DNA of 64,000 nucleotides from assembly GCF_030553305.1 (NCBI RefSeq), contig NZ_JARRAH010000001.1, forward strand, positions 2,170,001-2,234,000, in the 5' to 3' direction. Positions within the stretch are counted from its first letter, which is position 1, and every line of letters starts with the position of its first letter. The translations under genes were made by a program, and so were the position numbers. Under the pieces are notes generated by a model. The model was not told where the DNA came from. It saw only the letters and a list, made by a program, of their open reading frames with translations, and searched no databases. The stretch is from Halomarina ordinaria (GTDB taxonomy: Archaea > Halobacteriota > Halobacteria > Halobacteriales > Haloarculaceae). This document shows, in pieces, positions 1 through 64,000 of this stretch.

Positions 1-969
1 GAAGAACGTACGGAGCAGGCGACCGGAGGCGGTCACTTTCGCGTGGTTCTCCTCGTACGGTTCGACGCCGAACGCCCCCGCGAGGCCGTCGACGAAGAAC
101 TCCCTCGCCTCCCGTTCGGTGCCGCAGATCGTGGTCTGGTGAATCGTTCCCTTCGGGGTCTCCTGTTCGCGTGCGAACCCCTCCGCCGCGTAGTACCCGA
201 GGAGCGTCGCGAGACGTTCGTCGAGGGCGACGAACCGGTCGACCTCGGTCCGGTCGCGTTTCATCCCCAGGCGACAGTCGGCGGGGACGAACGCCAGGAG
301 CGCCGCGTCGGTCTCGAAGAACTCCGACAGTAGCGACACCGGGATGCTCTCGCGGTAGAGGTAGTTGCTCAATCCCTTCTTCGTCAGTCCGAGGTGGTCA
401 GCCGTGCTCTGAAGCGGGTAGAACTGACCGTTCCAGCCCTCGGAGAGGCGGTCGGTGAACAGTTCGTACAGCCGACTTCTGTCCAGCCCTTTGACCATGA
501 GCCGGTCGTTGTCGATGCTCGGCTCGTCGAGGAACGCTTCGAGCAGGTCGAACCGGCGCTCGGTCTCCCCCGCCGACACCGAATCGAGGTGTCGGGGTTT
601 GACCAATCGACTGTCCTCGTCGAGTTCTCTGGCTTCGACCGACGTGATCTGGCCGTGGTCCGGGTCGTAGACGTGCACCCGGTGGTCCGGCGTGACGACC
701 AGTTCTCGACCGGATTCGGTCCTGACCTCGACCACGTGAGCCGGTGACGGGTGTTTGCTCACGGCACTGACGGGCTGGACCGACTGTGACCCGTCCGCCC
801 CGAGGGACGGGACGTGCGGCCGTGACACACCGTCGAGTTCCTGGACGAGCGTGCCGAAGTCGTCCGACTCCGGGTCGTCGAGTCGCGCTTCGACGAACGT
901 CTCGATGCGCTCGTGGCGCCACGCGCCGTCCTCGCCCTCGTACCACAGTTTCGTATCGGGGTGGAAGCA
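1..969 (-). other. Intein in DP2 (N-terminal splicing block and LAGLIDADG-type endonuclease block)
   Basis: The intein starts at the Cys codon 969-967, directly after the extein HAAKRRN; 945 extein codons precede it in frame. The first residues (CFHPDTKLWYE) are a normal N-terminal splicing block. The block with VTPDHRVHVYD (near 690) is the Hint-domain TxxH-type motif. LLGYYAAEGF (near 195-225) is the first LAGLIDADG (DOD) endonuclease helix, so this is a full-size intein with a homing endonuclease. At least 323 intein residues are visible; the second endonuclease helix and the C-terminal His-Asn/Cys junction are outside. Inteins at this conserved site are known from other haloarchaeal DP2 proteins. 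Confidence 0.9.
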
Positions 970-3804
970 GTTGCGGCGCTTCGCTGCGTGAAAGTACGGA
1001 TGTGCGTAGCCGACAGCCGCGCTCGTGAATCCTACGACCCTCCCGACGACGGCGGCGGAGGTGTGGGGCGCCATGCCGAACACCAGTTCGCCGACGAGGT
1101 CCTGTCGCTCCTCGACGTCGTAGAACGGTTCCAGCCCGTAGTACTGCGTCAGGAGCGCGTCGACGAAGTCGGCGGTCTTGAGCATGTGTTCCGCGGCACC
1201 GTCGGAGAGGACGATGTCCTGGACGCGCAGTTCGACCAGTTGGTCGTCGTGGCGGAGGGGTTCGCCGTCGACGTCCGTCTCGTAGCCGAGCGACCGTAGC
1301 TGGTCGACCGAGACGTCGAGTTCGGCGGCCCGAACGGCCGTCACCGGCAGGTCGGTCATGTCGTAGCGGACGGTGCCGTCCTTGAACGTCGAGACGCCGT
1401 GTTTCGCCCGGAGGACGCCCTTCTCGATGGGTTCGGGGACCTTCTCGGCGGACGTGAGCCCCTTCACGCCCTTCAGAATCTCGAAGACGCCGGGGCGTTC
1501 GCCGACGGTCGCGAGCGCCTCGCGGTACTCGCTCGCCAGGTCGACGGTCCGGTACTCGACGGGTTCGGCGTCGCGCCCGCACCGGGGACAGACCGCGCGC
1601 CCCGCCTCGTCGAGTTCGGCGCGCACCTCACAGGAGTAACACTCGTAGACGGCGTCGGTGTGCGTCGAACAGTCGGGACAGCGCGCTTTGAACGTCCGCT
1701 CCCCGCAGTCGGGGCACTCGCGGCGGGCGACCTGCACCTCGACCTGACCGGCGGCGCCGCGCATCGAGTCGGTGTGCGAGGCGGCCTGCCCGAGGTTGCG
1801 CTGGCTACCGCCCGCCTCGGCGATGGGGAAGAGCGTGTGGACCGCGGGGCTCATCTCGCGCTTCTCGGACTTCTCGGGCCGGCCCATCCGGTTGCCGATG
1901 CGGGTCGGCGCGCGCTCCTGGACGGCGAAGGGGGCGACCTCCTCGACGGCCTGCTGGGCGCTCGCGCCGTCCTCCCACTCGCGCGCCGCGGGCGAGAGGG
2001 CGTCCCAGGTCGGTTCGAGGTCGTCGTCCAGGCCGAGCGAGCGAAGCAGCGGTCGGGCGTCGGAGACGGTCACCGTCTCCTCGCCCTGCGTGTGTTCGAC
2101 GAGGAGCGTCTCGAGCGCCTCGCAGACCTCCTCGCTCCGGGGAATCACGAGGGTGTCGGCGGACGCGTCGTCGGTCGCGGTCCCCCCGGGCAGCGCTGCC
2201 CCGTCGGCGCGGGCGAGGTGACCCGCCCGCGCCGCGTCGACGAGCGTCTCGAACCCCTCGACCGACAGGTCGTGCCAGAGGTAGGTGTACGTCGGGTGGA
2301 GCGGGGCGTCGTACTCCGTGGCCCAGTCGAGTGCCTCCTCGGCGCTCGGGTGGTCGAGGTCGACGTGCGGGGAGTCCCGGAGCGCCTGGACGTCACAGCC
2401 CGCCGCCTCGAGGTCCTGGACCCACCACTCGACGGTGTAGGAGGCGGGCGCGAGCGGGTGGTTGTTCTCGACGAACTCGCCGTAGTTGACGAGGTACTCC
2501 CCGAGGTCGACGATGGCCTCGACGCCGTTGCGTACCTCGAGGGCCTCCTCGGGGTCGTCGATTCGTCGGACGTCGCCGTTGGCGAGGCGGACGGTCGGCC
2601 CCTCGATGGTGTCGACGGGGACGACGCCCGCCGCCTTCCCCGGGCGCTCGGTCTTTATCTGCGTCCCCGTGGCGAGGAAGTCGTCGACGAGGTGCATCGT
2701 CGCCGGGTGGACGCCCGCCGTCGCGAAGCCGTGGTTGCGCGCCCGGCCGTAGCGCAGGCGGAAGCCGCCGGGTTCGCTCGGGTGGCCGAACACCGGCCGT
2801 CCCGCGATGAGGTCGCGGAGGTACTTGCCGGCGGGGTCGACGCGCGGCGGGCCGGCAGGTTCCGCGGGGTCCTCCGAAGCGTCGGCCTCGTCGCTCGGGT
2901 CGTCGCCCTCGTCGCTCGCTTCGTCCTCACCGTCGCCATCGTCGGCCTCGCTCGCCTCCTCGCTCCCGATGGTGCCGTCAATGAGGTCCTGGAGCCACGG
3001 CCAGTCGACGTCGTCGAGTTCCCGCGTGTAGCGCTGTATCTTCGGCGCCTTGAGGGCGATACCCTCCGCGAGGACGAGACACATCCCGCCGCGCGGGGAG
3101 TTGGTGTCGACGCGTTCGAGGTCGCGGTAGCCGGAGACCTCCTCCTGGCCCGTCGCCTCGCCGTCGAGGCAGATGGGCGTGTGTTCCGCGATGAACCTCG
3201 TCTCCTCGTCCTTCGGCGAGTACTGCAGGCCCGTCTCCTTGTCGTAGAGGCCGACCTCCTCGGCGTAGCGCTCGACCTCCTCGGTGCGGGGTTTGAAGCG
3301 GTCGATGTCGAGCAGCGTGCGGGCGTAGTCGGCGACGAGTACCGACAGCGCCTGGGCGGTCCCGCCGGCCGAGCGAATCGGGCCGGCGTAGTAGACGCTG
3401 ACGTACTCGGTGCCGTCGTCGTTGTCGTTGACCTCGACGCGGTCGATACCTTCGATGGGGGCGGCGACCACCCCCTCGGTGAGGAGGGCGACGGCGGTGC
3501 GGACCGCCCCCTCGACCTTCCCCGCCTTGGTATCGTAGTCGCCGACGGTCCCCTCGACGAAGTCGCCGACGAGTTCGAGGGCGGCCTCCTCGCGCGACAT
3601 CTGCCCTTCGAGGTCGCGCACGCGTTCGGCGACGCCATCGATGCCGAGGATGTTCTCCACGCGGTCGGCCATGTCCTTCGCGACGGGAATCTCGACCTCC
3701 GGCTTCGGGTCGCCGCCGCGTCGCTTGGCCTCGCTCGCCACCGCGAACGCCTCGTCGAGACGGCTCTCGATGCGCTCGAAGTAGCGCTCGTCGTCGGGTC
3801 TCAT
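1..3804 (-). CDS. polC: DNA polymerase D (PolII) large subunit DP2, intein-containing, 3' end outside window
   Basis: This is the catalytic subunit of the archaeal replicative polymerase D; the partner would be the DP1 exonuclease subunit, which is not in the window. The ATG is at 3804-3802 and the frame stays open to base 1. Residues 1-945 are extein and match DP2: an N-terminal part with YAGPIRSAGGTAQA (near residue 125), a long acidic linker (about residues 275-315) typical of halophiles, and CxxC zinc-finger pairs (CPDCG, CPDCS, CYSC, CPRCG, near residues 700-750). The extein stops at HAAKRRN and an intein begins with Cys946. The gene is partial: the rest of the intein and the C-terminal extein lie to the left. 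No competing gene is credible; long open frames on the other strand are shadows of the GC-rich code. Confidence 0.95.
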   Translation of the reverse strand, partial: MRPDDERYFERIESRLDEAFAVASEAKRRGGDPKPEVEIPVAKDMADRVENILGIDGVAERVRDLEGQMSREEAALELVGDFVEGTVGDYDTKAGKVEGAVRTAVALLTEGVVAAPIEGIDRVEVNDNDDGTEYVSVYYAGPIRSAGGTAQALSVLVADYARTLLDIDRFKPRTEEVERYAEEVGLYDKETGLQYSPKDEETRFIAEHTPICLDGEATGQEEVSGYRDLERVDTNSPRGGMCLVLAEGIALKAPKIQRYTRELDDVDWPWLQDLIDGTIGSEEASEADDGDGEDEASDEGDDPSDEADASEDPAEPAGPPRVDPAGKYLRDLIAGRPVFGHPSEPGGFRLRYGRARNHGFATAGVHPATMHLVDDFLATGTQIKTERPGKAAGVVPVDTIEGPTVRLANGDVRRIDDPEEALEVRNGVEAIVDLGEYLVNYGEFVENNHPLAPASYTVEWWVQDLEAAGCDVQALRDSPHVDLDHPSAEEALDWATEYDAPLHPTYTYLWHDLSVEGFETLVDAARAGHLARADGAALPGGTATDDASADTLVIPRSEEVCEALETLLVEHTQGEETVTVSDARPLLRSLGLDDDLEPTWDALSPAAREWEDGASAQQAVEEVAPFAVQERAPTRIGNRMGRPEKSEKREMSPAVHTLFPIAEAGGSQRNLGQAASHTDSMRGAAGQVEVQVARRECPDCGERTFKARCPDCSTHTDAVYECYSCEVRAELDEAGRAVCPRCGRDAEPVEYRTVDLASEYREALATVGERPGVFEILKGVKGLTSAEKVPEPIEKGVLRAKHGVSTFKDGTVRYDMTDLPVTAVRAAELDVSVDQLRSLGYETDVDGEPLRHDDQLVELRVQDIVLSDGAAEHMLKTADFVDALLTQYYGLEPFYDVEERQDLVGELVFGMAPHTSAAVVGRVVGFTSAAVGYAHPYFHAAKRRNCFHPDTKLWYEGEDGAWRHERIETFVEARLDDPESDDFGTLVQELDGVSRPHVPSLGADGSQSVQPVSAVSKHPSPAHVVEVRTESGRELVVTPDHRVHVYDPDHGQITSVEARELDEDSRLVKPRHLDSVSAGETERRFDLLEAFLDEPSIDNDRLMVKGLDRSRLYELFTDRLSEGWNGQFYPLQSTADHLGLTKKGLSNYLYRESIPVSLLSEFFETDAALLAFVPADCRLGMKRDRTEVDRFVALDERLATLLGYYAAEGFAREQETPKGTIHQTTICGTEREAREFFVDGLAGAFGVEPYEENHAKVTASGRLLRTFF

Positions 3805-3979
3805 GGGCGGCGTGCCGGGGAGGGGAGGGTGCGTTCGCGCTCGTCGCCCGGGCGAGCGACCGGGTCGTCCATACCCCGTCGATGGAACGTGACCGCAAAA
3901 AGGTTCCAGTTCTTTACGCTCTCGGGAAGCGCGAGTTCCAGAGAAAACACTTTTGCGGGCGTGCTACGCGCTCACGAGC
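3805..3979. promoter_or_regulatory. Divergent promoter region between polC and the dehydrogenase gene
   Basis: These 175 bases separate two divergent genes. For the rightward gene, an AT-rich run with ACTTTTGC near 3950 lies about 27 nt before the ATG at 3980, which fits a leaderless haloarchaeal promoter. For polC, the nearest AT-rich element on the minus strand (ACCTTTTTGC near 3900) is about 95 nt from the ATG, so polC would have a 5' leader or a weaker, GC-rich promoter. No clear operator was seen. Confidence 0.4.
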
Positions 3980-4891
3980 ATGTCGCAGAAGACGGTCGGA
4001 TTCGTCGGACTCGGTATCATGGGCCTGCCGATGGCCCGGAACCTCCTCGAGGCGGGCTACCCCGTCGTCGGCTACAACCGCTCGGACGACCCGGTCGAGT
4101 CGCTCGTCGAGGCGGGCGGCGAGGCCGGCGACTCCCCCCGCGACGTGGCCGAGCGGGCGGACGTGGTCGTCACCTGCCTCCCCGACTCCCCGGACGTCGA
4201 GCGGGTCGTCCTCGGCGACGAGGAGGAGGACGCGCCCGTCGTCGACGGCCTGAGCGAGGGGATGACGGTCGTCGACATGTCGACCATCTCGCCGACGGTG
4301 ACCGAGCGCATCGCCGAGGAACTCTCCGAGGTAGGAGTGACGATGCTCGACGCCCCCATCAGCGGCGGCGAGGAGGGGGCCATCGAGGGGACGCTCTCCA
4401 TCATGGTCGGCGGCGAGGAGGGCGTCCTCTCGGCGCACCGCGACCTCTTCGAGGTGATGGGCGGGACGGTCACCCACTGCGGGCCGAACGGCGCCGGCCA
4501 GGTGACGAAGGCGTGCAACCAGATCGTCGTCGCCTGCACGAACGTCGCCGTGAGCGAGGCGCTCGTCTTCGCCGGGAACGCCGGCGCCGACCTGGAAGCC
4601 GTCGTCGACGCCATCAGCGGCGGCGCGGCGGGGTGCTGGACGCTCGACAACCGCGCCCCCGACATGATACGGGGGGACTTCGACCCGGGGTTCTTCGCGG
4701 ACTACCAGTACAAGGACCTCCGCATCGCCACCGACGCGGGCGAGGCGTTCGGGTCGCCCATGCCCGCGACCGAACTGGCCCACGAACTGTACAAGTCGAT
4801 GGTCGCCAACGACATGGGCCGAGACGACAACTCCGGCGTCATGCAGGTCATCGAGCTGCTGGCCGGCAGTGAGGCGCGCGTCGAGGACTAG
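3980..4891 (+). CDS. 3-hydroxyisobutyrate/2-hydroxy-3-oxopropionate dehydrogenase family
   Basis: This is an NAD(P)-dependent beta-hydroxyacid dehydrogenase of 303 residues, the usual family length. The N-terminal Rossmann motif is GFVGLGIMGLPMARNL (residues 7-22). The substrate-binding stretch DAPISGGEEGA lies near residue 122, and the catalytic-lysine region GAGQVTKACNQ near residue 173. The ATG at 3980 is preferred to an upstream in-frame start because the Rossmann strand then begins at residue 6 and a TATA-like element sits about 27 nt upstream. The exact substrate (3-hydroxyisobutyrate, tartronate semialdehyde or another small hydroxyacid) cannot be read from the sequence. It stands alone, convergent with the GrpB-like gene, whose stop overlaps its own. 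Confidence 0.88.
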   Translation: MSQKTVGFVGLGIMGLPMARNLLEAGYPVVGYNRSDDPVESLVEAGGEAGDSPRDVAERADVVVTCLPDSPDVERVVLGDEEEDAPVVDGLSEGMTVVDMSTISPTVTERIAEELSEVGVTMLDAPISGGEEGAIEGTLSIMVGGEEGVLSAHRDLFEVMGGTVTHCGPNGAGQVTKACNQIVVACTNVAVSEALVFAGNAGADLEAVVDAISGGAAGCWTLDNRAPDMIRGDFDPGFFADYQYKDLRIATDAGEAFGSPMPATELAHELYKSMVANDMGRDDNSGVMQVIELLAGSEARVED

Positions 4892-5442
4892 TACGACGCC
4901 TCGCGCACGCGTCCCAGGACGCGCTCGACGAACGCGCTTTTCGCGTCGGTGTACGCCGCTCTCTCCGTCGGATGACGAGCGGCGAGGTGGCGCTTCAGCC
5001 GGGCGTACGCTCGCCGCGTCTCCGGGTCGTCGCGCAGGGCGTCCCTGAACGCGAGGTGGTCGTGCCAGGTGTCGCTCCCGCGCTCGGTCAGCGTGAGGTA
5101 GTGCGTCCGGCGGTCCGCCGGTCCCCGCGCGAGGAAGACGCGGTCCGCGACCGGGTCGCCCGGCCGGTGCTGATAGCCCGCGCGTTCGAGCCGCGGGACG
5201 CACGCCCGGGCGACGGCGAGCGACGCGACGGCGACGCTCAGGTCGAGCACCGGCTTCGCCGACAGGCCCGGGACCGCCGTGCTGCCGACGTGTTCGACCC
5301 TCTGGAGGCGAGGACCGAGCAGGTCGCGCAGGCGGGCCGCCTCCCGTTCGAAGGCGCGGTGCCACCGCTCGTCGTGCGGTTCCAGTCGGACCGTCCCCCG
5401 CGCGAGGCCGAGCGACGGGGCGCCCCCTCTCCCGTCGTTCAC
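4888..5442 (-). CDS. GrpB family protein (UPF0157, nucleotidyltransferase fold)
   Basis: This 184-residue protein has the family signature VEHVGSTAVPGLSAKPVLDL (about residues 40-59), with the nucleotidyltransferase-like GS motif and a downstream Asp. Members of this family have a nucleotidyltransferase fold but mostly unproven activity; some are annotated as dephospho-CoA kinase-associated domains. The start is a GTG at 5442, just past the stop of the upstream prenyl synthase gene (5445-5447), so it is probably cotranscribed with it. A short Asn/Gly-rich N-terminus precedes the fold. The function is unknown. Confidence 0.8.
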   Translation of the reverse strand: MNDGRGGAPSLGLARGTVRLEPHDERWHRAFEREAARLRDLLGPRLQRVEHVGSTAVPGLSAKPVLDLSVAVASLAVARACVPRLERAGYQHRPGDPVADRVFLARGPADRRTHYLTLTERGSDTWHDHLAFRDALRDDPETRRAYARLKRHLAARHPTERAAYTDAKSAFVERVLGRVREASY

Positions 5443-5444
5443 GG

Positions 5445-6296
5445 CTATCGCTCCCGGAGGACGACGAACTCCGCGAGGTCCTGGAGGTACTCCAGGGCCT
5501 GTGCGTTGCCGTCGCGGGTGACGGTGGCGGTCTCCAGCGCCTCGAGGGCGGCGTCGGCGCGCGCGTAGGCGCGCTCGTTGGCCTCCTCGGGCGTCAGGTC
5601 GGTTATCTGGACGAGCGAGGGGCGCTCCATCTCCTCGTCCTGGCCGGTCGGCTTGCCCAGTTCCTCGGGGTCGGCCGTCTCGTCGAGGACGTCGTCGCGT
5701 ATCTGGAAGGCGACGCCGACGCGCTCGGCGTAGTTGCCGAACGACTCGACGGTGTAGGCGTCCGCGCCCGCCGCCACCGCCCCCAGTTCGGCGGCGGCGC
5801 GAAAGAGTGCCCCCGTCTTGCGCCGGGCGAGCGTCATGTACTCCTCCTCGGTCGAGGGCTGGGCGACGAGTTCGGTCGCCTCGCCCTCGCCGAGTTCGAC
5901 CATCGCCTCGGCGACCACCTGCATCGCCTGCTCGTCGGCGGAGAAGAGCGCGAACGCCTCGCCGAGCAGGCCGTCGCTGGCGAGGATGGCCGGGCCGTAG
6001 CCGAAGGCCGTCCACGCGGCGTCCACCCCGCGGCGCAGTTCCGAGTCGTCGATGATGTCGTCGACGACGAGCGAGGCGTTGTGGACGAGTTCGATGCCGA
6101 CGGCGAAGTCGACGGCGTCGGCGGTGGTCCCGCCGGCGGCCTCGCAGGCGAGCACCGTCACCATCGGCCGGACGCGCTTTCCCCCCGACAACGAGACGTG
6201 GCGCACCTGGTCTGCGAGTTCCGGCGGCTCGACCGCGTCGAGGACCTCCTCCAAGCGGTCCTCGATGCGCGACCGCCGGGACTCCAGGTATTCCAT
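5445..6296 (-). CDS. idsA: Polyprenyl (geranylgeranyl/farnesyl) diphosphate synthase
   Basis: This trans-prenyltransferase condenses IPP with allylic diphosphates; in haloarchaea such enzymes supply C20/C25 chains for ether lipids, carotenoids and quinones. It has 283 residues. GGKRVRPM (near residue 38) is the IPP-binding GK(R)RP motif. DDIIDDSELRRG (near residue 80) is the first Asp-rich DDxxD motif. FQIRDDVLDE (near residue 200) is the second. The GrpB-like gene follows within 2 nt. A TATA-like sequence (TTTATATG) lies only about 4-10 nt before the ATG, unusually close for a leaderless promoter, so transcription may start farther upstream. The symbol is assigned by family; chain length is not certain. 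Confidence 0.88.
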   Translation of the reverse strand: MEYLESRRSRIEDRLEEVLDAVEPPELADQVRHVSLSGGKRVRPMVTVLACEAAGGTTADAVDFAVGIELVHNASLVVDDIIDDSELRRGVDAAWTAFGYGPAILASDGLLGEAFALFSADEQAMQVVAEAMVELGEGEATELVAQPSTEEEYMTLARRKTGALFRAAAELGAVAAGADAYTVESFGNYAERVGVAFQIRDDVLDETADPEELGKPTGQDEEMERPSLVQITDLTPEEANERAYARADAALEALETATVTRDGNAQALEYLQDLAEFVVLRER

Positions 6297-6496
6297 TGCA
6301 TATAAAGAGGGCACCGCGAGGCAAGTACGTGACGGAACGCGAGAGTCCGGCGTCCCGCGAACTACACCGTCGTCTCGTCCGTCGCGCCGCCACGCACACG
6401 GGCCGGCGAGACGCGCTCGTCTCCTACGCGGGGAGCCTCGCGTCCTCGGTCGGTGAACGGACGAGAGAACGGAGAGCCGTCGCGAGCCCCGCCGAC
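6297..6496. other. Intergenic, no gene seen
   Basis: About 200 bases lie between etfA and the prenyl synthase gene, both on the minus strand. The region has short open frames only, with no start supported by a promoter and no RNA gene. It probably holds the etfA terminator and the idsA promoter. Confidence 0.5.
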
Positions 6497-7468
6497 TCAG
6501 ACCGGCGACTCGCCGCCGAACTCCTCGATGAGTTCGGGGACGACGTCGAAGAGGTCGTCGACGATGGCGTAGTCGGCGAGGTCCATGATGGGGGCGTTTG
6601 GGTCGGTGTTGATGGCGACGATGGTGTCGCTGCCCTTCATCCCGGCGACGTGCTGGACGGCGCCGGAGATGCCGATGGCGATGTACACCTTCGGGGTGAC
6701 GACCTTCCCGCTCTGGCCGACCTGGCGGTTCTTCGGCAGCCAGCCGGCGTCGACGATGGGTCGCGACGAGGAGAGCGTCGCACCGAGGGTGTCGGCGAGC
6801 GCCTCGACGAGTTCGAGGTTCTCCTCCTCGTCGATACCGCGGCCGACGCTCACGAGGACGTCCGCCTCGCTGATGTCGACGTCGCCGCCGCCGACCTCCT
6901 CGAAGCCGGTGACCGTCGAGCGTACCGCCGACTCGTCGACGTCGGCGTCGAACGCCTGCACGTCGGCGCTGCCCTCGCTCTCGGTCTGGGGCCACTCGGC
7001 CGGACGGGTGGTGACGACGACCTCGTCGGCGTCGACCTCCACCGTGGTCTCGACCTTCGAGCCGTACATCTCGCGGGTGACCTCCATGGAACCGTTCGCC
7101 CGCGAGACGCCGATAGCGTCGGTGACGACCGGCACGCCGAGTCGCTCTGCGACCGCCGGCGCGTAGTCGAGGCCGTTGACCGTGTTCGGGATGAGGAGTG
7201 TGGTCGGCGCCACCTGGGCGTAGAGTTGCTCGACGACCTGCACGTAGACGTCGTGGTTGAACTCCTCGCCCTCCGCGACGGTGTGGACGACGTCGACACC
7301 CTCGCGGTTCAGTTCCTCGGCGAAGCCGTCGACGTCGCCGCCGACGACGGCGAGGTGGAGGTCGCCGCCCTGCTCGTCGGCCAGTTCGCGACCCGCGGTG
7401 ACGACCTCGAAGCTGGCGTCGCGGAGGTCGCCCCGGCGGTGTTCGGCGACTGCGAGGACGTCGCTCAT
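6497..7468 (-). CDS. etfA: Electron transfer flavoprotein subunit alpha
   Basis: This is the alpha subunit of the FAD-containing ETF heterodimer, which carries electrons from acyl-CoA dehydrogenases to the quinone pool. It has 323 residues. The C-terminal FAD domain is clear: SRPIVDAGWLP (near residue 228), GQSGKVVTPKVYIAIGISGA (near residue 246) and NTDPNAPIMDLADY (near residue 284). The start overlaps the stop of etfB by 4 bases (ATGA), so the two are translationally coupled. No fixC/fixX-type quinone reductase gene is adjacent in the window. Confidence 0.95.
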   Translation of the reverse strand: MSDVLAVAEHRRGDLRDASFEVVTAGRELADEQGGDLHLAVVGGDVDGFAEELNREGVDVVHTVAEGEEFNHDVYVQVVEQLYAQVAPTTLLIPNTVNGLDYAPAVAERLGVPVVTDAIGVSRANGSMEVTREMYGSKVETTVEVDADEVVVTTRPAEWPQTESEGSADVQAFDADVDESAVRSTVTGFEEVGGGDVDISEADVLVSVGRGIDEEENLELVEALADTLGATLSSSRPIVDAGWLPKNRQVGQSGKVVTPKVYIAIGISGAVQHVAGMKGSDTIVAINTDPNAPIMDLADYAIVDDLFDVVPELIEEFGGESPV

Positions 7469-8265
7469 CCCTCGACCACCCCCTTGTCACGCAGGAGGTC
7501 GGCCAGTTGCCCGGCCGTCTCCTCGGCGCTCCCCTCGTACACCGTCGCGTCACCCTCGGACTCGGGTTCGTACATCGCGGTGCGGCGCACGGGCGTCTCG
7601 ACGACGCTCGCGTCGAGGCCGAGGTCGTCGAGCCCCTGGACGTCGAGTTCCTTGCGCTGGGCCTGACGGATACCCCGGAGGCTCGCGTAGCGCGGTTCGT
7701 TGATACCCGTCTGGATGGTCAGCACCGCCGGCAGCTGGACGTCGGTGAGTTCCTCGACGCCGCCCTCGAGTTCGCGGTGGACGTGCGCGACGCCACCCTC
7801 GGCGTCGAGGTCGAGGGCGTTGACGACCGCCGCCCACTCGAAGCCGACGGTGTCGGCGAGTGCGACGCCCGTCGCGCCGAAGGCGTCGTCGTTCGCCTGG
7901 ACGCCCGTGAACACGAGGTCGGGCTCCTCGGCCTCGACGACGGACGCGAGGACGTCCGCCTTCGCGCCCACGTCGAGCATCTCCGCCCCTGCGAGGGTGT
8001 CGTCCCACACCCGGATGGCGCGGTCGACGCCCTTCGCGAGCGCCATCCGGATCGTCTCCTCCGAGCGCTCGGGGCCGACGGTGACGGAGACGACCTCGAC
8101 GTCGTCCCCGTCCTCGGCGATCTGGACGGCCTCCTCGACGGCGTAGTCGTCCCACTCGTTGAGGTCGTACTCCAGGTACCGCTCGTCGATGTCGAGGCCG
8201 TCGATCTCGAAATCGTCTTCGGCCTCGGCCACCTCCTTTACGGTGACGAGTATCTTCATTGCCAT
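7465..8265 (-). CDS. etfB: Electron transfer flavoprotein subunit beta
   Basis: This is the beta subunit of ETF, the AMP-binding partner of EtfA. It has about 266 residues. It begins MKILVTVKEV after MA and has the ETF-beta features VSVTVGPERSEETIRMALAKG (near residue 62) and a C-terminal region with QTGINEPRYASLRGI (near residue 188). The ATG at 8265 is used because a TATA-like TTTAACAC lies about 27 nt upstream, overlapping the end of the next gene; the ATG at 8259 is an alternative. Its stop overlaps the etfA start. Confidence 0.94.
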   Translation of the reverse strand: MAMKILVTVKEVAEAEDDFEIDGLDIDERYLEYDLNEWDDYAVEEAVQIAEDGDDVEVVSVTVGPERSEETIRMALAKGVDRAIRVWDDTLAGAEMLDVGAKADVLASVVEAEEPDLVFTGVQANDDAFGATGVALADTVGFEWAAVVNALDLDAEGGVAHVHRELEGGVEELTDVQLPAVLTIQTGINEPRYASLRGIRQAQRKELDVQGLDDLGLDASVVETPVRRTAMYEPESEGDATVYEGSAEETAGQLADLLRDKGVVEG

Positions 8266-8283
8266 CCGACACTCGCCTCGCTG

Positions 8284-8299
8284 CGGTGTTAAACGTTTA
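8284..8299 (-). promoter_or_regulatory. TATA-like element of the etfB-etfA operon
   Basis: On the minus strand the sequence CCTAAACGTTTAACACC contains a TTTAA core about 27 nt before the etfB ATG at 8265, the spacing of haloarchaeal leaderless promoters. The palindrome AAACGTTT sits within it and could be a repressor site. It overlaps the last codons of the upstream gene. Confidence 0.45.
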
Positions 8300-9472
8300 G
8301 GAACGTCCGTTATCGTCCTCCGCGTCGGGGAGGCTGATGAGGTTCTCGCGGCCGATTCTGAGCTTGTCGACCCGGTCCTCCTCGTCCATGCTGGAGAGCA
8401 GTTGTGAGACCTTCGCGTTCGACCAGCCGGTCTCGGTGACGATGTCGGCCTGCCGCATCCGTCCGTCGTTGTACTCGAGCAGGCGTTCGACGCGCTCCTC
8501 GTCGCTCAGCAACTCGTCGTCGAGGACCGGACCGCCCATCGGCCCCGTCTCGGCGTCGTCCGGTCCGCCGGAGTCGGGCGCGTCGACGCCCTCCGACACC
8601 GCGGCCGGGGGCGTCGACGACTCAGACGTCCCCCGGTTCGCCGCCCACGGGACGAGGCCCCCGAGGGCGTCCGTGTCCGGGTTACGCCGGAGCGCGTACC
8701 CGCCGATGACGGCGACGACGAGGACGAGGGCGGTGCCGCCGAGTACGGTCGTCATCAGTCCGTCCTCGCCGGACGCGATGTCGCCCATCCCCCGTTCGCG
8801 GTAGGTGATGGTTATCTCGCCGGGTTCGAAGGTCGTCGGACCGCGCCAGGTGAGGACGTCGTTCACCGGGCCGACGGGGGCGCTCTGGACGCCGTGCTCC
8901 GGCGGCGGGTAGACGACGAGACGCTGGTCCTGGGTCAGTCCCGGGAGCCACGTCCCGGAGGTCGTGTTGAACGCGTCGGACACGCGTATGCGGTCGTCCT
9001 CGACGACGCCGAAGGCGGTCCACTCGAACCCGAGGCGGAGGGTTCCGGTCCCGTTCGTGGGGAGGTCGTCCTCGTCGTCGGCCGTGGCGCTCTCGTTGCC
9101 GCCGCTCTCGTTGCCGCCGGTGAGGTTCGCCTCGCGCGTGACGTTCTCGATGGCCATCTCCCGGTCGGTCGCCTCGCTCGCGGCGTCGTTCGCCGCCTCG
9201 AAGGCGTCCATCGACGGACCGGCCTCGGCGCGACCCGCCTCGAAGTCCTCGCCGACGTCGCGGAACGCGGCCGTCTCGTCGGTTCCGTTGAGTTCGTACT
9301 GCGTCTCGACGACGAAGCGCGCGTCGCCGTTCTGTTCGACGTGTATCGCTATCGTCGTCGTCCCCGAATCGACCGGTGCGGCACGCTGTTGTGTCGCCTG
9401 TGTGACCGGCGCGGCGCCGACGACCAGGAGACAGAGTGCAAGACAGAGGGCGAGGCGCGACCCGGTCCGCAT
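8297..9472 (-). CDS. Exported/membrane-anchored protein with C-terminal winged helix
   Basis: This 391-residue protein has a signal peptide (SRLALCLALCLLVVGAAPV, residues 4-22), an extracellular domain rich in acidic residues and Asn-Glu-Ser stretches, a transmembrane helix (about residues 240-262, TTVLGGTALVLVVAVIGGYAL) and a cytoplasmic tail. The tail ends in a winged helix (about residues 325-385: RVERLLEYNDGRMRQADIVT followed by WSNAKVSQLLSSM). This layout is common in haloarchaeal membrane-bound regulators of the DUF7345/DUF7343 kind. The ATG at 9472 is chosen because the signal peptide starts there; an upstream TTG is possible. It is divergent from the exported protein at 9597, which may be a functional partner. 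The target is unknown. Confidence 0.75.
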   Translation of the reverse strand: MRTGSRLALCLALCLLVVGAAPVTQATQQRAAPVDSGTTTIAIHVEQNGDARFVVETQYELNGTDETAAFRDVGEDFEAGRAEAGPSMDAFEAANDAASEATDREMAIENVTREANLTGGNESGGNESATADDEDDLPTNGTGTLRLGFEWTAFGVVEDDRIRVSDAFNTTSGTWLPGLTQDQRLVVYPPPEHGVQSAPVGPVNDVLTWRGPTTFEPGEITITYRERGMGDIASGEDGLMTTVLGGTALVLVVAVIGGYALRRNPDTDALGGLVPWAANRGTSESSTPPAAVSEGVDAPDSGGPDDAETGPMGGPVLDDELLSDEERVERLLEYNDGRMRQADIVTETGWSNAKVSQLLSSMDEEDRVDKLRIGRENLISLPDAEDDNGRS

Positions 9473-9596
9473 ATGTCTCGCAGTCGTTACCCCGTGACGA
9501 AAACGCTTTGCATACGTCAAGACACTGAATATATCCTCGGCTCGTACCGAATGTAAGAGGGTCGATTTTTTATATCATTACGCGTAGTCACGAATA
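9473..9596. promoter_or_regulatory. Divergent promoter region with clear TATA box for 9597
   Basis: For the rightward gene the run ATTTTTTATATCATTA (about 9564-9579) places a TATA box about 27 nt before the ATG at 9597, a textbook leaderless arrangement. On the minus strand, GAGGATATATTCAG (near 9530-9543) is a TATA-like element about 60 nt before the leftward ATG, leaving a short leader. The two elements are back to back, so coregulation is plausible. Confidence 0.6.
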
Positions 9597-10868
9597 ATGG
9601 AACGTGCGCTCGCGGTGGTGCTGGCGCTGTGCTGCGTCCTCTCCATGAGCGCCGCGGCCGTCCCCCTGACCGAGTCCACGCCGCGGGCGGTCGAGCGCGA
9701 CACTCCCCCGGCGGCGATGCCCGTCGTCACGGTGAACGACACCACGAACTACCTCGACCTGAACCGGTCGGAGGACGTCGAAACCGAGTTCGGCACCCCC
9801 GGCATCGACGTGAGTGCCTCGCTCGCCACCGACACCGCCGCCACCCGCGGCGAACTCGACCGACGGGCGCTCGACCGGGCGTACAGCGAGGCGGAGACGA
9901 CCGAGGAGCGCCGCGCGGTCCTGCTCGGGTACACGCAGCGCGCGGAGAACCTGACCGCCGACCTCCGGTCGAGCGAACGCCGGGCGCTCGCACGGTTCGT
10001 CGCCGGACAGTTGTCCGCCGAGCGCTACCTGCAGACGCTGGCGGAGTTGCACGTCGAGGCGGAACGGACCTCGGCGCTCCTCGACCGTCTCGCGACCCTG
10101 CAGCGGCGCACCGACGATGCCGTCCCGGCGTCGCGGCTCAACGCCGTGCAGGCCGACCTCGTCGCCCTCGAGGGGCCGGTCCGCGACCGACTGGCGTCGG
10201 TCTACTCCGGCTCGGAGTCCCCCGAACGCGTGGCCGTCGAGGCGACCGGAACCGGGGTCGTCCTCTCGGTCATCGTCGAGCGCGACGGTCGCCCCGTCTA
10301 CGTCCGCGAAGCCTACCTCGGCGAGATTCGCGAGGCGTCGAGCGGCGAGGACCAGTACGGCGGTATCGACGACATCCAGCGACGCGCCGAGGAACTCTAC
10401 CCGTGGGCCTCCTCGGACGACTTCCCGACCGGCTCCATCCGCATCGACGGACTGGAGGAGGTCTATCGGTTCTCGACACCTCACCCGCAGGGTGAGCTGA
10501 CGACGTTCATCGACGGCCAGAGCGACAGCGTGTTCCGCGAGTACCAGGAGAAGGACCTGGCGCTCGTCCCCGTCACGGAGGTCGAGCGCGGCTCGGAGGC
10601 GGGCCTGGAACTCGCGGTGAGCCGGACCTACCCCGGCGGCCCCGTCCTCGTCGAGACGCGCGCCGGCGACGAATCGGTCAACGCCACGGTCACCGTCGAC
10701 GACGAGGAGGTGGGGACGACGGGCGCAGACGGCGAGCGGTGGGTGCTCATGCCGAGCGGCGACCCCGTCACCGTCAGCGCGACGACGCCCGACGCCGGCC
10801 CGGCGTCGGTGACGGTCCCGCGCCCCGAACCGGACGCGAACGTCACCGTCGGCTCCGAAGGTTCATAA
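9597..10868 (+). CDS. Haloarchaeal exported protein of unknown function (DUF7094/7096-like)
   Basis: This 423-residue protein has an N-terminal signal peptide (RALAVVLALCCVLSMSAAAV, residues 3-22). A helical region (residues 80-200) is rich in Glu/Arg/Ala and likely a coiled coil. C-terminal beta-rich segments include an Ig-like stretch (SVNATVTVDDEEVGTTGADG, near residue 360). No enzyme motif was seen. The family is probably one of the haloarchaeal DUF7094/DUF7096 groups that lie beside membrane winged-helix proteins; I cannot confirm the number. The pilin-like gene follows at once and may be cotranscribed. Confidence 0.7.
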   Translation: MERALAVVLALCCVLSMSAAAVPLTESTPRAVERDTPPAAMPVVTVNDTTNYLDLNRSEDVETEFGTPGIDVSASLATDTAATRGELDRRALDRAYSEAETTEERRAVLLGYTQRAENLTADLRSSERRALARFVAGQLSAERYLQTLAELHVEAERTSALLDRLATLQRRTDDAVPASRLNAVQADLVALEGPVRDRLASVYSGSESPERVAVEATGTGVVLSVIVERDGRPVYVREAYLGEIREASSGEDQYGGIDDIQRRAEELYPWASSDDFPTGSIRIDGLEEVYRFSTPHPQGELTTFIDGQSDSVFREYQEKDLALVPVTEVERGSEAGLELAVSRTYPGGPVLVETRAGDESVNATVTVDDEEVGTTGADGERWVLMPSGDPVTVSATTPDAGPASVTVPRPEPDANVTVGSEGS

Positions 10869-10892
10869 CCGAGAGCGGGACCAGTGTCGGTC

Positions 10893-11360
10893 GTGACCGA
10901 CCGCGCCGTCTCCCCCGTCGTCGCCGTCGTCTGTCTCCTCGCCGTCACGGTCGCGGCGGCGGCGACGGTCGGCGTGTTCGCACAGGGACTCGCCGACTCC
11001 CCGACCGCCGCTCCGGCCCCGACCGCCGCCCTCTCGCTCGCCGTCGACGCCGAGGACGACGAACTCGCGCTCACGCACCGCTCGGGCGACCCCATCGACC
11101 CCGACGACCTCCGCCTGCGCGTCGCCGTCGACGGCGACCCGCTCGCCCGCCAGCCGCCGGTCCCGTTCTTCTCCGCGCGCGGGTTCGAGAGCGGGCCGAC
11201 CGGCGCGTTCAACAGCGCGACCGGCGGGGACTGGCGTGCGGGCGAGACCGCACGCCTCCGGCTCGCGGGGACGAACACCGCCATCGAGGAGGGTTCGCAC
11301 GTGACGGTCCGGGTGTGGGTCGACGGTCGGCCCGTCGCCCGCCTCGGCGTGCGCGCCTGA
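10893..11360 (+). CDS. Type IV pilin-like protein (archaellin/pilin N-terminal domain)
   Basis: This 155-residue protein begins MTDRAVSPVVAVVCLLAVTV, the haloarchaeal class III signal peptide and hydrophobic helix of Pilin_N proteins, processed by a PibD-type prepilin peptidase. Such a peptidase candidate lies in this window at 23124. The rest is a beta-rich secreted domain with Ala/Pro and acidic residues. Two GTG starts exist (10884 and 10893); the second gives the usual short N-terminus. It likely shares a transcript with the exported protein just upstream. Confidence 0.78.
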   Translation: MTDRAVSPVVAVVCLLAVTVAAAATVGVFAQGLADSPTAAPAPTAALSLAVDAEDDELALTHRSGDPIDPDDLRLRVAVDGDPLARQPPVPFFSARGFESGPTGAFNSATGGDWRAGETARLRLAGTNTAIEEGSHVTVRVWVDGRPVARLGVRA

Positions 11361-11371
11361 GGCTCAGGCGG
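11355..11371. terminator. Hairpin between convergent stop codons
   Basis: A perfect 7-base stem (CGCCTGA / TCAGGCG) with a 3-base loop spans the stop codons of the pilin-like gene and the convergent methyltransferase gene. It may end transcription from both sides. No T-run follows, so this is a tentative call. Confidence 0.35.
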
Positions 11372-12017
11372 ACTCGGTCTCGACGGCCTCGGGGGCCGCG
11401 CCGGGGACGCGCGCGACCGTCGTGATGGCGATGTCGGGGCTGTAGGTCGGCCCCATGAAGTGGTGTTCGAACTCGTCGTAGCCCGCCTCGCGGAACATCC
11501 GGTCGGCTTCGGCCTCGTCGTAGAACAGCATGATGGCGTCCGCGAGGCGCTGGAACACCGTCGACTTGGGGTAGTTCGGGCCGACGACGAGCACCGGGCC
11601 GCCGGGCCTGACGACGCGGCGGAACTCGCGCAGCGCGTCGACCGGGTTCGGCCAGTACTCGATGGACCCGGACGACCAGAGCGCGTCGAAGGTGTCGTCG
11701 GCGAACGGGAGGCGTTCGGCGTCGCCGCGGTAGAAGCGCACCTGCTCGTTCTTGCCGAACTTCGCCCACGCCTTCTCCAGCTGGTGGACGCTCTGGTCGA
11801 GGCCGTGGACGTTCTCGGTGCGTTCGAGCAGGCCCTCGGTGGCGAAGCCCGTCCCGCAGCCGACGTCGAGGACGACGTCCCCCTCCTCGACGCCGAAGAG
11901 GTCGAGCGCCTCCGTGCGCATCTCCTCGTTCCAGATGAAGGGGTTGACCTGGTCGTACACCTTCGAGAGATACTTGTAGAACAGCCGCGCCCGCGCCTTG
12001 TTCTCGAGGACTCCCAT
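11364..12017 (-). CDS. SAM-dependent class I methyltransferase (quinone-type)
   Basis: This 217-residue protein has a class I methyltransferase fold. Motif I is VVLDVGCGTGFATEGLL (about residues 48-64), followed by the acidic HGLDQS loop (near residue 73) and FRRVVRPGGPVLVVGPNYPK (near residue 131). It resembles haloarchaeal methyltransferases compared with MPBQ/MSBQ or UbiE-like quinone methyltransferases; substrate is not shown. It lacks a membrane anchor. The ATG at 12017 is used because homology-like sequence starts at once (MGVLENKARARLFYKYLSK). Confidence 0.8.
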   Translation of the reverse strand: MGVLENKARARLFYKYLSKVYDQVNPFIWNEEMRTEALDLFGVEEGDVVLDVGCGTGFATEGLLERTENVHGLDQSVHQLEKAWAKFGKNEQVRFYRGDAERLPFADDTFDALWSSGSIEYWPNPVDALREFRRVVRPGGPVLVVGPNYPKSTVFQRLADAIMLFYDEAEADRMFREAGYDEFEHHFMGPTYSPDIAITTVARVPGAAPEAVETESA

Positions 12018-12298
12018 TACCCGACGTTGGGACGCTCCGCGCATAATCCTGCGGATTCGTCGTCGAAGCAGGTCCACGCCGACACCGTTCCGCGAGCGAC
12101 TGGCGGGAGCGAGCGGGCCGAGGGACCTTCGAGGACGCGAGCGACGCGAGCCTCCGAAGGGGTGACGATGCGCTTTTCGTCCAGATTTTGCCAGCGCGCC
12201 GCGGGCGACCCCGGTGCGTGTCGCCCGAAAGCGCGCGCAGCAAAACGTGGTTCGCAACTACCAAATAGGCCCTTGTCCAACCTTCGTCTGACATAATT
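12018..12298. promoter_or_regulatory. Divergent region upstream of the A-ATPase operon
   Basis: These 281 bases separate the methyltransferase gene and atpH. AT-rich ACCAAATAGG (near 12258-12270) lies about 30 nt before the atpH ATG at 12299 and is the best TATA-like candidate for the operon. No other gene is supported. Confidence 0.4.
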
Positions 12299-12631
12299 AT
12301 GGCGAGACCCGAGGTTCTTGACCGCATCAAAGGGGCCGAGCGCGAGGCCGACGAAATCCTCGCCGAGGCCGAGGACGACCGCGACGAACGCATCGCGGAG
12401 GCCCGAGAGCGCGCGAGCGAGATACGCGCGCAGGCCGAAGCCGAGGCCGACGAGTACGAAGCCGAACGGCTCGCCGAGGCTCGCGCGGGCATCGAGGAGG
12501 AGCGCGAGGCCATCATCGAGGCGGGCGAGGCCGAGCGCGCCGAACTCGAGGCACAGGCGCACGAGCGGGAAGACGAGGTCGTAGAGGAGGTGCTCGACCG
12601 GTTCAAGGAGGCCGTCCATGCTCAGACCTGA
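12299..12631 (+). CDS. atpH: A-type ATP synthase subunit H (peripheral stalk)
   Basis: This 110-residue protein is almost wholly a charged Glu/Ala/Arg coiled coil, as expected for the AhaH/subunit H stator protein that pairs with subunit E. It is the first gene of the operon. The end overlaps the atpI start by 14 nt, so translation is coupled. The TATA-like element is about 30 nt upstream. Confidence 0.88.
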   Translation: MARPEVLDRIKGAEREADEILAEAEDDRDERIAEARERASEIRAQAEAEADEYEAERLAEARAGIEEEREAIIEAGEAERAELEAQAHEREDEVVEEVLDRFKEAVHAQT

Positions 12632-14804
12632 GCGGATGAGCCGGGTGTCGGTGACCGGTTCGAAGAAGGTCATCGACGACGCCATCGAGGCGGTCCACCA
12701 GCTGAACCTGCTGCACGTCACCGACTACGGCGGCGACTGGTCGGGCTTCGAGACGGGGACCCCGCGTCCGGGCGCCGACACCGACGCCGAGCGGCTCGTG
12801 ACGGTCCGCTCGCTCGAGAGCATCCTCGGCATCGAGGACGAGGACGCCGGCCCGGCGCGCATCGTCACCGACGAGGCCCTCGAGGAGGAACTCGAGGACA
12901 TCCGTCAGCGCGTCAACGGCCTCGACGAGCGCCGCGACGACCTGCGCGACGACCTGCGCGACGTCGAGGACCGCATCGACACGATGGAGCCGTTCGCGAC
13001 GCTCAACATCGACCTCGACCTGCTGTCGGGCTACGACACGCTGTCGGTCGCGGTCGGCGAGGGCGACGCCGACGCGGTCCGGCGGGAACTCGACGAGGCC
13101 GGGGTCGACGACTACGAACTGTTCGTCGAGGACGGCGTCGTCGCCGTCTTCGCGCGGACCGACGACCTGGACGACGTGCTCGTCGGCGCCGAGTTCGCGA
13201 CCTACGACGTCCCCGACGCGGAGGGGACGCCGAGCGAGTACCTCGACGAACTCGAACACGAGCGCAAACAGCTCGAATCGAAGCTCACCACCGTCGAGAA
13301 CAAACTGGAGGAGGAGCGCCTCGAGGTCGGCGGTTTCCTGCTCGCCGCCGAGGAGACGCTCTCCATCCGGGTGGAGCGCCGCGAGGCTCCCCTCTCGTTC
13401 GCGACGACGGAGAACGCCTTCGTCGCCGAGGGGTGGGTCCCCACCGCGCGGGTCATCGACCTCGAACGCGGGCTGGAGGAGGAGGTCGGCGAACACGTCG
13501 ACGTCGACGAACTCGAGATAGCCGAGTACGACGGCAAGGGTCGCATCGTCGAGCGCGAGGAGGTCGGCGGCACCCCCGGCGGTCGGCCGGCGGCCGCCGA
13601 TGGCGGCGACGAGGTGGCCGCCGACGGCGGGACCGTCGACGCCGAGCGCGGCCCCGGCGGGTCGACGAACCTCTCGCCGCCGGTCATCCAGAAGAACTCC
13701 GGCGCGGTGAAGCCCTTCGAGACGCTCGTCGAGGTCATCAACCGGCCGAAGTACTCCGAACTCGACCCGACCATCGTCCTGTTCCTCACCTTCCCGGTGT
13801 TCTTCGGGCTGATGATCGGCGACCTCGGGTACGGCCTGCTGTACGTCGCCCTCGGCGGGTGGCTCTACAGTAGCTTCGACAACGAGGCCATCCGGAGCCT
13901 CGGCGGGGTCGGCGTCGTCGCCGGCCTCTCGACGGCCGTCTTCGGCATCCTCTACGGTGAGATCTTCGGGCTGCACGTCCTCGGTGAGGTCCTCTGGGGC
14001 GGCAACCCGCCGGTCCACAAGGGTCTCCAGCCGGGCTACATCGACTACGCGTACTTCTGGCTGGTGATGAGCGTGCTGTTCGGCATCGCCCACCTCACTA
14101 TCGGGTGGGTGTTCGACTTCTACGAGAACCTGGACCACGGCCTCTGGCACGCCGTGACCCACAGCGGGTCGTGGCTCATCATGATGTTCGGGCTGTGGAC
14201 GTGGATCTTCAGCTACGCGCTGGAGGGTACCTCCCCCGAGTTCATGGTCGGGCCGGAGAGCGTCTTCAACGGCAACCCGATGGCTCTCGGGTTCTCCGGA
14301 TTCCCGGAACTCGTCGGCTGGGGTGGCCTGGCGGCGTTCTTCGTCGGCGTCGTACTCCTCGCGCTCGGCGACCGCATCGAAGTCGTCGAGGCGCTGAACG
14401 TGCTGGTCAACGCGCTCTCGTACACCCGTCTCGCGGCGGTGCTGCTGGCGAAGGCCGGGATGGCGTTCGTCATCAACCTGCTCGCGTTCGGTGCCTACGA
14501 GGACAGCGGCGGCGAGTGGCACTTCATCTTCCCGAACTACTCGCTGGAGTACGCGAGCGAACACGGCGAAATCGTCTTCACGGGGCTGATGAACGGCACC
14601 GGCGTCGAGTTCGTCCTCGGCGCCATCGTCGGTATCGTCATCCTGCTCGTCGGGCACGCGCTGGTGCTCGTCCTCGGTATCACGAGCGCGGGCCTGCAGG
14701 CGGTCCGGCTGGAGTACGTCGAGTTCTTCGGCAAGTTCTTCGAGGGCGGCGGCGAGGCGTACGAACCGTTCGGCCGCGAGCGCCACTACACGACCGAGGA
14801 GTAG
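12618..14804 (+). CDS. atpI: A-type ATP synthase subunit I (a), membrane stator
   Basis: This 728-residue protein is the membrane subunit that forms the ion half-channel. The cytoplasmic N-terminal half (residues 1-340) has coiled coil and a Gly/Ala/Asp-rich linker (about residues 315-350). The C-terminal half holds about seven or eight membrane segments, starting PTIVLFLTFPVFFGLMIGDL (near residue 385). The family arginine is expected in ALSYTRLAAVLLAKAGMAF (near residue 600). The start MLRPERMSRVS matches haloarchaeal homologues and overlaps atpH. The ion is presumably a proton. Confidence 0.95.
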   Translation: MLRPERMSRVSVTGSKKVIDDAIEAVHQLNLLHVTDYGGDWSGFETGTPRPGADTDAERLVTVRSLESILGIEDEDAGPARIVTDEALEEELEDIRQRVNGLDERRDDLRDDLRDVEDRIDTMEPFATLNIDLDLLSGYDTLSVAVGEGDADAVRRELDEAGVDDYELFVEDGVVAVFARTDDLDDVLVGAEFATYDVPDAEGTPSEYLDELEHERKQLESKLTTVENKLEEERLEVGGFLLAAEETLSIRVERREAPLSFATTENAFVAEGWVPTARVIDLERGLEEEVGEHVDVDELEIAEYDGKGRIVEREEVGGTPGGRPAAADGGDEVAADGGTVDAERGPGGSTNLSPPVIQKNSGAVKPFETLVEVINRPKYSELDPTIVLFLTFPVFFGLMIGDLGYGLLYVALGGWLYSSFDNEAIRSLGGVGVVAGLSTAVFGILYGEIFGLHVLGEVLWGGNPPVHKGLQPGYIDYAYFWLVMSVLFGIAHLTIGWVFDFYENLDHGLWHAVTHSGSWLIMMFGLWTWIFSYALEGTSPEFMVGPESVFNGNPMALGFSGFPELVGWGGLAAFFVGVVLLALGDRIEVVEALNVLVNALSYTRLAAVLLAKAGMAFVINLLAFGAYEDSGGEWHFIFPNYSLEYASEHGEIVFTGLMNGTGVEFVLGAIVGIVILLVGHALVLVLGITSAGLQAVRLEYVEFFGKFFEGGGEAYEPFGRERHYTTEE

Positions 14805-14984
14805 TCGCGGCTCGACGCCGTTTTTCGGGCGGTAGACCGACCGTACGTAGAGGTACTGCAGGGGTGTCAAACCTTACGATTCGGTACTCTCGCCCCCCGT
14901 AGCCCGTCGAACTTGGGAAGCTTTATGAAGACGCTACGACGAGTCCAAACTGTTCGGTTACGAGCGAACCATCACCCGGAATCC
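14805..14984 (+). promoter_or_regulatory. atpI-atpK spacer with terminator-like and promoter-like stretches
   Basis: The 180-base spacer contains GACGCCGTTTTTCGG (near 14815), a T-run that could partly end transcripts, and AAGCTTTATGAAG (near 14918-14930), a TATA-like run. A second promoter here would let the very abundant c-ring subunit be made separately. This is inference from composition. Confidence 0.35.
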
Positions 14985-15242
14985 ATGCTAGAACTCGCCA
15001 TCGCGTTCGTCAGCAGTATCGCACCGCTCCTTCAGCAAGGTCCCGCCATCGAAGCCGCCGGTCTCGCCGCGCTCGCGGTGGGGCTCGCCGCGTTCGGTGC
15101 GGGGTACTCCCAGCGCGGTATCGGTGCCGCCGCGGTCGGCGCCATCGCAGAGGACGACTCCATGTTCGGCCGTGGCCTCATCCTGACGGTCCTGCCGGAG
15201 ACGCTGGTCATCCTCGCGCTGGTCGTCGTCTTCGTCGTCTAA
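14985..15242 (+). CDS. atpK: A-type ATP synthase subunit K (c, proteolipid ring)
   Basis: This 85-residue protein has two membrane helices (AAGLAALAVGLAAFGAGYSQ near residue 24; LILTVLPETLVILALVVVFV near residue 65). The Glu in LPETLVI is the ion-binding carboxylate of the c-ring. The Gly/Ala-rich first helix and a short polar loop (SQRGIGAAAVGAIAED) are typical. The ATG at 14985 is used; an upstream in-frame ATG would add 24 residues with no c-subunit character. Confidence 0.93.
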   Translation: MLELAIAFVSSIAPLLQQGPAIEAAGLAALAVGLAAFGAGYSQRGIGAAAVGAIAEDDSMFGRGLILTVLPETLVILALVVVFVV

Positions 15243-15263
15243 ACGCCCCCCGCCTTCTACATT

Positions 15264-15842
15264 ATGAGCCTTGATACAGTCGTAGAGGACATTCGAGACG
15301 AGGCCCGCGCGCGTGCGGAGGAGATTCGGTCGGACGCCGACGAGCGTGCCGAGCGAATCGTCGCCGACGCCGAGGCCGACGCCGAAGAGCTCCTCGAAGA
15401 ACGAAAGCGGGAGGTGGAACGACAGATCGACCAGGAGCGCGAGCAGAAGCTCTCGAGCGCGAAACTCCAGACGAAGCAGGCCCGCCTCGAGGCGCGCCGC
15501 GACGTGCTGGAGGACGTCCGCGGCTCCGTCGAGGAGCGCATCGCGTCGATGGAGGAGGACCGCGAGGAACTCACCCGCGCGCTGCTCGAGGACGCCGTCG
15601 AGGAGTTCGACGACGACGCCGAGAAACAGGTCTCCGGTCGCGCCGACGACGAGGCGCTGTTGCTCGCCATCCTCGCGGACTACGAGAACTGCGAGTACGC
15701 GGGGAGCGTCGACTGCCTCGGCGGCGTCGTCGTCGAGAGCGAGGGCTCGCGCGTCCGCGTGAGCAACACGTTCGACTCCGTCCTGGAGGACGTCTGGGAG
15801 GACAACCTCCGGGACGTCAGCGCCACCCTGTTCGACCAATGA
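15264..15842 (+). CDS. atpE: A-type ATP synthase subunit E (peripheral stalk)
   Basis: This 192-residue protein has a long N-terminal coiled coil of Glu/Arg/Ala (residues 5-100) and a globular C-terminal domain (ALLLAILADYENCEYAG and GGVVVESEGSRVRVSNTFDS), as in archaeal subunit E, which binds the A/B head. It follows atpK by 21 nt and overlaps atpC by 4 (ATGA). Confidence 0.93.
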   Translation: MSLDTVVEDIRDEARARAEEIRSDADERAERIVADAEADAEELLEERKREVERQIDQEREQKLSSAKLQTKQARLEARRDVLEDVRGSVEERIASMEEDREELTRALLEDAVEEFDDDAEKQVSGRADDEALLLAILADYENCEYAGSVDCLGGVVVESEGSRVRVSNTFDSVLEDVWEDNLRDVSATLFDQ

Positions 15843-16894
15843 GTTCCCGCAACGAGGCAGCGAACTACGAATACGTCACGGCCCGGGCGCACGCCCGCCG
15901 CGCGGCCCTCTTCGACGCGGACGACTACCGGAAGCTCGTCCGCATGGGCCCCGGCGAGATCGCCCGGTTCATGGAGGAGACCGAGTACGAGGAGGAGATG
16001 AACGCCCTCGGCGCGCGGTACTCCGGCGTGGACCTCATCGAGTACGCGCTCAACCGCAACCTGGCGAAGCACTTCAACGACATGCTCGACTTCTCGGAGG
16101 GGAAGCTGTACGACTACCTCGCACGCTACCTCCGGAAGTTCGACGCCTGGAACGTGAAGACCGTCATCCGCGGCATCTACTCGAACGCCGACCGCCAGGA
16201 CATCGAGGACGACCTCATCCGGGCGGGCGAACTCGACGACCGGACGCTGACGCGGCTGGTCGAGGCCGACTCCATCGAGACGGTCGTCGAGGTCCTCCAC
16301 GGGACGCGCTTCGGCGAGTCGCTGGAGGCCGCCTACGAGGACTACGAGGCGGCGGGCGTGCTCGTCCCGCTCGAGAACGCCGTCGACCGCGCGTACTACC
16401 GGTCGCTGCTGACGGGCCTCCCGTCGCAGACCAACCGCGCGACGCGGCTCTACATCGAGTTCCTCGAGGCCGAGATCGACTTCCGGAACATGCGCAACGC
16501 CCTGCGCCTCGCGCGCAGCGGCGCCGACATCGCCCCCGCCGAGTACTTCATTCCCGGGGGCCGTCTGTTCAAGCAAGAGGAGTTGAACCAGCTGGTCTCG
16601 AACCCCGACCAGCTCGTCGAGCGCATCCGCGACAGCACCTACGGGAAGGACCTCGACGACGCCCTCGACCGCCTCGACGCGGCCGGGAGCCTCATCGAGT
16701 TCGAGCGCGCGCTCGAACGGGCGCTCCTCGAGTACTCGAGCACCATGTCCAGTCGCTATCCGCTTTCGGTCTGCCCGGTCCTCGCGTACATCCTGGCGAA
16801 GGAGCGCGAGGTGGACAACATCCGCGCCATCGCGCGCGGGACCGAGGCCGGCCTCTCGAACGAGGAGATCGAACAGGAGCTGGTGGTTCGATGA
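15839..16894 (+). CDS. atpC: A-type ATP synthase subunit C (central stalk adaptor)
   Basis: This 351-residue protein matches the archaeal subunit C / V-type d family, the funnel that joins the rotor stalk to the c-ring. It is an all-helical acidic protein with [16 protein letters not shown] near the start and [20 protein letters not shown] near residue 315, the conserved C-terminal helix. It overlaps atpE and atpF by 4 nt each. Confidence 0.93.
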
Positions 16895-17220
16895 GCCAGG
16901 AGATCGCCGTCATCGGGAGTCCGGACTTCACCGCGGGGTTCCGCCTCGCGGGCGTGCGCCGCTTCGCCAACATCCCCGACGACGACATGAGCGAGGAGCT
17001 CGACGGTGCCGTCGAGCAGATGCTCGCGGACGACGAGGTCGGCATCATCGTGATGCACGACGAGGACCTCGACCACCTCTCGCGCGGGGTGCGCCAGGAC
17101 GTCGAGACGAGTGTCGAACCCGTCCTGGTCACGCTGGGCGGGGCCGCCGGGAGCGGCGGACTGCGCGAGCAGATCAAACGTGCCATCGGTATCGACCTGA
17201 TGGAAGAAGACCAACAATGA
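16891..17220 (+). CDS. atpF: A-type ATP synthase subunit F
   Basis: This 109-residue protein belongs to the V-type F-subunit family of the central stalk. It starts [21 protein letters not shown], the family's opening beta strand and loop, and keeps [11 protein letters not shown]-type sequence near residue 50. It overlaps atpC and atpA by 4 nt each. Confidence 0.93.
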
Positions 17221-18980
17221 GTCAAACACAAGACATCGACGCCGAAGAACGAGAGGGCGTCATCGAGAGCGTGAGCGGTCCGGTCGTGACCGCCGTCGAC
17301 CTCGACGCCCGCATGAACGACGTCGTCTACGTCGGCGACGAGGGACTGATGGGCGAGGTCATCGAGATCGAGGGGAACCTCACGACCATCCAGGTCTACG
17401 AGGAGACCTCCGACGTCGCCCCCGGCGAACCCGTCGTCAACACGGGGTCGCCCCTCTCCGTCGACCTCGGACCGGGCATGCTCGACTCCATCTACGACGG
17501 GGTCCAGCGCCCGCTCGACGTCCTCGAAGAGAAGATGAACAGCGCGTTCCTCGACCGCGGGGTCGACGCCCCCGGTATCGACCTGGAGAAGGTCTGGGAG
17601 TTCACCCCCGAGGTCGCGGTCGGCGACGAGGTCGAACCCGGCGACGTCGTCGGGGTCGTCCCCGAGACCGAGAGCATCGACCACAAGGTGCTCGTCCCGC
17701 CCGGATTCGAGGGCGGCACGGTCGACCGCGTCGAGGAGGGGCAACTCTCCGTCACCGACACGGTCGTCGCACTCGAGAACGGCGAGGAGGTCACGATGCG
17801 CCAGGAGTGGCCGGTCCGCGAGGCCCGGCCGACGGTCGAGAAGCGCACGCCCCGCGAGCCGCTCGTGTCGGGCCAGCGCATCCTCGACGGTCTGTTCCCC
17901 ATCGCGAAGGGCGGGACGGCCGCCATCCCCGGTCCGTTCGGCTCGGGGAAGACGGTCACCCAGCACCAGCTCGCGAAGTGGGCCGACGCGGACATCGTCG
18001 TCTACGTCGGCTGCGGCGAGCGCGGCAACGAGATGACCGAGGTCATCGAGGACTTCCCCGAACTGGAGGACCCGAAGACGGGCAAGCCGCTGATGGCCCG
18101 GACGTGCCTCATCGCGAACACCTCGAACATGCCCGTCGCGGCCCGCGAGTCGTGCGTCTACACCGGCATCACCATCGCCGAGTACTACCGCGACATGGGC
18201 TACGACGTGGCGCTGATGGCCGACTCCACCTCGCGGTGGGCGGAGGCCATGCGCGAGATCAGTTCGCGCCTGGAGGAGATGCCCGGCGAGGAGGGCTACC
18301 CCGCCTACCTCGCCGCGCGCCTCTCGCAGTTCTACGAGCGCGCCGGCAAGTTCGAGAACATCAACGGGACCGAGGGCTCCATCTCGGCCATCGGGGCCGT
18401 CTCGCCGCCGGGTGGCGACTTCTCCGAGCCGGTCACCCAGAACACCCTGCGTATCGTCAAGACGTTCTGGGCGCTCGACGCCGACCTCGCGGAACGGCGG
18501 CACTTCCCGGCCATCAACTGGAACGAGTCGTACTCGCTCTACCGCGAGCAGCTCGACCCCTGGTTCGAGGACAACGTCGCCTCCGACTGGCCGGAGACGC
18601 GCCAGTGGGCCATCGACGTGCTCGACGAGGAGGACGAACTCCAGGAGATCGTCCAGCTCGTCGGGAAGGACGCCCTGCCGGAGGACCAGCAACTGACCCT
18701 CGAGGTCGCGCGCTACCTCCGCGAGGCGTGGCTCCAGCAGAACGCGTTCCACGACGTGGACACGTACTGCGAGCCCGAGAAGATCTACCTCATGCTGACG
18801 GCCATCAAGACGTATCACGACGAGGCGTTCGAGGCACTCGACGCCGGCGTCCCCGTCGAGGAACTCGTCGACATCGACGCCGCCCCGCGACTCAACCGCA
18901 TGGGGACCGCCGCGAACTACGAGGAGTTCATCGCCGAACTCAAAGAAGACATCACCGAGCAACTGAGGGACCTCTACTGA
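17217..18980 (+). CDS. atpA: A-type ATP synthase catalytic subunit A
   Basis: This is the catalytic ATPase subunit (587 residues). The P-loop GPFGSGKT is near residue 240, followed by [17 protein letters not shown]. The catalytic Glu lies in the GERGNEM region, and [17 protein letters not shown] near residue 335 is the conserved nucleotide-site segment. The A-specific non-homologous insert lies between the N-terminal barrel and the P-loop. No intein interrupts it, unlike some archaeal homologues. The stop shares a base with the atpB start. Confidence 0.97.
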
Positions 18981-20398
18981 TGAAAGAGTACCAGACAATC
19001 ACCGAAATCAGCGGCCCGCTGGTGTTCGTCGAGACCGACGAACCCATCGGCTACGACGAGATCGTCGAGATCGAGACCGACGACGGCCAGGTGCGCCGCG
19101 GCCAGGTGCTCGAAGCGACCAGCGACTTCGTCGCCGTCCAGGTGTTCGAGGGGACCTCGGGCATCGACCGCAACGCGTCGGTGCGGTTCCTCGGCGAGAC
19201 GCTGAAGATGCCCGTCACGGAGGACCTGCTCGGTCGCGTCCTCGACGGCTCCGGACGCCCCATCGACGGCGGGCCGGACATCGTCCCGGAGGAGCGCCAC
19301 GACATCGTCGGGGCGGCTATCAATCCCTTCTCGCGGGAGTACCCCGAGGAGTTCATCCAGACGGGCGTGTCGGCGGTCGACGGGATGAACACCCTCGTCC
19401 GCGGGCAGAAGCTGCCCATCTTCTCCGCGTCGGGGCTGCCGCACAACGACCTCGCGCTCCAGATCGCCCGGCAGGCGACGGTGCCCGAGGAGGCGGCCGA
19501 GGAAGGCGAAGACGCGAGCGAGTTCGCGGTCGTCTTCGGCGCCATGGGCATCACGGCCGAGGAGGCCAACGAGTTCATGGAGGACTTCGAGCGGACGGGC
19601 GCGCTGGAGCGTTCGGTCGTCTTCATGAACCTCGCGGACGACCCCGCCGTCGAGCGGACGGTCACGCCGCGGATGGCGCTCACCACCGCCGAGTACCTGG
19701 CCTTCGAGAAGGGCTACCACGTGCTGGTCATCCTCACGGACATGACCAACTACTGCGAGGCGCTGCGCGAGATCGGTGCCGCCCGCGAGGAGGTGCCCGG
19801 TCGCCGTGGCTACCCCGGGTACATGTACACCGACCTGGCGACGCTGTACGAGCGCGCGGGCCGCATCGAGGGCCGTGAGGGGTCGGTGACGCAGATTCCC
19901 ATCCTCACGATGCCGGGCGACGACGACACCCACCCCATCCCCGACCTGACGGGGTACATCACGGAGGGGCAGATCTACATCGACCGGTCGCTCAACAGCC
20001 AGGGCATCCAGCCGCCAATCAACCCGCTGCCGAGCCTCTCGCGGCTGATGGACGACGGCATCGGCGAGGGTCTCACGCGCGAGGACCACGCCGACGTCTC
20101 CGACCAGCTCTACGCCGCGTACGCCGAGGGTGAGGACCTGCGCGACCTCGTGAACATCGTCGGTCGCGAGGCGCTCTCGGAGCGCGACAACCGCTACCTC
20201 GACTTCGCGGACCGCTTCGAGCAGGAGTTCGTCCAGCAGGGCTACCACAACGAGCGCTCCATCGACGAGACGCTCGACATCGGCTGGGAGCTGCTGTCGA
20301 TGCTGCCGAAGACCGAACTCAACCGCATCGACGAGGACCTCATCGAGGAGTACTACGTCGAGGACGAGTCCGAGACGGTCGAAGCGACGGCGGACTAG
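18980..20398 (+). CDS. atpB: A-type ATP synthase regulatory subunit B
   Basis: This is the non-catalytic nucleotide-binding subunit (472 residues). The P-loop is degenerate, as expected: [20 protein letters not shown] (near residue 150) replaces GxxxxGK(T/S). Later segments include [20 protein letters not shown] (near residue 235) and [18 protein letters not shown] (near residue 325), characteristic of A/V-type B subunits. The ATG at 18980 overlaps the atpA stop by one base. Confidence 0.97.
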
Positions 20399-20713
20399 AA
20401 CACCCTTTTTGTCGCGGGAGCGGCCTCCGACCGCTCCCTCGCAACGTCTGCGTTGTGAGACGCCACACGTCTCACAGGTTCCCAGAACCGCGAAGCGGTT
20501 CTGAGAGGACCAAAACCCTCCTCACCTCCTCAGTCGCGTCGCTCCTTCGAGGGGTTCGTCGGTCCGCTCGCCTTCGGCTCGCGGTGCTGCTTCCGACGCC
20601 GACCGCACCGCTCTCCTCTCTCTATCCACGACCGAGGGACTCCTCCCGGCCCGCACGGGGCTACCCAGACTAACAAGGGTTAACAGGACCGGGGCGCAAG
20701 GGCCGACAAGACC
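20399..20713 (+). repeat. Hairpin-rich spacer between atpB and atpD
   Basis: These 315 bases hold three close perfect inverted repeats: GGGAGCGG/CCGCTCCC (20416-20423, 20431-20438), GTGAGACG/CGTCTCAC (20455-20462, 20468-20475) and CAGAACCGC/GCGGTTCTG (20483-20491, 20495-20503). A T5 run (20406-20410) precedes the first. The rest to 20713 has no supported gene; open frames here lack a promoter and family resemblance. The array may be a terminator or processing signal that lowers atpD expression, or an intergenic palindromic repeat unit. Confidence 0.6.
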
Positions 20714-21403
20714 ATGGCCTCAGACGTCAAGCCGACGCGCAAGAACCTCATGGCGATAGAGGACCGCATCGAGCTCTCCGAGCGCGGTCACGACACGCTG
20801 GAGAAGAAGCGAGACGGGCTCATCATGGAGTTCATGGACATCCTCGACCAGGCCCAGGACGTCCGCTCCGAGCTCGGCGAGGCGTACGAGACCGCCCAGC
20901 GCAACATCAACATGGCGCGGGCGATGGACGGCGACATCGCGGTCCGCGGCGCGGCCGCGGCGCTGAAGGAACACCCCGAGATAACCACCCAGTCGAAGAA
21001 CATCATGGGGGTCGTCGTCCCGCAGATCGAGTCCTCGAAGGTGAAGAAGAACCTCGACGAGCGCGGCTACGGCCTCGTCGGTACCAGCGCCCGCATCGAC
21101 GAGGCGGCCGAGGCCTACGAGGAACTGCTCGAACAGATCATCCTCGCCGCCGAGGTGGAGACGGCGATGAAGAAGATGCTCGAGGAGATCGAGACGACGA
21201 AGCGCCGCGTCAACGCGCTCGAGTTCAAGGTCCTCCCCGACCTCTACGAGAGCCAGGACTACATCGAGCAGAAACTCGAGGAGCAGGAGCGCGAGGAGAT
21301 CTTCCGCCTGAAGAAGATCAAGGCGAAGAAAGAGGAGAGCGAGGAGGCCGAAGCCGAGGCCATCGAGGAACTCCAGCGCGACCCCGTCCCCGCCGACGAC
21401 TGA
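20714..21403 (+). CDS. atpD: A-type ATP synthase subunit D (central rotor shaft)
   Basis: This 229-residue protein matches archaeal subunit D, the rotor coiled coil inside the A3B3 head. The N-terminal helix includes [20 protein letters not shown], and the C-terminal helix [14 protein letters not shown] (near residue 160) carries the conserved RRVNALE motif. An acidic C-terminal tail extends it. It is separated from atpB by the hairpin-rich spacer, so it could be under separate control. Confidence 0.95.
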
Positions 21404-21495
21404 CGCGACTGACTCGTCTCGCGCGTCGGCCACGCGTCGCTGTTTACCGCCTTTTCACTCTTCCTGACGCCGACGGAGACGACGCCTCGCACCGA

Positions 21496-21508
21496 TACCT
21501 TATCACAC
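21496..21508 (+). promoter_or_regulatory. TATA-like element of the phosphotransferase gene
   Basis: TACCTTATCACAC lies about 27 nt before the GTG at 21529, the spacing of a leaderless transcript. This supports the GTG over the in-frame TTG at 21517. Confidence 0.5.
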
Positions 21509-21528
21509 TCGGCTGATTGTGCCGAGTC

Positions 21529-22611
21529 GTGACCGATTCTACGCCCTCTCTGCGTACCCCCGAACTCGACTCCTATCTCTCCGACCGGCTGGAAACGGCC
21601 GTCACCGGAATCGAGGTGCTCAACGACGGCCTCAATCTGGTTGCGGCGGTCTCGACCGACGAGGGGCGATACGTCCTGCGACGGCCCAACAAGCTCAGAC
21701 ACACCGAACTATTCAACGACCTGTTACGGGAGTACCGGCTGCTCGAACGGCTCCGACCGACCGCGATACCCGCTCCGTCGCCGGTCCTGTTCTGCGACGA
21801 CGAGTCGCTCCTCGGCGACGCGTTCTTTCTCACGACGTATCTCGACGGGGAGACCGTTCCGCTGGGGACCGACCTGCCCGAACGGTTCCGGACCCCCGGA
21901 GCGCGCCGTCGCGTCGCCCACCACCTCGTCGACGTCCTCGCGGCCATCCACTCGCTTGACCCCGAACCGTTCGAGACTGTCTGCGGGCGGACGACGCCGC
22001 GAGAACAGGTTACTCACGCGACCGCCCGCCTCGACGCAGCGGCGAGCGTAACGGGTCGTAACCTCCCGAGGCTTCGCCGCGTCGGTCAGTGGCTCCGGCG
22101 AAACGCCCCGGCGGGCCCGGAGACAGCACTCGTCCACGGCGACTACCGCCCGGGTAACGTCCTGTTCGCGGGAAACGACCGCCCCGAACTCACCGGCGTA
22201 CTCGACTGGGAGACAGCGATGTTCGGCGACCCGCGTACCGAACTCGGCTACCTCCTGCTCCGGTGGCGCGACGACGGTGACCCGGCGCTCCCGCTTGACG
22301 ACCTCAACGCGACGTATCCGGACGACGCACTCCGGGAGGTGCAGGTGGCGAACGAGCGGGGACTCGCCCCGTTCACCGCGGCTCCCGGCAGCCCCGACCG
22401 AGGTGAGCTAATCGCCCGCTACGAGGACCAAACCGGTCTCACCTACGAGGCGGACGACCGCTTCTACCGGGCGCACGCGGCGTTCATGCTCGCGACCGTG
22501 TGGGAGGACCTCCACCGCCATCGACTGGAAACCGGGGCGGAGTCGGACTGGCCGCCGCACGTCGACTACATGGCGATGGTCGCCGAGTCCATCGTCGAGC
22601 ACGATTCGTGA
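21529..22611 (+). CDS. Aminoglycoside phosphotransferase-family kinase
   Basis: This 360-residue protein has a protein-kinase-like fold of the APH/choline kinase group. LVHGDYRPGNVLF (near residue 204) is the catalytic loop with Asp and Asn, and GVLDWETAMFGDPRTELGYL (near residue 224) holds the metal-binding Asp. An N-terminal lobe has YVLRRPNK (near residue 46) with the ATP-binding lysine/arginine region. It resembles the ACAD10/11-type phosphotransferase domain, which acts on hydroxyacyl-CoA or other small hydroxyl substrates; antibiotic resistance is not implied. It has its own promoter and a GTG start. Confidence 0.85.
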   Translation: MTDSTPSLRTPELDSYLSDRLETAVTGIEVLNDGLNLVAAVSTDEGRYVLRRPNKLRHTELFNDLLREYRLLERLRPTAIPAPSPVLFCDDESLLGDAFFLTTYLDGETVPLGTDLPERFRTPGARRRVAHHLVDVLAAIHSLDPEPFETVCGRTTPREQVTHATARLDAAASVTGRNLPRLRRVGQWLRRNAPAGPETALVHGDYRPGNVLFAGNDRPELTGVLDWETAMFGDPRTELGYLLLRWRDDGDPALPLDDLNATYPDDALREVQVANERGLAPFTAAPGSPDRGELIARYEDQTGLTYEADDRFYRAHAAFMLATVWEDLHRHRLETGAESDWPPHVDYMAMVAESIVEHDS

Positions 22612-22691
22612 TTCGGCTGGCCGGAACGCACGCCCGAGAACGACCGGCCGACAGAGCCGCGCTTTTGTACCCTCCCTCCCGACCGGCGGGT

Positions 22692-23081
22692 ATGACCTGT
22701 CCCGAGTGCGCCGCGCCGCTCGTCGCGTTCACCGTCCCCGACGACGTCGCCGCGCACGTCCCGGAGGAGTCGGCGTCGCTCGCGCTCTGTAGTCGGTGTC
22801 TCGCGCTCGTGGCGTCGCCGCCCCCGACGGGTGCGCCCGAGTTCGACCGCGTCAGCGAGGCGTTTCCCGAGGGTGACGCGGGCGCGGCGATGGCGGTCGG
22901 CGTCGGCCTGCTCGACTCGCTCGCGCTCCACCGCACGGACATCGAGGCGCTGTTCTCGTTCGTCGAGGCCAACGGGTACGACCCGCTGCTCGTCGTCGAC
23001 CGTCTCGCGCGCCAGGGCTCCATCCAGACACCCATCGACCTCGACCGCCGGCGCCACCAGCTCGAACAGCTCATGGAGTGA
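22692..23081 (+). CDS. Small zinc-ribbon protein (DUF6276-like)
   Basis: This 129-residue protein has two Cys pairs (CPEC at residues 3-6 and CSRC at about 37-40), suggesting a zinc ribbon, followed by a helical segment (FSFVEANGYDPLLVVDRLAR). It looks like the haloarchaeal DUF6276 family. Function is unknown. It lies 80 nt after the phosphotransferase gene on the same strand. Confidence 0.7.
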   Translation: MTCPECAAPLVAFTVPDDVAAHVPEESASLALCSRCLALVASPPPTGAPEFDRVSEAFPEGDAGAAMAVGVGLLDSLALHRTDIEALFSFVEANGYDPLLVVDRLARQGSIQTPIDLDRRRHQLEQLME

Positions 23082-23123
23082 GCCGCCGCTCGATACCTCC
23101 CGAAAGTTTACTTTCAATCGAGC

Positions 23124-24146
23124 GTGAGTGTTCGTGTGGTACACGCGCTCGCCGTCGCGCCGCCGTTCGGCGGCGTCCCCGACCTGCTCCGCCTGCTCGC
23201 CGTCCCCGTCTTCGCGTGGGCGGCGTACCGCGACCTCCGTACGCGCCGGGTGTCGAACGCGACGTGGCTCCCCCTGGTCGCGGTCGGCGCCCTCGCGCTG
23301 GCGCTGGACGCGCTCGCGCTCCTCGACGCACCCGGTCTCGCCCGTCGCGTGTTCGTCGTCCGTCTCGCGGTGAGCCTCGGCCTCGTCGCCCCGCTCGGCT
23401 ACCTCTTCTGGCGACTCGGCGGGTTCGGCGGCGCGGACGCGAAGGCGCTGATGACGCTCGCGCTCCTCTTCCCGAGCGCGCCGGCGTACGCTCTCGGCGA
23501 CTTGGTGTTCCCGCTCGCCCCCGGTGCGCTCGGGGTCCTCTCGCTCTCGGTGCTCACGAACGCCGTCCTCGTCGGTCTCGCCTACCCGCTCGCGCTCGCG
23601 GGGCGGAACCTCCTCGACGGCCACCGCTCGCGGTGGCTGTTCGTCGGGCGTCCCGTCCCCAGCGAGCGCGCGGACCGCGAGTACGGCCGCCTGCTCGGGT
23701 CGCCCGGCGACGACCGCGGCGGCCTCGACCTCGACGCCCTCCGGATGTACCTCCGGTGGCGGGGGACCTCCCTGTCGACGCTCCGGGCGGACGCGACGAC
23801 CTACCGCGACCCGGCGACGCTCCCCGCCACCCCGAACACCCCCGGCGACGGGTCGCTCGCCTCGTTCGACGCACCGTCGACGCCCCTGCCCGCCCGGGCC
23901 GACGGCGGGACCGGACGGACTGACGACCCGTGGGGGGCGGCGGCCTTCCTCGCGAGCATCGAGGGGACCGCCTACGGGACGACCCCCGACCGTCTCCGGG
24001 CGGGCCTCGACGCGCTCTGCGAGGAGGACTCGGTGTGGGTCTCCCCCGGTCTCCCGTTCGTCGTCCCGCTGTTCGTCGGCCTCGTCGTCGCGCTCGTCGT
24101 CGGCGACCTGCTCTTCCTCGCGCTCGGGGCGGCGGGCGTCGTCTGA
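23124..24146 (+). CDS. A24-family prepilin/preflagellin peptidase
   Basis: This 340-residue membrane aspartic protease has the two conserved Asp motifs: AAYRDLRTRRVSN (residue about 35-45) and FGGADAKALMTLALL (near residue 112, the GxGD-type site). About six membrane segments follow, the last at the C-terminus (FVVPLFVGLVVALVVGDLLF). A long polar domain (residues 170-310) is inserted before the last helices. It would process class III signal peptides such as that of the pilin-like protein at 10893. The start is GTG, with a TTTACTTTC run 10-20 nt upstream that is rather close for a TATA box. Confidence 0.82.
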   Translation: MSVRVVHALAVAPPFGGVPDLLRLLAVPVFAWAAYRDLRTRRVSNATWLPLVAVGALALALDALALLDAPGLARRVFVVRLAVSLGLVAPLGYLFWRLGGFGGADAKALMTLALLFPSAPAYALGDLVFPLAPGALGVLSLSVLTNAVLVGLAYPLALAGRNLLDGHRSRWLFVGRPVPSERADREYGRLLGSPGDDRGGLDLDALRMYLRWRGTSLSTLRADATTYRDPATLPATPNTPGDGSLASFDAPSTPLPARADGGTGRTDDPWGAAAFLASIEGTAYGTTPDRLRAGLDALCEEDSVWVSPGLPFVVPLFVGLVVALVVGDLLFLALGAAGVV

Positions 24147-24248
24147 CCGGTCGACGCACCTCCGGCCCCTCGACGACCGCCCCCGTCCGACGCGGCTAGT
24201 CGGCGTGCCGACAAAAGACCTATTCGACCGTCGTCCCTCGGTTCGGCC

Positions 24249-24614
24249 ATGAGCGTGGACCTCGCGTTCGACGGGCCGGACGACCTCCTGCCGGCCGTCG
24301 CGCAGGACGCCGAGACGGGGACGGTGTTGATGCTGGCGTACGTCACGCCCGAGGCCGTCTCGCGCACCCGCGAGACGGGGCGGGCGCACTACTACTCGCG
24401 GAGCCGCGACGAACTGTGGGAGAAGGGGGCGACCAGCGGGCACGTCCAGACGGTCGAGGAGGTGCGCGTCGACTGCGACGCCGACGCCCTCCTCTACCTC
24501 GTCCACCAGGAGGGCGGCGCCTGTCACACCGGCCACGAGAGCTGTTTCTACCGCACCATCGACGGCGAGGCGGTCGGCGAGCGGGTCTTCGACCCGGACG
24601 AGGTGTATGAGTGA
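24249..24614 (+). CDS. hisI: Phosphoribosyl-AMP cyclohydrolase
   Basis: This enzyme opens the ring of phosphoribosyl-AMP in histidine biosynthesis (third step). The 121-residue length is normal for the stand-alone His[21 protein letters not shown] (near residue 60) holds the Asp and Cys ligands of Mg/Zn, and [18 protein letters not shown] (near residue 88) carries the conserved Cys residues. The stop overlaps the next start by 8 nt, so the downstream gene is cotranscribed. Confidence 0.95.
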
Positions 24615-25746
24615 ACGCGACCCCGTCGCCGACCTGACGGCCGCCGCCGAGGCGCTCTCGGCGACTCGCGAACGGGTCGCCGAGGTCGGGACGGACCGCC
24701 TCGAGACGGTCGCGGACGCCCACGGCGACCTGCTCGCGCTCCTCGACCGCCACGAGGAGGACGCCACCGGCTACGGCGAGTTCGGCAAGTACATCGAGTT
24801 CCAGGAGGCGCTCGCCGAGCGTCTCGACGCCCTCCCCGAGGACGTCCCGGCGAGCGACGCGTTCGACGCGGCCGACGAGGCGCTCCAGAAGCGGACGCTC
24901 TCGGCGAGCGACTTCGACCACGCGCGCACGGCCCTCGCCCCGGCGGCCGAGTACGCCGACCTCGCCGAGGAGTGGGCGGCGACCCGCGAGCGCTATCGCG
25001 ACGCGCGACGGGCGGTCATCCGGGAGAAGCGGGCGGCCGAGGACCGCGTCGCGGACCTCGAACGCCTCCGACGGCTGGCCGCGGCGGACCCCGACGCACC
25101 CGTCGAGGTCCTGCATGACCCGGTCGCTGCCTACGACGACGCCGTCCGTACCGCGTTCGAGCGCTTCACCGACGAGGCGAGCGCCCGGGCGGTCCTCGCG
25201 TTCGTCGAGCGGACGCGGGCGTATCCACTGGTTCCGTTCGACCCGCCGCCCGAGCGACTGCGCGCGTTCGTCGCGGACGCGCCCGTCGGCGAGGAGCCGC
25301 TCGATACGCTGCTCGCGTACGCCGACTACTCGACGTCGAAACTCGACCACTACGTCGCGGACCCCCGGGAACTGAAGGCGGCGGTGTCGACCAACCGGAC
25401 GTACCTCGACCGCCTCGATGCAACCCCGCTGACCGTCGGGTGGCCACCGCCATCGGCGGCGACCCTCCGCTGGCGGACGCGCGAACTGGTACCGGTCGTC
25501 GCGCGCTTCGCCGACGCCGACGTGGTCGCCCGACTGCGGGCGGTCCGGTCGCTCACTCGGCGCGAGGACTACGGGTCGCTCCGCGAGAGCGCCGTCGCCC
25601 GGTCGGAACTCACCGACGCCGACCGCGAGCGACTGGCCGACGTCGACGTCGAACACGCCCTGGCGCAGGAACGCGCCGAGCGCGACCGCCTGGCCGACGC
25701 GCTCGCGACGCACCCGCCGCTCGACGACGTCGCGTCGCCGGCGTGA
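24607..25746 (+). CDS. Haloarchaeal coiled-coil protein (DUF7118-like)
   Basis: This 379-residue acidic protein is mostly helical. Charged coiled-coil segments occupy residues 5-60 and 100-165, and a helical C-terminal region follows (residues 180-375). No catalytic motif, signal peptide or membrane segment was seen. I take it as the haloarchaeal DUF7118 type, with low certainty of the family number. It overlaps hisI by 8 nt and is the last gene of that unit. Confidence 0.7.
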
Positions 25747-26119
25747 ACAGGGGAGCGCGCCGCTTGAGGTCTAAAAGACGCCGGCGGACGGAGTGGTTCG
25801 ATGGCACACGATTACCCGGGGGAGTCAATGACCGGGGACCGCTCCGCCGTGGACGCGCTACTGCTCCGAAGACCATGCGGGGACCTGGGAGCGCTCACGT
25901 CCTGACTGTGGCGTCGATTATCGGTTACGCGCCACGTCCGCCGACATCCATCGAATCGAAGCCGCGGATAAAAGGACTTGCGTATAAGTACTTAGTGCCA
26001 ACGACGGGAGGGAAAACCGTCGCAGTCCATCGAATTTTGCTATCGCGGTATGGTATTTATCGCGTCCGGCTCGTATCTTCCCCGCATCGCCGTGGATTCG
26101 TCGTGAGACGGAGCGTCGG
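25747..26119. other. 373-base intergenic stretch with TATA-like runs and a possible micro-ORF
   Basis: The stretch lies between two convergent genes. It holds a possible 34-codon leaderless ORF at 25801 (listed separately) and several AT-rich runs: GCGGATAAAAGGACTT, GCGTATAAGTACTTAGTG and ATGGTATTTATCG (about 25960-26065). These look like promoter cores with no gene to serve, so a small RNA is possible. Nothing else is supported. Confidence 0.4.
25801..25905 (+). CDS. Possible leaderless micro-protein (34 aa)
   Basis: A 34-codon frame starts MAHDYPGESMTGDRSAVDAL and ends before TGA at 25905. A TATA-like CTAAAAGA (25771-25778) lies about 27 nt upstream, the correct spacing for leaderless transcription. 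No family is recognised, and the frame is short enough to be chance. Confidence 0.25.
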   Translation: MAHDYPGESMTGDRSAVDALLLRRPCGDLGALTS

Positions 26120-27490
26120 TTACGCCGCGGCGAGGAGCGCGTCGTGCATCTCGTCCGCGAGTCGCCGTGCGCGCTCTTCGGTTCGCGCCTCGGCGTAGAC
26201 GCGGACGACGGGTTCGGTGCCGCTCGGACGGACGAGCACCCAGGCGTCGCCGTAGTCGAGGCGGTGGCCGTCGGTCGTGTCGAGGCCGGCGTCGCTCTCG
26301 CGGGCGGTCGCCTCGGCGGCCGCGATGAGCGCCTCGCGCTCGGCGTCGTCGTCGTAGGCGAGGTTCACGCGGACGTTGTGGTACCCGCTGTGGTCTGCGG
26401 CGAGGCCGCTCGCGCTCCGGTCGGCGAGCAGTTCGCAGAACCGCGCGGCGGTGTAGGCACCGTCGCGCGCCAGGCGGTAGTCGGGGAAGAGGACGCCGCC
26501 GTTGCCCTCGCCGGCGACGGGGACGGTGACGCCGGCGCGCTGGAGCGCGCGGATGCGGGTGATGATGTTCGTGCTCCCGATGGGGGTGAGTTCGAGGTCG
26601 GCCCCGGCGGCGTTCACCACGTCGACGAGACGCTGGGAGACGTTGACGGCGGAGACGGTGGTATCGCCGGCGGTCAACTCGGCGGCGGCGAGCGCCGCGA
26701 GCGCCGCGTCCCCCTCGACGTGGTCGCCGTACTCGTCGACGAAGATGGCGCGGTCGGCGTCCCCGTCGTGGGCGATACCGAGGTCGGCGCCCGTCGCGCG
26801 GACGAGGCGGCGGAGGTCGCCGAGGTTCCGCTCGATGGGTTCGGGGTCGCGCCCGGGGAAGTGACCGTCCGGCTGGCCGTTGACGGTGACGACGCGACAG
26901 CCGAGTTCGCGAAAGAGCGTCGGACTGGTGAGCGCGCCCGCGCCGTGGCCGGGGTCGAGCGCGACCGTCAGGTCGGCGCTCGCGATGCGGTCGCCGTCGA
27001 CGGCCGCGAGTACCTCGTCGATGTACGTCCGGTCGGCTCCCTCGACGCGTCGGCTGGTCCCCGTCTCGTCCCACGGGACGGTGGCGAAGCGCTCGGCCAG
27101 CAGGCGGTCTTCGACGCGTTCGAGGCCCTCCCGGGCGAGTTCGACGCCGTCGCGTCCGACGAGTTTCACGCCGTTGTACTCCGGCGGGTTGTGACTCGCC
27201 GTCACCATCAGCCCGGCTATCCCCTCGCGCTCGGCGTAGGCCTGGAGCGCGGGTGTCGGGAGGACGCCGACGCGGTCGACGTCGCACCCGACGCTCGCCA
27301 GCCCCGAGGCGGCGGCGTCGGCGAACATCCGGCCCGTCGCGCGCGTGTCGCGCCCGAGCGCCACGCGCGTCCGACCGTCCCGTCCCTCCCCGAACACCGA
27401 ACCGGCGGCCATCGCCACCCGCCCGACGAACGCGGGCGTCAGCTCCTCGTTGGCGACGCCGCGAACGCCGCTGGAGCCAAATATCTTCAT
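26120..27490 (-). CDS. glmM: Phosphoglucosamine mutase / phosphohexomutase
   Basis: This alpha-D-phosphohexomutase interconverts glucosamine-6-P and glucosamine-1-P (or mannose/glucose phosphates), feeding nucleotide sugars for surface glycans. It has 456 residues. LMVTASHNPPEYNGVK (near residue 93) is the active-site phosphoserine loop. AHDGDADRAIFVDEYG (near residue 235) is the metal-binding DGDxDR loop, and VRPSGTEPVVRVYAEA (near residue 425) the phosphate-binding loop. The ATG at 27490 gives MKIFGSSGVRG, the normal family start. Annotated haloarchaeal homologues are called GlmM; other sugars are possible. Confidence 0.9.
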   Translation of the reverse strand: MKIFGSSGVRGVANEELTPAFVGRVAMAAGSVFGEGRDGRTRVALGRDTRATGRMFADAAASGLASVGCDVDRVGVLPTPALQAYAEREGIAGLMVTASHNPPEYNGVKLVGRDGVELAREGLERVEDRLLAERFATVPWDETGTSRRVEGADRTYIDEVLAAVDGDRIASADLTVALDPGHGAGALTSPTLFRELGCRVVTVNGQPDGHFPGRDPEPIERNLGDLRRLVRATGADLGIAHDGDADRAIFVDEYGDHVEGDAALAALAAAELTAGDTTVSAVNVSQRLVDVVNAAGADLELTPIGSTNIITRIRALQRAGVTVPVAGEGNGGVLFPDYRLARDGAYTAARFCELLADRSASGLAADHSGYHNVRVNLAYDDDAEREALIAAAEATARESDAGLDTTDGHRLDYGDAWVLVRPSGTEPVVRVYAEARTEERARRLADEMHDALLAAA

Positions 27491-27567
27491 CACCAGTCTC
27501 TCGACCGGGCACTCTCAAAGGGGTTGCGAAGGACCGGCAGGGTTCCCGACCCGTTCGCGCTCACCGG

Positions 27568-28662
27568 TCAGACGCCGGCCGTCTCCGCACCGTCGAGCAC
27601 CCGCCCGAAGGCGGCGAGCGCCGCCGCCGTCGTCTCGGCGTCGTGGCCCGCCGCCACCCGGACCGCCCCGCGCACGCCGAAGAACCGCCCGGGGACGACG
27701 AGGACGCCCGCCTCCCAGGCGGCGGCGCTCAGCACGTCCCCGTCGACGTCGGCGTGCCAGACCAGTCCGTAGGGACAGCCCGCCGGGACGTCGCCGACGA
27801 CGTCGGTCCGTCCGGCGAGGAACTCGCTCAGCAGTTCGTGGTTGGCCGCCAGTCGTTCGCGGGAGCGCTCGGCGAGCGCGTCGGCGTGGTGGAGTGTCCG
27901 CCGGGCCAGCGCGCGACTCGGGTCGGCGACGACCGGCAGGTGCCAGGCGACGCGGTCCAGTCGCTCGACGAACGCGCCCTCGCCGACGAGCCACCCGATG
28001 CGCAGGCCCCCGAGGCCGTGGAACTTCGTGAGCGACGAGGCGACGACCGTGTTCGGGAGGCCGGCGGCCGTCACGCCGCCGAAGGCGCTTCCGTCCCCGG
28101 AGCGCGCCTCCAGCACGTAGGGGGCATACACCTCGTCGACGAGGAGCGTCGCGTCCACCTCGCCGACGGCCTCGGCGGCCGCCGCCAGCGTCTCGCGGTC
28201 GGCGAGCGCGCCGGTCGGGTTGTGGCGGTTCGTGCAGACGACGAGGTCCGTCTCCGGGGTGAGGGCGTCCCGGAGTCGTCCGGGGTCAAGGCGGCCGCCC
28301 GGCGCGCGGCTGAACCGGTCGACGCTCGCGCCGAAACCCGCTGGCGTGGCGGCCTGCGGTTCGTACCCCGGTGATTCGACCAGCACGTGCGGGTCGTCGC
28401 TCGCGGCGCAGGCCGCCATCGCCGCGAGGAGGTTCGCGTGGCTCGCACCGGCCGTCACGTGGACGTCCGTCGGGTCGGCGTCGTAGACGGTCGCCACCTG
28501 GCTTTCGAGCGTCGTCCCCGGCGGGGGGTCCTCGCGGTCGGCGAGGGCGGGGGGGACGACCCTGCCGTCGCCCGCGCGGCGGAGGTCGCTCGACCCGAGG
28601 TCGTGGTCGGCCGCCTCGGGCCGGCCGGCGATCCATTCGAGGTAGGCGATGGGCTCGAACAC
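27568..28662 (-). CDS. Pyridoxal-phosphate aminotransferase, class I/II
   Basis: This 364-residue protein has the fold type I PLP pattern: VTAGASHANLL (near residue 72), NRHNPTGALADRE (near residue 150), LLVDEVYAPYV (near residue 180, Asp and Tyr) and ASSLTKFHGLGGLRIGW (near residue 210), with the Schiff-base Lys in SLTK. RVAAGH near the end is a variant of the substrate-carboxylate Arg motif. The amino donor and acceptor are unknown. A GTG at 28662 is chosen (MFEPIAYLEWIAGRP is the usual haloarchaeal opening). It is divergent from the gene at 28747. Confidence 0.83.
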   Translation of the reverse strand: MFEPIAYLEWIAGRPEAADHDLGSSDLRRAGDGRVVPPALADREDPPPGTTLESQVATVYDADPTDVHVTAGASHANLLAAMAACAASDDPHVLVESPGYEPQAATPAGFGASVDRFSRAPGGRLDPGRLRDALTPETDLVVCTNRHNPTGALADRETLAAAAEAVGEVDATLLVDEVYAPYVLEARSGDGSAFGGVTAAGLPNTVVASSLTKFHGLGGLRIGWLVGEGAFVERLDRVAWHLPVVADPSRALARRTLHHADALAERSRERLAANHELLSEFLAGRTDVVGDVPAGCPYGLVWHADVDGDVLSAAAWEAGVLVVPGRFFGVRGAVRVAAGHDAETTAAALAAFGRVLDGAETAGV

Positions 28663-28746
28663 GGTGGCCGTCAGTTCGGGGTCGGCATGTGCCTGCTGGT
28701 CGGCCCGTGGCGACACGCTTTCGGCGCTGGCCCGCCCTCGCCCGGT

Positions 28747-29529
28747 ATGGACGAGGACATCGATATCGACGAGAAGCGCGTCTACGCCGCCAAGGGGGAC
28801 CGGACCGTCGTCTTCGTCGCCACCGACGCCGGCCTCGCACGCGTCTCCGTCTCCGGCGACCTCGTCGGCGAGTTCGGTCTCGACCACCGCGGGGACGTCG
28901 CCGACGTCGCCACCCGGGACGGTGCACTCGCCGTCGCCGGGGAGGAAGACGTCCTCGTCGGCGACGCGTTCGCTCCCACCGGCTTCGGCCCCGCCGACGC
29001 CGTCGGCTTCGACCGCAACGGCCACCTCGTCGCCGCCGGCGAGGGGCGGGTCGCCCGCCTCGCTTCCGACGGCTGGACGACGCTCGCGGCGGTCGAGGAC
29101 GTTCGCGCCGTCGACGGCGACCTCCTCGCCGCCCGCGACGGGGTGTTCCGCCTCGACGGGGCGCACGTCGGCCTCGCGGACGTCCGGGACGTCGCGGCCG
29201 CGGGCGTCCCGCTCGCCGCCACCGACGAGGGGTTGTACCGCCTCGGCAACGGCTGGATGGACGTCCTCGACGGCGCGTTCCGCGTCGTCGCGTGCGAGGG
29301 GGCGGCACCCGACGCCCGCGCGCACGCCGCCGGCGAGGCCCTCTACGAGCGTCGAGAGGACGCGTGGAAGGCGGTCTCGCTCCCGACGGACGACCCCGTC
29401 GCCGCCGTCGGCTACGGCGAGTCCACCTACCTCGTCACGGCCTCGGGGACGTTCCTCGTGCGCGGTGAGGAGGGGTGGCGGAGTCGGTCGCTCGGGGTGC
29501 CGGGCGTGCGCGCGCTGGCGGTGCTCTGA
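28747..29529 (+). CDS. Beta-propeller-like protein, HVO_0234 family
   Basis: This 260-residue protein is made of repeated beta-strand units with Gly/Asp turns (for example GDLVGEFGLDHRGDVADVAT, then similar blocks about every 40 residues), consistent with a small beta-propeller. It fits the haloarchaeal HVO_0234 propeller family. No signal peptide, so cytoplasmic. The role is unknown; it precedes the PRPP synthetase gene by 45 nt on the same strand. Confidence 0.72.
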   Translation: MDEDIDIDEKRVYAAKGDRTVVFVATDAGLARVSVSGDLVGEFGLDHRGDVADVATRDGALAVAGEEDVLVGDAFAPTGFGPADAVGFDRNGHLVAAGEGRVARLASDGWTTLAAVEDVRAVDGDLLAARDGVFRLDGAHVGLADVRDVAAAGVPLAATDEGLYRLGNGWMDVLDGAFRVVACEGAAPDARAHAAGEALYERREDAWKAVSLPTDDPVAAVGYGESTYLVTASGTFLVRGEEGWRSRSLGVPGVRALAVL

Positions 29530-29544
29530 GGGCGAACGAAAACG

Positions 29545-29553
29545 GGTTTTACC
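29545..29553 (+). promoter_or_regulatory. TATA-like element of prs
   Basis: GGTTTTACC lies about 26-30 nt before the ATG at 29575, supporting that ATG over the in-frame GTG at 29566 and suggesting a leaderless transcript. Confidence 0.45.
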
Positions 29554-29574
29554 ACGCGCCGTCGAGTGGCGCAC

Positions 29575-30420
29575 ATGATACTGCCCGGGTCGGCGTCGCA
29601 GTCGCTCGCGGCGTCGCTCGCCGTCGAACTCGACGCGGAGGTGGGGCCGGTCGAGTACGACCGGTTCCCCGACGGCGAACTCATCGTCCGCGCGCCGGCG
29701 AGCGGCGAGCACTGCGTCGTCGTCGCCTCGACGGTCGACAGCGACGCCCACGTCCAGTTGCTCCAGCTACAGGACGTCGCCAGCCAGCACTTCGAGCGGG
29801 TGACGACGGTCCTCCCGTACTTCGGCTACGCTCGTCAGGACCGCGCGTTCTCCGAGGGCGACCCCGTCTCGGCGCGCGCGGTGGCGCGGGCCATCTCGAC
29901 GGGCACCGACCGCGTCGTCACGGTGACACCCCACGAGGCGGCAGTGTGTGACTTCTTCGACGTCCCCACGACGGCCGTGGACGCCACGCCGCTGCTCGCG
30001 GACCCCCTGCCCGACGGGCTCTCCGAACCGCTCTTCCTCGCCCCGGACGAGAGCGCGACGCCCCACGCGGAGGCGGTGCGCGACGCCTACCGTTCGGGGA
30101 CGGTCGACTACTTCGAGAAGGAACGGGACTACGATACCGGCGAGGTGACGCTCACCCCCAGCGAGACGAGCGCGGCCGACCGCGACGTGGTCGTCGTCGA
30201 CGACATCATCGCCACCGGGTCGACCATGGCGGGCGCCATCGACCACCTCCGGGGGGACGGCGCGACCCGGGTCTACGCCACCTGCGTCCACCCGATGCTC
30301 GCGGCCAACGCCCGCGTGAAACTCGCACGCGCCGGCGTCGAGGCCGTCTACGGCACCGACACCATCGAACGCGGCGAGAGCGCCGTCAGCGTCGCCCCCG
30401 TCGTCGCGGACGCGCTGTAA
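29575..30420 (+). CDS. prs: Ribose-phosphate diphosphokinase (PRPP synthetase)
   Basis: This enzyme makes PRPP from ribose-5-phosphate and ATP, for nucleotide, histidine and tryptophan synthesis. It has 281 residues, short like other archaeal forms. YFGYARQDRAF (near residue 82) is the ATP-binding flexible-loop region, VTPHEAAVCDFF (near residue 118) replaces the usual His-Gln metal site, and VVVVDDIIATGSTMAGAI (near residue 205) is the PRPP-binding loop. The start is supported by a TATA-like element. Confidence 0.93.
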   Translation: MILPGSASQSLAASLAVELDAEVGPVEYDRFPDGELIVRAPASGEHCVVVASTVDSDAHVQLLQLQDVASQHFERVTTVLPYFGYARQDRAFSEGDPVSARAVARAISTGTDRVVTVTPHEAAVCDFFDVPTTAVDATPLLADPLPDGLSEPLFLAPDESATPHAEAVRDAYRSGTVDYFEKERDYDTGEVTLTPSETSAADRDVVVVDDIIATGSTMAGAIDHLRGDGATRVYATCVHPMLAANARVKLARAGVEAVYGTDTIERGESAVSVAPVVADAL

Positions 30421-30502
30421 CGCGGCTCCGACTCCTTCGGTCGACCACCCACGAGGAACCCGACCACTGCCCAGGGGTTTTGGCTGGCCTAAAAACCGAC
30501 AG

Positions 30503-30535
30503 GCTTATCTGTTTTAGGTAGGCCTAAACATTCGA
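30503..30535 (+). promoter_or_regulatory. Promoter with DtxR-type palindromic operator
   Basis: A TATA-like GCTTATC (about 30503-30509) is followed by the palindrome TTTAGG-TAGG-CCTAAA (30513-30528). A half-site-like GGCCTAAAAACC lies just upstream (near 30487). Such TTTAGG/CCTAAA palindromes resemble the sites of metal-dependent DtxR-family repressors (SirR/Idr types) in haloarchaea. Its place between TATA and the expected start point fits repression. The gene it would control is the small ORF after it. Confidence 0.5.
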
Positions 30536-30568
30536 TGGCATGCGAGCGAACCCAGACCCGGGGGCGCG

Positions 30569-30745
30569 ATGCGAGCGCGTGAGTGGACCGTCGCCTCGCT
30601 GTACTACGGTCCCGAGGACTTCGACATCCCGCCCCTGCCGCGCTGGCGCGAGGCCCGCGACGAGCGCGGCCGACTGACCCTCTCGGCCGACGGCCGGGAC
30701 GAACCGTTCATCACCTGTGAGGTGCCCGTCAAGGTCCGTCGCTAA
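30569..30745 (+). CDS. Small conserved-looking protein, 58 aa
   Basis: This 58-residue frame begins MRAREWTVASLYYGPEDFDI and ends PFITCEVPVKVRR. Its composition is protein-like, and it is not the shadow of another gene. The DtxR-type operator lies upstream. The first ATG after the TATA box (30535) opens only a 15-codon frame (ending 30582) in another frame that overlaps this start, so the small gene may be translated after a short upstream ORF. The family is not recognised; Cys appears only once, so a metal-binding role is not shown. Confidence 0.45.
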   Translation: MRAREWTVASLYYGPEDFDIPPLPRWREARDERGRLTLSADGRDEPFITCEVPVKVRR

Positions 30746-31148
30746 CGTCGGTCCGGCCCCCTTTCTCCCCGTCCGTTACCGTCGCCGAGGCCCCCGGCAG
30801 GTAGCCCTCGCGCCCGCGGGCCATCTGCAGGCCGAGGAAACAGAGACCGAGACCACCACCGAGGCCGAGTATCGCCGAGACGGTGTCCCCGACGCGCGCC
30901 TCGGTCGCGCTCGTGACGACTCACGCGATACCCACCGCGACTGTCCCGAGGCCCTGCAGTTCCCACCACGCGCGGCCGGCGAACCGAGTCGCGTCGCGCG
31001 CACCGATTCCGAGGACGAGGACGCCAACGAGGACGAGCAGGCAGACGGTCCAGTAGGCGGGAAGCGGCACCTCGCCGAACGCGTTCGCCACGACCTGCAC
31101 CCCGAACGCGGCGCCGACGAGGAGGTGCCACCGTCTGCTGTACTGCAT
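30729..31148 (-). pseudogene. Membrane protein interrupted by an in-frame TGA
   Basis: From the ATG at 31148 the frame gives 75 residues with three hydrophobic segments (for example YWTVCLLVLVGVLVLGIGAR), then a TGA at 30923-30921. The same frame goes on for 63 more codons to a stop at 30731-30729 and includes another clear membrane helix (TVSAILGLGGGLGLCFLGLQ). The likely original was a four-helix protein of about 139 residues, with one Trp codon changed to TGA. It could also be a sequencing error, or a functional three-helix truncation. Confidence 0.6.
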
Positions 31149-31191
31149 CACTCCCTGTCTACCGAGAAGAACGAACAACGCTAGGGGTCGC

Positions 31192-34100
31192 TCAGTCCGA
31201 GGGCTCCGGCGTCGCCAGCGGTTCGACGGCGATGGTCATCTCGACCCCCTCGACGTCCCACTCGCGGCGGTGGCCGTCGCTCACGTCGCCGAACTCGGCG
31301 GCGCGCACCTCGCGGGCGATGAGGTCCTCGTGGGCGGCGACGAGGTCGGCCACCCGGTCGTCGGCGACGTCGAGGTCGACACGGACCCGCGCGTCGAGGT
31401 CCAGGTCGAGGTCCTTTCGCATCTCCTGGACGCGGCGGATGACCTCCCGGGCGTACCCCTCGCTCTCGATGTCCTCGGTGAGACTGGTGTCGACGTAGAC
31501 GACGCCCCGTTCGGTCCCGTCGACGGCGAAGGCCGTCCCGGCGACGTTGCCGGGCGTCTCCGTGACGAACTCGACCATCTCGTCGGTGAGCGTCACCGGG
31601 TCGTCGAGACGGTCGTTGACGCTCCCCTCCAGTGCGTCGAGCGTCGCCTCGGGGACGCGCGCCTCGTTGAGCGCGCGCATGACCTCCTGGGCGCGGGCAC
31701 CGAACTCCGGGCCGAGGACGCTCATGTCCGCCTGCGCGGAGTAGGCGAGTTCCTCCCACGACTCGTCGGGAGCCACCACCTCGACCTCGCGGGCGTTGAG
31801 GCGCTCGCGCAGGAGGGGGGCGTGCTCGCGGACGGCGCGGGCGGCCTCGCCGTCGTTCGCGGCGACGACGACGCGCGGGACCGGCCAGCGGAGCTTTCGC
31901 TCGGCCTGCTGGCGGGCGTTCGCGCCCGCCTCCTCGACGGCCCGGAGGACCGCCACGTCGGCTTCGAGGTCCTCGCGGTGGTACGCCTCGTCGACGGCGG
32001 GCCAGTCGCACATGTGGACCGTGTCGTGGCCCGCCTCGCCCGTGAGCGTCGCGTAGACGTCGTCCGCGACGTAGGGCGCGTACGGCGCGAGCAGTTGCAC
32101 CGTCTCGAGCAGGACGCGGTGGAGCGTCGCGTAGGCCGCACGCTTGCTCGCGGAGTCCTCCTCGGCCCACATCCGCTCTCTGACGACCTGGATGTAGAAC
32201 CGCGAGACGTCGTCGACGACGAACTCGAGCAGCGCGTCGAGCGCCCGGTCCTGTCGGAAGTCCTCCCAGTGGTCGGTCATCTCGGCCTTCGTCGTCTGGA
32301 GGCGCGAGAGCACCCACTCGTCGACGAGTTCGAGGTCGCACTCCGCCAACGTGACCGCGTCGGGGTCGAACCCGTCCATCCGCATGTACGGCAGCGGGAA
32401 CCGGAAGACGTTCCAGAGGATGTTGAGGTTGCGCTGCATCGTCGCCATCTCGTCCCACGAGAAGCGCATGTCCTCGCCCTGCGGGTTCACCGACAGCAGG
32501 AACAGGCGCATCGGGTCCGCACCGTGGCGCTCCAGGGCCTCCCGGGGCGTGACGACGTTCCCGATGGACTTCGACATCTTCCGTCCGTCCTCGGCGAGCG
32601 CCCAGCCGTGCATCAGCACCTCCCGGTAGGGAATCTCGCCCATCGCGGTGGTGCCCATCCCCAGCTGGGACCAGAACCAGCCGCGGGTCTGGTCGTGGGC
32701 CTCCATGATGAGGTCGGCCGGCCACAGCTCCTCGAAGTCCGCCGTCTCGCCGGGGTAGTCGAGCGTCCCCCACGAGGCGACCGAGGAGTCGAGCCAGACG
32801 TCGAAGACGTCCGGGACGCGCTCGTAGGTGACGCCCCCTTCGGTGATGGTGAGGTCGTCCACCGTCGGGCGGTGGAGGTCGACCGACTCGGGGTCGACGT
32901 CCTGGTCGACGCGCTCGGCGAGTTCCTCGCGCGTGGCGACGACGAGGACGTCGTCCATCGACCCCTCCCAGTCCTCCGGCACCCAGATGGGGATGGGGAT
33001 GCCCCAGTAGCGCTGCCGGGAGACGTTCCAGTCGGGCGACCCCTCGATGAACTTCCGGAACCGGTTGTCGCGTGCCTCCTGGGGGTGCCACTCGGAGTCC
33101 TCGATGTTCTCGAGCATCTCCTCGCGGACGTCGGTGACGGTGACGAACCACTGGTCGGTGGCGAGGAAGACGATGTCCGTGTCGCAGCGCCAGCACTGGC
33201 CGTAGTCGTGGCGGGTCGTCTCGTGCGCCAGCAGGTGGCCGTTCGCCTCCAGGTCTCCGATGATGTCCTCGTTCGCGTCGCGGACGAACTGGCCCGCGTA
33301 CGCCCCGCCCTGTTCGGTGTAGACGCCGTCGGGGCCGACCGGGCAGAAGATGTCGAGGCCGAGTTCCTGGCCGCGCTCGAAGTCCTCCTGCCCGTGGCCG
33401 GGCGCGGAGTGGACGAGACCGGTGCGGTCGACCTCGACGTAGTCGGCGTGGTACACCCGTCCCGCCCCCTCGAAGGAGGGGTGGTCGGGGACCGCTTCGG
33501 GGAGGGGGTGGTCGTACTCCCAGCCCAGCAGGTCGGCGCCCGTCAGTTCCTCGACGACCTCGTAGTCCTCGTAGCGCCCGCGCGAGAGGACGTCCTCGAC
33601 CATCGCCTCGGCGAGGTAGAGGCGGTCCGTCTCGTCGCCCTTCGTCGCGTCGACGCCCACGTAGTCCGCGTCCTCGTCGACGGCGACGAAGGTGTTGGCG
33701 GGGATGGTCCACGGCGTGGTCGTCCAGATGACGAGCGACCCCTCGCGCCCGCGGAGGGGGAACGAGACGTAGATGCTCGGCGACTCGATCTCGTGGTACT
33801 CCACCTCGTTCTTCGCGATGGCGGTCTCACAGCGGGGACACTGCGTGATGGAGCGCTTGCCCCGGTCGACGAGGCCGCGCTCGTGGGCCTGCGCGAACCC
33901 CCACCACGCCGCCTCCATGTACTCCGGCGACACCGTCCGGTAGGGGTCCTCCCAGTCCATCCAGACGCCGAAGGACTTGAAGTCGTCCTGGAGCCCCTCG
34001 AGTTGCTCGTCGGCGAACTCCTTGCACTCCTCGATGAAGTTCTCCATCCCGAACGCCTCGATGTCCTTCTTGTTGTCGAAGCCCAACTTCTCCTCGACTT

Positions 34101-34443
34101 TCGTCTCGATGGGGAGGCCGTGCATGTCGTAGCCCGGCCGGTCGGTCACGTCGTACCCCCGCATCCGCTTGTAGCGGATGTAGGTGTCCTTCAGTGACTT
34201 GTTCCAGGTCGTCCCCATGTGGGCCGCGCCGCTCGTGTAGGGGGGGCCGTCGACGAAGAAGAACCGCTCGGCGCCCTCCCGGTTGCGCTTGGTCTGCTCG
34301 TAGGCGTCCACCGCCTGCCAGTGTTCGCGGACGCGCGCCTCCACGGCGTCCGGGTCGTACTGGTCTTCCACCTCGCCGAATCGGCCTCGCGGTCCGGACG
34401 ACTCCGCCCCCGATTCGGGGGTGCTGTCGGCGCTATCGCTCAT
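31192..34443 (-). CDS. ileS: Isoleucyl-tRNA synthetase
   Basis: This enzyme charges tRNA-Ile and has 1083 residues, in range for archaeal/eukaryotic-type IleRS. PPYTSGAAHMGTTWNKSLKD (near residue 68) holds the HIGH motif variant HMGT, and EDGRKMSKSIGN (near residue 620) the KMSKS loop. The Cys/Trp zinc and editing (CP1) regions lie between (FVDGPPYT... to ...GHGQEDFERGQELGLDIFCP). The acidic N-terminus (MSDSADSTPESG) fits a halophile. The ATG at 34443 is preferred over an upstream GTG-like start. The gene is well separated from neighbours on the left by only 43 nt. Confidence 0.96.
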   Translation of the reverse strand: MSDSADSTPESGAESSGPRGRFGEVEDQYDPDAVEARVREHWQAVDAYEQTKRNREGAERFFFVDGPPYTSGAAHMGTTWNKSLKDTYIRYKRMRGYDVTDRPGYDMHGLPIETKVEEKLGFDNKKDIEAFGMENFIEECKEFADEQLEGLQDDFKSFGVWMDWEDPYRTVSPEYMEAAWWGFAQAHERGLVDRGKRSITQCPRCETAIAKNEVEYHEIESPSIYVSFPLRGREGSLVIWTTTPWTIPANTFVAVDEDADYVGVDATKGDETDRLYLAEAMVEDVLSRGRYEDYEVVEELTGADLLGWEYDHPLPEAVPDHPSFEGAGRVYHADYVEVDRTGLVHSAPGHGQEDFERGQELGLDIFCPVGPDGVYTEQGGAYAGQFVRDANEDIIGDLEANGHLLAHETTRHDYGQCWRCDTDIVFLATDQWFVTVTDVREEMLENIEDSEWHPQEARDNRFRKFIEGSPDWNVSRQRYWGIPIPIWVPEDWEGSMDDVLVVATREELAERVDQDVDPESVDLHRPTVDDLTITEGGVTYERVPDVFDVWLDSSVASWGTLDYPGETADFEELWPADLIMEAHDQTRGWFWSQLGMGTTAMGEIPYREVLMHGWALAEDGRKMSKSIGNVVTPREALERHGADPMRLFLLSVNPQGEDMRFSWDEMATMQRNLNILWNVFRFPLPYMRMDGFDPDAVTLAECDLELVDEWVLSRLQTTKAEMTDHWEDFRQDRALDALLEFVVDDVSRFYIQVVRERMWAEEDSASKRAAYATLHRVLLETVQLLAPYAPYVADDVYATLTGEAGHDTVHMCDWPAVDEAYHREDLEADVAVLRAVEEAGANARQQAERKLRWPVPRVVVAANDGEAARAVREHAPLLRERLNAREVEVVAPDESWEELAYSAQADMSVLGPEFGARAQEVMRALNEARVPEATLDALEGSVNDRLDDPVTLTDEMVEFVTETPGNVAGTAFAVDGTERGVVYVDTSLTEDIESEGYAREVIRRVQEMRKDLDLDLDARVRVDLDVADDRVADLVAAHEDLIAREVRAAEFGDVSDGHRREWDVEGVEMTIAVEPLATPEPSD

Positions 34444-34533
34444 GGATGAGACACGCACCGCCGTGCGTAAAGGCGAATCGGTCCGACAGGTGCGGCTGTC
34501 GCGCTCGGGCGGTCTATCCGGCGTTCGCCGCCC

Positions 34534-34770
34534 TCACGCCAGCAGCGCTCGCGCCCGCGGCAGGAGGCGCCCGGTCGCGACCAGGTACGCCCCGACGAGC
34601 GCGACGGCGCCCATCCCGACCATCCAGAGCCCGAGGGTCTGGTCGGTGGCCAGCGCGTTCGCACCGGCCTGTTCGGCGAAGAGTCCCAGGACGGTGAGTG
34701 CGGTCGTGACGACGGCGTAGACGAGAACCGACAGCGCCTCCAGCGCCGGTTCGAGGAGTGTGCCCTTCAC
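34534..34770 (-). CDS. Small two-helix membrane protein
   Basis: This 78-residue protein has two hydrophobic segments (LSVLVYAVVTTALTVLGLFA and WMVGMGAVALVGAYLVATGR) and a basic C-terminus (RLLPRARALLA). No family is recognised. It precedes ileS by 90 nt on the same strand. Confidence 0.6.
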   Translation of the reverse strand: MKGTLLEPALEALSVLVYAVVTTALTVLGLFAEQAGANALATDQTLGLWMVGMGAVALVGAYLVATGRLLPRARALLA

Positions 34771-34996
34771 GAGGCGTCATATCGAACACGCCGGTAAACC
34801 AGTTTCGGGATACCGTGAGAGGGGACGTCACGGTCACGACGACCGGACACAGGGCTTTCGACCGACGACGGGGCAGTCCGTCCCACGGGACGCTCCGGGC
34901 GACTCGACGACCCGAGACTCACGAGGGATGGCTTCCTGCTCGGCCTCGGACTGTTCGTCTCCGGGGTGCTGCTCCCGTTGACGGAGTGCGGGGGTG
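34771..34996. other. Intergenic, no gene seen
   Basis: The 226-base stretch separates the small membrane protein and the DUF2238-like gene, both leftward. It has a TATA-like CATATCGAACA (near 34777) that may serve the small membrane protein gene poorly placed for a leaderless start. No ORF with family resemblance was found. Confidence 0.4.
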
Positions 34997-35659
34997 TCAC
35001 TCGGCGGCCCGCCGCGTCGTGAGCCGGTCGGCCAACTGCCCCGAGACGTCGGTGAGGTAGGCCGTCCCCCAGACGGCCACGAGGAGGCCGCCGAGCGTGT
35101 TGTACATGAGGTCGAGCATCGTGTCGCCCAGCCCGTACTGCGTGAGGACGTCCTGTGACCCGGCGACCTGGGCGAGGACGCTCGTCAGGAACTCGACGAG
35201 TTCCCAGACGACGCCGAACGCCATCACGAACACGAGGAGGTAGACGAACATGAACCGCGGCGGGAGGACGAGGTCGTCGTCGGCCGTCGAGAGCGCCCGC
35301 GCCGTCGCGTAGCCCACCGCGGCGACGAGCGACGAGGAGAGCGCGTGGGTGACGTGGTCCCACCACCAGACCGACCGGTAGGCGCTCGACGTCCCGGGGA
35401 GGGTGAGCACCCCCAGCGCGTGCAGGAACATCGCCGTCGTGATCCACAGCACGAGACCGACGTCCATCGTGAGGCGGGCGTCGCGCCTGAGCAGCGCCGG
35501 GACGAACGTCACCGCGAGGCCCACCGACGAGTTCACCACGATACCGAACTTCCCCTGGAGGAGGCCGGCGACGAGGACGAGCACCATCCCCACCTGCATC
35601 GCCCGGACGAGCTGGCCCTGGCGGCGCTTCGAGAGGCCCAGGCGGTCGCGGACCTTCAC
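34997..35659 (-). CDS. Membrane protein, YjdF/DUF2238-like
   Basis: This 220-residue protein has about six membrane segments (MQVGMVLVLVAGLLQGKFGI; VGLVLWITTAMFLHALGVL; YLLVFVMAFGVVWELVEFL; and others). WWWDHVTHALSSSLVAAVGY and the WELVEFL helix match the DUF2238/YjdF family, whose role is unknown. The GTG start overlaps the stop of the upstream membrane gene (GTGA), so both are one operon. Confidence 0.72.
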   Translation of the reverse strand: MKVRDRLGLSKRRQGQLVRAMQVGMVLVLVAGLLQGKFGIVVNSSVGLAVTFVPALLRRDARLTMDVGLVLWITTAMFLHALGVLTLPGTSSAYRSVWWWDHVTHALSSSLVAAVGYATARALSTADDDLVLPPRFMFVYLLVFVMAFGVVWELVEFLTSVLAQVAGSQDVLTQYGLGDTMLDLMYNTLGGLLVAVWGTAYLTDVSGQLADRLTTRRAAE

Positions 35660-36264
35660 GCGACCACCTCCTCCTCGCGCGCTGCCTCCCCGGTACCGTC
35701 GTCGCTCCGCAGTCGCCGGTGGAAGTACCACCGGAACGCGGCCGCCGCGACCAGTCCCGCGAGCACCGCCGCGCCGAACTCGTACATCAGGGCGGTGTTG
35801 CTCGCGACGAACGGCGTGCCGAACAGTTGCTGGCTCGCGTAGCGGACGATGGCCCAGAGACACGTCGCCGCGAGCGTCGCGACGAGCGTGAACCAGACGG
35901 CGAAGCCGGGCGTCATCCGCACCGAGGTCAGCATCTGGAGTTCCACGACGACGACCAGCGCGAGCACCGCCACCGACAGCGAACTCGCGAGGTCGACGTC
36001 GAACGTCGGGCCGTAGAGCGACCACAGCAACGGGAGCGACGCGACGAGCAACACCGGCCACGGGAGCGTCTGTTCCCACCGCCCGGCGACGGCCGAGGGG
36101 ACGACCCCCACCGCGACCATCAGGGCCGCGTACCCCGCCCACACGACCGCTCCCTCTGTCGCCCCGACGACCGCCAGTACCGCGAGCGCGACGACGAGGC
36201 CCCACGAGAGCCCGGCGTTGACCCGCGTGTCGCGGACGACCCACTCGTTTCTGACCTGTGACAT
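35656..36264 (-). CDS. Multi-pass membrane protein of unknown function
   Basis: This 202-residue protein has about six hydrophobic segments (LSWGLVVALAVLAVVGAT, VVWAGYAALMVAVGVVPSAV, WPVLLVASLPLLWSL, VAVLALVVVVELQMLTSV, FAVWFTLVATLAATCLWAIV, FGAAVLAGLVAAAAFRWYF). It is a partner in tandem with the DUF2238-like gene, which it overlaps. The ATG at 36264 is used; the charged C-terminus is cytoplasmic-like. A transport or sensing role is possible but unproven. Confidence 0.65.
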   Translation of the reverse strand: MSQVRNEWVVRDTRVNAGLSWGLVVALAVLAVVGATEGAVVWAGYAALMVAVGVVPSAVAGRWEQTLPWPVLLVASLPLLWSLYGPTFDVDLASSLSVAVLALVVVVELQMLTSVRMTPGFAVWFTLVATLAATCLWAIVRYASQQLFGTPFVASNTALMYEFGAAVLAGLVAAAAFRWYFHRRLRSDDGTGEAAREEEVVA

Positions 36265-36425
36265 ACTCCCTCCGAGGACGACCCGCCGCTCCCCGGCGGC
36301 TGTGGTACACGTCCTCACACCACCCTTCCCGTCGGTGGAGATATACCCTCGCACCGTCTCGGCTCGCTGACAGTCGGGTGTCGAGAGGCGCGGGAGACTT
36401 GTCGCCCCCGCCCGTCTCCCGAGTC

Positions 36426-37103
36426 GTGCCCGCGTTCCCCGACCCCGAGGACCGCCTCGCCCTCGAACCCGGCTGCCGGCGCTGTCCGGCGCTCTGCGCC
36501 GCCCGCAACCGCATCTGCTGGGGGGTCGGCCCCCGCGACGCCCCCCTCGTCGTCGTGGGGGAGGCGCCCGCCGCCGGCGACCCGACCGCCGACCGCTGGC
36601 AGGGGGGCAACTGGACCGGGATGGCCTACTCCGGGCGCAACTCCGGGTGGAAGATACGGTCGATGGTCGAGGAACTGGGCTACGACGACGCCTACTACAC
36701 GAACGCGGTGAAGTGCTTCCCGAGCGAGGCGATTCCCGCCGACGCGCCCGAGGCGGCCGACCGTCTCGACCGCCCGCCCCACGAGACGAGCCACCGCGAA
36801 CCCACCCCCGAGGAGCGCGCGAACTGTCGACCCTACCTGCTCCGGGAACTCGACGCCGTCGCCCCGGCCTGCGTCCTCGCGACCGGGAAGCACGCCACGG
36901 GGTCGCTGCTCGCCGTCGAGGGGCGCACCGTCGACGGGTTCCTCGACCTCGTGCTCTCCGTCCAGCAGTGCCCGACCCTCGGCGTCCCCGTCCTCCCGGT
37001 CCTGCACCCGTCGTACCAGGAGGTCTGGATTTCTCGCCTCGGTCACTCCTACGAGTCCTACCGCGACGCCGTCGGAGAGGCGCTCGCCGGCCTCGGCGTT
37101 TAA
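36426..37103 (+). CDS. Uracil-DNA glycosylase, Fe-S (family 4/5-like)
   Basis: This protein removes uracil from DNA, a deamination repair activity important in halophiles. It has 225 residues. The cluster ligands are visible: CRRCPALC (near residue 15) and CW (near residue 28). VVVGEAPAAGD (near residue 40) is the GEAPG-like catalytic loop, and LHPSYQEVW (near residue 198) the HPS loop; NAVKCFP near residue 95 is the strand preceding the second ligand. The start is a GTG at 36426. Confidence 0.88.
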   Translation: MPAFPDPEDRLALEPGCRRCPALCAARNRICWGVGPRDAPLVVVGEAPAAGDPTADRWQGGNWTGMAYSGRNSGWKIRSMVEELGYDDAYYTNAVKCFPSEAIPADAPEAADRLDRPPHETSHREPTPEERANCRPYLLRELDAVAPACVLATGKHATGSLLAVEGRTVDGFLDLVLSVQQCPTLGVPVLPVLHPSYQEVWISRLGHSYESYRDAVGEALAGLGV

Positions 37104-37127
37104 GCCGGTCCGTGCCGAGCGCCGAGC

Positions 37128-37562
37128 ATGGACGACCTCTCCTCGCTCACCGGCGTGACCGGTCGCCGGGAGTTCGCCGTCGAACCGCGCCACGCGACGA
37201 GCGTCTTCGGCGAGCAGGCCGACCCGCCCGCGCTCCCCGCCGCCCTCGCCTCCCCCGACGAGGTGGTGGAGGTCCTCGGGACGCCCTTCCTCCTCTCGTT
37301 CTGCGAGTTCGTCGGCCGGGAGTCGCTGCGCGGGCACCTCCCCGAGGGGACCGGCACGGTCGGCGAGCGCGCCGACGTCCGCCACCGCCGGGCGGCCACC
37401 GTCGGGACGACGGTGGTCGTGGAGACGGACGTCGTCGACGTGGACGGGACGCGCGTCGAACTGACGGCGACCGTCTCGCGCGCGACCGACGAGGGGACCG
37501 TCGGCACCGCGACGCTCGTCTTCCGGGTGGTCGACCGCGAGCGGTTCCGGGCCTCGTTGTAA
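37128..37562 (+). CDS. Hotdog-fold thioesterase family protein
   Basis: This 144-residue protein has a single hotdog domain (LSFCEFVGRESLRGHL, then beta strands ATVGTTVVVETDVVDVDGTR, VELTATVSRATDEG and TATLVFRVVDRERF). It resembles fluoroacetyl-CoA-type thioesterases (FlK group). The catalytic Thr/Glu/His set cannot be mapped with certainty here; FVGRESL has a Glu in about the right place. Substrate unknown. It follows the glycosylase gene by 24 nt. Confidence 0.75.
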   Translation: MDDLSSLTGVTGRREFAVEPRHATSVFGEQADPPALPAALASPDEVVEVLGTPFLLSFCEFVGRESLRGHLPEGTGTVGERADVRHRRAATVGTTVVVETDVVDVDGTRVELTATVSRATDEGTVGTATLVFRVVDRERFRASL

Positions 37563-38108
37563 TCAGGCTTCGTCGCCGTAGGCGTGTTCGAGTACCCGTT
37601 CCCCGGCATCGTCGCGCACGACGACCCTCCCGCCGTCGTCGGGGAGGACGGAGGTGTCGTCCGACTCGCCGAACCCGGCGTACCGGAGGTAGGTCGGCGG
37701 GTCGCTGGTGAGCGTGACGTCGTCCCCGCTCCGGCTGAGGACGGCGACCGACGCGCCCGGTTCGAGCGCGAGGTCGCCGAACGCGTACGTCTCGTCGCCG
37801 TCGTAGTGGAGGGTGAAACCGGCGAGGTCGAGCGGCTCACTCCCCTGATTCCCGAACTCGACGTACTCGTAGTCGATATACTCCCGGTCGACCTCCTCCG
37901 GGTACACTCCCTCGACGACGAGGTCCCCTGACCCTTCGACGTCCTCATCGGTGCCGTTCCCGGTCCGATTCGTCGGTGGCGTCCCGTTCTCCCCCGGTTC
38001 GGAACCGCTCCTCGCGGACGCGTTCCCCGGAGCGCTCGACTCGAGACAGCCCGCACCCCCGACGGCGAGGAGCGCCGCGACCCCCGACACGTAGGCGCGT
38101 CGTCTCAT
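37563..38108 (-). CDS. Lamin-tail-domain lipoprotein
   Basis: This 181-residue protein has a lipobox: AALLAVGGAGC places Cys at residue 21, so it is likely a surface lipoprotein. A disordered acidic Ser/Gly/Asn linker follows (residues 22-60), then an Ig-like lamin-tail domain (DYEYVEFGNQGSEPLDLAGF, near residue 83; strands to VLEHAYGDEA). Such domains are common in haloarchaeal secreted nucleases and surface proteins; here no enzyme domain is attached. The stop is 1 nt past the end of the convergent thioesterase gene. Confidence 0.82.
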   Translation of the reverse strand: MRRRAYVSGVAALLAVGGAGCLESSAPGNASARSGSEPGENGTPPTNRTGNGTDEDVEGSGDLVVEGVYPEEVDREYIDYEYVEFGNQGSEPLDLAGFTLHYDGDETYAFGDLALEPGASVAVLSRSGDDVTLTSDPPTYLRYAGFGESDDTSVLPDDGGRVVVRDDAGERVLEHAYGDEA

Positions 38109-38187
38109 TCTCCTGTCGTTGGGTTCGCGTGTAAAGTGCCTTGTGCCGTCCCGCAACGACTACGCCCCCGGCGTGCGTCGACGTGGC

Positions 38188-39063
38188 ATGGATACGAGCA
38201 AGCAGGTGCACGACCACGAGGCGACGGGGTGGCAGCGCGGGTTCTACGACGACGTCAAACACACCTTCCGGGCACCCGTCGTCAACTGGATCTTCCGAAC
38301 CATGACGGCGAACGACCCCGAGTTCGCGCGCTACGCCTGGGGACAGGTGAAGCCGCTGTACGGGACGCGCGCGTTCGCCCGCACCTCGGTCGCCTACCGC
38401 GACGCCGCGCTCGTCGACCTCGACGACCTGCCGTCGTACGACCCCGCCGCACTCTCGCTCTCGCCCGCCGAGTTCGCCGAACTGCGCGCTCAACTGGCGA
38501 CGTTCGATATCGTCGCGCCCCGACTCGCCGTCCTCTTCGCGACGGTCGACCGGGCGCTCTCGGGCGAGTCGCTGGGGACCGACCCCGCCGACGACCCGGC
38601 GACGACCGCCCCCGCTCCCGGGTGGCTGGACCGCGACCGGGGGGTACCGGTGTCGATGGTCGCCGCGAGCGACGTCCCCGAGTCGCTGTCGGGGACGGTC
38701 GACGCCGTCAGAGGGTTCCACGGCCTCGACGAGGGCCTCCCGAGCGTCTACCGCTGTCTCGCGCAGTGGCCCGACGCGTTCGAGCAGGTGTGGGACGACC
38801 TCGAACCCGTCGTCGAGAGCGAGTCGTTCGAGCGCGCCTACGGCCGGGCCGGCGACCTGGTCGACGAGTACGTCTCGGGCGTCCCCTACCGCCCCCGCCT
38901 CACCCCCGAGGACCTCCGAGACGTCGGGTTCGAGGACGACCGCATCGAGGCCGCACGGGGGCTGTTCGCCGAGTTCAACGGGCGGTCGGTCGGGACGGTA
39001 CTGCTCGCGCTCCCCGTCTTCGCGGCGACGGTCGGCGCGGGCGGCGAGCGCGCGCTCCTGTGA
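38188..39063 (+). CDS. DehI-family 2-haloacid dehalogenase-like protein
   Basis: This 291-residue protein matches the DehI (PF10778-type) fold: YDDVKHTFRAPVVNWIFRTM (near residue 20), TSVAYRDAALVDLDDLPSY and helical repeats with a second copy (GVPYRPRLTPEDLRDVGF near residue 232). The family includes 2-haloacid dehalogenases acting without a covalent ester intermediate; whether this one dehalogenates is not known. It is beside, and convergent with, an MFS transporter. Confidence 0.78.
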   Translation: MDTSKQVHDHEATGWQRGFYDDVKHTFRAPVVNWIFRTMTANDPEFARYAWGQVKPLYGTRAFARTSVAYRDAALVDLDDLPSYDPAALSLSPAEFAELRAQLATFDIVAPRLAVLFATVDRALSGESLGTDPADDPATTAPAPGWLDRDRGVPVSMVAASDVPESLSGTVDAVRGFHGLDEGLPSVYRCLAQWPDAFEQVWDDLEPVVESESFERAYGRAGDLVDEYVSGVPYRPRLTPEDLRDVGFEDDRIEAARGLFAEFNGRSVGTVLLALPVFAATVGAGGERALL

Positions 39064-39064
39064 G

Positions 39065-40375
39065 TCAGTCGGTCGCGGGCGTCGCCCGGTCGTCCACGGT
39101 TCGGTCCGCCCGCCGGTGGACGAGGGCGGCACAGCAGACCGCGAGCACCCCCGAGAGCGCGGCGATGCCGAACGCGACGCGGTAGCCGGCCGTCGTGTAG
39201 ACGCGCGCGCCGTCGACCGTCCCGCCGGTCCAGTAGGCGTCGAGCACGACGCCCATCAGTGCGGGGAAGACGGCCGCGCCGAAGTAGCCGATGCTGTTGA
39301 CCGTGCCGGTGACGGTGCCGCTCGCGGTCGCCCCGTGGCGCTCCTTGGCGACGGTGTAGGCGAGGGCGGCGCCGCCGTTGACGAACGTCGCGAGAAAGAA
39401 CAGGAGACCGAGCACCGGCAGCGGCGGCGTGACGGTGAGGAAGACGACCCCGTAGGCGGCGGTGAACCCGACCGTCGACGCGAGGACGACCACCGTCCGC
39501 CGGCCGAGGCGGTCCGAGAGCGACCCGAAGACGGGCGGGCCGACCACGAGGCCGACGTTCCCGAGGAGCACGTACGCCGAGGCGCGCGCGACCGACACGT
39601 CGTAGACGTGGACGATGTACGGCACGCCCCAGAGCCCGAGGACGGTGAAGTTGACGCCGATGAGGAAGAAGAGCATGCCGCCGAGCAGCCACGTCTCGCG
39701 CTCGCCGAGGACCGTCCGGGTGTTCGAGAGCACCTCGCGGGTGTCGGTCCGACCCTCGGGGGGCGTGACGCCCTCGATGGGGTCGAAGCCGGCGCGCTCC
39801 GGCCGGTCCCGGACCAGCGCGAGGACGGCGACGGCGGCGACGAGGCTCGCACAGCCGGCACCGGCGAGCGTCTCGCGCCAGCCGAACGCCCCGACTGCGA
39901 GCGCCAGTGGCGTCGTCGCGAGGACGCCCCCGATGCCCGTGGCGGCGATGGTCAGCCCCGTCATGGTGGCGAACTCCGTCGGGCGGAACCAATTCGCGCA
40001 GAAGCGCAGCGTCGCCACGTAGACGACGCTCCCACCGAGGCCGATGGCCGCCCGCGCGAGGAAGCCGACGGCGAACGACCCGCTCGTCGCGAAGGCGAAG
40101 ACGCCCGCGCTCATCACGACGAGGCCGGCGGCGGCCACCCGGCGCGACCCCGCACGGTCGGCGAGCACCCCGGCGGGCAACTGGAGGGCGGCGTAGACGT
40201 AGAAGAACGAGGAGTGGAGCAGGCCGAGTTCGGCGGCGCTGGCGTCGAACGCCCGCGCGAGCTGGTCGGCGAGCACCGACGAGGAGACGCGGTGGAAGTT
40301 CACGAGCAGGAAGCCGCCCGCGAGGACGGTCCACAGCACCCAGCGCCAGCGTCTCGGGTCCGACCGGAGTGTCAT
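39065..40375 (-). CDS. MFS transporter
   Basis: This 436-residue protein has 12 hydrophobic segments and the MFS loop motif LADRAGSRRV (near residue 70, the DRxGRR type) and a second, FGSLSDRLGRR (near residue 280). It starts WVLWTVLAGGFLLVNFHRVS, typical of ACS/OPA-like nitrate or organic-anion carriers. Substrate unknown. It sits between the DehI-type gene and the amidohydrolase gene, which may be related by function. Confidence 0.85.
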   Translation of the reverse strand: MTLRSDPRRWRWVLWTVLAGGFLLVNFHRVSSSVLADQLARAFDASAAELGLLHSSFFYVYAALQLPAGVLADRAGSRRVAAAGLVVMSAGVFAFATSGSFAVGFLARAAIGLGGSVVYVATLRFCANWFRPTEFATMTGLTIAATGIGGVLATTPLALAVGAFGWRETLAGAGCASLVAAVAVLALVRDRPERAGFDPIEGVTPPEGRTDTREVLSNTRTVLGERETWLLGGMLFFLIGVNFTVLGLWGVPYIVHVYDVSVARASAYVLLGNVGLVVGPPVFGSLSDRLGRRTVVVLASTVGFTAAYGVVFLTVTPPLPVLGLLFFLATFVNGGAALAYTVAKERHGATASGTVTGTVNSIGYFGAAVFPALMGVVLDAYWTGGTVDGARVYTTAGYRVAFGIAALSGVLAVCCAALVHRRADRTVDDRATPATD

Positions 40376-40423
40376 CGCGGGGTCGTACAGGCCGAGCGAC
40401 TAATAGTTACGTGCGACCGCACC

Positions 40424-41263
40424 TCACGCCTCGCCGAGGAAGTTCGCCGCCGCCCCGCGAAAGAGCGCGTCGAAGGCCTCGGGCGACAGGTCGCGCGACA
40501 GCAGGTGCGCGCGCTCGTCCTCGTAGGGGTAGGGGACGTTCGGGTAGTCCGAACCGTACATGACGCGTCCGGCGAGGTCCTCGAAGACGGCGTCCGGCAC
40601 CGACGCCGGGTCGAAGTCGAGGTACTCCGGCGCGGCGGCCGACATGGCGACGCAGGTGTCGAGGAACACCGACTCGGCCTCGCGCGCCAGGTCGACGAAC
40701 CCCGACGCCTCGTAGGTGCCCATGTGCGCACAGCAGGCGCGCACCTCGGGGTAGGAGTCGACGAAGGCCTCGAACCGGTCGAGGCCGACGTGCGGGCTGT
40801 CCTCGAACATCGGGGCCGTCCCGGCGTGGAAGAGGACGGGCCGGTCGTACTCGGCGGCGAGTTCGTACGCCGGGTCGAGGCGCGGGTCGTCCGGCGCGCA
40901 CCGCTGGACCGGGCACTGGAACTTCAGCCCGCGCGCGCCCGCCTCGAACGCCTCGCGGACCACCGCCCGCACGTCGTCGTCGCCGTGGACGGTGGCGAAG
41001 GGGACGGCCATCTCGGAGGCGGCACACCGCTCGACCAGCCACTCGTTCAACTCGCGGGCGATGCCCGGTTTGTGGGCGTAGGGAAGCGCGACGTAGCGCG
41101 TCACGCCCTGCGCGCGGAGCGCCCGCTCCATCTCGCGCTGGGCGGCCGGCGCGGGGAAGGTCCACCCGGCCTCGTCGGTGAGCGCCCCCCGGATGGCGGC
41201 CATGAGGCGTTCGGGCATCAGGTGGACGTGCGCGTCGGTGACGTCGGAGAACGGGTCCGTCAC
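40424..41263 (-). CDS. Amidohydrolase (TIM-barrel metal-dependent hydrolase)
   Basis: This 279-residue protein has a TIM-barrel hydrolase pattern: DAHVHL (residue 10-15, HxH metal site), LKFQCPVQ (near residue 118), FHAGTAPMF (near residue 148), CCAHMG (near residue 184) and YGSDYPNVPY (near residue 240). It fits the amidohydrolase-2 family that includes decarboxylases and 2-pyrone-4,6-dicarboxylate lactonase. The GTG start overlaps the ogt gene stop. Confidence 0.85.
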   Translation of the reverse strand: MTDPFSDVTDAHVHLMPERLMAAIRGALTDEAGWTFPAPAAQREMERALRAQGVTRYVALPYAHKPGIARELNEWLVERCAASEMAVPFATVHGDDDVRAVVREAFEAGARGLKFQCPVQRCAPDDPRLDPAYELAAEYDRPVLFHAGTAPMFEDSPHVGLDRFEAFVDSYPEVRACCAHMGTYEASGFVDLAREAESVFLDTCVAMSAAAPEYLDFDPASVPDAVFEDLAGRVMYGSDYPNVPYPYEDERAHLLSRDLSPEAFDALFRGAAANFLGEA

Positions 41264-41652
41264 GCGCGCGCCCCCTCGAAATCGAGCAGGCGACGCTTGC
41301 ACGCCACCCCGTCGGCGGCGGAGTACCCCCCGAGGCCGCCGTCGCTCGCCACGACGCGGTGGCACGGGACCACCAGCGGGAGGGGGTTGCGTCCGCAGGC
41401 CCCGCCGACGGCCACCGGCGCGGTGCCGAGCGCAGTCGCCAGGTCGCCGTAGGTGCGCGTCTCGCCGTACGGTATCTCGCACATCGCGCGCATCACCCGG
41501 CCGGTGAAACCGTCGGGGAAGGCGAGCGGGAGGTCGAACGCCCGGCGCTCGCCGCGCTCGTACTCCGTCACCTGCTCGCGGACCGTCTCGGGCGGGGCGT
41601 CGACGAACCGCTCGTCGAGGTCGAGCGTCGACCCCAGTACGCTGAGGCGCAT
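41260..41652 (-). CDS. ogt: Methylated-DNA--protein-cysteine methyltransferase
   Basis: This O6-alkylguanine repair protein has 130 residues, with the catalytic PCHRVV (near residue 92) preceded by the NPLPLVVP stretch and RVMRAMCEIPYGETRTYGDL (near residue 55), the DNA-binding helix-turn. It consumes itself once methylated. It overlaps both neighbours (amidohydrolase and galT), so the three form one transcript. Confidence 0.93.
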   Translation of the reverse strand: MRLSVLGSTLDLDERFVDAPPETVREQVTEYERGERRAFDLPLAFPDGFTGRVMRAMCEIPYGETRTYGDLATALGTAPVAVGGACGRNPLPLVVPCHRVVASDGGLGGYSAADGVACKRRLLDFEGARA

Positions 41653-42650
41653 CAGAACTGCGCGCGCGCCTCCGTCGCGTACTCCTCGGGGGCCACGTCG
41701 ACCACGCCCTCGTCGTGGAGGACGGTGAAGAACGGCGAGTCGCTCCAGTAGTAGGCGTCGAACACCGAGCGCGCCACCACGTCCATCACCGGGGGCATCG
41801 CCGGGTCGTCGGCGAGGTAGAGCGCGAAGTTGAAGCTGTTCAGCCCCGCCGCGCCGTAGGCCGCGAGGACGTTCGCGAGTCCCGCCGCGAACCCGTCGAC
41901 GCACTCCGCCTCGTCCCCCGGAACGCCCGTCTCCTCCGCGACACCGACGACGTGGCGGTGGTGGCGCGGGGCGTACGGCGCGAGCCACGTCACGCCCGCC
42001 GTCTCCCCGACGAAGCGCTCGCCGTCGCGCTCCTCGTCGACGAGGTCGGCCCAGTAGCTCTCGCCGTCCTCGTCGTGGTAGTCGCGGCTCGCGTCGAGGA
42101 GCGTCCGGTGGTGGTTCGTCCCCCGGTCGTCGACGAGCGTCTGGAGGTGGGGGTGGACGATGCTGCTCCCCGCCGGGCGGAGGAAGTTCATGTTGACGCT
42201 GGCGTAGGGCGCGTCCTCGTGGTCCCGGACGGCGCTCACGTACTCCAGCGCCGCGCGCAGGCCATCGCGGAATATCTCCGCACCGAACCCGTCGATGGGT
42301 CGGTAGTGGTCCGCCGTGAGCGCGACGACGTTCGAGTGCGCGCCGTAGGGGTTGAGGTTGGGAAAGGAGGTGGCCTCGCCGACCGACCCCCGCGCTTCCC
42401 CGACCCAGTCGGGGTACGTCGGCGTCGCCTCCTCGACGGTGCCCGGGCAGAAGAAACAGCCCTCGCTGTCCCCGACTACCGCCTCGATGTCGAACTCCTC
42501 GGGGTGGACGAAGCTCTCGGGGACGACGCGCGCCTGCCGGCCCGTCAGGGGGTCCTCGCGCACCTCCACCTCGACGTCCACCGCGGCGAAGTCCTCGAGG
42601 GGACTGTGGAACGACGCCCGCTGGAGGTCGCTCGCGAACTCGATTGGCAT
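41652..42650 (-). CDS. galT: Galactose-1-phosphate uridylyltransferase-like protein
   Basis: This 332-residue HIT-superfamily protein has GSSIVHPHLQTLV (near residue 155), the HPH nucleotidyl-transfer motif, CFFCPG (near residue 65) and a later FNFALYLA (near residue 270). The length and arrangement fit GalT; it would transfer UMP between hexose-phosphates. Zinc Cys residues are partly present. It overlaps the ogt gene by 1 nt. Function on galactose is inference. Confidence 0.82.
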   Translation of the reverse strand: MPIEFASDLQRASFHSPLEDFAAVDVEVEVREDPLTGRQARVVPESFVHPEEFDIEAVVGDSEGCFFCPGTVEEATPTYPDWVGEARGSVGEATSFPNLNPYGAHSNVVALTADHYRPIDGFGAEIFRDGLRAALEYVSAVRDHEDAPYASVNMNFLRPAGSSIVHPHLQTLVDDRGTNHHRTLLDASRDYHDEDGESYWADLVDEERDGERFVGETAGVTWLAPYAPRHHRHVVGVAEETGVPGDEAECVDGFAAGLANVLAAYGAAGLNSFNFALYLADDPAMPPVMDVVARSVFDAYYWSDSPFFTVLHDEGVVDVAPEEYATEARAQF

Positions 42651-42741
42651 GGTGACACACGGTTTCCCGCGTCGGAGCAAAAAGCTTCACCGCGTCCCGA
42701 CCACCGGGAGGCTTTTGGACGCGCTCCGAGAGTGACCCCAC

Positions 42742-43176
42742 ATGACCGACTGCGTCTTCTGCGCCATCGTCGACGACGAGATTCCGAGCCACACCGTCTA
42801 CGAGGACGACGCGGTGCTCGCCTTCCTCGACGCGAACCCCCTCGCCCCCGGTCACACGCTCGTCGTCCCGAAGGCGCACCACGAGCGACTGAACGACCTC
42901 CCCGCCGACCGCGCCTCGCGCGTCTTCGCCGCCGTCCACGCCCTCGTCCCCGCCGTCGAGGAGGCCGTCGACGCCGACGCCACGACCGTCGGATTCAACA
43001 ACGGGACGGCCGCCGGCCAGGAGGTGCCCCACGTCCACGCCCACGTCGTCCCCCGGTTCGACGGCGACGGCGGCGGCCCCATCCACGCCGCGATGGGCAC
43101 TCGCCCGGACCTGAGCGACGAGGAACTGGCGGACGTCGCCGCGAGCATCGGCGAGCGAGCGTCGGTCGACCGGTGA
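42742..43176 (+). CDS. HIT family protein (Fhit/Hint-like)
   Basis: This 144-residue protein has the histidine triad HVHAHVVPR (near residue 95), and CVFCAIVDDEIPSH (residue 4-17) at the N-terminus. Such proteins hydrolyse AMP-lysine or dinucleoside polyphosphates. It is divergent from the galT-like gene. Its stop codon (43174-43176) lies inside the left 28-base direct repeat. Confidence 0.92.
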   Translation: MTDCVFCAIVDDEIPSHTVYEDDAVLAFLDANPLAPGHTLVVPKAHHERLNDLPADRASRVFAAVHALVPAVEEAVDADATTVGFNNGTAAGQEVPHVHAHVVPRFDGDGGGPIHAAMGTRPDLSDEELADVAASIGERASVDR

Positions 43177-43191
43177 CGACCCGTAGGTTTT
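43164..43191 (+). repeat. 28-base direct repeat, left copy
   Basis: The 28 bases from GGTCGACCGGTGACG to the TTTT at 43188-43191 are identical at 44427-44454. This copy contains the last codons and stop of the HIT gene. It looks like a duplicated target or attL-type site. Confidence 0.85.
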
Positions 43192-43238
43192 GTTGAGGAG
43201 AAAGAATAATCACCGTAAGCAATAACGATATATTTAGT

Positions 43239-44309
43239 ATGAGTCACGAGGAGCAAGCAGAACTCTTTGCGAAATCACTTCTTGTTGGAATTCGGAAAGT
43301 AATTGAGGTTTCTGATTATGATACGGAGGGCTTCCCTCGCTGGACTCGCGCTTCAAATATACGAATTGCAGAAATAAACGGCAGCACGATTATATTTTTT
43401 GAACGAAGTGCGAAAGAGAGCGACCAGGTTATCCAGTACCGAAGTGTTAGTTCGGACGTTGAGTTTGTATTTCCACAGTATACCTCTTCGTGTGATACTG
43501 TCATGTTCCCATTGGGCGAACTAAATGACGGTGACCCTGGTCTTTCATCAATCGCTAGTGTGACATTATCAATAAGTTCTGCAAATCACTGCTTCACCGA
43601 CATTGGTTCTCGGAGCGAGCACTCTGCCCGCGCTTTTCACCATGTAATCGTGCAGTACGAACCTGAAAATCAAATTGAGGCGGTTAGATACATTCCATTC
43701 GCATTGTTTGTTCCTTCGAAATATATTGGCGATTTTCAGTACTTTTGGGATAGTTGTGCTGGAAAGTTGGTAGCACCTTTGACATCGCTTCATGATTCTC
43801 CTGCAGGAAGTTATCGCTCAGAACCGATGGCTGAGAAGGGAATTATGTCTTGTGTAAAAGACACCGTCATCATTCTCGGAAATTACGACGACCCGTATGA
43901 AGACGAATTACTTCAAATAAGAGATTATCTTATTCGGCTAGGATATGATGCTGTCCTTATCAAAGACCTGCCCGCACCTGGGAGTTCGTCACTTGAGCAA
44001 AAAGTTAAATTGTGGGTCAACGCCTCCCGATTTTGTGTTATGATTGACCGAGAGGCGTCTGGTCATATCAAAGAGTATGAAATTGTCAAGAGCGAGCGAA
44101 AACCTCTAGTTTTCCTTCGCCCCGATGGAGATGGTTCTACTTGGATGATTGGTGATGACGAACTAGTTGACTTGAATTACATAAAGACATTTGAATTTTC
44201 AAGAACACCTCTAGAAAAGATGGAAGATGGGCTCAGATGGGCTGAAAACCTGCTAAATGAGCGCGGGAATACATATCCTGAATTCTACCCTTGGAGAGAT
44301 TCTGATTGA
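43239..44309 (+). CDS. AT-rich orphan with TIR-like/Rossmann C-terminal domain
   Basis: This 356-residue protein has an N-terminal part with beta strands (NGSTIIFFERSAKESDQVIQ, near residue 47; SSIASVTLSISSANHCF, near residue 107). The C-terminal part (from residue 207) reads DTVIILGNYDDPYEDELLQ, then LIRLGYDAVLIKDLPAPG, ASRFCVMIDREASGHIKEYE and KPLVFLRPD: alternating strands and helices as in TIR or nucleoside-2-deoxyribosyltransferase-like domains. A Glu in the EYEIVK helix could be a TIR-type catalytic residue. Composition differs from all neighbours, so it was acquired. A defence role (NAD-related signalling) is inference; no known partner is beside it. Confidence 0.6.
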   Translation: MSHEEQAELFAKSLLVGIRKVIEVSDYDTEGFPRWTRASNIRIAEINGSTIIFFERSAKESDQVIQYRSVSSDVEFVFPQYTSSCDTVMFPLGELNDGDPGLSSIASVTLSISSANHCFTDIGSRSEHSARAFHHVIVQYEPENQIEAVRYIPFALFVPSKYIGDFQYFWDSCAGKLVAPLTSLHDSPAGSYRSEPMAEKGIMSCVKDTVIILGNYDDPYEDELLQIRDYLIRLGYDAVLIKDLPAPGSSSLEQKVKLWVNASRFCVMIDREASGHIKEYEIVKSERKPLVFLRPDGDGSTWMIGDDELVDLNYIKTFEFSRTPLEKMEDGLRWAENLLNERGNTYPEFYPWRDSD

Positions 44310-44426
44310 TTATACCCTAATTATGTACTATTTTGATTAAATAGTCCCCGAATACATTCGATTCTGATTCATTTTATTTATTTATAATTCAACCCTTCTG
44401 GTATGGAGGGGAAACATCAACGACCG
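44310..44426. other. AT-rich tail of the cassette
   Basis: About 117 bases of AT-rich sequence follow the TIR-like gene up to the right repeat. There are T-runs (ATTTTATTTATTTAT near 44372-44386) that may end transcription. No ORF is supported. Confidence 0.45.
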
Positions 44427-44454
44427 GGTCGACCGGTGACGACCCGTAGGTTTT
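44427..44454 (+). repeat. 28-base direct repeat, right copy
   Basis: Identical to 43164-43191. The last bases (GTAGGTTTT, continuing to TGTGAG) act as a TATA-like stretch about 27 nt before the ATG at 44481, so the right copy supplies the promoter of the MinD-like gene. Confidence 0.85.
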
Positions 44455-44480
44455 TGTGAGAGAATTACTCGAAAAGCGAT

Positions 44481-45221
44481 ATGAGTAGCTACAGTCTCGT
44501 CGGCACTGCCGGCGGCGCCGGCACGACCCGACTCGCGCTCGAACTCGGCGGCGTCCTCGCTCGCGGCGGGTGGGAGGTGACCGTCCTCGACGCGTCCTAC
44601 GCGACGCAGGGACTCGCGGACCACTGTTCCGGGCGCATCGACCCGGACGCGACGACGCTCGCGCTCGACGGTGACATACCGCTTTCCGCCGGGCTGGTCG
44701 ACCTCGCTCCCGACGCGCCGGGCCGCCTCGCGGTCTGTCCCGCCCGCGCGCCGTTCGAGCGCCTCGCCCGGGCGAAGGCGCCCGAGGCCGCCCGTCGTCT
44801 GGAGGCGCGCATCGAGGCGGCGAGCGAGGCGTTCGACGTCGTCCTCGTGGACACGCCGCCGGTGGCCGCGAATCAGAGCGTCGCGGCGGCCGTGGCGACG
44901 GACGAGCGCGTCCTCGTCGCGCCCCCGGGGCAGCGCGGCCGCGACGCCCTCGCCCGGACGCGCGACCGACTCGCGGACCTCGGCGTGGAGGGTGAACACG
45001 TCCTCGTCAACCGGACCGACTCGCTCGACGGGGCGCCGGACGCGGACGCCGTCGTCCCCGCGTCGAGCGTGACGGACCCCGCCGAGGTGCCGGTGACGCT
45101 CGACGGCGAGGGGACGTTCGTCGCGAGGTGTGCCGAGGCGGCGGCGACGCTGTTCGACGCGGACCTCGAGATAGAGACGGAAGCGCCGGGGCTGGGCGAG
45201 CGGTTGCGTTCGCTCGGGTAG
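44481..45221 (+). CDS. MinD/ParA-like protein with altered Walker A
   Basis: This 246-residue protein follows the MinD/ParA fold: GTAGGAGTTRLALELGGVLA (residues 8-27) at the P-loop position, VTVLDASY (near residue 34), DVVLVDTPPVAAN (near residue 120, Walker B-like) and VLVNRTDS (near residue 175). In a normal deviant Walker A (KGGxGKT) there are two lysines; here both are replaced (A and T), so ATP binding or hydrolysis may be lost or altered. Haloarchaea have such MinD-like paralogues of unknown role. Its promoter is in the right repeat of the cassette; the DUF-type gene at 45222 is convergent. Confidence 0.75.
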   Translation: MSSYSLVGTAGGAGTTRLALELGGVLARGGWEVTVLDASYATQGLADHCSGRIDPDATTLALDGDIPLSAGLVDLAPDAPGRLAVCPARAPFERLARAKAPEAARRLEARIEAASEAFDVVLVDTPPVAANQSVAAAVATDERVLVAPPGQRGRDALARTRDRLADLGVEGEHVLVNRTDSLDGAPDADAVVPASSVTDPAEVPVTLDGEGTFVARCAEAAATLFDADLEIETEAPGLGERLRSLG

Positions 45222-45734
45222 TCAGAACGGGTCGAAGGCGTCGTCCATCGTCTCGGCGAGCAGGTCACGCTTCTCGACGGCGGCGTCGCCGCCGAGCGAC
45301 AGCGCCCCCTCGAGCGCCTCCTGCGCACCCGGGAGCGGGTCGTGCGTCTCGACGTAGATAGCGAGGGCGAACTCCCGCTCGCTCGCGCCCGAGAGCGCGA
45401 GCGCGTCCGCCCGCGAGAGGCGGGCGTCGAGCCAGTCGCGCACCACCTCGCGGCCGGTCGGGCCGAGCGGCGAGACGTGCTCGCCGAGCAGGTGGAGGAC
45501 CGTCGCGCCCGTCACCGGCGGGAGGTCGGCAGTGGCGGCGCTCGCACCCACACTCGCCCCGCCCGCGTACGCCTCGACGACCGCGGCGGCGTCGGTCGCC
45601 GAACAGGGGAGGTCGTCGGCGAACGCGGTGAGCCGTTCTCGAAGCGATGTGCCGGTCGCGTCGACCGACGCGACCCCCCGCGAACGCTGTTCGGTCGTCA
45701 CCTCCAGTCCGGCGGCGATGTCGGAGAGCGTCAT
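45222..45734 (-). CDS. Haloarchaeal hypothetical protein, DUF7858-like
   Basis: This 170-residue acidic helical protein has no membrane segment or catalytic motif. The N-terminus is TLSDIAAGLEVTTEQRSRGV and the C-terminus TMDDAFDPF. I take it as a conserved haloarchaeal family (possibly DUF7858). A TATA-like TTTTTAAG (near 45760) is about 27 nt before the ATG at 45734, supporting that start. The stop abuts the MinD-like gene. Confidence 0.65.
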   Translation of the reverse strand: MTLSDIAAGLEVTTEQRSRGVASVDATGTSLRERLTAFADDLPCSATDAAAVVEAYAGGASVGASAATADLPPVTGATVLHLLGEHVSPLGPTGREVVRDWLDARLSRADALALSGASEREFALAIYVETHDPLPGAQEALEGALSLGGDAAVEKRDLLAETMDDAFDPF

Positions 45735-45756
45735 ACGAGACCTATCGACATTATCC

Positions 45757-45770
45757 ACTTAAAAATTTTG
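45757..45770 (-). promoter_or_regulatory. TATA-like element of the gene at 45734
   Basis: On the minus strand AAAATTTTTAAGTGG centres about 28 nt before the ATG at 45734, a leaderless promoter spacing. It also rules out the in-frame ATG at 45758. Confidence 0.5.
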
Positions 45771-45904
45771 GAGACAGTTGTCGGTGACACCGACGCTCGA
45801 TACCGTTACCTACTGGTTACCGGTAGGTAGGCTGGCTCCTATACACTCTATTTCGAGAAATATCTGATTTCTTTAAAGGTGGTTCCGGGACAAGTTCGAC
45901 CTGT

Positions 45905-46270
45905 ATGAGTTCGACATCGGCGCGAAGCTGTCCGGAGTGCGAGGGGCGACTGCACCGCGAGCGGACCGAGACCGTCTGTGGGCGCTGTGGACTCGTCGTC
46001 GGCGAGGACGCCATCGACCGCGGGCCGGAGTGGCGGTCGTTCGCGGACGACGAGACGAACTCGAAACGGACGGGCGCTCCGCTGACGCGCTCGCGCCACG
46101 ACCGCGGGCTCTCGACCGAGATCGGCTACTCGACGCGCCTGAAGGGGCGAAAGCGCCGACGAGTTGCCCGGATGCGTCGCCATCACAAGTGGAGCGAGAT
46201 TCTGCTAGTATCACATTGTCTCAGAAAGATTAGTTCCCCCGACATTTGTTACATTACTAACAATCATTGA
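45905..46270 (+). pseudogene. Transcription factor B, truncated at an island junction
   Basis: Residues 1-95 are TFB: the zinc ribbon CPEC...CGRCG (near residues 9 and 26) with the B-reader-type IDRGPEWRSF (near residue 37) and RHDRGLSTEIGYSTRLKGRK (near residue 63). After about 46188 the sequence becomes AT-rich and unrelated (KWSEILLVSHCLRKISSP), and a stop follows at 46270. The two cyclin folds (about 200 residues) that bind TBP and DNA are missing. A 121-residue remnant with a ribbon could still bind RNA polymerase, but it is best called a broken gene. The point of break is the left edge of the AT-rich island. Confidence 0.82.
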
Positions 46271-46410
46271 TGTGGTCTTTGAAGACCGACATCTCCGAAC
46301 ATGGTGTAGACGACGAGGTTGAGAAAACTGTACTCTATCGGACCGATGTGGATGCCACCAGTCTGCATACCGCGCAATCCGCCTTGCTTGTCGCTGTCTG
46401 AATCAGTCAT
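46264..46410 (-). CDS. Possible small protein, 48 aa
   Basis: A 48-residue frame begins MTDSDSDKQGGLRGMQTGGI and has a hydrophobic stretch (YSFLNLVVYTMFG). The start is typical of haloarchaeal small proteins. It overlaps the end of the truncated TFB frame on the other strand. No TATA-like run is properly placed, so the call is weak. Confidence 0.3.
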   Translation of the reverse strand: MTDSDSDKQGGLRGMQTGGIHIGPIEYSFLNLVVYTMFGDVGLQRPHQ

Positions 46411-46552
46411 CGTAGTCTCTCGACCAAAGCCGTCGCTGTTGGACGAACAACAATAGTAGGACCTGTCCAGAGAGACGGCATAAGAATACAGTAAATTTCA
46501 TTCTTTCTTCTAGAATATCGTTCCAACAGACGTCACGTTGTATTCCAAAATG
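46411..46552. other. AT-rich spacer in the island, no gene seen
   Basis: The 142 bases between the possible small protein and the membrane protein gene contain AT-rich runs (for example AGTAAATTTCATTCTTTC near 46490). No ORF or RNA gene was seen; it may hold the downstream terminator of the two-gene operon. Confidence 0.4.
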
Positions 46553-48301
46553 CTACGGCAGGCCAGGAAAAATATTCCAGAGGAAGATGTCTATAAGTAG
46601 TATAATTGATATCAGGCTGACTGTCCCTAGCAATAGGTAGTACAAGATGACATCTAAGAGAAAGACATATTCTAGTCTAAACCCGTCCTCTATCCAACCA
46701 ACAGTCTCAAACAGAGAACCCCACCGAGGACTATCAGAACTAGGATTTAATCCGTATTCTGTTAGCTCCTCGTCATCAAAAAATCGCCCATAAAATTGTA
46801 TTGAGTTATCTCGATCATCAATTAGCTTGCCAAATTGTGTTTGTATTCCCCTGATTCGTCGGAATGTTATAAGAACGTAGCCCAAAACAAAGGCCAGAAT
46901 TACAGTCACAACGGTCTCTGTTCCGAACTGCCCACCAAGCTTGAAGTACACACTCGCAGCGATAGCGATAATAAACGCGACTGTACGGAAGATATCCCTC
47001 GACAAGTCATCCATCAACTCAGACCGAAGCGAAGAGAATTTTTCATGAGTGCTAAAAGCACTATCAATAACTTCCCTCCGGAATTCAAAGAATTCATCGA
47101 TACTCTGTTCTAGATAATATCGCCTATTTGACCTCGCTGAACTCTCGATTTCCCCTGCGTTGGTTATCACGTCTGTTAGATTACGTGCAAAGAGCGTCGC
47201 AACGTTCCGTAATACCGATGTCCTATTTTCGACTTCCTGCCCAGAGTGGTAAGCCCACTTATGCAGGGAATACAGAGAATCGGCCAGATCTGAGTCAATC
47301 TTGATTGTATCCGTTGATTCTTCCAGCTCTACATCAAGGGTCGACTTATCCGAAGATAATGAAAAAACGCCTTCTATAAATTGCTTCCCACTAATTCGGA
47401 TACGCCATTTTGAGTCATCTATATGCTCAGCCCGACTTCCGAAAGACAAGAGGGAGTAGACAATGACATATGGATTAAACGCTCTTAGAACGCTAGCGTG
47501 AAACTCTGCATTGTCCCCGGCTAATTCATCGAACTCGAAGAAAACTGGTGGAAGATATTTCCTATCGATATCATCAATTAGTGAGTTTGGCGCTATATCG
47601 TGCTGTGACTGCTGCCATGTGATATCTCGATTAGAAAAATCTCTAATAAAGTCATTTAAAGTATTAATTCCTGATACAGCTAGATTATCACCATAAACGT
47701 ATTCATCCGAATCCAGAACAACAATCAGCAACTTGCTTTTCTCTAGAAAACGGTCGCGGAATTTCTCAGGGGGAACCTCATGCAATTTTGTAATGAAGTA
47801 CTCCCAAGATATATGAAATTCAATTGTTGTGTCGTCCAGACTGAGCTCATCACTTAAGCCGGTAGCAACCCGGGACTTTTCCAGTCCATACTCAAGCTCC
47901 AGGTCAAGGTCATCCCGCTCGATTACCCGACCAAAGATGTTTACTAGCTGCTCACAATCATTGACCCGATTGTCACGGAGTTTCTTAGCCTGGTCCGCGA
48001 AGCTGGGGTCCGAGGGATAAAGGCTATCATGTTCATATTCCTCTCCCTCTTCCTGTTCCGAGCGAATAAAATCTACATCTGGTTCGTACCGAACTAGGTA
48101 CTTGTCCTCTTCGCCTTGGATATGGCAGATAACAGTACTTGGATCGAAATAATTGCTCAGCGCCCGGACATCTGACAAAAGGTCAGAAATTTCCTCCCGA
48201 GTAGAGGGAGATGATTTAAACTTATAATTCCTGACATTTTCAGTCCCGGCCTCCTGCCACTCGTCTACAAATTTAGATACGGCTGTTCCAACCTCTGTCA
48301 T
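46553..48301 (-). CDS. Large membrane protein of the NdpA-like operon
   Basis: This 582-residue protein has a soluble N-terminal part of about 430 residues (acidic, no known motif) and a C-terminal membrane part. Four hydrophobic segments are seen in pairs: TVAFIIAIAASVYFKLGG and TVVTVILAFVLGYVLITF (about residues 440-485), then VFLLDVILYYLLLGTVSLIS and IILLIDIFLWNIFPGL (about residues 545-582). Only 10 nt separate it from the upstream NdpA-like gene, so they are one operon. AT-rich composition sets it apart from the core genome. The pairing of a membrane protein with a DNA-binding partner recalls defence systems such as Kiwa, but no homology to KwaA is claimed. Confidence 0.65.
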   Translation of the reverse strand: MTEVGTAVSKFVDEWQEAGTENVRNYKFKSSPSTREEISDLLSDVRALSNYFDPSTVICHIQGEEDKYLVRYEPDVDFIRSEQEEGEEYEHDSLYPSDPSFADQAKKLRDNRVNDCEQLVNIFGRVIERDDLDLELEYGLEKSRVATGLSDELSLDDTTIEFHISWEYFITKLHEVPPEKFRDRFLEKSKLLIVVLDSDEYVYGDNLAVSGINTLNDFIRDFSNRDITWQQSQHDIAPNSLIDDIDRKYLPPVFFEFDELAGDNAEFHASVLRAFNPYVIVYSLLSFGSRAEHIDDSKWRIRISGKQFIEGVFSLSSDKSTLDVELEESTDTIKIDSDLADSLYSLHKWAYHSGQEVENRTSVLRNVATLFARNLTDVITNAGEIESSARSNRRYYLEQSIDEFFEFRREVIDSAFSTHEKFSSLRSELMDDLSRDIFRTVAFIIAIAASVYFKLGGQFGTETVVTVILAFVLGYVLITFRRIRGIQTQFGKLIDDRDNSIQFYGRFFDDEELTEYGLNPSSDSPRWGSLFETVGWIEDGFRLEYVFLLDVILYYLLLGTVSLISIILLIDIFLWNIFPGLP

Positions 48302-48311
48302 ACTATGTTAC

Positions 48312-49364
48312 CTACTTCTGATAATCTCGCTGTAGCGAAGTACCCCGTACCGTAATGACGCACTCGCCATCATCATTGGACGGTTCAATCACATCAACAC
48401 GGTCAGAGTTTACGAGAGACATCGGAATCTCAACCTTGATGTCTCCACCGTCAATCTTGTAGACGACGGTACTCGGTGCGTTGTTGACATCAATTTGAAC
48501 CTCACTTTCCCCAGCCCCATAGAGAGCGTCATCTACTTCATCCTCATCATATGAATCATTAAGTACCGCTCTTGAGGCTTCATGGACATCAGTATTCTCC
48601 ACAATCCCGCCATCAGTGCCGAGTATACTTGTTCGGAATGTCTGAATATCATCTGGAGAGAGTCCAGTCCCCTCTTTTTCTCTTTTTAGGTCATCTACGG
48701 CGGTGAGGATGTTCTGAGATTGCTCCAGACTTGCACTGCTCGTAATGCATCCTAAGAAGTCCTCAAAATAGTCCGAGTCAGAGTCTTCTTGTAGGAACTT
48801 GACATCGCCATCAAGGTAGAATTCATCCGATCCAATCAGAGGATAAGTACATCCTTTCTGGAAGCTTTCGACTGGCGGTAAGACACCCTCAAGCTCTTCG
48901 TAAGCAAGGTGGCGAGTGTCTGGGTCCAAGCGAGACCTCTCTTCATCATCCAAATCTAATTTGAGAATTCCGACTACGTCTGTTCCGTCCTTGTTCGCGT
49001 GAATCGTAAACAAAACACCGGATGAAGTTCTTCCATCCATTTCATTAATGAGTCTCTTTTTGAACGTCTCAGCTATCGATTCAAATGCATCGTAATCTCC
49101 ATTATCTCCGTCGAGGGCTAAATCCAGCTCCAGTACTCGATTCAGTCGCTCTTGGGTTCCTGAACTCTCATCAGGAAAGTGCCCCAGACCGACCCTACTA
49201 TTGTCTTCTTTGCTAATTACTCTCACCAAATACTTCCGGAAAATATCAATGACGTCTTCATCGATATCCACGGTTCGGGTGCTTTCTATCCAGTCCTCAT
49301 CATCTCCGCTTTCAATATCGTGCTTTACCGGAGAATATGCAATTGCGTTGATGATGATTGGCAT
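48312..49364 (-). CDS. NdpA/YejK-like nucleoid-associated protein
   Basis: This 350-residue protein has the layout of the 37-kDa nucleoid-associated (NdpA/YejK) family. The N-terminal part has SGVLFTIHANKDGTDVVGIL (near residue 115), corresponding to the family's FVLFCHY...LLVAVL core strand. A middle helix has YFEDFLGCITSSASLEQSQN and LTAVDDLKREK (near residues 200-230), and the C-terminus ends with strands IKVEIPMSLVNSDRVDVIEP and CVITVRGTSL (like the YejK INFDAMLL and LTIKGTPP). Whether it binds DNA here is unproven. The ATG at 49364 is used, with AT-rich TATA-like runs about 30 nt upstream. It is the first gene of the operon. Confidence 0.6.
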   Translation of the reverse strand: MPIIINAIAYSPVKHDIESGDDEDWIESTRTVDIDEDVIDIFRKYLVRVISKEDNSRVGLGHFPDESSGTQERLNRVLELDLALDGDNGDYDAFESIAETFKKRLINEMDGRTSSGVLFTIHANKDGTDVVGILKLDLDDEERSRLDPDTRHLAYEELEGVLPPVESFQKGCTYPLIGSDEFYLDGDVKFLQEDSDSDYFEDFLGCITSSASLEQSQNILTAVDDLKREKEGTGLSPDDIQTFRTSILGTDGGIVENTDVHEASRAVLNDSYDEDEVDDALYGAGESEVQIDVNNAPSTVVYKIDGGDIKVEIPMSLVNSDRVDVIEPSNDDGECVITVRGTSLQRDYQK

Positions 49365-49446
49365 ACCCAAGTCAGCTCATTTCACACACATATACTTTGT
49401 TGAATGACTATGGACTGTTATATACCCGAAATCCAAATTGAGTACT
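49365..49446 (-). promoter_or_regulatory. Promoter region of the NdpA-like operon
   Basis: On the minus strand two TATA-like runs are seen: AAAGTATATGTGTG (about 30 nt before the ATG at 49364) and GGGTATATAACAG (about 55 nt upstream). The first has leaderless spacing. A small decayed gene starts on the other strand at 49447. Confidence 0.45.
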
Positions 49447-49790
49447 ATGGTTGAACTGACGTTCGAAGTACTCGTCGACATCGCAGGAGATTATAGCGAT
49501 AGTTCGACGGGTGCAGAGCGGTTCCAATATATCCTCCGAGATGAGCAAACCACGAGGCTAAGAGATAGAACAGTTCCTAAACGAGGTGCTGAACGGGTCT
49601 GAATCATACCACAACCGCGCCCTTCATCACCTGGTATCCGGATGTGCATCGCTCCACTCACCGTCAAAGAAATCACATCCGGCCAAATTTTGCACGATGT
49701 CTTATCGTGAGCTAACATCGCCACCGCTACTCAGCGTACTGTCTCTCGCCTGTTGACCGAATCCACCGTCCAGCGGACGACTGATATTCA
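49447..49790 (+). pseudogene. Decayed gene with frameshift
   Basis: A frame from ATG 49447 reads MVELTFEVLVDIAGDYSDSS and runs 51 codons to a stop at 49602. In another frame the sequence goes on EIEQFLNEVLNGSESYHNRA (about 49570-49630), suggesting a frameshifted remnant. Farther on, in a third frame, ANIATATQRTVSRLLTESTV (near 49710-49770) looks like a helix-turn-helix end. I read this as one or two decayed genes; it is too degenerate to name. Confidence 0.35.
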
Positions 49791-49877
49791 TACACGGGAG
49801 CAGTGCATTAGCGTCTGAGTCCCGTTACGCTCCGTACCGTCTGAGATCAACAGAGACAGTTATCAGAGACCCACCGG
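49791..49877. other. Short spacer, no gene seen
   Basis: Between the decayed region and the TBP stop codon. No feature is recognised; it may hold the terminator of the TBP gene. Confidence 0.35.
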
Positions 49878-50420
49878 TTAGAGAACTTCAGATACCGTCT
49901 CTGTCAAGCTCGCGAAAATCTCCTCAACTGATTCGACGCTCCGACATCCGGTGATAACGACCTTACCCGTAGCGAAGAGCAGCACCACACCTTCAGCGCC
50001 CTCAGGACGATAAATTAGACCAGGGAACTGTTCCGGTTCGTACTCAGTCTTCTCGAGACCCAGCCCGATGGCGAGCGCATTTAGATTGAGGTTCTGGTCT
50101 AGTTCTCCAGTACAGACGTAATTCTGAACGGCGAACCACTCGTCCTCAGGCTCCTCAATAACATCCATATCGGAGAACAGATTCAGAAATCGCTCTCGGA
50201 GCGAGTAGGATTCGTCCTCGGAATCTGCGCCGGTGATGATGAACTTACCCGTGCGGTAGACCGTTATCAGCGGTGCATCCTCCTCGAATCGAAGGTACAT
50301 CCCCGGATACTTGTCCGGGTCGTGGCGAGCGACCGGCTCACCGATATCGTCAGCGAGGCGTTCCAAATCGAGTTCAACATTCAGAGCACCCGACGCGACG
50401 ACATTTACAATCTCTACCAT
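49878..50420 (-). CDS. TATA-box-binding protein (extra TBP paralogue)
   Basis: This 180-residue protein is a TBP with the two-repeat saddle: ALNVELDLERLADDIGEPVA, YPGMYLRF and VYRTGKFIITGADSEDE (repeat 1), then LDQNLNLNALAIGLGLEKTE, FPGLIYRPEGAEGVVLLFAT and GKVVITGCRSVESVEE (repeat 2). It is close to full length. It starts MVEIVNVVASG and is divergent from the type I restriction operon. TBP paralogues, with TFB paralogues, select promoters in haloarchaea; this one is on an island and may serve it. Confidence 0.92.
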   Translation of the reverse strand: MVEIVNVVASGALNVELDLERLADDIGEPVARHDPDKYPGMYLRFEEDAPLITVYRTGKFIITGADSEDESYSLRERFLNLFSDMDVIEEPEDEWFAVQNYVCTGELDQNLNLNALAIGLGLEKTEYEPEQFPGLIYRPEGAEGVVLLFATGKVVITGCRSVESVEEIFASLTETVSEVL

Positions 50421-50563
50421 TCTATCCTCCGGACCACAGTTAAGTCTCGTTTCAATTCTGCTCACCCCTCGTCTATACACTTGCTGTTTTTCGCTCTTTG
50501 TGAGGTATTGTTGAGAGTGATTGTCGGAAGAGCAATTATACCCCGAGTAAAATATAGTGAGTA
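50421..50563. promoter_or_regulatory. Divergent promoter region of TBP and hsdR
   Basis: For hsdR, GAGCAATTATACCCCG (about 50527-50542) has a TATA-like core about 30 nt before the ATG at 50564, and AAAATATAG lies just before the ATG. For TBP the minus-strand region has weaker AT runs. The short 143-base spacing means the two genes may be controlled together. Confidence 0.45.
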
Positions 50564-52786
50564 ATGGCTGACAAAGACACCGACCCCGAAAGAGAAGCTC
50601 GGGAGATCATCGACACCCAGCTAAAGGAAGCAGGCTGGGTAGACCTTGAGGAACGCGGATGCGACACGGGATTCAAACGGGAATATCCCACCTCTTCTGG
50701 TCCCGTCGATTACGCCCTCTTCATCTCAGGGAATCCCGTCGCCGTCGTGGAAGCGAAGGAAGCCCGGAAAGACGCCTACGCTGCTCTTACCCAGTCCAAA
50801 CGATACGCACGGGATATTGGTACCGGGGAGAACTACTCCGGGCGGTATGGCGTTCCATTCGTGTTCACCGCGAACTCTGATGAGGTTTGGTTTCAGGACC
50901 TTCGGAAAGAGGCTCCGCGTGAACGAAAACTCCGTGGCTTCCATCGGCCCGAGGGAGTTGAACAGTTCCTCAAAACCGATTACAAGGCTGCAAAGGAATG
51001 GTTAGAAGACACGCCCATTCGAGACTCCGACCCGGACCTCTGGGACAATCAGTTCGAAGCCATTCAGAACATCGAGGAGGCGATTCACCGGAACAAGCGC
51101 CGGATGCTCGTTCAGATGGCGACGGGAACCGGGAAAACTCGTATGGCCTGCGCTCAGACCTACCGTCTCCTGAAATCCCGTTACGTCAATAGGGTTCTCT
51201 TCCTCGTTGACCGGAACAGCCTCGGGAATCAAGCAGAGAGTGCGTTCAAAAACTACGATGTCGGGCCGGCGATGAAGCTGGGCGACATCTACATCATCGA
51301 GCAGGTTGAGGACGGCATCTACCCCGAGAATGCGGATATCGTCATCTCCACTCTCCAGGGGATGTACAGTATGCTCGAAAATCACGACGAACTCGATATC
51401 CCGCAGGACGCGTTCGACTTCATCATCTCCGACGAGTCCCACCGCTCTATCTACGGCGACTGGCGCGTCGTTCTGAATCACTTCGACGCCCTCCAACTCG
51501 GTCTGACAGCGACCCCGGCGACTCACACGCTCAGCTACTTCAACGAGAATTGGGTCTACCAATACGGCTACTGGCAGGCCGTTGATGACGGCCACGTCGT
51601 CCCCTACGAGACGTACCGGATTCAGACGGGCATTACCATGGATGGCCTCTACTACGAGGATGAGGAGTACAATCCAGAAGACCTCGAAAACAAAATCACA
51701 GTCCCCTCTACGAACCGCCTCATAGCTGAAGAGTTCCGTAAGCAGTCGGGCGAGGACGAAAAGACGCTGGTATTCGCTAAGAATGACCGCCACGCTACCG
51801 AGTTAGAGAAGATATTCAGAGAGGTCTACTCGGACAAGGACGACCGCTACGTCAAGAAAATCACCTACACGACCGACGACCCCAACGGCTGGATTAAGCG
51901 GTTCAGGAACCAGAAGTACCCGAAAATCGCGGTGACTGTCGATATGGTCAGCACGGGAGTCGACGTCAAGCCCATCGAGAACATCATCTTCGTTCGGCCA
52001 ACTCGTTCCGCCGTCCTCTACAATCAGATGATTGGCCGGGGGACTCGAACCTGCGACGAGATTGGTAAGGAGAAGTTCACCATCTACGACTGCATCGGCA
52101 TCGTCGACTACTTCAGCGAAACGCCGCCGTTCAACACGTATCGACCGGATGGGACCGTCGACGAGGAAAAATCCGGGAAGAAGAAGCGAGAGGACGACGA
52201 AGACGATGAAATTGTCGTCGCCGACGACGTGCAGGACCACCTCGAATTCTCGGGGTATATGTTCGAGACGAAGGACGGTCAAGAGCTACGGCCGGACGAC
52301 TACGTCACCCACTTCGAGCGGTACGTGAGGCAGAACCAGTCCGAGATTGAAGCAATAAAGATAATAATGGAGTCCCCGGAGGCCCTCAAACGTAAGCACC
52401 TCCGGGAACTCAATCGGAAACTTCAGGACGAGCCAGAGAAGTTCTCCGAAGAGAAGCTGCAAAAGGCCTACGGGCAGGAGATGATCGACATCATCGGGTT
52501 CATCAAACACGCCCTCGGCGAAGACGAGTTCCCCACGACGGAAGACCGCGTTGAGAAAGCCTTCAACGCCTGGATACAGGATAAGGACTTCACCGAACAG
52601 GAGCGAGAGTGGCTAAACATGATTCAGCGTCACTTCGTGCAGGAGAAGGTCATCAAGAAGGAGGACTTCAACCGTATTCCGTTCTCCCGGCGCGGAGGTT
52701 GGAGGTCTGCTGCGAAAGCGTTCGGTGGCGAAGAGAAACTAAAAGACATGATTCACGAACTTAACGAGGAAGTGATTCTAGCATGA
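50564..52786 (+). CDS. hsdR: Type I restriction enzyme, HsdR subunit
   Basis: This 740-residue motor/nuclease subunit has a N-terminal nuclease-like domain with VDYALFISGNPVAVVEAKEA (near residue 50, the E-x-K site) and SF2 helicase motifs: QMATGTGKTR (near residue 184), VLFLVDRNSL (near residue 212), IISDESHRS (near residue 287, DESH box), TATPA (near residue 312) and VSTGVDVKPIENIIFVRPT followed by RGTRTC (near residues 462-495). It is shorter than classical HsdR (about 1000) but complete in motifs. It starts the operon; its stop overlaps hsdM by 4 nt. Confidence 0.93.
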   Translation: MADKDTDPEREAREIIDTQLKEAGWVDLEERGCDTGFKREYPTSSGPVDYALFISGNPVAVVEAKEARKDAYAALTQSKRYARDIGTGENYSGRYGVPFVFTANSDEVWFQDLRKEAPRERKLRGFHRPEGVEQFLKTDYKAAKEWLEDTPIRDSDPDLWDNQFEAIQNIEEAIHRNKRRMLVQMATGTGKTRMACAQTYRLLKSRYVNRVLFLVDRNSLGNQAESAFKNYDVGPAMKLGDIYIIEQVEDGIYPENADIVISTLQGMYSMLENHDELDIPQDAFDFIISDESHRSIYGDWRVVLNHFDALQLGLTATPATHTLSYFNENWVYQYGYWQAVDDGHVVPYETYRIQTGITMDGLYYEDEEYNPEDLENKITVPSTNRLIAEEFRKQSGEDEKTLVFAKNDRHATELEKIFREVYSDKDDRYVKKITYTTDDPNGWIKRFRNQKYPKIAVTVDMVSTGVDVKPIENIIFVRPTRSAVLYNQMIGRGTRTCDEIGKEKFTIYDCIGIVDYFSETPPFNTYRPDGTVDEEKSGKKKREDDEDDEIVVADDVQDHLEFSGYMFETKDGQELRPDDYVTHFERYVRQNQSEIEAIKIIMESPEALKRKHLRELNRKLQDEPEKFSEEKLQKAYGQEMIDIIGFIKHALGEDEFPTTEDRVEKAFNAWIQDKDFTEQEREWLNMIQRHFVQEKVIKKEDFNRIPFSRRGGWRSAAKAFGGEEKLKDMIHELNEEVILA

Positions 52787-54180
52787 GCGAAAACGGACGG
52801 ATGGACGTCAAGAACAAGATTTGGGACATTTGCGGTATTCTGCGCGACGATGGGATGCACATCGGGACCTACGTCGAGCAAGTAACAGTTCTACTCTTCC
52901 TGAAAATGATGGAGGAGAAGGAGACGTTTGGGGAAGAACCAATAGAAATCCCAGATGAGTGCAACTGGGAGACGCTAAAGCAGAAAGACGGAGAAGAGCT
53001 CCTGTCGCATTATAACACGACGGTACTGCCTCAACTCGGCGAGCAGGACGGAATTATCGGTGAAATTTTCGCACGGGTGAATAGTCAATTCAGAACTCCT
53101 GTGAATCTCCGGCGAGCTGTACGCGAGATAGACGAGATAAATTGGTCTGAGATTGATACTGACGTGAAGGGAGCAGCTTACGAATCCCTTCTTGAGAAGT
53201 ACGCCGAAGAGGCAAAAGGTGCAGGTCAGTATTTCACTCCGAGGGCAGCTATCAAAGCTGTCGTAGAAGCTGTTGACCCAGACAACGACGACAAAATCCA
53301 CGACCCCGCTGCGGGGACTGGTGGTTTCTTAATCCACGCGTTTGAGCATATCTTGGATAAAACGAACGAGGGTTTAGACCTCTCTCGCGAAGAGCGTCAA
53401 GCACTGATGACAGAGAATCTCTCTGGAAGAGAACTTGTGCCGGAAACTCGCCGACTCGGTCTTATGAACCTCGCTCTCCACGACCTGCAGCCCGAAAATT
53501 TCGAAGTCGGTGACTCGCTAGCTGCTGGTCCCCATACTGAGGAAAGATATGACGTCATTCTCACCAACCCACCCTATGGGGGGAACCAGCAGAAAGAACC
53601 TACTCGGGATGATTTTATGGTTGAGACGAAGAAACCTGAGCTCAATTTTCTTCAGCATTGTATGACACTTCTAAACGCTGGTGGAAAGTGTGGAATTGTC
53701 GTGCCTGACGGTGTGCTATTTCAAGGGGGACAAGCCGAGCGTGTGCGTGAAAACCTACTAAGAAATTTTGACCTACATACAATTCTTATCCTTCCGATTG
53801 GAGCATTTCATCCGTATACGAACGTCACGACAAACGTGGTATTCTTTGAGAATGGCGGGACCACGGAAGATGTTAGCTTCTATGACTTACGTACAAGCGT
53901 AGAGAAGATTAAAAAGAGTAATCCACTCACAAAGGACCACTTTGAGGACTTCCTGGATAATTTTGGTTTAGAAAAAGACGATGGAAGGTATTTCGAGATC
54001 TCTTTAGAAGAGGTAGAACGTAATGACTACTCGCTCAATTATAAGAAATACAGGGATTTCGAGGATGACGGAGATGAGACACCGCCTCCAGAGGAACTCA
54101 TTACAGAACTACTTTCGCTTCAAGAAACAATCAAAGACAATTCTGAATCAATACTAGCAGAATTAGAGGAGGATGAGTAG
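52783..54180 (+). CDS. hsdM: Type I DNA methyltransferase, HsdM subunit
   Basis: This 465-residue N6-adenine methyltransferase has DPAAGTGGFLIHAF (near residue 174, AdoMet motif I, with GTGGF), AGQYFTPR (near residue 145) and ILTNPPYGG (near residue 258, the NPPY catalytic motif IV). The N-terminal helical domain precedes. It overlaps hsdR and abuts hsdS directly. Confidence 0.95.
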   Translation: MSENGRMDVKNKIWDICGILRDDGMHIGTYVEQVTVLLFLKMMEEKETFGEEPIEIPDECNWETLKQKDGEELLSHYNTTVLPQLGEQDGIIGEIFARVNSQFRTPVNLRRAVREIDEINWSEIDTDVKGAAYESLLEKYAEEAKGAGQYFTPRAAIKAVVEAVDPDNDDKIHDPAAGTGGFLIHAFEHILDKTNEGLDLSREERQALMTENLSGRELVPETRRLGLMNLALHDLQPENFEVGDSLAAGPHTEERYDVILTNPPYGGNQQKEPTRDDFMVETKKPELNFLQHCMTLLNAGGKCGIVVPDGVLFQGGQAERVRENLLRNFDLHTILILPIGAFHPYTNVTTNVVFFENGGTTEDVSFYDLRTSVEKIKKSNPLTKDHFEDFLDNFGLEKDDGRYFEISLEEVERNDYSLNYKKYRDFEDDGDETPPPEELITELLSLQETIKDNSESILAELEEDE

Positions 54181-55368
54181 ATGAATTGGGAGCAAGTACC
54201 AGACCACTGGGAGAGCAAAAAGCTGAGCGAAATTGGAGAAATCTATTCCGGAGGAACTCCTGACCGCGACAATCCGAATTACTTCGGAGGAGATATTCCG
54301 TGGCTGAGACTGAAAGATGCGAAGCAATTCTATGTCTCTACCTCAGACGAAAAGATAACACAAGAAGGTTTAGAAAATAGTAGCGCCCAGTTGCTCCCTG
54401 AAGGTTCAGTGATAGTTTCAACAAGGGCGACGATTGGCGAAGTCACTATTGCGAAAAGGCAAGTGACCACTAATCAAGGTTTCAAGGCGGTGTATCCACA
54501 GAAAGCAGACTCCGAATTTGTTGCTTACTTCCTATCCTCAATAACAGATGAGTTAGAGAACTTAGGTAGGACTACTACCTATCCTGAGGTAAACAAAACT
54601 CAATTCAGTAATATTGAGATACCACTTCCATCAATTTCTGAACAACGCGCTATCGTTAAGAAGCTGAATTCAATCTTCGAAAAGCTAAATGAGTCGAACG
54701 AGACACAGTCACACGCGGAAGACATCGCAAGGAAAGTCCTGAATTCTGCAATCAAACGTCTCATAGATAGTGCATACAAGTCGTCTGAACAAGTTAAGGT
54801 AGAAGACGTTTGTGACAAAATCAAGAATGGGGGGACACCAAAGAGGTCAAACGAAAGCTATTGGGGGGGTAATATCCCGTGGCTGAAGTCGGGCGAGTTA
54901 AAAAATTCTATTTTATATGATTCTGAGGAATATATGACAGAGAAAGGCCTGTCAGAGAGCAGCGCTAAGATGTTCTCACCAGATACTGTATTGGTCGCAA
55001 TGTATGGAGCGACGCGTGGAGAAACTGGCTTCATCAAAAAGGAGATGTCTACTAATCAGGCTGTATGTGGCTTATCTGCTGATGAGAGCTTGTGTGAACC
55101 CAAGTATCTCTGGTATTGCCTACGAACTCTACAGAGCAAATTAGCTTCACAAGGTCGAGGAGGTGGACAGGACAATATAAATCAGACAACAATTCGGAAT
55201 ACGATAATCCCACTCCCATCTATTCAAAGGCAACGTAAAATAATTGAACGTATTGAATTAGTTGAAGAGCGAGCAAATGAAATACGTGATGCCTCAAACC
55301 GTATTGGAGAGATATTGGATATCCTTCCAAAAGCAGTATTTAACAAGGCATTCAGTGGGAACTTGTAG
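54181..55368 (+). CDS. hsdS: Type I specificity subunit, HsdS
   Basis: This 395-residue protein has two target-recognition domains: first WLRLKDAKQFYVS and IYSGGTPDRDNPNYFGGDIP (residue 20-50), then IKNGGTPKRSNESYWGGNIP and VDWLKSGELK-type sequence (near residue 215-240). Conserved helices separate and end them (LNSIFEKLNESNETQSHAED and RIELVEERANEIRDASNRIG), so it is an uninterrupted two-half HsdS. It abuts hsdM. The recognition sequence cannot be read from it. Confidence 0.93.
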   Translation: MNWEQVPDHWESKKLSEIGEIYSGGTPDRDNPNYFGGDIPWLRLKDAKQFYVSTSDEKITQEGLENSSAQLLPEGSVIVSTRATIGEVTIAKRQVTTNQGFKAVYPQKADSEFVAYFLSSITDELENLGRTTTYPEVNKTQFSNIEIPLPSISEQRAIVKKLNSIFEKLNESNETQSHAEDIARKVLNSAIKRLIDSAYKSSEQVKVEDVCDKIKNGGTPKRSNESYWGGNIPWLKSGELKNSILYDSEEYMTEKGLSESSAKMFSPDTVLVAMYGATRGETGFIKKEMSTNQAVCGLSADESLCEPKYLWYCLRTLQSKLASQGRGGGQDNINQTTIRNTIIPLPSIQRQRKIIERIELVEERANEIRDASNRIGEILDILPKAVFNKAFSGNL

Positions 55369-55597
55369 ACATTGAAAATGTCCCAGATAGTCAGGCGCAA
55401 ACCGCATTAGGAGATTTTTGCCGCACACAGAATTTATACTAAACGAACTGTGTCAGCGCTCATATTCAGCCTCAAAACTCACGTTGTGCGTTACTGTCTG
55501 CAACCTATCATTCTTCGATAAATGAGCGAAATGAAGGGTCGGGAAAAGTTCTGCCTTGGCACTCATAGTCCGCGCTCAAATTGAAAACAAGCAGAAC
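55369..55597. other. Boundary spacer between restriction operon and integrase, no gene seen
   Basis: The 229 bases lie between convergent hsdS and integrase genes. AT-rich at first, then more even near the integrase. No tRNA fragment, att-type repeat or ORF was identified; an attachment site here would be expected but cannot be fixed without the other end of the element. Confidence 0.4.
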
Positions 55598-56716
55598 TCA
55601 GATACCGAATTTAAATATCTGCTCCCGGTAGAGAGGTTCGATATCTTCGTAGTACGTATGAATGTAGTCGTCAATCGCTCCTCGGTCATCAAGCGAGCTA
55701 TTCTGAGTCGTATCCCCCCGCATGTACTTTATCAGCTCTCGGTTGAGGTCTCGTTCCACCCGCCAATACGTCGTGAAGCGATGACGGCCGAAGTGACTAG
55801 TCACTCCACGGTGCTCTTCGGTTTCTGCATACTCTGGTCTGAAGGTTCGTATCCAGCAGCTGTTGAGATACTCCTGGTCGAGTTGACTGTGGCTCGTCTT
55901 CGAGAGGAAGATCCACCCTTCCTCAGTGTCGGGCCGGATGAGCAAGTAGCGTAGAAGCGCGTGCCGCGCTTCGTCGTCAAGGGGGAGGACACGCGGGCAT
56001 CGCGATTTGTTACCCTGGCGCTCATCGCGCGAGGGAATATAGACAGCATTAGGACGGCTATCGAGTGCTGGATGCGACCCCAACTCGCGGTAGTGCTGTT
56101 GGAGATCTGCATTCTGTATACTGATGTCACGAATCGTGATATTACATAGTTCGGACGCCCGTAGCCCAAGTTTGAACTGGAGGACAATGGCCGCACGGTC
56201 GCGGACGTTCGTGACTCCGTGCAGAATCTCACCGAGTGTCTCGATGGGAATACGAGGCGGCTCCTTGAGCGGTGGGCGGCTCAAATCCACCTTCGAAAGG
56301 ACGAGCGTGAACGGGTTGTAGTCCTGGGGGTGAGGAAACGCTGGCGCGTCTTGCCAGTACTCATAGGCCTTGTTCAAACGACGGAGCTTCGTCCGTACTG
56401 TATCTGGCTGATTGCCGCAATCGTCTCGACAGTACTGAAGGAAACCCACGACGTGCTTGTCGTTCGGACAGGCTGGATGACGACCCTCCCGGGCCATATA
56501 CCCGCTCCACTGCTCGAAAACCCAATCATAGGCTTTGTGCGTGCTAGGCGCGAGCCCCTTACTGTCGAGGACATCCGAAACGAAGAGGTCGAATGGGTCG
56601 ACCGCCATCCCTTCGAACGTCGTAGCATACGCAGCTAACGGGTCGAGGTCTCGACCGAACGCCGCAGCCACTTCTGCCCGTTGTGCATCGACGTCCGGGT
56701 GAACGACATCAGTCAT
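55598..56716 (-). CDS. Tyrosine recombinase (integrase)
   Basis: This 372-residue phage-type integrase has an N-terminal core-binding domain (STHKAYDWVFEQWSGYMARE, near residue 60) and a C-terminal catalytic domain. LGLRASELCNI (near residue 185) holds the first catalytic Arg; SHFGRHRFTTYWRVE (near residue 310) holds the HxxR motif; the nucleophile Tyr is among YEDIEPLY near the C-terminus. The ATG at 56716 overlaps the previous gene stop by 8 nt, so four genes form one operon. It is the best marker that the rest of the window is an integrated element. Confidence 0.93.
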   Translation of the reverse strand: MTDVVHPDVDAQRAEVAAAFGRDLDPLAAYATTFEGMAVDPFDLFVSDVLDSKGLAPSTHKAYDWVFEQWSGYMAREGRHPACPNDKHVVGFLQYCRDDCGNQPDTVRTKLRRLNKAYEYWQDAPAFPHPQDYNPFTLVLSKVDLSRPPLKEPPRIPIETLGEILHGVTNVRDRAAIVLQFKLGLRASELCNITIRDISIQNADLQQHYRELGSHPALDSRPNAVYIPSRDERQGNKSRCPRVLPLDDEARHALLRYLLIRPDTEEGWIFLSKTSHSQLDQEYLNSCWIRTFRPEYAETEEHRGVTSHFGRHRFTTYWRVERDLNRELIKYMRGDTTQNSSLDDRGAIDDYIHTYYEDIEPLYREQIFKFGI

Positions 56717-57191
56717 ATTTCCTCGCCTCCGCTTTTCCGGAGAGTTTCGCATCCCAAATCCGACGAGATGCGTCGCATTCGACGACGGCCATGAGTGGTG
56801 GATGGTAAACGTGCGGGTAGTCTGTGTGCGACTGGAGCCACGAGTAGAAGTGTTCGACTCGTACCCAGTACTCTCTGTAGACGGTCTTGGCGCTCCGTCC
56901 CTCCAGGAGGTCCTCGCACCACGTATTCACGTCCGCTGGAGTAGCGAGTGCATGGTGACGGTCGCGGGCAGCCATATGTGCTTTCCACGACCGCTCTGCT
57001 TTCGATAGAGACGCCCGATAGTGCTTGGAATCGAACGACTCCGGGCGACTCGCTACAAACCCTGCCCAAATATCCTGACCGTCATACACGGTCGCGTAAT
57101 TACTGAGTCGATACCGGGCGGGGACATCGGAGAGTCGCTTGAAAACCCCCATCCGTCGAACCGGGTCGGCAGATTTGGGTGTGACGCTCAT
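56709..57191 (-). CDS. Integrase-like core-binding (SAM-like) domain protein
   Basis: This 160-residue protein has only the N-terminal part of a tyrosine recombinase: ALATPADVNTWCEDLLEGRS and VYREYWVRVEHFYSWLQSHT (near residue 100), a core-binding domain, but no catalytic domain. It overlaps both the gene before (3 nt) and the integrase after (8 nt). It may bind att sites with the integrase or be the first half of a split recombinase. Confidence 0.72.
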   Translation of the reverse strand: MSVTPKSADPVRRMGVFKRLSDVPARYRLSNYATVYDGQDIWAGFVASRPESFDSKHYRASLSKAERSWKAHMAARDRHHALATPADVNTWCEDLLEGRSAKTVYREYWVRVEHFYSWLQSHTDYPHVYHPPLMAVVECDASRRIWDAKLSGKAEARKYD

Positions 57192-57652
57192 AGGCCACCC
57201 TCTGGAGAATCGATATCGAGCGAGCGATACGTCCCATCAGCGGTACGAACCTGAAGTACCTCTCCTTCGAGGTCATCCAAGTGCCGACTCACCCGACTAG
57301 GGGCAGTATCGATGACCTGTTGGACGATCTCTTCATAGGATACACCAGGATTCTGCTCGACATATCGGCGAATCGTCCGCCGTTCACCGCCGTGGACTTG
57401 GTCCTCCAGGCGTTGGATACGCTTGCGGGCGTGGTCAAGTTCGGCCTTGAGGTCGTTCCGCTGCTCGCGCAACTCATGAGCGGGTTCATCAGGCGTTACC
57501 GCTACCTCGAATTTCTTTAGCCCAGCCTCGATCATCGCCTGCATGAACTCCGAGACACTCATCTCGTAGTCGGCAGCGTGTGCCTTCCACCGGGCGTATT
57601 GGGTCTTCGTCGGGTAGGCCATCGCCGGTTGTGTATCGCTGCTATGGCTCAT
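57188..57652 (-). CDS. Coiled-coil winged-helix DNA-binding protein
   Basis: This 154-residue protein has an N-terminal ribbon-helix-like segment (TKTQYARWKAHAADYEMSVS), a coiled coil (ELREQRNDLKAELDHARKRI, near residue 65) and a winged-helix-like C-terminus (PGVSYEEIVQQVIDTAPSRV, near residue 110). It likely regulates the integrase operon. The ATG at 57652 is used; an inner ATG at 57622 also fits. It overlaps both neighbours. Confidence 0.62.
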   Translation of the reverse strand: MSHSSDTQPAMAYPTKTQYARWKAHAADYEMSVSEFMQAMIEAGLKKFEVAVTPDEPAHELREQRNDLKAELDHARKRIQRLEDQVHGGERRTIRRYVEQNPGVSYEEIVQQVIDTAPSRVSRHLDDLEGEVLQVRTADGTYRSLDIDSPEGGL

Positions 57653-57884
57653 CGGACTCACACACCTCCGTGATAGCAATATCGTATACTTCTGGGAAGA
57701 ACTCGCGCAGGAATTCGATGTCCTCGCCGAGGTGCTTTCGGATTCGAGTACGGACAATCGATTGGACCTTGTATCGGTAATTATCCGAAACATCAGCCTC
57801 GCCCGAGAGGATATCGCGCTCGCGAACTGTGAGGAGTGCCCGTCCTTCGTCGGTCATTAACAGGTCTGTTCGTTCGACGTGCAT
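57642..57884 (-). CDS. Small helical protein, first gene of the integrase operon
   Basis: This 80-residue protein reads MHVERTDLLMTDEGRALLTV at the start and ends in SDEP. Its pattern (RDILSGEADVSDNYRYKVQS, IVRTRIRKHL) suggests a small helical regulatory or DNA-associated protein of haloarchaeal plasmids. No family name is certain. The start ATG is 57884; the stop overlaps the next start by 11 nt. Confidence 0.6.
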   Translation of the reverse strand: MHVERTDLLMTDEGRALLTVRERDILSGEADVSDNYRYKVQSIVRTRIRKHLGEDIEFLREFFPEVYDIAITEVCESDEP

Positions 57885-58082
57885 AGGGATTACCCTATAG
57901 CGTAATAGCACGCCGAACACGATAAGACTTACTCTATTCAGTATACACTGTATGAAGTACATACTGCATGAAGTAATAGCTAAGCGCTCAGAGTCCGTAG
58001 TAGTAGTTAGCGACGCCGGCTCAATTGGTTCGTGAGCGACCTGGAGAGACGATCGAGCGGGCGTTGCTGAGGGGATCAAATA
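57885..58082. promoter_or_regulatory. Divergent control region of the integrated element
   Basis: The 198-base gap contains two tandem 13-base repeats, ACTGTATGAAGTA (57947-57959) and ACTGCATGAAGTA (57963-57975), spaced 16 bases apart and differing at one position. ATTAC...GTAAT (57890-57907) is a short inverted repeat just before the leftward ATG. TATA-like runs face both ways. This may be the switch region controlling integrase versus other genes. Confidence 0.55.
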
Positions 58083-58310
58083 ATGTCAAGCACAGAACAA
58101 TCGCAAAGAGGCCTTCGAGGGGGCGACTACACTGAAATAAACATCGCCGAGAAGGACAGTGGACCAAACTACACATACCACGTAGAACCAGCGGCCCAGG
58201 GAGGTGCTCGATACGCACGATGTATGGGGTGCGGACGCGAACTCATCACCTCGTTTGGAGTAGACCAGCTCGTTCACGCTGACGACTGTCCAGTTCGCTC
58301 CAACTGCTGA
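58083..58310 (+). CDS. Small Cys-rich protein, possible zinc ribbon
   Basis: This 75-residue protein has CMGC (near residue 47) and CPVRSNC (at the C-terminus), with a His-Ala-Asp-Asp between, so it may bind one zinc. Such small zinc proteins are frequent in haloarchaeal viruses and plasmids. It is divergent from the integrase operon. Family unknown. Confidence 0.6.
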   Translation: MSSTEQSQRGLRGGDYTEINIAEKDSGPNYTYHVEPAAQGGARYARCMGCGRELITSFGVDQLVHADDCPVRSNC

Positions 58311-58445
58311 GGGATTGGCTTTTAATGACAGAAAAACGAAAGACGCCTATAGGGTTTCAGAAATTGTAGAAAAATATCTCGGAGGAGTACGGGGGTAGTG
58401 CAGGATAGCATAGAATCCAGTTGCCCCCGCAGGGGTAGAGACGAG
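58311..58445. other. Spacer, no gene seen
   Basis: 135 bases between the Cys-rich gene and the terminase-like gene. No ORF or RNA is supported. Confidence 0.35.
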
Positions 58446-59051
58446 CTATGACTCACAGAATCCATTGGCCCAGAGCGGGAGTGGTGCAAAGAGATTGAGT
58501 TGCTCTCCCAGTCGGAGTAGCTGCCTATCAAGCGCCATATCACGATCTAAAACGGGATTGATAACGGACCGGGACCGAGATACTGCGAGCTGGTCACTCG
58601 CCAATTCAATGGTCTGTTCGTCAGCAATGCTAAGACCACGGGCCTCTGCGTGGTCGGTGAGATCAGCACGAGCGAGCGCTTGTTGATAGAATATAACAGC
58701 ATAGCGGCGAGCTAGCCGCGAACGGTCAGCATCATCGAGCGTAGGAGCTGTAATCTGCGACCGGCGATATACGGCTGTACTAAGCTCATCAACCCACGCT
58801 TGTGCAGTCCCAGACAGGCGTTCATCCAAGAGTACCGGGTCACAGAACCCTCCATGAATTAGCGCGTTCGTATTCAACGGCGGAGCGCCACCTCCACGAT
58901 TACCGGCCGCGTTTTGATTCCCGATGGGCGCCCCATGTCCCGGCGGTGCGCCATCAGGAGTATGCATAAAACACGTTTCGCCAGTTCGGTGAGGGGCGAG
59001 TCGACGACGGCAGGGACCAGAGGGGGTGGACGAACCACATCGAGGGGACAT
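58446..59051 (-). CDS. Terminase-small-subunit-like / phage-type protein
   Basis: This 201-residue protein has a Cys-His N-terminus (RCGSSTPSGPCRRRLAPHR, then ETCFMHTPDG), a glycine-rich stretch HGAPIGNQNAAGNRGG (near residue 43) and long helices (SQITAPTLDDADRSRLARRY). The HGAPxGNxNA pattern is widespread in phage terminase small subunits and related DNA-binding proteins. No large terminase is in the window, so packaging is not proven. The start ATG is 59051, with a TATA-like GATATTCATATC about 35 nt upstream. Confidence 0.55.
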   Translation of the reverse strand: MSPRCGSSTPSGPCRRRLAPHRTGETCFMHTPDGAPPGHGAPIGNQNAAGNRGGGAPPLNTNALIHGGFCDPVLLDERLSGTAQAWVDELSTAVYRRSQITAPTLDDADRSRLARRYAVIFYQQALARADLTDHAEARGLSIADEQTIELASDQLAVSRSRSVINPVLDRDMALDRQLLRLGEQLNLFAPLPLWANGFCES

Positions 59052-59493
59052 ACTCACGATGTGTATGTACTCGCTAGATATGAATATCACTCTTAGAATA
59101 TACTATCAAATCTATAAAAATGGGAAGTAACCTCCGGACTCTCTGACTTTGTGTTTGTTTCTGAGATTGCCGTGAGTGTACGTGGGAGAGGGAGTTCTAG
59201 GTATTTCACCAATGACGAGCACACCATTCGAACGTGCTCTACTCACGCGCATGAGTCGAGAAACAGAGGGGGTGGGAAAAATCGGACCCCCCTTGATTCT
59301 CCCTGTGAGGCTGTGAAGAAGAATCCCATCTCCTGGACGCGTCAGTCTAGACGAATCTCGAGGATGGAAGGACCCTTCAAAGATGTACTCTCACGCGCGT
59401 ATACAGTACTGCGACATTCCCTTATCACCCGCTCAAAATCGTATCCACTGACAGTACGATATATCCGAAGATTGAGCGCCAATCGTATGCGAA
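59052..59493. other. 442-base spacer, no gene seen
   Basis: The region lies between the primase gene stop and the terminase-like gene. AT-rich runs near 59085-59125 serve as the terminase-like gene's promoter. Short open frames have no family resemblance or promoter. There are many TATA-like runs (for example near 59395-59470) but no gene to assign. Confidence 0.4.
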
Positions 59494-61662
59494 TCACCCA
59501 CCGAGGAGGTCCAAGAGTACATCGTCGACCCATTCATCGGGTGGAGTTTCGCCAGCTGGGGAATCCGAAGTAGACCGGGTCTGTTCAAGAATTCGACGCG
59601 GACTCCGCTTTGTCGTTCCAGTTCCCCGTCGCTGGCGGTTATGGTCGATCGATACCTCGTCCAGCGCTTCGAGAGTGGCGTTGTATACCCAGGGAGCAGG
59701 GAGGTCCCAGTATGTTGCTCCATCTTCGCTCGTCTTCTCTATGAGGTCGTCCCGGGAACAGGTCCCGAACGTGACCGCAGCGTCACAGAGCGCCCAGAGG
59801 GGGGTGCGCTCGTAGATAGTCCCGTCTGGTTTCTTCGTCCCCCGCTCGGGGACATGTGCTGGAACGTCAAAGCCGAAGACTTCGCGTAGATACTGCACTC
59901 CACGTCGCCAATCGGCACCACTGGCTGCGCCTCCATGGTACGAGTCCCCTTCAACAGCGATGAGCGCCATCTTGGGCTTCCCGATGAGGGCATTACCGGC
60001 ACCGGTATCAATCGCGAATCCACCAGCAAGGTTCACGAACGTCGCCGAACCGTTGCTGTCCGGCCCCCACACAGGGTAGAAATGGCGCTTGTCAGATCCT
60101 CCCCCCTTGTTGTCGTTCCATGCCGTGACGATCGTTGCCTCTGCGACAGCCTCGGTATCGAGGTCATCGATTGCTTTCTCGACTTCATGGAAATAGGGAG
60201 TGACCGACCCCGGTATCCCGGACGGGGAATCGCCCGTCTCGTCGAAGACCCTCGGATCCGTTTGGCGACGGAGAGTGGCTTCCTCGGTTGCTTGTCGCTT
60301 CTCCGTGACCGCCTCTTCATGTGCGTTGACCCAGGCCTGTACGGTCCCCTGGACGGTCTCCCCTCTAACCGTGTACGCCTCGGGGAACAATAATGCAGCC
60401 AACCGACGCGCGGCGGCACGGAATTCCTCGCGATCTGCGGTGAACGTCGCCGCCCACCGCCGGGCGGCATCGATGTGTTCGGCGGTCACGTCCTGAAGTG
60501 GAAGTCGCGCGTACCGTGGAGAGGATGGGCTGAGAGGGTGGACGACGACGTCGTAGGTCGTGTGCACCGACAATGGCGGTTTGAACTGACGGTTTTTGTT
60601 GTTCACGGCGTCGAACTTCAGCATGTCTACGGCCGAGGGCGTCGACTCCAGGAAGCCGGCCTCTACTTCACCGAGCCACTGGTTGAAGCGGGTCACGAGA
60701 TCGTCTACGAACGCTCCGCGAGACTCCGGACGGACCGCGAGCGAGTCGAGAGCGTCGAAGAACGGGCGTGTCACTGCAGGAGGAAGCATGACATAGAAGC
60801 CACCTCCAGAGTCGAGACAGAAGATACAGCCACGCTCGTCTGTGAGGGTGGTAAACCGGTCGACCGTGAACTCAATCGCGGTCTCGACCGTCGAGCGGTC
60901 GAACGAGTCAGTAGTTACCGCTTGGTCGTCGTGGCGCGACGCCTTGACCTCGTCGTTGAGATCGACATCGACGAATAGCGACAGCGCTTCGATGTCGGCG
61001 TAGCCTGGAAGCGGGTTATTAGTCCCCCAGGTCTCAGAGGCCCCGTCGAACCACTCGGTCTGTTCCGTCTCATTGTTCCACCGACCGGGGGTCCAAGCGT
61101 CAAGGAGGAACGACGCCGAGGTGTACGTCGTAGTAGTGTAGTACGAGCGAGTCAACCGCTCGTTGTACTCCGGCCAGTCGACCGTCGCGCACATCGGCCG
61201 GCCGATGAATGTGGTATCCGAGGTCTGGAGTTCCGCCGGGAGAGCCTCATCAGATGTCTTCTTACGATACCAGTGACGGTGGTCGGGAACTGCCCCCGCG
61301 AGGAGCAATTCGCCCTTCGCCTCGTAGCTTCCGAGCTCTTCAAAGAGTTCACGCACACCAGAGCGAGCATAGTGAGCGGTGGGGGAGAGTGTCTCGTGTC
61401 CAGCGTCGCCGTTGAAGTGACAGCGAGTCGCCGCTGCTCCATCGTCCTCTCGAACGCGCCCACTCCCTGTACAATCGAATGGTACGGTCTCGGTGCTCGT
61501 TTTGTCGGCGATGACCGTCGCGACATGGACTCCAGCGGCGGGCGGAAGTAAGAATCGGCCGAGTATTTGCGGTATCGATGCGTCCGGATGTTCGGTGACG
61601 AACCGTCCGACAGCTGCCTCCTGGTCCGGGGATAAACCGAGGTGCGATTCAGAAGCGTCCAT
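59494..61662 (-). CDS. AEP-superfamily primase/replication protein
   Basis: This 722-residue protein has an archaeo-eukaryotic primase-type core: LSLFVDVDLND (near residue 229) is the hhDhD metal motif, CLDSGGGFYVMLPPA (near residue 283) the position of the SxH motif, with Tyr where His is expected, and SVHTTYDVVVHP (near residue 365) the third strand. The N-terminal part has a His-rich area (HRHWYRK) and the C-terminal part a possible helicase-associated or winged domain. It would start DNA replication of the element. The altered His is notable. It lies 2 nt after the helicase gene stop. Confidence 0.7.
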   Translation of the reverse strand: MDASESHLGLSPDQEAAVGRFVTEHPDASIPQILGRFLLPPAAGVHVATVIADKTSTETVPFDCTGSGRVREDDGAAATRCHFNGDAGHETLSPTAHYARSGVRELFEELGSYEAKGELLLAGAVPDHRHWYRKKTSDEALPAELQTSDTTFIGRPMCATVDWPEYNERLTRSYYTTTTYTSASFLLDAWTPGRWNNETEQTEWFDGASETWGTNNPLPGYADIEALSLFVDVDLNDEVKASRHDDQAVTTDSFDRSTVETAIEFTVDRFTTLTDERGCIFCLDSGGGFYVMLPPAVTRPFFDALDSLAVRPESRGAFVDDLVTRFNQWLGEVEAGFLESTPSAVDMLKFDAVNNKNRQFKPPLSVHTTYDVVVHPLSPSSPRYARLPLQDVTAEHIDAARRWAATFTADREEFRAAARRLAALLFPEAYTVRGETVQGTVQAWVNAHEEAVTEKRQATEEATLRRQTDPRVFDETGDSPSGIPGSVTPYFHEVEKAIDDLDTEAVAEATIVTAWNDNKGGGSDKRHFYPVWGPDSNGSATFVNLAGGFAIDTGAGNALIGKPKMALIAVEGDSYHGGAASGADWRRGVQYLREVFGFDVPAHVPERGTKKPDGTIYERTPLWALCDAAVTFGTCSRDDLIEKTSEDGATYWDLPAPWVYNATLEALDEVSIDHNRQRRGTGTTKRSPRRILEQTRSTSDSPAGETPPDEWVDDVLLDLLGG

Positions 61663-61664
61663 TC

Positions 61665-63374
61665 TCACACCCCCCTCTTGTAGCGTGGTCTCCCCACCGA
61701 GGTAGGAATCCCTCCACGGAAGCCGGGGAACATGGGGGCCCCCCCGTAGCCGGAAACGATGTAGAGAGACTCGGATGCACGTGTCGAACCGACGTAATAG
61801 AGCCGGTGTTCTTCTGCAGCGAACCGTTCGTCGGTGGCGTACGTTCGTTTCAGGCGCTTCGTGTAGGCGTCGGAGAGAAGTACGCACGGCGCTTCGAGCC
61901 CCTTCACCGCATGTATCGTCCCGAGTTGGAGGTGCGTCGGTACGTGCGTCGTCGGAGACGAACTCGCGTTCAGCAGGGTGGTTCGGCTCTTCGGACCAAG
62001 TTCGACGAACCTGCCAATGAGGTCTGCCGTCGGTTCGGGGAATGCTCGGCGAACCACATCGTACTCGAACACCTTCGACGGATCCGAAAGCGTCTGCTGA
62101 AGGGCCTTCCCACCGAAGAGGGCCTGCTCGCGCCATTCTCGCTCATCATGTGGGAGGGCCTCCAGAAGCGCTCGCACACACACGGTCGGGACAGGTGCCC
62201 CATCGCGCAGAGCACAGATCGCCTCGTAGAGACGTGTGAGTTCTTCCGTCCAGAGATCGGGCTGGTTGAGGGTGGTGTACGGAATCCCCTCGCGCCGGAG
62301 CGCCGCAGCGAGCGATCGTACATGGCGGTTCGTCCGTCCAAGGACGAAGACTGCGACGCCCTGCTGTGGGGTATGCGTATCGAGAGCGTGTCGAACACAC
62401 GCACCGAGGCGGCTAGCATCCCTCGTAACCACTCGTTGTACTGTTCCGCCCTCTCGTGCGGACGTGAGTCCTGCTGTCTCGTTCGCGGGGTGAGACCTGA
62501 GGATGCTGCGGGCGGCGATTGTAATCGCCGAGGGGACACGATAACTCTCGTTGAGCGTTTCAACACGGTCGACAGGCATTCGCTCGAAGAGGGCCGGCGT
62601 CGCCTCGCGGAACGAGTAGATGCTCTGGTTCGCGTCCCCTGCGAGATAGATAACATCGAATCCTCCACTGTCACGCCATTCACGGAAGAGCGCATATTCC
62701 TGCGGAGAGAGATCCTGAAACTCGTCGATGAAAAGAACCCGACCCTGAGGGTGGTAGCTCTCGTCGATGGCGAGGTTGACATAGTCATGGTGCTCGAAGA
62801 GCGGACGGGGAGCCGTCTCGGCTTTATACGCCTTCCACGCCTCTAGAGCAGCGTGGACCTCCTCGCTGGAGAGTGGAAGGGAAATCGGTGCGTTGACGTG
62901 CGCAGCGGCATCTCGACGTGTGAGCGCGAGATGTTCCGCAAGTCGAAAGACCTTGTTCCCGGTTGGTTCCGATTCTGGACGACCCTCCACACGAGCTCGA
63001 AGACTGGTCGTCATCATCTCGGGTGCATATTCGAAGCCCCAGTCGCGGCAGAATCCCTCGTAGATGTCGCCATTGTGGACCGGAGTGATGACCTGCTCTC
63101 GGGGGTTATCGAGACCGCCAGCCCGGAGACACGAAGAGAGTGCCGCGCCGTGGAAGGTACGAGCGTGCTTCTTGACCGTGTCCATCGACTCCTCGGGGAA
63201 AACTTCGTGGAGTCGGTCTGCGACCTCCGTCCGGGCCGCCCGAGTGAACGTGAGATACAAGCAGTCGTCGAGCGAGTATCCGCTCTTGGCGTGCGACGAG
63301 ACATACCCGACGAGGGCGGTCGTCTTCCCCGCACCCGGAGCGCCGTCGATTTTCACGACTTCAGTCATGTTCAT
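61665..63374 (-). CDS. SF1 (UvrD/Rep-like) DNA helicase
   Basis: This 569-residue protein has the SF1A motifs: IDGAPGAGKTTALVGYV (near residue 8, Walker A), YLTFTRAARTEVADR (near residue 40, motif Ia), VLFIDEFQDLSPQEYALF (near residue 212, Walker B/motif II), YLAGDANQSIYSFREA (near residue 242, motif III), TLNESYRVPSAI (near residue 268, motif IV) and LGTIHAVKGLEAPCVLL with LYYVGSTRA (motifs V/VI, near residues 490 and 530). It overlaps the next upstream gene by 4 nt (ATGA) and likely works with the primase in replicating the element. Confidence 0.9.
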   Translation of the reverse strand: MNMTEVVKIDGAPGAGKTTALVGYVSSHAKSGYSLDDCLYLTFTRAARTEVADRLHEVFPEESMDTVKKHARTFHGAALSSCLRAGGLDNPREQVITPVHNGDIYEGFCRDWGFEYAPEMMTTSLRARVEGRPESEPTGNKVFRLAEHLALTRRDAAAHVNAPISLPLSSEEVHAALEAWKAYKAETAPRPLFEHHDYVNLAIDESYHPQGRVLFIDEFQDLSPQEYALFREWRDSGGFDVIYLAGDANQSIYSFREATPALFERMPVDRVETLNESYRVPSAITIAARSILRSHPANETAGLTSAREGGTVQRVVTRDASRLGACVRHALDTHTPQQGVAVFVLGRTNRHVRSLAAALRREGIPYTTLNQPDLWTEELTRLYEAICALRDGAPVPTVCVRALLEALPHDEREWREQALFGGKALQQTLSDPSKVFEYDVVRRAFPEPTADLIGRFVELGPKSRTTLLNASSSPTTHVPTHLQLGTIHAVKGLEAPCVLLSDAYTKRLKRTYATDERFAAEEHRLYYVGSTRASESLYIVSGYGGAPMFPGFRGGIPTSVGRPRYKRGV

Positions 63375-64000
63375 AGCCTCCCGATGAACCGCTCCGGTTC
63401 GTCTCGTGTCTCGGCGATTGTCGCGAGATTCTCCGGGTCGTACTCGATGAGGGTGGGGGTGAACGGGTACACGCGATGATTGCCGATGCGCTTCTGTGGA
63501 CCCAGGATGTCCCCTCGTTCGCGGAGTCTCGAGATGATCTCCGGGTAGAGCTTGTGCGAACCGACGTCGCTCACGCAATCACGGATGGCCTCTCCCTGCA
63601 CCCATACCACTGGCCCCGTGGTATCGAGCGCGTCGAAGTTCGAGACGTCCTCCTCGTGTACGACATTCGTTGGTGCTCGGTCGAGTGCCTCGCGCGTATC
63701 GAAGGGGACGCTAACCCAGTTGCGTAATCGCGAAAGAACGTCATCCGAAATCGCATCGATGCTGTCGTAGTCGTCTCCCTCGATGACGGAGGCCACTTCG
63801 CGCCATACCGCTTTGAGCTCGTTCCAGTGTTCGTCTTCGACATCGACTTCGGCGGGGAAGAACGCGGCAACGTACTGCTCTTCGAGCTTCGCTGTCGCGC
63901 CACGCACCCATTCGCCGGGGGTGAACTCGATCTTCGCGTGATGGTCCTCCCTCGTAAGCTTGATGACGATTCGTCCGTTCCGGCCAGCTCGGTAGAAGTG
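63371..64000 (-). CDS. Replication-type protein, 5' end outside window
   Basis: The frame is open from 64000 and ends at the TGA overlapping the helicase ATG. The visible part (209 residues) includes RIVIKLTREDHHAKIEFTPG, an acidic helical middle, and a C-terminal winged-helix-like part (SDVGSHKLYPEIISRLRERG, then LGPQKRIGNHRVYPFTPTLI). Such a C-terminus is seen at the end of phage/plasmid primase-helicase proteins. The family is not certain, and the start is beyond the right edge. Confidence 0.6.
   Translation of the reverse strand, partial: HFYRAGRNGRIVIKLTREDHHAKIEFTPGEWVRGATAKLEEQYVAAFFPAEVDVEDEHWNELKAVWREVASVIEGDDYDSIDAISDDVLSRLRNWVSVPFDTREALDRAPTNVVHEEDVSNFDALDTTGPVVWVQGEAIRDCVSDVGSHKLYPEIISRLRERGDILGPQKRIGNHRVYPFTPTLIEYDPENLATIAETRDEPERFIGRL

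Follow-up and report, generated by a model that had tools for sequence, protein, structure and literature searches.

Kiwa is a defence system in which KwaA senses at the membrane and KwaB binds injected DNA without cleaving it (review, PMC12904381). Canonical Kiwa is present in haloarchaea: of 146 genomes, 9 contained KwaB (PF16162), in most cases preceded by KwaA, and the haloarchaeal KwaA was about 180-220 aa long with several membrane helices, mostly three or four. A second system close to the locus described here comes from DefensePredictor (NF053868, DS1_1), in which an NA37 protein with a YejK domain has a validated role in defending E. coli against phages (PMC13092281). E. coli YejK has rplY and radD as neighbours, with no operonic membrane partner of the kind reported below in the stretch seen.

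We analyzed a window of 64,000 nucleotides from Halomarina ordinaria, in which a sequence-only reading had pointed to two AT-rich genes, 10 bases apart, as a possible antiviral or anti-plasmid module. Both ORFs were found, gene 1 (48312-49364) preceding gene 2 (46553-48301) on the minus strand with a spacer of 10 bp (48302-48311), and their GC content is 0.46 and 0.43, respectively, vs. 0.70 in the left flank. Gene 1 encodes 350 aa from a conserved ATG, or 352 aa if translation starts at the TTG at 49370. Translation likely begins at the ATG at 49364, since every one of the 11 homologues conserves the methionine that is Met3 when the ORF is read from the TTG. A TATATAA motif at 49418-49424 on the same strand, noticed by eye ~55 bp upstream of gene 1, is a possible archaeal TATA element. 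Both ORFs are conserved as an ordered pair across genera, which rules out chance ORFs. Invariant residues include D189 and K191 in gene 1 and R365 and N366 in gene 2.

Gene 1 is a true member of the NA37/YejK (NdpA) family, as its overall layout had suggested, with sequence profile and fold in agreement over nearly the whole length of the protein. Residues 31-344 matched PF04245 in Pfam (40 bits, E = 4e-10, cut-off 24.6), and the only significant PDB match of a structural model (pLDDT 69), for which 11 homologues from haloarchaea were used, was E. coli YejK, 9be2 (Foldseek E = 9.3e-8, probability 1.00; VIA Z = 13.5 over 292 aligned residues, with an rmsd of 9.4 that reflects hinged or low-confidence parts). 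Sequence identity between gene 1 and E. coli YejK is only ~15%. Matches to Spermine_synth and REV1_C fell below the cut-off and were dismissed. The protein is a putative DNA binder. Its likeness to the DefensePredictor system is that of one NA37 protein in a defence setting to another, and it does not belong to NF053868 itself, for which the NCBIfam match was weak and confined to residues 190-232 (15.8 bits, E = 0.005), far under the cut-off of 330 bits.

Gene 2 encodes a protein of 582 aa predicted to lie in the membrane. The sequence-only reading had described a soluble part followed by four C-terminal membrane segments; the soluble part of ~435 residues stands, whereas hydropathy and a structural model of fair confidence (pLDDT 79) agree on three helices (residues 437-455, 462-480, and 543-575), not four. 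The basic RRIRG stretch after the second helix is consistent with a cytoplasmic N-terminus. No family scored above its cut-off in Pfam, NCBIfam, or PADLOC, and no match was found among the sequences of solved structures. In fold searches of the PDB and BFVD, the soluble N-terminal part had no significant match, the list being filled by the helical C-terminus. Since gene 2 has no recognised domain, its role is read from its topology. Neither gene 2 nor the pair is present in the defence libraries compared.

The sequence-only reading had likened the pair to Kiwa ahead of any search, with the caution that the proteins were not claimed to be KwaA and KwaB, and both the parallel and the caution hold. 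Like the pair, Kiwa is a two-gene system that combines a protein with membrane helices and a DNA-binding-type protein of ~320-350 aa, and it occurs in the same archaeal order. The gene order is, however, reversed, KwaA standing before KwaB, and KwaA has ~200 aa and mostly 3-4 helices, whereas gene 2 adds a large soluble part to its three. Gene 1 had no match to the KwaB domain (PF16162, DUF4868) at E <= 1 in Pfam, and none was found anywhere in the genome that contains the window. Profile comparisons with hhalign likewise returned no relationship, neither between gene 1 and haloarchaeal KwaB (E = 0.27, probability 0.2%) nor between gene 2 and haloarchaeal KwaA (12 columns covered only). In structure, matches to KwaB within residues 1-208 of gene 1 form the next tier after YejK for the N-terminal domain, with three of the four listed KwaB entries of the PDB among the top eight matches; the alignments to 9mrx, 9mtn, and 9nyu (Z = 5.4, 5.0, and 4.7, ~130 residues each) are weak, as common arrangements can also give a Z of ~5, and other entries reach this value on a different small helical part. 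We therefore rejected the identification of the pair as Kiwa, given no KwaB domain, no relationship to KwaA, the reversed order, and only a weak fold match, and we regard a fold common to gene 1 and KwaB as possible.

The two genes behave as one unit. Among 392 genomes of the order Halobacteria, gene 2 was found in 12, one of them a fragment at a contig edge, and gene 1 in 14; in all 11 genomes with an intact gene 2, gene 1 lies directly upstream on the same strand (hypergeometric P = 5e-19, ignoring relatedness). Spacing in 14 pairs ranged from -11 to +14 bp, consistent with a single transcript, and the distance matrices of the two proteins were strongly correlated (r = 0.96, 0 of 10,000 permutations), a sign of coupled divergence. 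Carriers include Halolamina pelagica, Haloarcula amylovorans, Halomicroarcula rubra, Halorussus litoreus, and Halorubellus salinus, and the pair is on plasmids in Haloarcula marina and Halobaculum magnesiiphilum. Gene 1 occurred without gene 2 in three genomes: in one (G172) it is truncated, with no gene 2 remnant, and is likely a decayed copy; in the other two (G299 and G130) a solo NA37 gene adjoins metabolic genes. Diverged pairs were found in two nonhaloarchaeal members of the same phylum, which indicates that the pair predates haloarchaea or has moved beyond them. In G501 (gene 2: E = 5e-44) the spacing is again 10 bp and the surroundings are ordinary genes such as CDC48 and a chemotaxis receptor, and in G485 (NA37: E = 1.6e-28; gene 2: E = 8.5e-5) the genes overlap by 1 bp and gene 2 has the three-helix tail as well. 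We found no relatives of the pair in viral contigs and none of gene 2 on bacterial plasmids.

Other arrangements of NA37 genes were seen in passing. In G485 (L060, 10300-12877), the gene after the pair overlaps it and encodes a large protein that may be a third component there, with a weak signal for STAND-NTPase and TPR. In another family of the phylum (L061, 8039-10171), an NA37 gene has a different partner 9 bp downstream, a RelA/SpoT-like GTP diphosphokinase, and solo NA37 proteins with no membrane partner were observed on clostridial plasmids and prophage-like plasmids (L081, L082, and L083).

The distribution of the pair is patchy (~3% of genomes, 12 genera), and copies from different families are 95-97% identical in one case (G058 and G269) and 68-94% identical in others (G169, G285, and G026). 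This patchiness, together with the 95-97% identity across families and the copies on two plasmids, indicates horizontal transfer. Gene 2 of the window is itself more distant, with only 33-37% identity to its nearest sampled relatives. The pair is a genuine module of two genes that is conserved and moves horizontally.

In the window, the pair is cargo of an integrated, AT-richer element of ~20 kb, where it occupies the left end; the element splits a TFB gene. The broken TFB gene of the sequence-only reading was verified by Pfam and genome search: the N-terminal zinc-ribbon part (45905-46190, plus strand) is cut by the element, and the cyclin-repeat part lies on the same strand past the window end (G000:C1:2236363-2236899, ~66.3-66.9 kb in window coordinates). 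The element, delimited by the GC step and the split TFB, covers 46190-64000 within the window and has its right edge at ~66.3 kb; no direct repeats of at least 10 bp were found at its ends. Upstream of the pair, the element carries a gene for a TATA-binding protein (TBP; 49878-50480, minus strand; PF00352, E = 5.8e-45), then the neighbouring type I restriction-modification operon, in which Pfam recognised hsdR, hsdM, and hsdS (50564-55368, plus strand; EcoEI_R_C, N6_Mtase, and Methylase_S), and a tyrosine-recombinase integrase (55598-56752, minus strand; PF00589, E = 1.6e-10). A UvrD-like helicase was also noticed by eye. It is curious that an element disrupting a TFB gene carries a TBP gene. 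Left of the split TFB, an AT-rich ORF of 356 aa (43239-44309) had no Pfam or PADLOC match; judged by eye, the C-terminal half resembles a TIR or Rossmann domain.

Side-by-side recurrence near defence genes, the test put forward with the sequence-only reading, was borne out: the two genes adjoin in all 11 intact gene 2 copies, and defence genes recur around the pair. In a census of 105 flanking ORFs at 14 pair loci (raw counts, top 25 families listed), the matches listed included three GmrSD-type and four PD-(D/E)XK proteins and two each of HsdR, N6-methylase, HsdS, BrxC, DrmD-like (i.e., DISARM-like), and DUF1156/PLD anti-phage families. PglX and PglZ were further defence neighbours. By these raw counts, the pair is recurrently located in defence islands or operons.

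One of these locations, the most telling, links the pair to Kiwa. In G070 (L033), the pair lies within a type 5 BREX operon, between the second brxC (brxC2) and pglX (BREX-5 PglX, 2516 bits), and the same slot holds KwaA-KwaB in G006 and KwaB in G003, where the flanking genes are 50-53% identical to those of G070 (second brxC: 53%); the pair is seen in this slot in a single genome, and Kiwa in a single BREX lineage whose members are closely related (~90% identical). In 20 further BREX-5 upstream regions the slot was variable, being empty in some and otherwise holding an OLD/AriA-like ATPase, a PDC-S11 candidate, or uncharacterised genes; proteins with CasR/Csa3-type matches were also among the cargo at the loci compared (L033, L073, L077, and L114-L133). 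Because the slot varies in this way across BREX-5 operons, the pair and Kiwa are alternative cargo of one defence slot. BREX-5 thus hosts the pair in G070, but the pair is not a BREX component, since in the remaining operons of the survey the slot is empty or carries different cargo, and most pairs are located outside BREX-5. The brxC2-pglX slot could be mined for new defence modules.

The pair travels as a unit, is found among anti-virus genes, and in one genome fills the slot that Kiwa has in others, and for these reasons it is probably an undescribed anti-virus system on the Kiwa plan. A defence function of some kind is likely. That the pair is a mobile antiviral or anti-plasmid module working like Kiwa, by membrane-held, YejK-type capture of DNA without cutting, is our preferred reading, held tentatively at close to an even chance. 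Under this proposal the large cytoplasmic domain of gene 2 would hold gene 1 at the cell membrane, and, once infection occurs, the two proteins together would capture incoming DNA, whose replication or expression would be blocked without cutting. The mechanism is proposed by analogy with Kiwa and the YejK-domain defence protein of E. coli, and we infer physical contact between the two proteins, DNA binding, membrane sensing, and the absence of a nuclease step.

The main rival, which we consider rather unlikely, is abortive infection, in which the YejK-type protein would sense invading or replicating DNA and trigger the membrane protein, so that a pore or membrane disruption stops the cell. A soluble domain followed by C-terminal membrane helices is a usual layout of membrane effectors, and gene 2 has this layout; NA37 proteins are, moreover, nucleoid-associated by family. 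For the long-helix/membrane region of gene 2, CorA channels gave the best alignment (Z = 9.4 over 120 residues), but a Z of 9 is below the meaningful level of the tool for helical bundles, and the resemblance of the long helices may reflect merely a common arrangement. No pore motif was identified, and the description of Kiwa, with which the pair shares its slot, is of a system that binds DNA and does not permeabilise (PMC12904381).

Alternatively, the pair could aid its own mobile element, by silencing, partition, or membrane attachment of DNA, instead of defending the host. The window copy as end cargo of an integrated element, other copies on plasmids, and the frequency of solo NA37 proteins on bacterial plasmids and prophage-like plasmids would all agree with such a role, which is nevertheless improbable, given copies within a BREX operon and beside several unrelated restriction-modification systems, with no shared element backbone. 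Least probable is a housekeeping tether between nucleoid and membrane whose defence neighbourhood is incidental: E. coli YejK is a chromosomal nucleoid protein and the G501 pair lies among ordinary genes, but the distribution disfavours a housekeeping role, the pair being confined to a small and patchy set of genomes and transferred between families.

A broader extension of the Kiwa-like proposal, which we regard as doubtful, is that a single DNA-binding fold gave rise to both YejK/NA37 and KwaB as distant branches and was joined more than once to membrane proteins that are unrelated to each other; the pair would then define an archaeal family of its own, with immunity by membrane-anchored trapping of DNA. 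If true, it would explain why YejK-type proteins appear in defence. If the pair works as proposed, it would add an archaeal membrane-linked antiviral system to those known, one in which DNA binding falls to a relative of an ordinary nucleoid protein whose role in E. coli is not settled, and it would connect YejK-type proteins with Kiwa in a way that can be tested.
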